This document shows, one piece after another, positions 1-35,548 of a stretch of DNA of 35,548 bases. The translations under genes were made by a program, and so were the position numbers. Numbering within the stretch: position 1 is the first letter of the stretch; every line of letters starts with the position of its first letter. Under the pieces are notes generated by a model that saw only the letters and a program-made list of their open reading frames with translations, was not told the DNA's origin and made no database searches. The DNA comes from an uncultured Oscillospiraceae bacterium (GTDB taxonomy: Bacteria > Bacillota > Clostridia > Oscillospirales > Oscillospiraceae): assembly GCA_905236305.1 (NCBI GenBank), contig CAJOPB010000226.1, forward strand, positions 1 to 35,548, read 5' to 3'.

Positions 1-1
1 C

Positions 2-151
2 GTCCCCGGCCTCTACGCCGCGGGCACCGACACCTGCACCATCTACGGCGACAGCTACATGTTCCTGATCCCCGGCAACACCATGGGTTACTGCGTCAAC
101 ACCGGCCGCTTCGCCGGAGAGGCTGCCGCAGCATATGCTGAGGAAAACTGA
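2..151 (+). CDS. C-terminal end of an FAD-dependent fumarate/urocanate reductase-like flavoprotein (5' truncated by window)
   Basis: Open frame from the window edge: VPGLYAAGTDTCTIYGDSYMFLIPGNTMGYCVNTGRFAGEAAAAYAEEN*; GLYAAG...G.....N..GR.AGE is typical of the FAD_binding_2 C-terminus. Confidence 0.7.
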   Translation, partial: VPGLYAAGTDTCTIYGDSYMFLIPGNTMGYCVNTGRFAGEAAAAYAEEN

Positions 152-181
152 CGATATTGACGTTTCGACCTGACTGAAACC

Positions 182-213
182 TTTCCCTTCCCCCCTCACG
201 GGGGGAAGGGAAA
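182..213. repeat. Perfect 14-bp inverted repeat (TTTCCCTTCCCCCC-TCAC-GGGGGGAAGGGAAA) in the intergenic/5' leader
   Basis: Read directly; no T-run follows on the + strand, so not a classic terminator for the upstream gene. Confidence 0.8.
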
Positions 214-234
214 AAGGAGATAGAAGGAGTATCC

Positions 235-2382
235 ATGAGCGAACAGGTGAGATTAACCATAGACGGGAAAACCGTTGTCGCTTCCTCCGATACCACCATC
301 CTGCAGGCCGCCCTGGACAACGGGATCTATATTCCCCATCTCTGTTCCCACGGCAACCTGCATCCGACCGGCTCCTGCCGGATGTGCCTGGTGGGCGTTG
401 AGGGAGAGGCAGACCCCGTGACCTCCTGCATTACCAAGTGCCGCGAGGGCATGGTGGTCAACACAAAGGATGAGCTGGCAGAAAAAATCCGCAAGCTCAG
501 CTGTGACTTCATGTTCAAGACCCACCCCTCGGAGTGCACCGGCTGCCCCAAATACGGCAAGTGCCAGCTGGCCAGCATCTCCCAATACGTGGGTGATACA
601 GGCAGAAAGCTCAAGGCCAACACCATCTCCGTGGCGGCCAACACCTCCAACCCCATTATCCTCCATGAGATGTACCGCTGCATTCTCTGCGGCCGCTGCG
701 TGCGGGCCTGCCAGGAGCTGCGGGGCGTGGGGGCCATCAAGTTTGCAAAGGTAAACGGCCGGGAGCAGGTAGTCATCGACGGCGACAGCCTCAAGAATGC
801 CGACTGCCGTTTCTGCACCGCATGCGTGGAGGTATGTCCCACTGGCTCGATCCGCGAGCATCCGGAGATCACCGAAAAGCTGGAGGGCAAGACCCGCGAG
901 GAGGGCTATGTCCCCTGCCGCGACGCCTGCCCCTGCCATATCGACGTGCCCCGGTATATCCGCTTTATCAACGAGGGTAACTACGCCGCCGCCAGTGCGG
1001 TGGTACGGGAGAAGGCCCCCTTCCCCCACGCCCTGGGCTATATCTGTGTCCACACCTGCGAAACCCAGTGCAAGCATGAATACTTAAACGAGCCGGTCTC
1101 TATCCGCAATCTCAAGCGCTTTGCCGCAGAGCATGACGACGGGGAGTGGAAGAAAAACACCTTCCGCAAGCCCGAGAGCGGCAAATCCGTCGCCGTGGTG
1201 GGCGGAGGTCCCGCGGGTCTGACACTGGCCTATTATGCTGCGAAGCTGGGTCACAAGGTCACGATTTTTGACGCCGGCGCGAAGCTGGGCGGCCAGCTGC
1301 GTTACGGCATCCCCTTCTACCGCCTGCCGGAGGAGGTACTGGACAAGGAAGTGGATGAGATCACCTCCGACGAGCGCATCACTGTCCAGACCGGCACCCG
1401 GGTCGCAACCCCGCCGGAGCTGCTGAAGCAGGGCTTCGACGCGGTGTTTGTGGCCACCGGCGTCCACGAGGGTATCAAGCTCCCCATCCCAGGCAGCGAG
1501 CTGGCCGGCGTCATCGGCGGCACCAACTTTATGCGCGCATTTGAAAACGGAGAAGCTTCCGTCGGAAAGAACGTGGTTGTCCTGGGCGGCGGCCCGGTGG
1601 CAATGGACTGCGCCGGCGCCTCCTTCCGTCTGGGCGCGGAAAATGTGTATATGGCCTGCCTGGAGAGCTATGAGGGCATGACCAGCCCCAAGGAGGAGCT
1701 GACCTGGGCCGAGGAGGAGGGCATCCAGCTCTTTAACTCCCGTACCTTCAACGAGATCACCGGCGAAGACGGCAAGTGCACCGGCGTCAAAGTGCAGGAG
1801 GTCGGCAACTTCCGCCGGGAGAACGGCAAGTTCATGTTTGACAAGCTGGAGGGTACGGAACAGCTTCTGCCCGCTGACAACGTGATCTTTGCCACCGGTC
1901 AAAAGCCGGAGATCCCCACTGACGGCAGCTTTGGTCTGGAGCTCTGCCATGGCAACTATATTGCCACCACCGGCCCCAACGGCGAGACCAGCGTTCAGGG
2001 CGTCTGGGCCGCCGGCGACGCAGTGACGGGCATCAAGGATGTCATCAGCGCCATTGCAGCCGCCCGCAGGGCTGTCAGTGCCATCGACGTATATCTGGGC
2101 GGCGACGGCAATATCACCGAAAATCTGGCTCCCGTACAATATCGCGACCCAAACATCGGGCGCATCGAGGGATTTGGCGACCTGCCGCGGACAGATCCGC
2201 GGGTCATCGACCCCAAGACCCGCGTCAGCGAGTACAAAACCTGCGGCCCCATGGACAAGGGCTTCGACGAGGCACTGGCACGCTGCGAGTCCCGCCGCTG
2301 CCTGCAATGCGACCTGCGCTGCGATCTGGAACCGCAGAAATTCTGGAACGACTATGTGGGAAAGGAAGGTGAGGGCGCATGA
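235..2382 (+). CDS. Fe-S/FAD oxidoreductase: NuoG-like [2Fe-2S] and [4Fe-4S] N-terminus fused to a GltD-like NAD(P)-binding pyridine nucleotide-disulfide oxidoreductase
   Basis: CSHGNLHPTGSCRMCLVGVEG (2Fe-2S), HPSECTGCPKYGKC, CILCGRCVRAC and CRFCTACVEVCP clusters, VVGGGPAGLTLAYYAAKLGHKVTIFDAG and VWAAGDAVTG (GltD-like). Confidence 0.9.
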   Translation: MSEQVRLTIDGKTVVASSDTTILQAALDNGIYIPHLCSHGNLHPTGSCRMCLVGVEGEADPVTSCITKCREGMVVNTKDELAEKIRKLSCDFMFKTHPSECTGCPKYGKCQLASISQYVGDTGRKLKANTISVAANTSNPIILHEMYRCILCGRCVRACQELRGVGAIKFAKVNGREQVVIDGDSLKNADCRFCTACVEVCPTGSIREHPEITEKLEGKTREEGYVPCRDACPCHIDVPRYIRFINEGNYAAASAVVREKAPFPHALGYICVHTCETQCKHEYLNEPVSIRNLKRFAAEHDDGEWKKNTFRKPESGKSVAVVGGGPAGLTLAYYAAKLGHKVTIFDAGAKLGGQLRYGIPFYRLPEEVLDKEVDEITSDERITVQTGTRVATPPELLKQGFDAVFVATGVHEGIKLPIPGSELAGVIGGTNFMRAFENGEASVGKNVVVLGGGPVAMDCAGASFRLGAENVYMACLESYEGMTSPKEELTWAEEEGIQLFNSRTFNEITGEDGKCTGVKVQEVGNFRRENGKFMFDKLEGTEQLLPADNVIFATGQKPEIPTDGSFGLELCHGNYIATTGPNGETSVQGVWAAGDAVTGIKDVISAIAAARRAVSAIDVYLGGDGNITENLAPVQYRDPNIGRIEGFGDLPRTDPRVIDPKTRVSEYKTCGPMDKGFDEALARCESRRCLQCDLRCDLEPQKFWNDYVGKEGEGA

Positions 2383-3545
2383 AGCGGGAAGAACTGAACA
2401 CCCTGCTGGCTGACGCCGCCGGGCGCGGAAACGGAATCTTTGTGCTGAACCTCGCCTGTGATGATCCCATTGCCCTGCTCAACCGTGCTTTGGCAACGGA
2501 AAAGGCTGCCGCGCTGACGGACGCTGCAAAGGCCGCGGCGGAGCAGATGAAGGCAGAGAAGTGCATCGTAATGCTCCCGGAGGGCTTTGACAGCTTTGGC
2601 ATAGAAGGCGCGGAGACCGTGATCGTTCCCCGTTCTCTGGTACTGCGCGAGGCCCCCGCAGCGCTGCATATGCTGGCCACCGGAGAGCTGCGCGCATGCC
2701 CGGACGAGCGCAGCTATCCCACCGAGGGTCTGGACGGCAGACCCACCGTAATTGCCGACGCTGTGACATTGCTGCACCAGGAGGGAAAGAAGGCCCTGAT
2801 GCTGGTGACCGCGGATACGCGAAAGCTTCTTGAGGTGGATGTCGGCACAGCCGTCAGCGACATTTTGCAGTCCCAGGGCATTCCCCATGCGGAAAAGCCC
2901 CTGCTGCTGGGCGGCCTCACCGGACGCATGGTTCCTGCCTCAACGCCCCTGACTGTGGAGGACACCCCGGACTTTGACCTGCTGCGTCCCTATGGCGCTG
3001 CGGAGTGTATGGCGGACACCGCAGCCTCTCTTTTGGCAAACGCCCGGGAGGAGAGCTGCCAGAAGTGCGTCCTCTGTCGGGAGGGCACATGGCAGATGGC
3101 GGCCATCTTTGCCGATGTCACGGAAGGAAAGGCCACCAGAGATACTCTGCCCATGATCGACGACATCGGACCGCTGATCCAGGCGGGCGCCTTCTGCACC
3201 TTCGGCAAGGGCATGGCGCGGCTTGCAGTCAGCATTCTGTCCGCCTGCAAGGCAGAGCTGGATATGCATATCATTCGCAAGCAGTGCCCGACCGGCGTCT
3301 GCGCCGCCTTCAACCGGAAGACCTATGCCATTGATCCGAAGAAGTGCGCTGCCAACGGAGACTGCGTGGATGAGTGCCCCGAGGACGCTATCACCTTCAA
3401 GAAGAATTTTATCTCCATGATCGACAAGGCCATGTGCACCGGCTGCGGCAAGTGCGCGAGCGTGTGCGAGGAAGGTGCCATTGTGGTTTACGACGGAAAA
3501 ATGCGCGTGCCGGATAAGGCCACCCGTGTCGGGCGGTTTAAATAA
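2379..3545 (+). CDS. NuoF-like C-terminal Fe-S protein with two C-terminal [4Fe-4S] ferredoxin motifs
   Basis: SCQKCVLCREGTWQM (NuoF 4Fe-4S region), CAANGDCVDECPEDAI and CTGCGKCASVCEEGAI; overlaps the upstream stop by 4 bp (ATGA). Confidence 0.85.
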   Translation: MKREELNTLLADAAGRGNGIFVLNLACDDPIALLNRALATEKAAALTDAAKAAAEQMKAEKCIVMLPEGFDSFGIEGAETVIVPRSLVLREAPAALHMLATGELRACPDERSYPTEGLDGRPTVIADAVTLLHQEGKKALMLVTADTRKLLEVDVGTAVSDILQSQGIPHAEKPLLLGGLTGRMVPASTPLTVEDTPDFDLLRPYGAAECMADTAASLLANAREESCQKCVLCREGTWQMAAIFADVTEGKATRDTLPMIDDIGPLIQAGAFCTFGKGMARLAVSILSACKAELDMHIIRKQCPTGVCAAFNRKTYAIDPKKCAANGDCVDECPEDAITFKKNFISMIDKAMCTGCGKCASVCEEGAIVVYDGKMRVPDKATRVGRFK

Positions 3546-3562
3546 ATAATCGCAATATTTCA

Positions 3563-3670
3563 AAGGCGCAGGCAGCGTGCGCTGCAGGGAGGATTTTGTG
3601 CCTTTGGCGCAAAAACGGCAGCGCGCTTTGTGCGATGCTCCTCCGATAAAATGAAGCATTTTTACGGGAG
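3563..3670. repeat. Copy A of a dispersed multi-hairpin intergenic repeat
   Basis: TTTTGTGCC/GGCGCAAAA, GCAGCGC/GCGATGC and CTCCGATAAAATG/CATTTTTACGGGAG hairpins in the same order as copy B at 4970-5074. Confidence 0.65.
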
Positions 3671-3715
3671 AGCACAAAAAAGATCATCACGAAAAGAATG
3701 GAGGACTGTTGATAT

Positions 3716-4657
3716 ATGCCGAAAATTCTTGGACTTTCCTGCGGTACAAAAAACGGAAACAACGACACCATGTGCCGTGTTGCCCTGGAAGCTGCCCGGG
3801 ACGAGGGCGCAGAGATCGAATTTATCCACGTATTTGACTGGAACATCGACTATTGCACCGGCTGTGTGGCCTGCTCCCGCGGCCTGGTCATGGGCAAGGG
3901 CATGGTCTGCACCCAGCGGGACGACTATGCCGCCCTGTTCGACAAGATGGCAGAGGCTGACGGCGTTTTGATCGTTGACCCCATCTACGAATCCGGCGGC
4001 TCGGGACTGTTCCACGTACTCTGCGACCGCATGGGCCCCGGCCATGACATGGGTATGCTCTTCATGGCGGACGGCAAGCTCAAGGAACAGGGAAAGCCCG
4101 GCCTTGATCCCAAATATCTGAAGAAAAAGGTCATCTCCTTTGTGGGCATCGGCGGCAGCGACTGGGCCTGCCGTGTGGAGACCGATCATGCCATGCTTGC
4201 CATGAGCCCTGCCTGGACGGTCATCAACAATGAAGCCTTTGCCTGGTGCAAGGATGTCATTATGCAGGATGAGAAGGTCGAGCGTATGCGGGAGATCGGG
4301 CGCAACCTGGTCCACGCAGCCGAGGACATCGAAAATGCCAAGTGGATGGGCAAGCCCGGCGCCTGCCCCCACTGCCAGGGCAACAACTTCTACATCTTCC
4401 CCGGTACCACCCACTGCGTCTGCGAGCTGTGCGGACTGGAGGGCACCCTGGAGGTTGTGGATGGCGCCTTCAAGTTTAAGTTTGACCCTGACACCGAGTA
4501 CAGGGCTCATGACACCCTCTCCGGCAAAAAGCTCCACGGCGAAGACATCTTTGCCAACGAGGGCCGCCTGATGAACCTCTTTAAGGATGAGGAATTCAAG
4601 CGCCGCAAACAGCACTACACGGATGTCATTGCCCCCACTCCGGCGCCTAAAAAGTAA
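3716..4657 (+). CDS. Flavodoxin-fold NAD(P)H-dependent FMN reductase / iron-sulfur flavoprotein-like, with a Cys-rich zinc-ribbon-like C-terminal region
   Basis: MPKILGLSCGTKNGNNDTMCRVALEAARDEGAEIEFI...DYCTGCVACSRG (FMN_red/Isf-type) and CPHC...CVCELCG. Confidence 0.8.
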   Translation: MPKILGLSCGTKNGNNDTMCRVALEAARDEGAEIEFIHVFDWNIDYCTGCVACSRGLVMGKGMVCTQRDDYAALFDKMAEADGVLIVDPIYESGGSGLFHVLCDRMGPGHDMGMLFMADGKLKEQGKPGLDPKYLKKKVISFVGIGGSDWACRVETDHAMLAMSPAWTVINNEAFAWCKDVIMQDEKVERMREIGRNLVHAAEDIENAKWMGKPGACPHCQGNNFYIFPGTTHCVCELCGLEGTLEVVDGAFKFKFDPDTEYRAHDTLSGKKLHGEDIFANEGRLMNLFKDEEFKRRKQHYTDVIAPTPAPKK

Positions 4658-4832
4658 TTTTTTCCCATCAGATTCTCAGAAACGCAGGATTTTGACGGGG
4701 ATTTTCCCCACCTGTGTCTGCGAGACCTTTTGAATCCGACGACTTGAGCCCTGTATATCAGGGTATTGTGAACGCCTCGGGGCTCTGTGTCGAGTTCCTT
4801 CCAGTGATTCCCTTGCTGCTCCGGGAATTGCT

Positions 4833-4878
4833 TTTATATATAAAAACCGCTTCCGATGGAAGCGGTTTTTTATATATT
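4833..4878 (+). terminator. Probable rho-independent terminator (TATATAAAAAACCGCTTCC-type hairpin)
   Basis: aaaaaccgcttccgatggaagcggttttttatata: ACCGCTTCC GAT GGAAGCGGT stem followed by a T-run; symmetric A/T flanks make it potentially bidirectional. Confidence 0.85.
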
Positions 4879-4969
4879 CCCGGTCGCCTGCCAGCAGTGT
4901 ATTCGGGGAAGGAAGGCGGGACCTCATACTAGTCTTCCATAAAACGCTGTGAAACGTTTTATAGCGCCG

Positions 4970-5074
4970 AAGGCACGTCGAAGACTGCATGAGACTGTTT
5001 TGCGCCTTTTGGCGCAAAACGGGCAGCACGCCTTTGCGTGATGCCTTTTCCATAAAACATCGTGTTTTATGGAA
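4970..5074. repeat. Copy B of the dispersed multi-hairpin intergenic repeat
   Basis: GTTTTGCGCC/GGCGCAAAAC (10 bp), GGCAGCACG/CGTGATGCC, TTCCATAAAACA/TGTTTTATGGAA (12 bp). Confidence 0.7.
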
Positions 5075-5082
5075 TAATAATA

Positions 5083-8000
5083 TCAGGTCATACTTTTATA
5101 CTTCTCAAACCGTTTCGCCGCGTCCTCGCTGCCAATGGCAAAAAGGCTCTCGGCATTCTCGGGGAAGGTGCGCCGCAGGGCACTGTAGCGGGTTTCGCCG
5201 TCCAGAAACGCCTCATACTCCATGCTGGGCTGCTTGCAGTCCAGGGTAAAGGGATGCTCCTTCCGGGGGTCATAGCGGTAGAGCAGCCAATAGCCGCTGT
5301 CCACCGCACGCTTCATTTCCGCCTGTACCTTTGCCATGCCGCTGCGGATTCCATGAGAAGTGCAGGGAGTATAGGCAATGATGACACTGGGGCCGTCATA
5401 TTCCTCAGCCTCACGCAGCGCCTTGATAAGCTGGGCCGGGTCAGCGCCCATGGCCACCTGGGCAACATAGACATTGCCATAGCTCATCATAATACCGCCC
5501 AGGTCCATTTTACGGCTGCGCTTGCCGCTGGAGGCAAACTGTGCCACCGCACCGATGGGTGTAGCCTTGGAGCTCTGACCGCCGGTGTTGGAATAGACCT
5601 CCGTGTCGATGACAAATACATTGACGTTCTCCCCGCTGGCGATGACATGAGCCAGGCCGCCAAAGCCGATGTCGTAGGCCCACCCGTCGCCGCCGTACAT
5701 CCAGAAGGTCTTTTTCGCCAGCTGATCACGGTGGAGCAGAATATTCTTCGCCTCGTCACTGTGCACGCCATCCAGCGCAGCAATCAGCGCATCAGATGCC
5801 GCACGGGACCCGTCAAAGCTGTTATATGCCTCCAGCCAGTTCTCGCAGGAAGCGCGCAGCGTCCCCTCCGCGTGCTCCATCAGAGCCTCCACCTGGGCCT
5901 TCACGCTCTCCCGCTGCTGCCTGACAGAGAGGAACATGCCCAGACAAAGCTCCGCGTTGTTTTCAAAGAGGGAGTTGGTCCATGCGGGACCAAAGCCGCG
6001 GCGGTTGACGGTGTATGGGATGCCCGGCATGGGTGCCCCCCAGGCCTGAGAACAGCCTGTGCCGTTGGCCCAGTAAACCCGCTCGCCAAAAAGCTGGGTC
6101 ATGAGCTTGGCATAGGGTGTCTCGCCGCAGCCGGCACAGGCGGCGGAAAACTCCACCAGCGGCTGGCAGAACTGACTGCCCTTGATGCTCCACCGGTCAA
6201 ACACCGGTCCCTTGTCGCTGATTGAGAGGGCAAAGCTCCATTTTTTCTTTTTGTCCTCTGTCAGTACAGCGGGAACCATATCCAGCGCCCGGGTAGGGCA
6301 GCTTTCCGCACAGCTGCCGCAGCTGGTACAGTCAAAATCCGAGACCGCCAGCGCAAAATACAGTCCCTTTCCCGCGCCCCGGGAGGGCACTGTCTCAAAG
6401 CCTGCGGGAGCCTGCTCCCGCTCCTCCTCCGAGAGCAGATAGGGCCGGATGACCGCATGGGGACAAACCAGAGAGCAGCGGTTGCACTGGATACACTTGG
6501 AACTGTTCCACTTGGGAACGGCCACAGCGATCCCCCGTTTTTCATAGGCCGTCAGTCCCATGTCGATATTGCCGTCCTCGTAGCCGACAAAGGAGCTGAC
6601 CGGCAGGTCATCCCCCTTCTGGGCGTTGATGGGATAGAGGATGCGGCGCACCACATCCGGCAGATCCTTTCCGTCCACGCTGTCGTCGATGGGACCGCCG
6701 TTGGCCTGTTCAGTCAGGAGCGCAGCCTGCAGGATCTGCACCGCAGCGTTGGGTGTCTCGGGCAGATCGGCCCATGCAGCAGGCACATCCACCTCCGCAG
6801 CCTCCCGGGCTCCCGCCTCAATGGCTGCCACATTCTGGGCGATAACCTCGTCGCCCTTGGCGTAATAGGTTTTTCGGGCTGCCTCCTTCATCCGTTCCAG
6901 CGCGTCCTCCGCCGGGATCAGGCCGGTGACGGCGAAAAACGCCGCCTGAAGCACGGTGTTGGTATGGCTGCCAAGCCCCAGACGCAGAGCAATGTCTGTG
7001 GCGTCGATCGTATAGAAGCGTATTTTTTTCCGCGCCAGTGTCCGCTTTACATCCGCCGGCAGGTGCTCCTCCAGCTCTGACTGCTTCCACTGGCAGTTGA
7101 GCAGGAAGGTGCCGCCGGTTTTCAGTTCACTCACCATGTCGTACTGGCTGAGAAAGCTCTGGTTGTGGCAGGCCACAAACTCCGCCCGCTTCACCAGATA
7201 ACTGCCCTGGATGGGCTCCCGCGAGAAGCGAAGGTTGGACTTGGTGACGCCAAAGGATTTTTTTGCGTCGTACTCAAAATATGCCTGGGCATAGATGCCC
7301 GCCGCTTCGGACAGGATGTGAACCGTGTTTTTGTTGGCGCCAACGGTGCCGTCGCCCCCCAGGCCCCAGAACTTGCACCGAAAGCTCTTCCCGCCGGAGA
7401 CGCCGGAGACATGGGGCGTGGGCAGGGACAGATGGGTTACATCGTCCTGGATGCCGATTGTAAACCCGTTGACCGGGAAGTCTGTGGCAAGATTGTCATA
7501 CACCGCAAGGATCTGGTCCGGGTCCGTGTCCTTGGAGCTGAGACCGTAGCGCCCGCCGATGACCCGCAGGGGCCGGCCGGTCTGCATCACGGCAGTACAG
7601 ACATCCTGATAAAGCGGTTCTCCGGCGCTGCCCATCTCCTTGCAGCGGTCCAGCACCGCCACTCTGCGCACGGTTTCCGGAATTGCCTCCATGAGGCGCT
7701 CCACGGAGAAGGGACGATAGAGGTGTACCTGTACAAAGCCCACCTTTTTCCCATGGGCATTGAGGTAGTCTACCGCCAGCCGGGCCACACCCGAAACACT
7801 GCCCATGGCGATGATAATGTCCGTAGCCTCGGGATGTCCGTAATAGTTAAAGAGGCGATAGTCTCGGCCGGTAAGGCTGCTGATCTTTTGCAGATACTTC
7901 TCCACGATGGCGGGCACCGCGTCATAAAAGCGGTTATTGGCCTCGCGAATCTGGAAATATACGTCAGGATTCTGCACTGTGTTGCGCAGCACCGGATGCT

Positions 8001-8646
8001 CAGGGTTGAGCGCATGGGCGCGGAACTGGGCCAGAGCCTTCCGGTCCAGCATGGCACCCAGCGCCTCCCGGTCGATCATCTCCACCGTTGCCAGCTCATG
8101 GCTGGTGCGGAAGCCGTCAAAAAAGTGCATAAAGGGGACTCTTGCTTCGATTGCGGCCAGATGAGCCACAGCAGCCAGGTCCACCACCTCCTGCACGCTT
8201 CCGGTAGAGAACATGGCAAGGCCGCAGGCACGGCAGTCCATCACGTCACTGTGGTCGCCGAAGATGCTCATGCCGTGGGTGCCCACGGTACGGGCCGCAA
8301 CGTGCATCACAGCGGGCAGACGTTCCCCGGCAATGCGGTGCAGCACGGGGATCATCAGCATCAGTCCCTGACTGGAGGTATAGGTCGTGGCTAGCGCGCC
8401 GGCCTGCAGCGCACCGTGCACTGCTCCGATGGCGCCCGCCTCGCTCTGCATCTCCTGCAGGGTCACGGTCTGACCAAACAGATTCTTTCTGCCCCGGGCG
8501 GACCATACGTCGGTATGCTCTGCCATGGGAGAGGACGGTGTGATGGGATAGATTGCAGCAATCTCCGTAAAGTCATAGGCGATATGAGCGGCAGCCTCGT
8601 TTCCGTCCATCATCACCATCCGGCTATTCTTTTCTGCGTTCGGCAT
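5083..8646 (-). CDS. nifJ: Pyruvate:ferredoxin (flavodoxin)-type 2-oxoacid oxidoreductase, single-chain
   Basis: 1187 aa; MDGNEAAAHIAYDFTEIAAIYPITPSSPMAE, CIQCNRCSLVCPHAVI, CTSCGSCAESCPTRAL, CAGCGETPYAKLMTQLFGER, GGDGWAYDIGFGGLAHV (TPP domain). Confidence 0.97.
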   Translation of the reverse strand: MPNAEKNSRMVMMDGNEAAAHIAYDFTEIAAIYPITPSSPMAEHTDVWSARGRKNLFGQTVTLQEMQSEAGAIGAVHGALQAGALATTYTSSQGLMLMIPVLHRIAGERLPAVMHVAARTVGTHGMSIFGDHSDVMDCRACGLAMFSTGSVQEVVDLAAVAHLAAIEARVPFMHFFDGFRTSHELATVEMIDREALGAMLDRKALAQFRAHALNPEHPVLRNTVQNPDVYFQIREANNRFYDAVPAIVEKYLQKISSLTGRDYRLFNYYGHPEATDIIIAMGSVSGVARLAVDYLNAHGKKVGFVQVHLYRPFSVERLMEAIPETVRRVAVLDRCKEMGSAGEPLYQDVCTAVMQTGRPLRVIGGRYGLSSKDTDPDQILAVYDNLATDFPVNGFTIGIQDDVTHLSLPTPHVSGVSGGKSFRCKFWGLGGDGTVGANKNTVHILSEAAGIYAQAYFEYDAKKSFGVTKSNLRFSREPIQGSYLVKRAEFVACHNQSFLSQYDMVSELKTGGTFLLNCQWKQSELEEHLPADVKRTLARKKIRFYTIDATDIALRLGLGSHTNTVLQAAFFAVTGLIPAEDALERMKEAARKTYYAKGDEVIAQNVAAIEAGAREAAEVDVPAAWADLPETPNAAVQILQAALLTEQANGGPIDDSVDGKDLPDVVRRILYPINAQKGDDLPVSSFVGYEDGNIDMGLTAYEKRGIAVAVPKWNSSKCIQCNRCSLVCPHAVIRPYLLSEEEREQAPAGFETVPSRGAGKGLYFALAVSDFDCTSCGSCAESCPTRALDMVPAVLTEDKKKKWSFALSISDKGPVFDRWSIKGSQFCQPLVEFSAACAGCGETPYAKLMTQLFGERVYWANGTGCSQAWGAPMPGIPYTVNRRGFGPAWTNSLFENNAELCLGMFLSVRQQRESVKAQVEALMEHAEGTLRASCENWLEAYNSFDGSRAASDALIAALDGVHSDEAKNILLHRDQLAKKTFWMYGGDGWAYDIGFGGLAHVIASGENVNVFVIDTEVYSNTGGQSSKATPIGAVAQFASSGKRSRKMDLGGIMMSYGNVYVAQVAMGADPAQLIKALREAEEYDGPSVIIAYTPCTSHGIRSGMAKVQAEMKRAVDSGYWLLYRYDPRKEHPFTLDCKQPSMEYEAFLDGETRYSALRRTFPENAESLFAIGSEDAAKRFEKYKSMT

Positions 8647-8664
8647 GGTATCACCTTTTTATAT

Positions 8665-9735
8665 TCAGACTACCGGCACGATCCAGCCGAATTTGTCCTC
8701 AGACTTGCCCCACTGGATTCCGGTAAGCGCGTCATAGAGGTGTTGGGTGGTAGCGCCAATCCTGCCGCCGTTGATCTCAAACACCTTGTCCCCAATGGCA
8801 AGGCGTCCCACGGGAGACACCACCGCGGCAGTGCCGCAGCCCCAGGCTTCCTCCAGAGTACCGTCCTCGGCGGCCTTTTCCAGCTCCTCCAGGCTGATCC
8901 GGCGCTCCTCCGCAGGTGTTCCCTCGCTGCGCAGCAGCTCCAGAATACTCTTGCGGGTAATGCCCGGCAGAATGGAGCCGTTGAGGACCGGAGTGCAGAC
9001 CTTGCCGGCAATCTTGAACATAATATTCATGCTGCCCACCTCCTCGATATATTTCCGCTCCACGCCGTCAAGCCACAGCACCTGGGCATAGCCCCGCTGC
9101 TCGGCACGGTCGCCGGCCCGGACAGAGGCGCCGTAGTTTCCGCCGCACTTGGCCTCGCCGGTGCCGCCCTTCACAGCGCGGACATCCTCATCCTCGATCA
9201 TAATGTCCACCGGGTTAATGCCGGCCGCATAGTAGCTGCCGGAGGGAGAGAGAATCACAATATAGCGCACATGCTTCGAGCCGTGGACGCCCAGATGCTC
9301 GTCGTCGCCAAACATAAAGGGCCGGATATACAGGCTGGTTCCCTCGCCATGGGGCACCCAATCACTGTCGATCTCCACCAGCTTTTTCAGAGCCTCCAGC
9401 GCGAAATCCGGGTCCAGCTCCGGCAGGCCCATCCGCACCGCAGAGCGGTTGAGGCGCGCAATATTCTCCTGGGGGCGGAACAGTACGATTCTCCCGCTTC
9501 CGGACTGACGATAGGCCTTCAGACCCTCGAAAATCTCAGAACCATAGTGCAGGGTGGTGGAGGCCGGATGGAGGCTCAGGCGGCCAAAGGGCTCAATCTT
9601 CGCATCATGCCAGCCCCGTCCCTGGTGCCATTCCATGGTGAACATGTGATCGGTAAAAACCTTGCCAAAGCCCAGCTTGCTCTCGTCGGCAGGCTTCTCA
9701 GCGGGATGGGGATTGCGGATGATTTCGATTTCCAT
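8665..9735 (-). CDS. ilvE: Branched-chain amino acid aminotransferase
   Basis: 356 aa; MFTMEWHQGRGWHDAKIEPFGRLSLHPASTTLHYGSEIFEGLKAYR, VNPVDI-type fold IV PLP motifs, WLDGVERKYIEEVGSMNIMFKI. Confidence 0.95.
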   Translation of the reverse strand: MEIEIIRNPHPAEKPADESKLGFGKVFTDHMFTMEWHQGRGWHDAKIEPFGRLSLHPASTTLHYGSEIFEGLKAYRQSGSGRIVLFRPQENIARLNRSAVRMGLPELDPDFALEALKKLVEIDSDWVPHGEGTSLYIRPFMFGDDEHLGVHGSKHVRYIVILSPSGSYYAAGINPVDIMIEDEDVRAVKGGTGEAKCGGNYGASVRAGDRAEQRGYAQVLWLDGVERKYIEEVGSMNIMFKIAGKVCTPVLNGSILPGITRKSILELLRSEGTPAEERRISLEELEKAAEDGTLEEAWGCGTAAVVSPVGRLAIGDKVFEINGGRIGATTQHLYDALTGIQWGKSEDKFGWIVPVV

Positions 9736-9874
9736 GGTACATTTATCTCCTTCAACAAAAATTTAATACTCACGGTTACAAAAGCTGCAAATTTCTACTG
9801 ATATTCTTCCGTTGCCTGTTAACAGCTCACAGGCGGGAGAAACCGCGTTTCCTGCCAAAATTGCTTCTCGCTCC

Positions 9875-12358
9875 CTATTGCTTCAGGCCGAGCACTGCAA
9901 CGGCTTCCTCCCGCATTTTGTATTTCAGAATTTTTCCCGCGGCGTTCATGGGGAAGGAATCCACAAAGCGGATGTATTTCGGCACCTTGTGCCTGGCCAG
10001 CCGCCCCACAATAAACTCCCGCATCTCCGGTTCGGTGAGCTGTTCTCCTTCCTTGAGAATAATGCAGGCCATGGCCTCCTCACCGTATTTTTCATCCGGC
10101 ACGCCGATAACCTGGACATCCTGAACCTTGGGGTGGGTATAGATGAATTCCTCGATCTCCTTGGGATAGATATTCTCGCCGCCCCGGATAATCATATCCT
10201 TGAGCCGGCCGGTAATACGGTAATTGCCCTTTTCGTCCTTGCAGGCCAGGTCGCCGGAGTGGAGCCAGCCCTGGGCGTCTATGGTCTCCCGGGTGGCTTC
10301 CGGCATCTTGTAATAGCCCTTCATCTGGTTATAGCCTCTGGCGCAGAATTCGCCGTTGACTCCCGGGGGGACCTCCAGGCCCGTCTCCGGGTCCACAACC
10401 TTGCACTGTACATGGGGAAAGTCATAGCCAACCGTCTCCGTGCGCACATCCAGGGGATCTGTCCAGGCACTCATGGTGTTGCCCGGCGCGGTCTCTGTCT
10501 GGCCGTAAACGCTGACAATGCCGGTCATGTGCATCTCGTCCGGCTGCGCTGCCCGCTTCATCAGCTCCGGCGGGCAGCCGGAGCCTGCCATAATTCCGGT
10601 GCGCATATGGCTGAAATCCGTCCTGCGGTAGTCAGGGTGGTTGAACATGGCGATGAACATGGTGGGCACGCCGTTGAAGCAGGTGATTTTTTCCTGATTG
10701 ATGCAGGCGAGTGAGCTCTTGGCTGAGAAATAGGGCATGGGACACATGGTGGCCCCGTGGGTCATGGAGCTGGTCATACTCAGCACCATGCCGAAGCAGT
10801 GGAACATGGGCACCTGTATCATCATGCGATCAGCGGTACTCAGGCCCATGCGGTCGCCGATGCACTTGCCGTTGTTCACCACGTTGTAATGGGTCAGCAT
10901 CACGCCCTTGGGAAAGCCCGTGGTGCCGGAGGTATATTGCATATTGCATACGTCATCAGGCTTCACCATGGCTGCCAGGCGTGCGGTTTCCTCCGGCGGC
11001 ACGATGTCCGCGCGCAAAAGCGCCTCGTCAAAGGTCAGGCAGCCGCTCTGGCGGAAGCCTACCGTAATCACATTGCGCAGAAACGGAAGACGCTTGCAGT
11101 GGAGCGGCGCCCCTGCCCTGCTGCCGGCGATCTCCGGGCAGAGCTCGTTGATGATGGCGGCATAGTCGCTGTCCAGAGCTCCGTCAATCATCACCAGGGT
11201 GTGGGTATCTGACTGGCGCAGCAGATATTCCGCCTCGTGAATCTTATAGGCAGTGTTCATGGTGACCAAAACGGCGCCGATCCGGCAGCAGGCCCAGAAG
11301 GTGATATACCACGCCGGCACGTTGGTACACCACACCGTAACCTTATAGCCCGGCTTCACGCCCAGACTCACCAGCGCGCGGGCAAAGCGGTCCACATCCT
11401 CCCGGAATTCAGCATAGGTCCGGGTATAATCCAGGGTGGTATATTTGAAGCAGTACTGGTCAGGAAATTCCTCTGCCATACGGTCCAGTACCTGGGAGAA
11501 GGTCAGGTCAATCAGCTCATCCTTCTTCCAGATATACTGCCCTGTGCCGTCGTGATTATAATAGAGGCCCTTCTCCCGGCTGTTGGTCCGGGCAAACCGG
11601 TGCATATAGTTGACAAAATGCGGGAAAATGACCTCCCGGTCGGTCAGCTCCTCCAGCCATTTCGGCTTCCACTCCAGCGAGATGAAGCCCGCATAGTCCA
11701 CACTCTCCAAGGCGCCCATAACCGCGTCCACCGGGAAATTTCCCTCCCCGATGAGCTCAAAGGTCTCTGCGTCCGTACTGTCCCGCATATGGACATGCTT
11801 GACATAGGCACCCAGATTGGTGATGGTGACTGCGGGACTTTCGCCGCAGTCGCGATAGGGGTGGTGGACATCCCAGAGTACGCCGATCTGGTCACAGGCA
11901 AAGTGGTCCAGCAGCTCCCGCAGCCTTGCGGTGCTGGAGAACAGTCCGCAGGTCTTGATCAGCAGCGTCACATCCAGAGCCTCCGCCAGGGGAATCAGCT
12001 TCTCCAGGGCGGCGGTAATGCGCGGCAGGTCGTCCTGAGAGGCCCACGCAGAGCAGTAAGGCGTCCGGAGGTCCGCAGCCAAACGCATGAGCTCCTGCAG
12101 GGAGGCCATAGCCTCGTCGTCCAGCGATGAGAGATCATAGGGGCTGTCAAAGCAGGGGATGGAGAGGCCCTTCTCCCGCATCTCCCGGTAAGTAGAGGCC
12201 ACGGCATAGGCATGAAAGGGACCGCCCCGATCACAAAGCTCCGGCTTATGGAAGACATTATAGACCTCTATGCCGTCAAAGTCCATCTCCCGGGCACTGT
12301 CGATGATCTCCTCCCAGCTCAGGTCCTGCCAGCCGCGGGTGGAAAAGGAAAGCTTCAT
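9875..12358 (-). CDS. Fusion protein: N-terminal xylose isomerase-like/AP2Ec TIM barrel (about aa 1-260) plus C-terminal AMP-binding acyl-CoA synthetase
   Basis: 827 aa in one frame; N-term GIEVYN...WDVHHPYRD...KHVHMRD...ISLEWKPKW; C-term MQYTSGTTGFPKGVMLTHYN, GQTETAPG, HSGDLACKDEKGNYRITGRLKDMIIRGGENIYPKEIE, AAGKILKYKMRE. Confidence 0.92.
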   Translation of the reverse strand: MKLSFSTRGWQDLSWEEIIDSAREMDFDGIEVYNVFHKPELCDRGGPFHAYAVASTYREMREKGLSIPCFDSPYDLSSLDDEAMASLQELMRLAADLRTPYCSAWASQDDLPRITAALEKLIPLAEALDVTLLIKTCGLFSSTARLRELLDHFACDQIGVLWDVHHPYRDCGESPAVTITNLGAYVKHVHMRDSTDAETFELIGEGNFPVDAVMGALESVDYAGFISLEWKPKWLEELTDREVIFPHFVNYMHRFARTNSREKGLYYNHDGTGQYIWKKDELIDLTFSQVLDRMAEEFPDQYCFKYTTLDYTRTYAEFREDVDRFARALVSLGVKPGYKVTVWCTNVPAWYITFWACCRIGAVLVTMNTAYKIHEAEYLLRQSDTHTLVMIDGALDSDYAAIINELCPEIAGSRAGAPLHCKRLPFLRNVITVGFRQSGCLTFDEALLRADIVPPEETARLAAMVKPDDVCNMQYTSGTTGFPKGVMLTHYNVVNNGKCIGDRMGLSTADRMMIQVPMFHCFGMVLSMTSSMTHGATMCPMPYFSAKSSLACINQEKITCFNGVPTMFIAMFNHPDYRRTDFSHMRTGIMAGSGCPPELMKRAAQPDEMHMTGIVSVYGQTETAPGNTMSAWTDPLDVRTETVGYDFPHVQCKVVDPETGLEVPPGVNGEFCARGYNQMKGYYKMPEATRETIDAQGWLHSGDLACKDEKGNYRITGRLKDMIIRGGENIYPKEIEEFIYTHPKVQDVQVIGVPDEKYGEEAMACIILKEGEQLTEPEMREFIVGRLARHKVPKYIRFVDSFPMNAAGKILKYKMREEAVAVLGLKQ

Positions 12359-13776
12359 GTCTCTCCCTCCTCATAGACTATCTTGTTGACCGCGCTGACA
12401 TAGGCGCGGATGGAGGAGCCGATAATATCGGTGCTGATGCCCCGGCCGGAGTAGAGCTTTCCCCCCGACGCACGCAGGCGCACCACCGTCTCACCCATGG
12501 CCTCGCGGCCCTCGGTTACCGCCTGAATCTGAAAATCGTCCAGCTCATAATGGTGGCCGACGATCTGCTCAATCGCCAGAAAGCTTGCGTCGATGGGTCC
12601 GTCTCCCACCGCAAGTCCGTCCAGCATTACCCCACCCTTCTCCATGCGCACATGGCTGGTGGCAGTGATCACGTTGCCGGAATTGATCACATAGCTCTCC
12701 ACCCGATATGTGGGGGGCACCTGCAGCGCGGCGGAGGCCACAATGGCGTCCAATTCCCGGATGCCCACCTGCTCCTTCTTGGATGCAATACGGCCAAAGG
12801 CCTCATACACCTTGACCGCGTCCTCCTCGCTGAGGTCATATCCGATAGAGGCCACAGCCTTGGTCACGGCACTGAGATCGTCATGAATTGTCAGCACCGT
12901 ACCCTCCGCATTGTCCTGCACACCGCTGTCAAACGGTGAGGTCTTGCCGCGCCTTGTCTCACACATGCGGCGGATCTGGGTTACGATACGCTGCAGCTGC
13001 GTGCTTCGCACGGCACATGTGACGCCGCAGTCCTCGCCCCGTACCTTCAGGATGTGCACCAGCTTTTCCAGAGAGACCGTAAAGCTGCCGCAGGCCGCGG
13101 CCTTCACCTCGTCCGCACCGGCCCGCAGCGCCGCCACGGCGCAGGCATCTGCCAGCGAGAGCTCATTGGAGATCAGCACCCCCAGCCGCACCGCCGCGGG
13201 AATATCCTCCCGCGCCCGGGCAACGGAATCATAAAATTCCTCGGGCATCAGCGTTCCGGCGGTATCGCAGATGGTGATGATTCCGGCGCCGGACTCCACG
13301 GCAGCTGCGATGATTTCCCGCAGAAAATCCTTCTCACTGCGACCGGCATCCTCCGCCACAAACTCCACCTCCGGGCAGACGGCCTTTGCCGCCGCCACCA
13401 GAGTCCTCACCCGCTCCAGGAGCTCTGCGCTTTTCATATGGCAGAGATACTCCATCTGCACGGTGCTGACCGGGGCCGCTACCTGCAGCCGGGGATGCAC
13501 CGCCTCCTTCAACGCGTTCCAGGTCAGGTCCACGGTGTCCGCCTCAGTCAGGGACACGGGCACGGCAATGGTGCTGCCTTTGACCGCGGAGGCCAGCGAT
13601 TTGATCAGAAGACTGTCGGTCCGGCGGCTGAGAATGGGCGCCGTTTCAATCACCGGCACCTCCAGCTTATCCAACAGCTTTGCCAGCTCGATTTTTTCCC
13701 GAAAAGAGAGGGCAAAGCCCCCCTCCCCCACGCTCTGCTTCATGGTAATGTCGCTGATGGTTATACTGCGCATCAT
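12355..13776 (-). CDS. 2-isopropylmalate synthase/homocitrate synthase-like protein (HMGL-like barrel plus LeuA allosteric domain), lacking the canonical metal-binding motifs
   Basis: 473 aa; ICDTAGTLMPEEFYDSV barrel motif, C-terminal LeuA-like YVINSGNVITATSHVRM...DGPIDASFLAIEQI...GRGISTDIIGSSIRAYVSAVNKI; overlaps next gene by 4 bp. Confidence 0.8.
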   Translation of the reverse strand: MMRSITISDITMKQSVGEGGFALSFREKIELAKLLDKLEVPVIETAPILSRRTDSLLIKSLASAVKGSTIAVPVSLTEADTVDLTWNALKEAVHPRLQVAAPVSTVQMEYLCHMKSAELLERVRTLVAAAKAVCPEVEFVAEDAGRSEKDFLREIIAAAVESGAGIITICDTAGTLMPEEFYDSVARAREDIPAAVRLGVLISNELSLADACAVAALRAGADEVKAAACGSFTVSLEKLVHILKVRGEDCGVTCAVRSTQLQRIVTQIRRMCETRRGKTSPFDSGVQDNAEGTVLTIHDDLSAVTKAVASIGYDLSEEDAVKVYEAFGRIASKKEQVGIRELDAIVASAALQVPPTYRVESYVINSGNVITATSHVRMEKGGVMLDGLAVGDGPIDASFLAIEQIVGHHYELDDFQIQAVTEGREAMGETVVRLRASGGKLYSGRGISTDIIGSSIRAYVSAVNKIVYEEGET

Positions 13777-13819
13777 GGTTTCTCCTTTCTCCGGCCCGGA
13801 GTTCTGATAGCTGCGGATA

Positions 13820-14158
13820 AAACAGCGGAATACAAAAATCCCCGAAGCCGTATTGAAACAGCTTCAGGGACGAAAAAACAGTCACGTATTTTCCGCGGTA
13901 CCACCCTGCTTCCCTCCCCGGCAGGAGAGGACAACTCTCGGACTCCAACAAGCCCATGGCCGGATAACGGGGCCAACCGAACCGCACTACTGATCCTGCG
14001 CACTGTACATGGTTCATGCTACAAACTGCTGCCGGACGTTGGCACAGCCTGCTCGGGAGTCAGCTGCCAACTGTGTGCGCAGAAGGTCCGGCTCACACCC
14101 TCCGCCGGCTCTCTGAACCTCTCGCCCACGGCATCTCTCCGTCGCCGCATTTAATTAT
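13820..14158 (-). promoter_or_regulatory. T-box leader RNA upstream of the leuA-like operon (probable Leu specifier CUG)
   Basis: Minus strand reads AGAGAGCCGG...GGGTGTGAGCCGG (stem I GA motif), GCAG-CTG-ACTCCCGAGC (specifier region), then AGGGTGGTACCGCGG (T-box sequence, 13893-13907), then terminator. Confidence 0.92.
13835..13869 (-). terminator. T-box expression-platform terminator
   Basis: Minus strand CCCTGAAGC TGTTTCAATACG GCTTCGGGG ATTTTTG. Confidence 0.85.
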
Positions 14159-14350
14159 TGCGATTATTAAACCATAGACCTTTTGGATTTGTCAATGTCA
14201 GTTCTTGCCAGTTTTTCAGGGAATTCCGGGCGATCGTGTTGTCGCTATTCACCGAAATTCGGCCTGTGCCGCGCCCGAGGTGCCTATGCCGGCCACAGCA
14301 TTCCGGACGCCGCAGCGCCCGAAGCAAATGCGGAGAGAGCGGCAGAAGGC

Positions 14351-14377
14351 AAAAAATGGGCTCCCCGCAGGGAGCCC
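14351..14377 (-). terminator. Rho-independent terminator downstream of cysK
   Basis: Minus strand GGGCTCCC TGCG GGGAGCCC ATTTTTTG. Confidence 0.85.
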
Positions 14378-14406
14378 GGGAAAAGAGAAGGGAGGTTTCC
14401 TCGCTA

Positions 14407-15342
14407 TCAGCCGGTATAAAGGGCTGTGGAAAGATAACGGTCACCGGTGTCCGGCAGAAGCGCAACGATGGTCTTTCCCTTATTTTCAGGCCGTTTCGCC
14501 AGCTGAATCGCTGCCCAGAGCGCTGCACCTGAGGAGATGCCCACCAGCACGCCCTCTGCCCTGCCGATGGCCCGGCCGGTGGCAAAAGCATCCTCGTTGC
14601 TGACAGGGATAATTTCATCATAGATCTTTGTATTCAGTACCTCCGGCACAAAGCCTGCGCCGATGCCCTGAATCTTGTGGCTGCCGGCCACCCCCGTAGA
14701 GAGCACCGGGGAATCCTTCGGCTCAACAGCTACCACCTGAACGGCGGGCTTCTGCTGCTTGAGATATTCGCCCACACCCGTAATGGTCCCGCCGGTACCC
14801 ACACCGGCGACAAAGATATCCACTGCTCCGTCGGTGTCCTCCCAGATCTCCGGCCCCGTGGTGCTGCGGTGAATGGCCGGATTGGCAGGGTTGACGAACT
14901 GCCCGGGGATAAAACTGTCGGGGATCTCCTTTGCCAGCTCCTCGGCCTTGGCAATGGCGCCCTTCATCCCCTTGGCGCCCTCTGTCAGCACAAGCTCCGC
15001 GCCATAGGCCTTCATAATCTGACGGCGCTCCACGCTCATGGTCTCCGGCATGGTGATAATCAGACGATAGCCCTTGGCGGCGGCCACGCTGGCCAAACCA
15101 ATGCCGGTGTTGCCGCTGGTGGGCTCGATCAGAACACTGCCGGGCTTGAGAATGCCCCGTGCCTCTGCGTCCTCGATCATAGCTTTGGCAATGCGGTCTT
15201 TTACGCTGCCGGCGGGATTGAAGTATTCCAGCTTTGCCAGGAGCTTTACGCCGCTGAGGCCCTCCTCCTTCTCAATATGCACCAGCTCCAGCAGCGGGGT
15301 CTTGCCGATCAGTTGATCCGCGGAAGTATAAATCCTGCTCAT
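14407..15342 (-). CDS. cysK: Cysteine synthase A (O-acetylserine sulfhydrylase)
   Basis: 311 aa; [86 protein letters not shown]. Confidence 0.97.
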
Positions 15343-15408
15343 GATTTGTCTCCTCCTGATTTATTTCAGAGTATGATTTAATCCAACTTATCCTGTGGGT
15401 TATTAGGG

Positions 15409-15437
15409 AATATAGCACACCCAACGGGATTTGTCAA
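15409..15437 (-). promoter_or_regulatory. Candidate sigma-A promoter of cysK (TTGACA - 17 bp - TATATT)
   Basis: Minus strand TTGACAAATCCCGTTGGGTGTGCTATATT, about 70 bp upstream of the cysK ATG. Confidence 0.75.
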
Positions 15438-15454
15438 GAAGAAGCTTCATTTTT

Positions 15455-16546
15455 TTATGACCCGTCTATCAGCCTTGCCAGCGCCGCACCCGCGGTATCG
15501 CCAAAGAGCTCCGCCGCCAATACAGCCTCTGCAAGGGTGTTGCCGGTGGAGCCGACCTCAATCAGCAGCGAGCCGGCGGACAGCTGCTGGTTATATCGCT
15601 CGCTGACCAGCTCGATGGGGCGCATCAGGGTTGGGTATATCTGCTCCGCGGCATTTTGCAGATAGATTGCCAGCTTCAGATTTTCCTTCCAGTTGGGGTG
15701 GTACAGACCATTTTCCCCGGTTCCCACCAGCAGCATCACCTGGGCGCTGGTCCTGCCGTTGAAGGCCGCCTGGGTTTTATACACAGTATCTCCGCTGCCG
15801 ATGGCATCCCGATGGAGGTCAATGACGACACGAAGGGAGGGATAGTCCGAGAGATAGCGCTCCACAGCATTGCCGCTGCGGGTGTAAGAGCCTGTGTAGC
15901 TCGGATAATCGTAGAGCTCCCTGTCATGGAGAACATAGAGTCCCTGGGCCTCCAGGTGCTCCGCCAGCGCGTCCCCCACACGGATGACACTATAGCTTTT
16001 ATCCTCCGTCCGATAAGGGTCTGAGGGGGTGTAGGGATCATAGGGATCCTGGGTATATGCCTCGCTGGAATGGGTATGGATGATGAGCACCTGTGGTTTA
16101 CCGGGAGAGAGCCGCAGAGAAAGGCCCTCGGCTGACAGAACGTCCAGATCCACTGTCTGCGCGCTCCGGTTATGAATCATATCGGCTTCTCGGGCCAGAG
16201 GGGCAATTTCCGGGGTGGGCACTACAGCCGGAGCTTCGGTGGGTCCCGGCTGTCCTTCCGCGCTGCGGCTGTCCTCCACCTGGGGACGCTGAGCCGCTGC
16301 CGGTGGAGCCGGGCGCGGAGCATCAGACTCCGGGACGGATGCGTCGGACGCTGCGGAAGGCTGCGTTTCATCCGGGGACGAAGGCGCGGTGACGCCGCCC
16401 ATTTCCAGATTCAGCGCCGCCGTCACCAGCCGCTCATCCACCCCCAGCTCCTGCACCCAGCCCGCCAGAACCTCTCCGGCGCCGGCTACAACCGCGGCGC
16501 GCATCAGCAGCACCAACACAATGACACAGATCACCGCCTTTTTCAT
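15455..16546 (-). CDS. spoIIP: Stage II sporulation protein P (start MKKAV; ORF extends to 16585)
   Basis: VLIIHTHSSEAYTQDPYDPY...YSVIRVGDALAEHLEAQG...YDYPSYTGSYTRSGNAVERYL...VVIDLHRDAI; N-terminal TM segment. Confidence 0.93.
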   Translation of the reverse strand: MKKAVICVIVLVLLMRAAVVAGAGEVLAGWVQELGVDERLVTAALNLEMGGVTAPSSPDETQPSAASDASVPESDAPRPAPPAAAQRPQVEDSRSAEGQPGPTEAPAVVPTPEIAPLAREADMIHNRSAQTVDLDVLSAEGLSLRLSPGKPQVLIIHTHSSEAYTQDPYDPYTPSDPYRTEDKSYSVIRVGDALAEHLEAQGLYVLHDRELYDYPSYTGSYTRSGNAVERYLSDYPSLRVVIDLHRDAIGSGDTVYKTQAAFNGRTSAQVMLLVGTGENGLYHPNWKENLKLAIYLQNAAEQIYPTLMRPIELVSERYNQQLSAGSLLIEVGSTGNTLAEAVLAAELFGDTAGAALARLIDGS

Positions 16547-16939
16547 GGACCCACCGCTCCTTGCAATTCTCATATATTGTTCCATGTCATTTTATTCCGG
16601 AACCGAAATAAATATGTGTCGAAACAGCGGCTCGGCAGGAATAGAGTTTTCTCCGGCTGGCAATACTGATACTGAACGCAATGAAAAAGCCTAAGACGCT
16701 TTTTTATGGCACCGAGGACGCTCGAACTCGCAGAATCGCAGAAAACCGGTTTTCAAAACACACGTCTTTCACATGTCTGAAATAATACTGTTTTCTGCTT
16801 AAACGCTTTAATCAGAAACGCGTCTCATACAAACTTTTACGCGCCTTCGGCGCGATAAAAAGCTTGAAAGGATGAAAGCTGTTTCGTATAAAATGCTGTC
16901 TGCGAAGCAGGAAAAGAACAATCAAACCAACAGGAGGTT

Positions 16940-17374
16940 ATGCATATGAAGGTATGTGATCTGATGAGCGACAGGGTGGTTACCGTGGAACAGAACGAGC
17001 CGGTGATCGCAGCTGCGCGCCTGCTCCGCCAGAGCAATGTGGGCGCACTGCCGGTGTGCGACAATCAGCGGCGGCTGCGCGGGGTTCTGACAGACCGCGA
17101 CATTGTCACCCGCTGTGTGGCCGCCGGCGCGGACCCGCAGACCACCCCCATCCGTGAGATTATGAGCCGCGGCGTGGTTACCGCCGGGCCCTTTGACGAG
17201 GTGGAGCAGGCGGCCAGACTGATGAGCGGAGATCAGGTGCGCCGTCTGCCGGTGGTCAGCGAGGGGAAGCTGGTGGGGGTGCTGTCCCTCTGTGACCTTG
17301 CCCGGAACGTCAACTGCGATATGGAGGCTGCCGAGGCGCTGAGCGAGATCTCATCCAATTTCCGACGGCTGTAA
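16940..17374 (+). CDS. CBS-domain pair protein
   Basis: 144 aa with two CBS motifs: VCDLMSDRVVTVEQNEPVIAAARLLRQSNVGALPVCDN...LTDRDIVTRCV and REIMSRGVVTAGPFDEVEQAARLMSGDQVRRLPVVSEGKLVGVLSLCDLAR; AGGAGG upstream. Confidence 0.92.
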   Translation: MHMKVCDLMSDRVVTVEQNEPVIAAARLLRQSNVGALPVCDNQRRLRGVLTDRDIVTRCVAAGADPQTTPIREIMSRGVVTAGPFDEVEQAARLMSGDQVRRLPVVSEGKLVGVLSLCDLARNVNCDMEAAEALSEISSNFRRL

Positions 17375-17412
17375 CGACGCGTCACGTCATCATAAAAGCC
17401 CGGCATAAATCT

Positions 17413-17442
17413 GTATCCCCTCCCCCGGAGGGGAGGGGATAC
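17413..17442. repeat. Perfect 13-bp inverted repeat (GTATCCCCTCCCC-CGGA-GGGGAGGGGATAC) between convergent genes
   Basis: Direct reading; weak T-rich tract (tctcttttt) follows on the + strand, so it may terminate the CBS gene. Confidence 0.75.
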
Positions 17443-17489
17443 AATCTCTTTTTCCTTCGCAGTTCCGGCAGGGAAACAACATAACGGCA

Positions 17490-18350
17490 TCAGCGAACCA
17501 TGGCCTTGAGCTGGCGGATGTATGCCGCGTCTGTGCCGCAGCACCCGCCGAGCCAGCGCAGATTGGGAATCTCCAGCACAGGGGCCACCTCTGCGGCAAA
17601 TTGCTCCGCCCCCAAATCATAAACGGTGGTGCCATCGGGAGCGGTGGAAGGCATTCCCGCGTTGGGCTTGAAAAACAGCGGAAGGTCGGTGCAATCGGCA
17701 AAGCGGCGAATCATGGGCAGGGAGAGGTCCGGGCCAAGGGAGCAGTTCATCCCCAGGCCGGCCACCCCCATAGGTGCCAGCAGCTCTGCCACATCCTCCA
17801 CGCTGTTGCCCATCATGGTCCGTCCGGACTTCTCAAAGCTCATGGAGCAGACCACCGGGATCGCCCGGGGAAGCGTCTGGGCGGCCTGGACCCCCACCCG
17901 CATCATCTCCATATCCAGGAAGGTCTCGAAAAAAATCAGCTCCGCTCCGGCGGAGGCGCCGGCAGCCAGCATCTCTGCAAAGATTTCCTCCGCCTCGTCC
18001 TCCTCCAAATCTCCATAAGGTTCCATCAGTACGGAAAGGGGGCCGATGTCCAGCGCGGTCTGTACCCCGGTGCCTGCAAGCGCGTCCCGGGCGATACCCA
18101 CTGCCGCCTCCACCACCTGTGGCACCGTAAAGCCATTCTCCTTTTCCACCGAGAGGCGGTTTGCGCCAAAGGTGTTTGCACAGATGATCTCAGAGCCCGC
18201 CTCCGCATACTCCCGGCAGACCTGCGCCACAATCTCCGGATGGGTGATGTTGTATTTCCACACCGGCTCCCGGTCAAAGCCCTGTTCCGCAGCCAACTGC
18301 CACAGGCGAGTCCCCTGGGCACCGTCCAGAATCGTGATCTTCTTATTCAC
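17490..18350 (-). CDS. Homocysteine S-methyltransferase-domain protein (MetH N-terminal/BHMT-like); likely GTG start at 18350
   Basis: ITILDGAQGTRL, ICANTFGANR, GMNCSLGP and GGCCGTDAAYI (Zn-binding Cys residues); AGGAGAG precedes GTGAATAAGAAG. Confidence 0.85.
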   Translation of the reverse strand: MNKKITILDGAQGTRLWQLAAEQGFDREPVWKYNITHPEIVAQVCREYAEAGSEIICANTFGANRLSVEKENGFTVPQVVEAAVGIARDALAGTGVQTALDIGPLSVLMEPYGDLEEDEAEEIFAEMLAAGASAGAELIFFETFLDMEMMRVGVQAAQTLPRAIPVVCSMSFEKSGRTMMGNSVEDVAELLAPMGVAGLGMNCSLGPDLSLPMIRRFADCTDLPLFFKPNAGMPSTAPDGTTVYDLGAEQFAAEVAPVLEIPNLRWLGGCCGTDAAYIRQLKAMVR

Positions 18351-18381
18351 AATGATCTCTCCTTTTACCGCCCCCCGGGGC

Positions 18382-18909
18382 TTAATATAGTAAGCAGCAG
18401 GTATAGGCAATTTTTTCATCCCCATAGTTATAGGGGACGCCATTGTCCACACAGACCTGGCTGACAAAGAGCCCGCAGGCCTCCATGGAGGGAAAGAGCT
18501 TCTCCGGAAACCGGCAGGGTGCGTCGGGCCAGGTGCATTCCTTGCAGCGGGTACAGGTGCCGGCACCCATCAGCAGAAAATCCACTCCCTCCGCCAGCAG
18601 GCGCTCCGCAAACAGATCCACCTGACGCTTGTTCTCCTCTGCGGCCTCCATCATTGCCTCTATATCGTAGGAGTCCTCCCGCGCACCGATGGTCTGAAGA
18701 AGCAGCCCGCGGCTGTATCGGGAAGCCTTTTCCGCCCAATCCTCAAGGGAACCGCAGGCAGGGGGACAGGACCAGGTCTTGTTATAGCTGCGGCAGCGGT
18801 CGGCGGCGCACATGGAGCGCACCTCCGGCAAAAATTTCAATGTTTTCGGGTCCAGGGGCGCCACGGTGTCAAAGCCGCATTCCCGGGCGGCCTGTGCAAG
18901 ATCAATCAT
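18382..18909 (-). CDS. DUF2284 family putative metal-binding protein (start MIDLAQ)
   Basis: CAADRCRSYNKTWSCPPACG, GAGTCTRCKECTWPDAPCRFPEKLFPSMEACGLFV; GGGAGGA RBS. Confidence 0.85.
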   Translation of the reverse strand: MIDLAQAARECGFDTVAPLDPKTLKFLPEVRSMCAADRCRSYNKTWSCPPACGSLEDWAEKASRYSRGLLLQTIGAREDSYDIEAMMEAAEENKRQVDLFAERLLAEGVDFLLMGAGTCTRCKECTWPDAPCRFPEKLFPSMEACGLFVSQVCVDNGVPYNYGDEKIAYTCCLLY

Positions 18910-20392
18910 AAGCTTCCTCCCATTCATCAAACAGCATGGCCTCTATGTAATTGTCATTGAACAGCGCTGAGGAGCTCAGCTCCTCGTAACGGCAGAGCCG
19001 GTGCAGCTCCTGCAGCGCCTCCCTCCCGGCCGGCGTCAGCGCAAGGGCGGCCCCCTTGCCGGCGCTGTTTCCCACATGACGGGCCTTATTCAGCAAATCC
19101 GGGGGAAGCATTCCGATGGCGCAGGCACTCTGCAGGCGCATATAGGCACCAAAGCCCCCTGCAATCAGGACCTCGTCAATATCCTCGCAGCGCTTGCCGC
19201 TGCGCTCTAACAGTGTCTCAATGCCGGCGCGGACAGCGGCCTTTGCAAGCTGCAGCTTTCGCACGTCCTTTCCCGAGAGCCAGACGCTGTCGGTGATGGA
19301 ATACCGCTCCTGCTCCATGCGCCCCGTCTCATCCAGAATGCCGTTATACAGCAGCGCTGCGGTCAGGTCGATCAGTCCGCTGCCGCAGAGGCTTTTGGCT
19401 TCGGTATCTCCCAGCACGGTGTAGCTGAGATCGGTCTCAACGGCACTGACAGCGCCGTCCCGGGCAGGGGTACCGCACTCTATCTCCGCCCCCTCAAAGG
19501 CCGGTCCCGCGGCAGTGGCACAGCAGAGAAAGCCCTGGCGGTTTCCAAGCCCCATCTCGCCGTTTGTGCCAATGTCAATGAAAAGCACCAGCTTGTCCGC
19601 CGCCGCAGCACCGCTGCTGACCAGGCCTGCCGTAATGTCGCCCCCCACATAACCCGCCACCGCCGGGCAGAGATAGAGCACACAGTCGCTGGCAAAGCAG
19701 TCCATATACTCCGCTGCCGGATGTTCCTGTCCAAAGAGGCTCAGGGGACGGAAGGGCGCAATGCCGATGCTCTCCGGGCTCAGGCCGGCAAACAGGTGCT
19801 CCATCACCGTGTTGCCGGCGATGCTGACATAGCGGATTTTTCCCGGGTCCTCGCAGAGCTGCCCGGCCAGGGCCGCCAGCTGTTCCCGAATGGCCTGGGT
19901 GAGGGCATTCAGGCCCTCCTGAGAACGGGCATGCTGGATGCGGCTGATTACATCGCCCCCCCAAGTGCGCTGGGCATTCATTGCTCCGCGGGCGGCAAGG
20001 CATTTTCCGGTCGTGAGATCATAGAGATACGCGGCCACCGTGGTGGTTCCGATATCCACTGCCAGCCCCAGCCCTTCGCCCGAGGGAGGGATGTCAATCG
20101 CGTCTGTCAAAACCCGCTCGCCGCGGGCGCGGTCCAGACGGATGACCAGATCTCCTGCCGGTCTGGCGCGGCAGGAGAGCACGGTTTCCTCCGCAAAGCA
20201 CAATACCTCACCGTCTCGAAAACGGCAGGGGCCGGTGACCGCAACCCCGCACTGGCCGCAGGTGCCGTTTCCCCCGCAGGGGGCCTCTACCTGCGCCCCC
20301 GCGCCGCGCAGCAGCTCCAAAAGCGTCTGCTGACCGTCGGTCAAAAATTCTTTGCTTTCGCGGCCGTCCTGAATCGTGATTTTGTATTCCAC
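18902..20392 (-). CDS. RACo/RamA-like reductive activator of corrinoid proteins (N-terminal [2Fe-2S] plus ASKHA domain)
   Basis: APCGGNGTCGQCGV, GLAVDIGTTTVAAYLYDL, FIDIGTNGEMGLG, CGSGLIDLTAALL, VLIAGGFGAYM. Confidence 0.92.
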   Translation of the reverse strand: MEYKITIQDGRESKEFLTDGQQTLLELLRGAGAQVEAPCGGNGTCGQCGVAVTGPCRFRDGEVLCFAEETVLSCRARPAGDLVIRLDRARGERVLTDAIDIPPSGEGLGLAVDIGTTTVAAYLYDLTTGKCLAARGAMNAQRTWGGDVISRIQHARSQEGLNALTQAIREQLAALAGQLCEDPGKIRYVSIAGNTVMEHLFAGLSPESIGIAPFRPLSLFGQEHPAAEYMDCFASDCVLYLCPAVAGYVGGDITAGLVSSGAAAADKLVLFIDIGTNGEMGLGNRQGFLCCATAAGPAFEGAEIECGTPARDGAVSAVETDLSYTVLGDTEAKSLCGSGLIDLTAALLYNGILDETGRMEQERYSITDSVWLSGKDVRKLQLAKAAVRAGIETLLERSGKRCEDIDEVLIAGGFGAYMRLQSACAIGMLPPDLLNKARHVGNSAGKGAALALTPAGREALQELHRLCRYEELSSSALFNDNYIEAMLFDEWEEAYD

Positions 20393-20598
20393 GCTGAGCC
20401 TCCTTCAGCTTTTGTAATGGTGACATTTCGCGGCTGCGCCGGACAGCGGAGCGCGAAATGGAGGTTGGACAGCAAGCATACAGGAAAAATGCCGGAATCC
20501 TTCCCGGTACATCCCCATTATACCGACAAAACCTGCTTTCGTAAAGCAGGTTTTGTCAGAAACAACAGTGAATTTTTACAGCTTGTCAATGCCGCGGC

Positions 20599-21246
20599 TC
20601 ATGCGGACTTTGCCTTGAGGATTTCCACAGCCTTGTTGGCGCAGGCGGCAGCGTCCTCGGTGTAGTAGTCAGCGCCCACCTGATCGCAGAACTCCTGGGT
20701 GATGGGTGCGCCGCCGATCATAATGGACACCTTGTCCCGGATGCCGGCGTCGCTGACAGCCTCAACCACCTTCTGAATCATGGGCATGGTGGTGGTGAGC
20801 AGGGCAGAACAGAGGATCAAATCGCACTTCTCATTGATGGCAGTCTCCACAAACTTCTCCGGAGGCACATCCACACCCAGGTCCAGAACCTCGATATTCT
20901 TGCTCTCGACCATCAGCTTGACAATATTTTTGCCGATGTCGTGCAGGTCGCCCTGTACGGTGCCCAGGCAGGCTTTGCCAATGGGCTGGTTGCCCTCCTC
21001 GGCCAGCAGGGGCTTGATCAGCTCCGTACCCTTGTTCATGGCGCGGGCAGCTACCAGTACCTCGGGAACAAAGGCCTCGTTGCGGGTGAAACGGTCGCCC
21101 ACAATATTCATGCCGTGGAGCAGCCCGTCATTCAGAATATCCTGCGCCGAATAGCCCTCCTCGATGGCCTTGGGAACCAGGTCCTTGATCAGCTTGGCCT
21201 TACCCTTCTCTACCGCAGCGGAAATTTCTTCAATCGTTGTTGCCAT
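20599..21246 (-). CDS. Cobalamin-binding methyltransferase corrinoid protein (MtxC/MttC-like)
   Basis: GTVQGDLHDIGKNIVKLMVE (DxHxxG), VLDLGVDVPPEKFV, LLTTTMPMIQKVVEAV, IMIGGAPITQEFCDQVGADYYTEDA. Confidence 0.96.
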   Translation of the reverse strand: MATTIEEISAAVEKGKAKLIKDLVPKAIEEGYSAQDILNDGLLHGMNIVGDRFTRNEAFVPEVLVAARAMNKGTELIKPLLAEEGNQPIGKACLGTVQGDLHDIGKNIVKLMVESKNIEVLDLGVDVPPEKFVETAINEKCDLILCSALLTTTMPMIQKVVEAVSDAGIRDKVSIMIGGAPITQEFCDQVGADYYTEDAAACANKAVEILKAKSA

Positions 21247-21407
21247 ATCCTTGCAAGCTCCTTTATTTCAGTTTTGCTTTTGTTTGATGGGGATAGTTTA
21301 ACCGAAAAGCAGAGCCGGGGATAGTAATATTTTTTTATTTTGGGTAATTTCTTATGAAATCGTTGTGCCGTCAGCTCTCTCCCCGTCTGCGCCACTCCGC
21401 CAAAGGG

Positions 21408-21428
21408 AAAACTCCCGCTACAGGGAGA
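21408..21428 (-). terminator. Probable terminator of the cobalamin ABC operon
   Basis: Minus strand CTCCC TGTAGC GGGAG TTTTCCC just after the ATPase stop. Confidence 0.5.
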
Positions 21429-21436
21429 TACCGGCT

Positions 21437-22564
21437 TCAGGTCTCCGATGCCAGCTCCGGCGCATCCGGCGAAAGGAGCGCGCCCCTGGCCTCCGCGGCC
21501 TCAACCAGGGCGCGATTGGCCTGATTCACAGCGCCGAAGCGCTCCACCGTACAGATCACACCCCGGCAGCGGGCGGAGAGCTCCAGTGCTCTGGTCACGC
21601 CCTCCGCTCCCACCGGCTCAAAGGGTGGGGAGGTAATCAGCTCCCCGGCAAGGGCGCGTGCGATTGGAACATCCGCGTCATTTTCCGGCAGCACCCCGGC
21701 GGCAAAGGGGATGCCCAGGCGCTGCAGCCGCCGGTAGAGCGGTATGCCGCTGCCGCCGCCGCCCACTACAAAGATTTCCGGCCTGCCGGTCACGCGCTCC
21801 GACTCCACGCCGCCCAGAAGCGCGTCATAGCAGCCGTGCTCCACGCCATAGAGCCGGGTAATATAGTCCCCCTGAAAAATTTCCTCCGGGGTTCCAATCC
21901 GGTCCATGCGCCCCGCGCGCACGCAGAGCACCATGTCGGAAAAGCGCTGGGCCAGATCCAGCTCGTGGAGAGAGAGCACCACTGCCAGTGCCTTTTCCCG
22001 TGCCAGCTGCCGCAGCAGGCAGAGAAAATCCAGCTTGTGGCGAATGTCAAGAAAGGAGGTGGGTTCATCCATGACCAGCACCCTGGGCTCCTGACAGATG
22101 GCCCTGGCCAGCAGCACCCGCTGGCGCTGCCCGTCGCTGATTCGATTGAAGTCCAGGCTCTCCAGCTCGGTCACATGCACCAGCTCCATGGCCTCCCGCA
22201 CGACCTGCCGGTCCCGCTGGGAGAGGATGCCAAGCCGGCCGGTGTAGGGATACCGGCCCGTGGATACCACATCGGCACAGGTCATCAGCTCCGGCCTGGG
22301 CCGCGCAGTCAGCACGGCAGCAACGCTTTTTGCCAGCTCCCGCTCCCCCAGCACGGCTACGTCCTTTTCGTCCAGCAGCACCTTGCCGGATACCGGCCGC
22401 AGCTGTCGGATCAGCGTTTTTAATATGGTGGATTTTCCCGCCCCGTTGGGACCGATGAGGGTGGTAATCCGCCCCGGCACCAGTGCCAGCTCCACACCGT
22501 CGATGACCACATGGCCGCTGTAGCCCACACTGAGCGCCGCAGTGCGCAAAATCGGCTCTCTCAT
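21437..22564 (-). CDS. FecCD/BtuCD-family ABC transporter ATP-binding protein with about 110-aa C-terminal extension
   Basis: IGPNGAGKST (Walker A), ISDGQRQRVLLARAI (signature), VLVMDEPTSFLDI (Walker B). Confidence 0.93.
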   Translation of the reverse strand: MREPILRTAALSVGYSGHVVIDGVELALVPGRITTLIGPNGAGKSTILKTLIRQLRPVSGKVLLDEKDVAVLGERELAKSVAAVLTARPRPELMTCADVVSTGRYPYTGRLGILSQRDRQVVREAMELVHVTELESLDFNRISDGQRQRVLLARAICQEPRVLVMDEPTSFLDIRHKLDFLCLLRQLAREKALAVVLSLHELDLAQRFSDMVLCVRAGRMDRIGTPEEIFQGDYITRLYGVEHGCYDALLGGVESERVTGRPEIFVVGGGGSGIPLYRRLQRLGIPFAAGVLPENDADVPIARALAGELITSPPFEPVGAEGVTRALELSARCRGVICTVERFGAVNQANRALVEAAEARGALLSPDAPELASET

Positions 22565-23583
22565 GCCTCCCCCTCCTTGCTCCGCTGCCGCTTCAGCAGC
22601 ATCCAGATCACCACCGGTACGCCGAAGACCGCGGTGACCGAGCTGATGCTCAGCTCTGTGGGGGCAAAGAGTGTGCGGGCAATGAGGTCACAGAGCAGGC
22701 AGAAGACCGCCCCTCCCAGAAAACAGGCCGGAATCATCAAAATTGGCCGGGCAGTGCGAAACAGCGTCTTCATCAGATGCGGAACCGCAATGCCCACAAA
22801 CGAGATGGGGCCGGCAAAGGCGGTGACGCAGGCACTGAGAACACTGGAGAGCAGGATCAGCTCCACCCGAAAGCGGGTGACATTGACGCCCATGTTCCGG
22901 GCATAGCTCTCCCCCAGCTGATAGGCGCCCATGGGCTTGCTGAGCAGAAAAGCCAGCACCAGAGCCGCCAGCACCACCACGGCCTCAATACGCACATCTC
23001 CCCATTCCCGTCCGGAAAAGCTGCCCAGGGACCAGTTGTGGAGGTTGACGATATTGCTGTCAGAGGCGAAGGTCACAACGATGTCCGTAATGGCGGAGCA
23101 AATATAGCCGATCATCACGCCGCAGACGATCAGCAGGGACATACTGCGCAGCCTGGCGGACACCAGCAAAATCGCCCCCATGGACAGCATAGCCCCGAGG
23201 AATGCCGCCAGCACCATGGTCAGGGAGCTGACTGCAAGACCGTGGGCCAGAGAGAAGATCATGGTCAGAGCCACCACCAGCTTGGCACTGGAGGAGATGC
23301 CCAGCACAAAGGGGCCGGCGATGGGATTTGCAAAAAAGGTTTGCAGCAAAAAGCCGGAAACCGACAGCGCTCCGCCCAGCAGCGCCGCAGTCAGCAGTCT
23401 GGGCAGACGGATGCCCCAGATAATGGCGGCGTTATCCCCCTCCCGGTTTAAGAGAATGCGGACCACTTCGCCCAGCTCCAGCCGGGCACTGCCCGCCATG
23501 ACGTTGACCACCAGCAGTACCGCCAGCAGCGCTGCCAGCAGCAGAAAGCAGACCGTGCAGCGCAGTTTTCGTTTCTCATCCAT
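22561..23583 (-). CDS. FecCD/BtuC-family ABC transporter permease
   Basis: IIWGIRLPRLLTAALLGGALSVSGFLLQTFFANPIAGPFVLGISS, AFAGPISFVGIAVPHLMK; overlaps the ATPase by 4 bp. Confidence 0.95.
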   Translation of the reverse strand: MDEKRKLRCTVCFLLLAALLAVLLVVNVMAGSARLELGEVVRILLNREGDNAAIIWGIRLPRLLTAALLGGALSVSGFLLQTFFANPIAGPFVLGISSSAKLVVALTMIFSLAHGLAVSSLTMVLAAFLGAMLSMGAILLVSARLRSMSLLIVCGVMIGYICSAITDIVVTFASDSNIVNLHNWSLGSFSGREWGDVRIEAVVVLAALVLAFLLSKPMGAYQLGESYARNMGVNVTRFRVELILLSSVLSACVTAFAGPISFVGIAVPHLMKTLFRTARPILMIPACFLGGAVFCLLCDLIARTLFAPTELSISSVTAVFGVPVVIWMLLKRQRSKEGEA

Positions 23584-23681
23584 GGTGTGATTCCCTCCAG
23601 CCTATTCCGTTCGGTCAGGGTTTCGGAAGGGCGCTTCCCTTTCTGCGGGGGGTACACCCCGGCGGTGCGGCGCGCCTCCGC

Positions 23682-24851
23682 TTATTTCAGCCTGTGCAGA
23701 AATTCCAGCTGGTCCGGCGCGGCGGCGCCCTGACTCAGCACCGTGTTGAAATCCGCAATCATTCCCGCTGCGGCGGAGCTTTTCTGGAACATGTCGTGCT
23801 CCGTGCACCAGACGTTTCCCCGCTCCACTGCCTTGAAATCCGCCAGCAGGCTGCATTTTTGCAGGAGCGCATCGAGGCTGTTCAGTTCACCGTCGATGGT
23901 GCTGTTATAAATCAGCACATCCGCATCCCTTGCCCCGGCGTAGAATGCCTCCAGCTGCATGTTCATGGTGGACAGCGCGCTGTCCTCCGCACCGGGAAGG
24001 CTGTCAAAGACATAGCTCCCTCCCGCAAGCTCGATCATCCTGGACACGTAGTCGCCGGGCTTTCGCACGACGGCGGCACCGGCAGAGCTGATGTGAAAGA
24101 AGGCCACTGTCTGCCCCGCGGCCGGCGCCGTGTCCAGGGCAGCCAGCTTTTCCTCCTGCTGTCTGAAAAAAGCCTCCGCCTCCGTCTCCCGTCCCAGAAG
24201 CAGGCCATAGAGCCGTATCCACTCCACCCGTCCCAGGGGATGGGGCTCATAGCTGCTGCGCTCCACCAGGACGGGAATGCCCAGGGATTGCAGCTTCTCC
24301 ATAATGTCCGGGCTGTGATAGATCATGGTGCTCTCCACCGCCAGGGAGCATCCCTCTGAAAGCAGCAGCTCAAAGTCCGGAGCGCTGTATTTCCCGGCAT
24401 AGGCCAGATCCAGAGCATCCATGGCCTCCCGCACCTCCCCCAGTCCCCAGTCCTCATAGCTGGTGCTGGTGAAGCCTACCCGGTCCAGCGCATTCAGATG
24501 GAGAAACAGGTCCATGGCTGAGGAGGCAGCCACGTAGATCCGATCCAGCGGCGGGCGCAAAACCACCGTCGTATCCTCCAGACCTGCCGGGGCCTCTCCG
24601 CCCTCCGGCAGCAGGAGAAACCGGTCGGCCCCTGCAATCGTCAGCAGAGTGCTTCCATCGGAAAAGTAATCCACTGAGAACTGCCGGGCGTATTTCAGCT
24701 CCATGCTGCCGGTTCTGGTCCGCACCGCCTCCGTGGCCTCGGAGGGGCTCTCCGCCGCCGGAGCGGCTGTGCCGCAGCCGGCCAGTCCGGCGGCCAGCAG
24801 CGCCAGGAGAAGCAGCGCGGAAAAAACAATCCTGCGGTATTCTTTCATCAT
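23682..24851 (-). CDS. ABC transporter substrate-binding lipoprotein (BtuF/FecB-like)
   Basis: Lipobox LLAAGLAGC; ITIAGADRFLLLP, RIYVAASSAMDLFLHLNALDRVGFTS, GIPVLVERSSYEPHPLGRVEWIRLYGLLLGRE. Confidence 0.88.
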   Translation of the reverse strand: MMKEYRRIVFSALLLLALLAAGLAGCGTAAPAAESPSEATEAVRTRTGSMELKYARQFSVDYFSDGSTLLTIAGADRFLLLPEGGEAPAGLEDTTVVLRPPLDRIYVAASSAMDLFLHLNALDRVGFTSTSYEDWGLGEVREAMDALDLAYAGKYSAPDFELLLSEGCSLAVESTMIYHSPDIMEKLQSLGIPVLVERSSYEPHPLGRVEWIRLYGLLLGRETEAEAFFRQQEEKLAALDTAPAAGQTVAFFHISSAGAAVVRKPGDYVSRMIELAGGSYVFDSLPGAEDSALSTMNMQLEAFYAGARDADVLIYNSTIDGELNSLDALLQKCSLLADFKAVERGNVWCTEHDMFQKSSAAAGMIADFNTVLSQGAAAPDQLEFLHRLK

Positions 24852-25816
24852 TCCACCGGGACGGGCAAAATGCTGCCCCCGTCAAAGGTGAGCGTATATT
24901 CAATCTCGTGGGGCGTGCTCATGGCAGTGGTATCCGCGTAGACGGTGATACTCCGGTCAAAAAACTGCACGGGAATCTCAAAGACAGAATTCCCCTCAGT
25001 GTTGACAGGCAGATAGCGCGCCTCGCCGATACGCATATAGTCATAGTTGGAGCTGCTCCAGACAATTCTGGCCGTGCAGGCGCCGCCCTCTGCCGTCATG
25101 ACAGCGGGGCTCTCCACGCTGGCCCTGCCGCTGCCGCCGGAGAGCGCCACCTCCACAAGATAGCTTCCGTCTGCCAGTCCAAGGCTCTCCGCCGTGGTGA
25201 AAAAGCCCTCCGCAAAGGCCTCTGGCGGCAGAGAATCGGCCCGGAACACCAGAGTACGGTCGTACCAAAGCTCTTTGTTTTTGCTGAAGGCCGCGCAGGC
25301 AACTCCTGCGTCCAGCGCCTCCACGGGGAGGGTGAAGGTGTGGGCGCCCGTCTCTCCCTCCTCAAAGGAGATATATGCCGCCGCCTCTGCAGCCGCGGCC
25401 TGCTCTGCCGTGCCGGGATAGATATAGAGATAGCCCTTGCCGCCCATGACCATTTCGGCAGTCATCTCCCCCTCCGCCACCGTGAGGGTACAGTCCGTGA
25501 TCTGGAACATGGAGGAGCTGGAATCCACCCGAATGCTGTAAGTGCCCTCCCGCAGCTGATCGGCGAAGACGGGCACCATGCCCTCCTCCACCACGTCCTC
25601 CACGGTGGTCATGTCTGCGGCGGTGGCCACCTTGCCTGTTCCCTGGCCCGCGTCAGCCGCAGTCTCAGCGGGGGCAGGAGCTGCGGACGGAACGGCTGCG
25701 GCTGCCGGGGGATCGGTGGTCTGGGCTGCTGCCGGCTGCGGGGCCGAGCCGCCGCAGCCCGCCAGCAGTGACAGCGTAAGCAGCAGAGGCAAAATAATCG
25801 CTTGCATGTTTTTCAT
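24848..25816 (-). CDS. Secreted lipoprotein with two related beta-rich domains, function unknown
   Basis: Lipobox LLAGCGG; LREGTYSIRVDSSSSMFQITDCTLTVAEGEMTAEMVMGGKGYLYIYPG and LADGSYLVEVALSGGSGRASVESPAVMTAEGGACTARIVWSSSNYDYMRIG; each followed by FDRxITVYA/YDRTLVFRA-like strand. Confidence 0.75.
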   Translation of the reverse strand: MKNMQAIILPLLLTLSLLAGCGGSAPQPAAAQTTDPPAAAAVPSAAPAPAETAADAGQGTGKVATAADMTTVEDVVEEGMVPVFADQLREGTYSIRVDSSSSMFQITDCTLTVAEGEMTAEMVMGGKGYLYIYPGTAEQAAAAEAAAYISFEEGETGAHTFTLPVEALDAGVACAAFSKNKELWYDRTLVFRADSLPPEAFAEGFFTTAESLGLADGSYLVEVALSGGSGRASVESPAVMTAEGGACTARIVWSSSNYDYMRIGEARYLPVNTEGNSVFEIPVQFFDRSITVYADTTAMSTPHEIEYTLTFDGGSILPVPVE

Positions 25817-25889
25817 CAGAACGGTTCCTTTCTCTGCGGCAAGCGCCCCGGAGAAGTCCGGGGCGCCGCGTATGAAAAATCAATCAAAT

Positions 25890-27740
25890 TCAGTTTGCGC
25901 TGTCTATCGCAGCTTTGGTATGCTCCACCAAAAGCTGCTGGATAGCCGGGAAGGAGCCCAGGCCCCGGAGCACGGGCACTACCTCATACCCGGCCTCGGT
26001 AAAGATGGTATCCCAGGAGTCCTCCTCACCGCCGGCCATGTCGTTGTTGGCGTGGTCGCCGGCCACAATCATCAGCGGCTCCAAAACCACCCGCTCATAG
26101 CTTCCGGCCTGCACCAGCTCAAGAACGTCCTCCACACTGGGCTCGGCCTCCACGGTGCCGATGAAATAGTTGGTCTTGCCCATGTCCTTCAGAACCGCCT
26201 GCATTTTGGCATAGACGGCGTTGGAATCGGCCTCGGTGCCGTGTCCCATAAATACGATAGCGGTCTTGCCGTCGTCGTATTCAGCGGTGGCCTCGGTAAT
26301 CGCCTTTGCCACGGTGCTGAAGTCGGCGTCGGTGTCCAGAATTGGCTTACCGATAATAATCTTGTCAAAGGCGTCTGCATACTGCGCAATCTCGTCGATG
26401 ACATCATTATACTCAAAGCCGGGCATCAGATGGGTGGGCTGGACAATCAGGGTCTTTACGCCGTTGTCCACTGCCCGGTTCAGGGCTTCTGTGATGTTGT
26501 CGATTTTTTCACCGTCCCGCCGCATGACATGGTCGATGATGATCTGGCTGGTGAAGCCCCGGCGCACGTCATACTCGGGGAATGCCTCGATCATGGCCTT
26601 TTCGATGGCGCCGATGGTCTCGCGGCGGCTGTCGTTGAAGCTGGTGCCGAAGGACACTACCAAAAGCTCGGTCTCACCGATGCCGTCAGCGTTCAGAGGA
26701 TCATCCAGGGAGGCGTCGCCGGTACCGAAGTCCTCGTCGATGGCGTCCTGCACATGGCTGGAAATCTGGAGCTGAATCAGCTCGTTGGAGCCCAGTCCCT
26801 TGAGAACGCACTCCACCTCATAGCCGGCGTTTTCAAAGATGGTTTTCCAGGAATCCTCCTCGTCGCCGGCCATATCGTTGTTGGCATGGTCGCCGGCCAC
26901 AATCATCAACGGCTGCAGCACAACGCGCTTGTAGTCACCCGCGCGCACCTGCTCCAGCACATCCTCTACGCTGGGCTCGGCCTCTACGGTGCCGATGTAA
27001 TAATTTTCCAGCTCGAACTCATCTCTCAGCAGCGTCTGCAGCCTGGCATAGACGCCGTTGGAATCCGCCTCTGTGCCGTGTCCCATGAACACGATGGCCG
27101 TCTCCCCGTCGTCATAGACGATTGTATCAAGCATCACAGCCAGCGCCACGGTCTCGAAATCTGTTTCTCCGTCGAGCAACGGACGGCCGATGCGGATGGA
27201 CTCGAACGCGTCAGCGTAGCCTGCCACCTCCTCCAGTACGTCGTTATACTCAAAGCCAGGCATCAGATGGGTGGGCTGCACCACCAGATTCCTGACGCCG
27301 TTGGCCACAGCACGGTCCAGAGCCTCGGTCAGATTGTCGATCTTCTCTCCGTCCCGGCGCAGCACATGGTCGATGACGATCTGGCTGGTAAAGGCCCGGC
27401 GCACGTCATACTCGGGGAATGCCTTGATCATGGCCTTTTCGATGGCGCCGATGGTTTCGCGGCGGCTGTCATTGAAGCTGGTACCGAAGGACACCATCAA
27501 AAGCTCGTTTTCGCCGATGCCGTCTGCGTTCAGGGGATCGTCCAGCGACGCGTCGCCGGTATCATAGTTCTCGTCGTCCTCCGGTTCCTCCGTGGGGGCA
27601 GGCGTCGGGGCCGGGGTAGCCGCAGGCGCCTCTGTGGCGGCAGGTGCTTCGGTTTGCTGGGGTGCAGCCGTACTGCCGCAGCCGGAGAGCAGCGACAGAA
27701 CAAGCAGCAGAGACAAAACCAGTGAGATTGTCTTTTTCAT
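25890..27740 (-). CDS. Lipoprotein with tandem-duplicated CbiK-like (anaerobic cobalt chelatase/sirohydrochlorin cobaltochelatase) domains; start MKKTISL at 27740
   Basis: 616 aa; lipobox LSLLSGCGS; both halves contain LLxVSFGTSFNDSRRETIGAIEKAM, QPTHLMPGFEYNDV, FMGHGTEADSN, GTVEAEPSVEDVLE, PLMIVAGDHANNDMAG; AGGAGG RBS. Confidence 0.92.
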   Translation of the reverse strand: MKKTISLVLSLLLVLSLLSGCGSTAAPQQTEAPAATEAPAATPAPTPAPTEEPEDDENYDTGDASLDDPLNADGIGENELLMVSFGTSFNDSRRETIGAIEKAMIKAFPEYDVRRAFTSQIVIDHVLRRDGEKIDNLTEALDRAVANGVRNLVVQPTHLMPGFEYNDVLEEVAGYADAFESIRIGRPLLDGETDFETVALAVMLDTIVYDDGETAIVFMGHGTEADSNGVYARLQTLLRDEFELENYYIGTVEAEPSVEDVLEQVRAGDYKRVVLQPLMIVAGDHANNDMAGDEEDSWKTIFENAGYEVECVLKGLGSNELIQLQISSHVQDAIDEDFGTGDASLDDPLNADGIGETELLVVSFGTSFNDSRRETIGAIEKAMIEAFPEYDVRRGFTSQIIIDHVMRRDGEKIDNITEALNRAVDNGVKTLIVQPTHLMPGFEYNDVIDEIAQYADAFDKIIIGKPILDTDADFSTVAKAITEATAEYDDGKTAIVFMGHGTEADSNAVYAKMQAVLKDMGKTNYFIGTVEAEPSVEDVLELVQAGSYERVVLEPLMIVAGDHANNDMAGGEEDSWDTIFTEAGYEVVPVLRGLGSFPAIQQLLVEHTKAAIDSAN

Positions 27741-27837
27741 GTTGTTCCTCCTCGTATGTATCTTTCTCGTATTCAAGTGTGCAAAGCACTCTATGACAGG
27801 AAAATGCCTCCTCAGGCACAGCGCGAAAAATAATAAA

Positions 27838-27862
27838 AAATCCCTCTCCCCGGGGAGAAGGA
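27838..27862 (-). terminator. Expression-platform terminator of the cobalamin riboswitch
   Basis: Minus strand TCCTTCTCCCCGGGGAGAGGGATTTTTTATTATTTTT. Confidence 0.75.
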
Positions 27863-27960
27863 CAGGACGGGAAACGCCGCGGCAAAAGCTGCGCAGCGTT
27901 ATGCTCCGGCCAATTCCCCGTGGCCGGTCCCGCTCTGCGGGACGCTCGTACAAAGCCAAT

Positions 27961-28163
27961 GGCAGGTCTCCTGACTCATGGATCACCGCGCAAAGCCCGC
28001 CTTCCCGGCCGAAACTGGCCAGTGGCTCCTGCAAGGCTATGCCTCCCGGCCCCTCCGCTCTCTGTGTGTGCAGGGGACAGGAGACCGCCTCTGGTCTCGC
28101 GCTTCCCAAATACAGTGACGGGATCGTACAGGACTTTCACCTGTTTCCCTTTTCACCCCTGTG
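27961..28163 (-). promoter_or_regulatory. Cobalamin (AdoCbl-class) riboswitch
   Basis: Minus strand AAAAGGGAAACAGGTGAAAGTCCTGT...CCCGTCACTGTA...GGAGCCACTGGCC...GGCCGGGAAGGCGGGC...ATGAGTCAGGAGACCTGCC (B12 box). Confidence 0.96.
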
Positions 28164-28267
28164 GACAATACCGGGGCACCCTTGGCTTGCTGTATTTTTC
28201 ATCCATTCTTATATCATAGATTTCCTGCCATGTCAAGGGCAAGCGCTTCACGGACAGGATAAACGTT

Positions 28268-28297
28268 ACAGTTCAGACGCCGGGGCGTCTGAACTGT
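28268..28297. repeat. Perfect 14-bp inverted repeat ACAGTTCAGACGCC-GG-GGCGTCTGAACTGT
   Basis: Direct reading; lies between the divergent riboswitch operon and the ECF sigma gene. Confidence 0.9.
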
Positions 28298-28414
28298 AGT
28301 AAATGAAAAATATTTTTGTCGTTTACTATAAAATATGCCCGCTGAATTTACTTTTTTCTCTGTCATATGTTATATTTTTTTGCGGCTTATCTGGTGAAGG
28401 GACCTTCAAAGGAG

Positions 28415-28987
28415 ATGAAGCTGGACTTGGAAGATGAGAAAATTATAGATTTATACTTCCGGCGTGATGAAGCCGCCATCCGGGAAACAGAGGCAGCCTA
28501 CGGTTCGCTATGTATGCGTATCGCGCTGAACATCCTCAGTATCCGTCAGGATGCCGAGGAATGCGTCAACGACACCTGGCACAGCGCGTGGAAACGCATC
28601 CCGCCCACACGGCCGGTGTCCCTGCGGGCCTTCCTGGGACGGATTACCCGGGACCATGCCGTCAGCCGCTGGCGGGCCGAGCACGCCAAAAAGCGCTTTG
28701 ACGGCATGGAAATCCTGCTCAGCGAGCTGGACGAATGCGTTCCCGCCGCCGCGGACCCGGAAAAAATCACTGAGACCGCTGAGCTGACAGAGCAGATCAC
28801 AATATGGCTCCGGAATCTGAACTCGGAGGACCGCGCCCTGTTCCTCCGGCGGTACTGGTACGGCGACGGAGTAAAGGAGTTGGCAAGGGAACGGGGCGAA
28901 CGTGCCAATAATGTATCCCAGCGCCTGCTCAGGCTGCGTAAGCAGCTTCGGAAAACGCTGGAATCGGAAGGGGTTTGGATTCAATGA
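28415..28987 (+). CDS. ECF-type RNA polymerase sigma factor (ORF extends to 28367; TTG at 28427 is an alternative start)
   Basis: EDEKIIDLYFRRDEAAIRETEAAYG...DAEECVNDTWHSAWKRIPP, region 4 LFLRRYWYGDGVKELARERGERANNVSQRLLRLRKQLR. Confidence 0.9.
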   Translation: MKLDLEDEKIIDLYFRRDEAAIRETEAAYGSLCMRIALNILSIRQDAEECVNDTWHSAWKRIPPTRPVSLRAFLGRITRDHAVSRWRAEHAKKRFDGMEILLSELDECVPAAADPEKITETAELTEQITIWLRNLNSEDRALFLRRYWYGDGVKELARERGERANNVSQRLLRLRKQLRKTLESEGVWIQ

Positions 28988-30588
28988 AAAGCGAAAGAGT
29001 TTACGAAGCGCTCTCCGGTCTGCCGGAGGATTTGATCGAAGATGCCGGGACCCATGTGTTCCGCAGGCGCACAATTCCCTGGACCAGATTCGGCGCGGTT
29101 GCCGCCGCTGCCGTGCTGATACTGGGTCTGGGGACCTGGGGGCTGACCCGAAGCGGGAAAGGCCCCGTCTCCTCCGGCGGCGGGACGGGCGGTATGGGGG
29201 ACAGCGGCGGAAACGACGGAGCATCCGGAGCATACACCTATATGTCCTATGCAGGGCCGGTGTTCCCGCTGACTGCGCTGGGAAGCAGCGAGGGAATCAC
29301 CGCAGAGCGTCATACGGAGTTTGATTTTTCGCCCTATGAAACGTCGCAGGGGGCCCGGGAGCAGGACGGTGAGGAGACAGCCTACGACCATTATGAGACG
29401 GAGACCATCGTCACAGACCGGTATCTTATGACCAACGAGGGAGAGGCGGACCGGACGCTGACGCTGCTGTATCCGGCGGCGCTGAGCCTCAGCAAGGATG
29501 CGAAGCTTCTGCCGGCGCTGAGTCTGGACGGCGCTCCGGTATCCACAACACTCTATGCCGGACCCTACGCGGGAGGTTTTGTGGACATGGAGGGCAAGCG
29601 GGACGGGGAACGCTGGAACCTGGCCGGGCTCCGGGACTGGGAGGCCTACAAGGCTCTGCTGGAAAGCGGCGGTTATCAGACGAAGGCCCTGGAGGACGCC
29701 CCGGCGCTGGAGGAGCCCGTAACGGTCTACAAGGTGGACAACTATGTCGTCGCGCCCACCGATGCGGTAAACCCGACGCTGCTGATGTCCTTCTCTATCG
29801 ACTATGCCAGAACCACGGTGCTGACTTACGGTTCCAACGGAGGCAGCGATGATATGGAAAACGGAATATGCGGCAGAGATGTGGGCGGGCTGCACCGGGA
29901 GTGGGCCATCCATCCTATGTACGTGATCCTGCTGGGAGACGATACCACCGGCGGCTATGAATTACAGGGCTACCGGAACGGCGGCTGCGAGCCGGGGGAT
30001 GAAATTGAAATCACTGCCACGGTGGAGCGCTATGAGAGCACCCTGGGGGCGTTTTTGCGGCGCATCGTCACCGAGCAGCTGGAAACGGACAATTTCGGGA
30101 TGCTTCCGCTGGAGGAAACGACGCTGGGAACACTGATCTCCCCGGAGCTGGTCTACAAATGCGTGGCGGAGATGTTTGCCTCCTACAGCAGCACGGGTGA
30201 GACCCCGGCGGAGCGCTACCGGAACGGCATGCTGGAGGACCTGATGGGCGACAGCTTCGTGACCACCCGAATTTTTTACGCGGCCGCCGAGGTGACGATT
30301 CCTGCCGGCGAAACCGTCGAGCTCGCTGCCCGAATGGTCAAGGAGGCCAGCTTTGACTACTTCGGCATGGGAACGGAAAAGGGTTACGCGACGAACGGCT
30401 ACGACCTGGCGACAGTCCTCGGGTCAACGCTTCAATTTACAGCGCAATATGCCTCTGTGCGGGGGTTGGAGGCCGTGGAGCTGCTGGAAAACAGCTTCGG
30501 CTTTGACCCCGCGGCGGGCGTCACGGAGGTCCGGCTTGACCCGGCGCAGGAGCACTACTGGCTAAAGCTCCGCAGGGCGGAGGGCTGA
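28984..30588 (+). CDS. Single-pass membrane protein, putative anti-sigma/sensor partner of the ECF factor
   Basis: Starts within the sigma stop (ATGA); MKSERVYEALSGLPEDLIEDA... followed by one TM (FGAVAAAAVLILGLGTWGL) and a large extracellular region. Confidence 0.75.
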   Translation: MKSERVYEALSGLPEDLIEDAGTHVFRRRTIPWTRFGAVAAAAVLILGLGTWGLTRSGKGPVSSGGGTGGMGDSGGNDGASGAYTYMSYAGPVFPLTALGSSEGITAERHTEFDFSPYETSQGAREQDGEETAYDHYETETIVTDRYLMTNEGEADRTLTLLYPAALSLSKDAKLLPALSLDGAPVSTTLYAGPYAGGFVDMEGKRDGERWNLAGLRDWEAYKALLESGGYQTKALEDAPALEEPVTVYKVDNYVVAPTDAVNPTLLMSFSIDYARTTVLTYGSNGGSDDMENGICGRDVGGLHREWAIHPMYVILLGDDTTGGYELQGYRNGGCEPGDEIEITATVERYESTLGAFLRRIVTEQLETDNFGMLPLEETTLGTLISPELVYKCVAEMFASYSSTGETPAERYRNGMLEDLMGDSFVTTRIFYAAAEVTIPAGETVELAARMVKEASFDYFGMGTEKGYATNGYDLATVLGSTLQFTAQYASVRGLEAVELLENSFGFDPAAGVTEVRLDPAQEHYWLKLRRAEG

Positions 30589-30616
30589 ATACAAAATCCG
30601 CATCCGTTCGTAAAAA

Positions 30617-30663
30617 TGCAAGGCCGGGAGCCCAATACGGGGCCTCCGGCCTTGCAATTTTTA
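30617..30663. terminator. Bidirectional-type terminator between convergent genes
   Basis: TGCAAGGCCGGGAGCCC AATAC GGGGCCTCCGGCCTTGCA followed by ATTTTTATTT. Confidence 0.85.
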
Positions 30664-30672
30664 TTTGACGTA

Positions 30673-31467
30673 TCAAACCGTCTCCTGATTCTCAGGCCTT
30701 CCTTTGCGTTTTTGCTTTCGAGCTGAAACCAGTGCCCGGAAAAGCCGTATCAGGAGGAACCCCGCAAATTCCAGATACAGGCTTACCGGCGCAAACCAGT
30801 CCAAAATCTCATAGCATACAAATTTCGCAATCAGAAACCGCGGCGGCCAGAGCTCCGGACCGTTCAAAAGGGCCCTTCTCGCCTGATATGAGACTTCGCC
30901 GCTATAGTCAGCCGGGATGAACAGTCGAAGGAACAGCTCCGCCAATCTCCAGCTGAGAAAGTGATCCAGCTCGAACAAAACCAGTCCGATCAGTGCCAAC
31001 ATGGAAAGGATTCCAAGATAGACGCTATGGAGGCTGAGACGCCTGACGGGGCCCTGTTTCCAGGCATACCAAACGCCAAAGAGCGCGGACAGCACGATTT
31101 GCCCCAGATTAAACAAAGCGTATATGTACAATATCCCCCAGATCTCCAGCATATTCCCGATGAAGCAGATGGCCGCCACGCCCAGCCAGCCCAGCAGCAG
31201 GTATCCGACATTGCGGCAGGTCAAAAGCTTTTCCGGCGGAGGCGGCGCTTCCGGCTCGGGTATCCGTCTTGCCCGCAGCACCTCCAGCTCCGTGATCTCC
31301 AGCGCTTCCGCGATATCATCAAACTTGGCCACGTCGGGAAGACAGATTCCCCGCTCCCATTTGCTCACAGCCTTATCGGAGACGCCAAGCCGCTCCGCCA
31401 GTTCTTTTTGCGTCAGACTCTTTGCTTTCCGCTCCTCTGAGATAAACCTCCCAAATTGTACCGGGTC
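30673..31467 (-). CDS. XRE-family HTH transcriptional regulator with membrane-spanning C-terminus
   Basis: MDPVQFGRFISEERKAKSLTQKELAERLGVSDKAVSKWERGICLPDVAKFDDIAEALEIT; several hydrophobic segments follow. Confidence 0.9.
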   Translation of the reverse strand, partial: DPVQFGRFISEERKAKSLTQKELAERLGVSDKAVSKWERGICLPDVAKFDDIAEALEITELEVLRARRIPEPEAPPPPEKLLTCRNVGYLLLGWLGVAAICFIGNMLEIWGILYIYALFNLGQIVLSALFGVWYAWKQGPVRRLSLHSVYLGILSMLALIGLVLFELDHFLSWRLAELFLRLFIPADYSGEVSYQARRALLNGPELWPPRFLIAKFVCYEILDWFAPVSLYLEFAGFLLIRLFRALVSARKQKRKGRPENQETV

Positions 31468-31721
31468 CATATCCTCGCCTCCCGAAAACATTCAACGCCG
31501 TATCCCGGCGGGATGGCGCCCAGTATAGCAAACCACGGGATAAAAGGCAAGAAACCTGTGGTAGAGTCTGCTTATTCGGCCTTATTCTTCGCTTTCATAG
31601 CGACAATTCCGCTTCAGATCGCCACTGTCAGCAACATCGACGCACAGTCCGGCAGCATATGAATCCCGGCATACAGGATAAATCCAGTTTCCCCCATATC
31701 GAAGATAACCCAGACTATTTT

Positions 31722-31940
31722 CTATTTGTGTTTCCAGTTAATAAATGACAGGGCCAACAGCAACATTATGACCACCAGATAGCCCTTGTAAAACTGCCAC
31801 ATCACATATGCATCCACCCGAAAGCTGCCAATATAAAAAACATGGCCCAGCGTTGGCACACTGGCAACGATATAGACATATACAACAGCAATCAACAGCA
31901 TCAAAAGCGCGATGATCCGCATAATCCGCTTTGCCTTCAT
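31722..31940 (-). CDS. Small (72 aa) membrane protein, in frame with and downstream of the LytTR fragment
   Basis: MKAKRIMRIIALLMLLIAVVYVYIVASVPTLGHVFYIGSF...LVVIMLLLALSFINWKHK; strong GGAGGGAGGAGGAG upstream, ATGA overlap with the preceding small ORF. Confidence 0.6.
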   Translation of the reverse strand: MKAKRIMRIIALLMLLIAVVYVYIVASVPTLGHVFYIGSFRVDAYVMWQFYKGYLVVIMLLLALSFINWKHK

Positions 31941-32053
31941 CCCGCCTGCTCCTCCTCCCTCCACCATCTCCGCGCTTTGCGGATTAAGCTTCCAACCAGG
32001 ACGCCCAACAGTGCCGGAGGAAGCGAAAACAAAAGATAGAACCAGAATTCCAT
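31937..32053 (-). CDS. Small (38 aa) predicted membrane peptide MEFWFYLLFSLPPALLGVLVGSLIRKARRWWREEEQAG
   Basis: Alternative frame inside the long ORF; TM followed by basic/acidic tail; ATGA-coupled to MKAKR. Confidence 0.45.
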   Translation of the reverse strand: MEFWFYLLFSLPPALLGVLVGSLIRKARRWWREEEQAG

Positions 32054-32429
32054 CGCCAAAAGCGGAGAAGCAGCAGAGGTTCAGCGCCTTTACCCGGCGG
32101 AGATTCACGATCTCGGAATGGGAGATGCGGACAAAGCTGCCTTTGTCCAGAGCATCCTCCAGCTCATAGAGCCGCTTGCGGACCAGATACTGCGCCTGCC
32201 CTGCGTCCTCGGCGTAGACCTCCTTGTCCTGGGCAAAGAAGCGGACCAGCGCTCCGGGCTCCAGCCGGTATGCCTTGCCGTCCCGCCAGCCCATCAGGAT
32301 GCCGCTGTCCATCGCCCGCAGCCGCTCCGCCAGCGCTTCGGTCTCCGCGGTGATTTCCGAAACCTCCAGAATCAGCACCGGCTCGACGCGCTCCGGGTTT
32401 CGCCGGATCTCGACCTCCATCCGCTCCAC
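31941..32429 (-). pseudogene. LytTR-domain transcriptional regulator, apparently truncated in the DNA-binding domain
   Basis: ALVRFFAQDKEVYAEDAGQAQYLVRKRLYELEDALDKGSFVRISHSEIVNLRRVKALNL matches LytTR up to the middle; the usual terminal strands and helix are absent and the frame reads into downstream small genes. Confidence 0.6.
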
Positions 32430-32581
32430 CTCCCTTCTGCCGGTATGCTATCAGATTCCGGCATTCCTGTCCAGCGTTTCCGGACCACCGGCAGCGCTGC
32501 CCCGACAATCGGTAAGCGCACAGATGAAAACCGGAGAACAGACGGGACGCCTTTTTCCGCACCCCGTCTGTTCTCCGTGGT

Positions 32582-33730
32582 TCATTTTGGCACACAGATA
32601 TCCGCATCCAACAGCGTCAAAGCGACAGGGCCGCCCTTTGCGTCATACTCCAACCGCCAGCGGGTATGGGCTTTTCCCCAGGGAACGCAGGTATACATCA
32701 CGTTCCCGTCCGTTTCCAGACTGTAGAATTGCCAGGGCTCAGAAGGCGTCAGCTCCCGAGCCTCGCCCGTGACCATGTTATACACGCCGACAGAGTATAA
32801 CACCCCGTTTACGCCGTCTTCCTGATGAACATAGTACAGCCAGTCACCCGCAGCATCCTGAAAGCCTGAAGGCGGCGCGGAAATTACGGCGTCATTTCCG
32901 TCCGGCCGGAGAAGCAAAAGGTCGGAAGAATCCGTCCGGCTCCGGGTTTTCCGTTCCTCCGCGTCAGCCGGGTACAGCGCATAGGCTGTGTATGCGCCGA
33001 TGCTTCGCGCGTATTTCGAGACGCAGGTCCCCTTCGGTAAAATAGAGACGCCATTTTCTCTCAGATCATAGAAGTGCGTGTATTCGTCTCCGCCGATGTC
33101 CACAAGCTCCAAATCGCGTGTGTCTACCTCCGGGTACCGCTCTGTCCAGAGCAAGGTGAACCGGTCAGCGTAGGAGATGCGGCCTGTCAGGGTTTCCAGA
33201 AGCTCCCCCGTCAGTGCGTCGACCCGAAGCTGATATTTATATTCCCCGGTTTTGTGATAGACAGTCAGGATCAGACTCCCATTCTCCGCAATTTCATAGC
33301 CGAAATGAGTAGCGTCAGCGCGGGACAACCGGAAAAGCTTCGTTTTCTTTCCGGTGTGACGGTCCTGACGGTATAGTGTAAGCCCGTGAGAATAATAATA
33401 TGCATCCTCCGTGACCAGCCAGCCGTCGGTCCAGAGCTTGCCGAACAGCTTTTCGTTTCCGTGTTTCTCTGTCCACTGCCAGAGTCCGCTGTGGGATACA
33501 TTATAATAATAAGCATCACCAATGATCGTACCCGGCCAGGCGCTGCAGCCGAAGGAAAAATAATCCAGCCGCTGCGCGATCCGAAGCGCGCCGGTGAGCA
33601 CCAGGGCAAAAACAGCGGCGGAAGCGAGCCGGCGCGGCCAGGCCCTGCGCTTCCGGGGCCGGACAGAAGCGTCCGCAACCAGGTCTTCCCCCACGCCTCC
33701 AATGGCATACAGCAGTTGTTCTGTCGTCAT
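32582..33730 (-). CDS. Membrane-anchored protein with repeated extracellular strands, putative partner of the adjacent ECF sigma factor (start MTTEQL)
   Basis: MTTEQLLYAIGGVGEDLVADA, TM LASAVFALVLTGALRIA, then YYYxxG-type repeated segments; ATG overlaps the sigma stop; GGGAGG RBS. Confidence 0.75.
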   Translation of the reverse strand: MTTEQLLYAIGGVGEDLVADASVRPRKRRAWPRRLASAAVFALVLTGALRIAQRLDYFSFGCSAWPGTIIGDAYYYNVSHSGLWQWTEKHGNEKLFGKLWTDGWLVTEDAYYYSHGLTLYRQDRHTGKKTKLFRLSRADATHFGYEIAENGSLILTVYHKTGEYKYQLRVDALTGELLETLTGRISYADRFTLLWTERYPEVDTRDLELVDIGGDEYTHFYDLRENGVSILPKGTCVSKYARSIGAYTAYALYPADAEERKTRSRTDSSDLLLLRPDGNDAVISAPPSGFQDAAGDWLYYVHQEDGVNGVLYSVGVYNMVTGEARELTPSEPWQFYSLETDGNVMYTCVPWGKAHTRWRLEYDAKGGPVALTLLDADICVPK

Positions 33731-34293
33731 ATACTGATATAACCTCCCTTCCTGAGATGGGACAGCAGCTTTCCCCGGCACCGGTGCAGCATACTCTTGG
33801 TTTTGCTTTCAGAGAAGCCGAAGCGCCTGGCGATATCCGAAATGGAGTCCAGATACCAATAGCGCCGCAGAAAAACCCGGCGCTCCGTCTCCGGCAGTGT
33901 GCGAAGGAAGGCGTCCACAGCGCCGGCCAGTTCCTTTTCCTCGATCGCCTCCTCCACGGAGGATGACGCGGGCACAATCTCGCTCAGCTCGTCCAGCGCA
34001 AGCTCCGCCTGGCCTCCGCCGCGTTTCTGCGTGCGGGCGTCCCGGCGGCGGTTCAGGGAAATGCGGCGGGTGATTGCGCCAAAGAAGGCAGAAAGAATCG
34101 CCGGCCGCTGGGGCGGTATGGCATTCCAGGCGCCCAGCCAGGTGTCGTTCACCGATTCCTCCGCGTCGGGTATGCTGCTGAGGATATTCATTGCGATTGC
34201 CCTGCAGTAAGCTCCGTATTTGTCCTCCGATGCGCGAATCGCCCCCTCGTTCCGGGACCAGTAGAGGCCGATAATCTGTTCATCCTCCATCAA
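33727..34293 (-). CDS. ECF-type RNA polymerase sigma factor
   Basis: MMEDEQIIGLYWSRNEGAIRASEDKYGAYCRAIAMNILSSIPDAEESVNDTWLGAWNAIPP; region 4 VFLRRYWYLDSISDIARRFGFSESKTKSMLHRCRGKL. Confidence 0.93.
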   Translation of the reverse strand: MMEDEQIIGLYWSRNEGAIRASEDKYGAYCRAIAMNILSSIPDAEESVNDTWLGAWNAIPPQRPAILSAFFGAITRRISLNRRRDARTQKRGGGQAELALDELSEIVPASSSVEEAIEEKELAGAVDAFLRTLPETERRVFLRRYWYLDSISDIARRFGFSESKTKSMLHRCRGKLLSHLRKGGYISI

Positions 34294-34353
34294 CGCACCT
34301 CCTCCCTGCCCTTATAGTCACCAAAAATGGGCCGGGGTTGCAAAAAAATGAAA

Positions 34354-34380
34354 AACCCTGCCATAGGAGGGCAGGGTTAA
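34354..34380. terminator. Hairpin AACCCTGCC-ATAGGAG-GGCAGGGTT
   Basis: 9-bp perfect inverted repeat; minus strand is followed by TTTTTCATTTTTTTG. Confidence 0.6.
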
Positions 34381-34416
34381 TTGCGGGAAGCATTCATTGG
34401 ATACTTCACTCTTTTG

Positions 34417-34575
34417 GGTACCTCTAAAAACTCACGTCTGGGGATTCGCCGAGAGATTTTGCCCCAGATTGAAGGGAAAAAAGTGCAGGAATACTTTGTG
34501 TATTTCAAACTTTTTTCACAAAAATCCGGGGCAAAAGCTCCGGTGAAGCGCCGGGCGGGAGTTTTTAGAGGTGCC
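34417..34575. mobile_element. MITE-like 159-bp non-coding element, 17-bp TIRs (one mismatch), candidate 6-bp TSD CTTTTG
   Basis: GGTACCTCTAAAAACTC ... GAGTTTTTAGAGGTGCC; nested internal inverted repeat GAGATTTTGCCCC / GGGGCAAAAGCTC; CTTTTG at 34411-34416 and 34576-34581. Confidence 0.75.
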
Positions 34576-34609
34576 CTTTTGTGAAAAACAGGCTGCGGCT
34601 TTCCCTGCT

Positions 34610-35368
34610 TCATCTTAAAAACCCAATATATTCGTTAAATGCGTTGAAAAGCATATCACCGGAACAGACTGCCAGAATCATATCAGAAGCTCCGATGCAC
34701 TCAAACCGAAATATATCCGATGCCCTGGTCAGAACCAACACAGGGATCACCTCATAGTCCGGACCAAATACGATTTCCAGGTAAGGACAGTACTTCGCAG
34801 CCTGAATAACCTCCTCCGGTTCTATGACGTCCTTCATCTTGAATTCCAGGGAAAACACTCTGTTCTCCGTAACGACCAGCACATCCGCGTAGATCCTTAC
34901 CGTTCTGGCGCGCTTCAGGCGGAACTCGAAGGCGATCTCCCAATCCAGGCAGGCGTCCCCCAGCATTGTTTCCAGATCCTGAAACAGCCGTATCATCTGC
35001 TCCCTGCAGTCCCGGAAAGAATGAAGTAGGCCGCGGGTATCATTCAGGCTCCTCCCGATATTGACGCAGCCCTCCATAAGCTGCCGCATCCATTCGTCTT
35101 CTGCCAGATCCAGAAAATCTCTGACCAGACTGTAATACCCGGAAAATTCCCGCAATCCGCCGTGAGGGCGCGTCTGCCGGACAATACCGTGCCAGAAATA
35201 ATCTCTGTCCTGCCAGCAAAGCTCCCGCAGCAGCGGTGAGGAATAGATGGCCTGATTAACGGTTTTACGATCATAGGGCAGCTGCTTTGCAATATCCCTG
35301 GCCTTGAGCCCATCGTTTCTGCAAATCACCGCACAAACAGCCCGCTCGATTTCATCACTCTTGTTCAT
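34610..35368 (-). CDS. HTH-domain protein with PD-(D/E)XK nuclease-like C-terminal domain
   Basis: 252 aa; N-term AVICRNDGLKARDIAKQLPYDRKTVNQAIYSS; C-term IYADVLVVTENRVFSLEFKMKDVIEPEEVIQAAKYCPYL (D...ExK...QxxxY). Confidence 0.6.
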   Translation of the reverse strand: MNKSDEIERAVCAVICRNDGLKARDIAKQLPYDRKTVNQAIYSSPLLRELCWQDRDYFWHGIVRQTRPHGGLREFSGYYSLVRDFLDLAEDEWMRQLMEGCVNIGRSLNDTRGLLHSFRDCREQMIRLFQDLETMLGDACLDWEIAFEFRLKRARTVRIYADVLVVTENRVFSLEFKMKDVIEPEEVIQAAKYCPYLEIVFGPDYEVIPVLVLTRASDIFRFECIGASDMILAVCSGDMLFNAFNEYIGFLR

Positions 35369-35548
35369 ACTCTCCTGTCAATTAAGCCGCCCGCCAGCGG
35401 AGGCTTTGCCTGTTTCCGGAAGTGTGTCAGCGGAATTGCGCCGGTCAGGGCCGCAACCTTCCTTAAGGAAACGCTGAACAAATCCCCGCGCACGTCTTGG
35501 CGGGAAATTCAGCGCCACTCTGCGTTGCAAAATCTTGAAATCCGACAG

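Follow-up and report, generated by a model that had tools for sequence, protein, structure and literature searches.

An operon in the window, by which we mean the whole 35,548-nt stretch of DNA analysed (contig 226 of a 244-contig genome with a completeness of 78%), is probably a leucine-responsive anabolic module from bacteria in which the normal leucine branch is mostly missing; it would convert isovalerate to leucine, and a pseudoenzyme derived from LeuA would sense the product. This reading draws on observations of the genes present, the type of leader, their conservation, the residues lost, phylogeny and the gaps in pathways, from which we infer the substrates, direction and regulation. 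A leucine T-box leader, a leuA-like gene, a gene for a fusion of a TIM barrel with an acyl-CoA ligase, a branched-chain aminotransferase (BCAT) gene and nifJ follow one another on the minus strand (Table 1), gene finding in this GC-rich DNA having relied on tblastn and codon scoring. An earlier note on this DNA had placed a T-box and four co-directional genes at the same positions, and these are upheld by the match to RF00230 and by Pfam and NCBIfam families; the 4-bp overlap of the first two genes and the 18-bp gap between ilvE and nifJ likewise agree with the coordinates. The note had further allowed for a separate promoter in the gap upstream of ilvE. This gap of 139 bp is shorter in close relatives (about 40-65 bp), and a consensus scan revealed neither an intrinsic terminator nor a promoter-like site within it.

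Table 1. Coordinates of the operon features in the window
Feature	Position	Strand	Basis
T-box leader (RF00230), leucine type	13863..14154	-	66.3 bits, E 3e-14
Specifier codon CUG (Leu)	14061..14063	-	Rfam alignment position and register common to relatives
Leader terminator hairpin, 14 pairs and T run	13838..13871	-	Terminator scan
LeuA-like gene	12355..13776	-	Pfam HMGL-like and LeuA_dimer
TIM-barrel/acyl-CoA-ligase fusion	9875..12358	-	Pfam
BCAT (IlvE)	8665..9735	-	NF009897, 466 bits, cut-off 307
NifJ-B, putative branched 2-oxoacid synthase	5083..8646	-	TIGR02176, 1624 bits, cut-off 911
Terminator-like palindrome 3' of NifJ, possible operon end	4842..4870		Listed on +; stem symmetric

Stem I, specifier, antiterminator and terminator can all be recognized in the leader, which aligns with RF00230 over its full length at a score below the Rfam gathering score of 93; the same leader upstream of the leuA-like/ligase pair in relatives scores 84-121 bits, mostly above this cut-off. 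Machine reading of the relatives' leaders yielded 46 leucine specifiers, either CUG (21) or CUC (25), and leaders misread by the pattern were found by eye or in Rfam alignments to carry the same two codons: five that had been read as TCG are CTC on inspection (a one-base slip), and the regular expression was mis-set in the leaders L163 and L229, the leaders L134 and L135 from the same genomes reading CUG. On sequence criteria the leader is thus a leucine-type T-box, as had been proposed, with CUG in the window and CUC or CUG in every relative's leader whose specifier was resolved, a statement that covers resolved specifiers only (in about ten leaders with an antiterminator the specifier could not be read by the regular expression).

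The metal and catalytic site of LeuA is built by a TLRDGEQ motif together with an HxH pair. The LeuA-like protein shares with LeuA (TIGR00973) the architecture of barrel and regulatory domain but differs from it in having neither the DRE nor the HxH metal site, and it scores about 255 bits against TIGR00973, for which the cut-off is 599. TMKQSVG occupies the place of TLRDGEQ, and LIS that of HxH. Across all 105 aligned LeuA-like sequences the catalytic Asp is missing, as are the two metal-binding His, and in the same alignment the GERAGN loop has its GER deleted and its Asn not retained. The fold, by comparison, is preserved: in the predicted model (mean pLDDT 82, pTM 0.59) the barrel superimposes closely on that of solved LeuA proteins (TM 0.91 of the target, 1.9 Å), and agreement with the two-domain LeuA of Mtb is in outline only, the placement of the domains being uncertain. 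Because the catalytic and metal-binding residues are gone, the protein is, judged by its sequence, a pseudoenzyme whose site has been lost; we reject a functional LeuA, and find no support for counting this protein among the enzymes of the operon, a point that the earlier note had overlooked.

The leucine-binding regulatory domain of LeuA has been kept (PF08502, 2e-29) and is the best-conserved part of the protein, the mean frequency of the commonest residue among its relatives being 0.78 in this C-terminal domain versus 0.59 in the barrel. Loss of the metal site combined with retention of this domain suggests that the protein would most likely sense leucine and feedback-regulate the ligase, which we propose as the regulated partner because of the domain retention and the constant pairing of the two genes. 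We advance, tentatively and at slightly less than an even chance, the more specific proposal that a 2-isopropylmalate synthase whose catalysis is lost now serves as the leucine-sensing regulatory subunit of an isovalerate-CoA ligase fused to a TIM barrel, such that a reductive route running through a branched-chain NifJ or VOR would keep the leucine feedback of the classical pathway.

The fusion protein comprises a xylose-isomerase-like TIM barrel (residues 20-232) and an AMP-forming acyl-CoA ligase (residues 292-809) whose adenylation motifs are intact and invariant. The ligase lies closest to PRK12583 (673 bits, cut-off 832) and is a putative isovalerate-CoA ligase; it belongs to a different subfamily from MbcS of Staphylococcus aureus and differs from it also in its fusion to a TIM barrel. 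In that barrel a putative metal-ligand Glu is replaced by Lys (LLIKT) in the window and its nearest relatives, the Glu being kept in more distant ones; comparison of the domain with PDB sequences gave weak matches only, indicating no function. Within the family, some 55 of the 151 genomes carry the fusion. Among the best 80 relatives of the LeuA-like protein in the named collection, all with at least 50% identity, the ligase gene follows the leuA-like gene in every one of the 80 loci, far beyond chance, so that we reject a chance neighbourhood.

Genomes with this pair rarely encode the classical leucine branch. LeuB is encoded by 2 of the 34 genomes that carry the pair, as against 62 of the 96 that lack the fusion (p 8e-10); at a completeness of at least 90% the counts are 2 of 19 and 47 of 67 (p 4e-6), these p values treating genomes as independent and hence being inflated by shared ancestry. 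Canonical LeuA gave a similar picture (2/34 versus 59/96), two pair genomes retaining both leuB and leuA. IlvC and IlvD occur in 7 of 34 pair genomes versus 59 of 96 without the fusion, a contrast that becomes much weaker at a completeness of at least 90% (p 0.07 and 0.03, respectively). Five pair genomes (G029, G043, G061, G100 and G123) possess ilvC and ilvD and neither leuA nor leuB, a pattern which points to leucine specifically.

The oxidoreductase next to the pair is of two types. Near the pair, 30 of the 80 loci have VOR, a four-subunit 2-oxoisovalerate-type ferredoxin oxidoreductase that is often accompanied by BCAT and whose alpha subunit is VorB by NCBIfam (500-518 bits, cut-off 399), and 14 have NifJ-B, the clade of the operon NifJ; none has both, and 36 have neither. 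Many of the 36 loci lie on short contigs; several are long, two of them (e.g. L195, from Neobittarella massiliensis, and L211) from cultured or well-assembled carriers, and in these the oxidoreductase may reside elsewhere in the genome.

The operon NifJ has the architecture of NifJ/PFOR (TIGR02176) and surpasses the equivalog cut-off of that family, but differs in its linkage to BCAT and a leucine T-box and in forming a clade apart from other, housekeeping NifJ proteins (SH support 1.0). Ten genomes encode a member of NifJ-B or its sister clade in addition to a housekeeping-type NifJ, and three of five sister-clade genes lie within VOR operons, one of these with BCAT. In the PFOR of D. africanus, the methyl group of pyruvate is held by Leu121, Ala219, Ile843, Asn996 and Met1202 (PMC5020499). 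In all 15 members of NifJ-B and its sister, Ile843 is replaced by Ala and the adjacent Ser842 by Gln, and Leu121 by Met or Phe, the window protein having Met126 and Ala868 at the positions of Leu121 and Ile843; the narrow methyl pocket formed by these two residues is not kept. Thr31, Arg114 and Asn996 are common to PFOR and NifJ-B, and Val at position 219 could narrow the pocket. Loss of Ile843 should open the pocket for a branched chain, a prediction that is no more than suggestive, since Ala occurs at this position in 4 of the 26 NifJs used for comparison as well; a strict screen of positions invariant among housekeeping NifJs did not flag the pocket change, since some comparison proteins vary at it. 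That NifJ does no more than provide pyruvate/acetyl-CoA coupling, the other role that had been considered for it, appears less likely.

The operon thus brings together genes for acid activation, a 2-oxoacid:ferredoxin oxidoreductase and BCAT. Under leucine shortage, uncharged tRNA-Leu would be expected, from leader class and codon, to stabilize the antiterminator of the T-box. The fusion ligase would convert isovalerate to isovaleryl-CoA, NifJ-B, or VOR in relatives, would carboxylate this with CO2 and reduced ferredoxin to 2-oxoisocaproate, and BCAT, by its family assignment, would yield leucine, which might act back on the ligase through the pseudo-LeuA. A reductive course from acid through acyl-CoA and 2-oxo acid to amino acid had been suggested for this operon, and, the enzymatic role of the LeuA-like protein aside, the comparative evidence favours it: leucine control, the missing leucine branch, VOR or a NifJ with an altered pocket, BCAT, and in relatives an MbcS-like ligase with a valine T-box. 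An isovalerate carboxylation pathway in rumen bacteria was reported in 1962-1966, as cited in PMC7356843. The proposed activation, reductive carboxylation and transamination resemble that pathway and occur in the same habitat; the pathway is known from labelling, whereas the operon adds candidate genes, leucine control and a pseudo-LeuA. Within the open-access literature, outside which most subscription papers fall, we found neither genes assigned to isovalerate carboxylation nor a description of leucine control or a pseudo-LeuA for it.

Other readings of the operon share some of these observations. Were the LeuA-like protein a divergent 2-isopropylmalate synthase and NifJ a plain PFOR giving acetyl-CoA, an ordinary leucine route would account for the LeuA fold and domains, the NifJ score above the PFOR equivalog cut-off and the leucine T-box. 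It is scarcely credible in view of the catalytic Asp and metal-binding His lost throughout the alignment and the replacement of NifJ by VOR in relatives; moreover, leuB is absent from 32 of 34 pair genomes and ilvC/ilvD from 27 of 34, and therefore neither substrate supply nor later steps would be available to it. A run in the oxidative direction, from leucine through 2-oxoisocaproate and isovaleryl-CoA to isovalerate, with NifJ/VOR reducing ferredoxin and the products serving fermentation or as branched fatty-acid primers, is very unlikely. The reaction of 2-oxoacid:ferredoxin oxidoreductases can run either way, and a NifJ, itself not purified, has been reported to promote the breakdown of branched-chain amino acids to branched acids (PMC12867394), but a leucine T-box turns genes on under leucine shortage and is therefore ill suited to leucine breakdown, the AMP-forming ligase spends ATP in going from acid to CoA ester, and leucine synthesis is missing in the carriers.

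The module might instead serve several branched amino acids, isobutyrate and 2-methylbutyrate also being converted by the ligase, NifJ/VOR and BCAT, with leucine only the signal. BCAT and VOR are usually of broad specificity, the 27 pair genomes without ilvC and ilvD would fit, and so would an MbcS-like ligase near half of the loci and a valine T-box in three relatives. We nonetheless regard this extension as unlikely, given that the resolved leaders of the pair carry leucine codons only, that the pair is kept in the five ilvC/ilvD genomes without the leucine branch, and that it is the leucine domain of LeuA which has survived as sensor. Conversion of isovalerate to leucine under leucine control accordingly remains our preferred reading.

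The additional ligase, fused to an XRE-cupin region and present in many of the modules, most resembles MbcS (440 bits, cut-off 850) and is encoded nearby in 40 of the 80 loci; the window genome, 78% complete, gave no strong match to it. The substrates that MbcS activates are 2-methylbutyrate and isobutyrate, isovalerate being a poor one (PMC10026030). A separate T-box with a GUC valine specifier belongs to an MbcS-like ligase in each of three close relatives (L154, L155 and L263), which suggests, at the level of sequence, that a valine arm may stand beside the leucine arm.

Branched-chain volatile acids have long been known as growth factors of rumen bacteria, and the module represents a testable, widely conserved candidate gene set for the conversion of isovalerate to leucine, offering a reason why most carriers could do without the leucine branch. 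The pseudo-LeuA may have kept its allosteric function only. The module bears on how auxotrophies and cross-feeding are predicted for communities of the rumen and gut, and at such loci the annotations 'leuA' and 'nifJ' would be misleading. The carriers among the 80 loci are mostly rumen or hindgut Clostridia, with ruminant-gut genomes making up at least half of those named. A few carrier bins are labelled Salinivirgaceae, Coriobacteriales, Synergistaceae or Abditibacteriota, labels that make horizontal transfer or misbinning possible; named isolates with the pair include Lachnospiraceae bacterium FE2018 and Neobittarella massiliensis.

TIM-barrel/acyl-CoA-ligase fusions occur with no adjoining LeuA-like gene in L053, L055-L059, L061-L063 and L069, and such fusions possibly act on a different substrate; leuB was found in 6 of the 21 genomes whose fusion lacks this neighbor. 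Within the TIM barrel of the ligase fusion, lysine replaces a putative metal-ligand glutamate in the window and its near relatives. The pair of LeuA-like and fusion genes is present at 52-59% identity in L158, L159, L160, L188, L190 and L209, from bins or genomes labeled Salinivirgaceae, Abditibacteriota, Coriobacteriales and Synergistaceae, a distribution that may reflect either horizontal transfer or misbinning.

The XRE-cupin-fused, MbcS-like acyl-CoA ligase gene of relatives is preceded in L154, L155 and L263 by its own T-box with a GUC (valine) specifier, a candidate arm leading from isobutyrate to valine. Two further T-boxes in the window's genome (L002, L004) lie ahead of ABC-type substrate-binding lipoprotein and TrpB-like genes, identified from translations only. 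Sister-clade NifJ-B genes co-occur in operons (L116, L117, L118) with VOR, here another four-subunit VOR than that beside the pair, and one of these operons also contains BCAT.

Elsewhere in the window, CbiK is encoded behind a cobalamin riboswitch and is followed by transporter-type genes; this group would be a candidate for metal or cobamide uptake under B12 regulation.

Coordinates of features in the window and in sister-clade loci
Feature	Location	Strand	Detail
Ligase fusion gene	window 9875-12358	-	residues 1-270, xylose-isomerase-like TIM barrel portion
Region with RACo-type corrinoid-protein reactivase gene	window 17490-20392	-	close to homocysteine S-methyltransferase gene
Riboswitch-headed gene group	window 21437-28198	-	CbiK cobalt-chelatase, then FecCD, ABC ATPase, binding-protein genes
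Cobalamin riboswitch	window 27944-28198	-	101 bits
Sister-clade NifJ-B/VOR operon	L116:8011-14346		
Sister-clade NifJ-B/VOR operon	L117:5873-13808		
Sister-clade NifJ-B/VOR operon	L118:6092-12223
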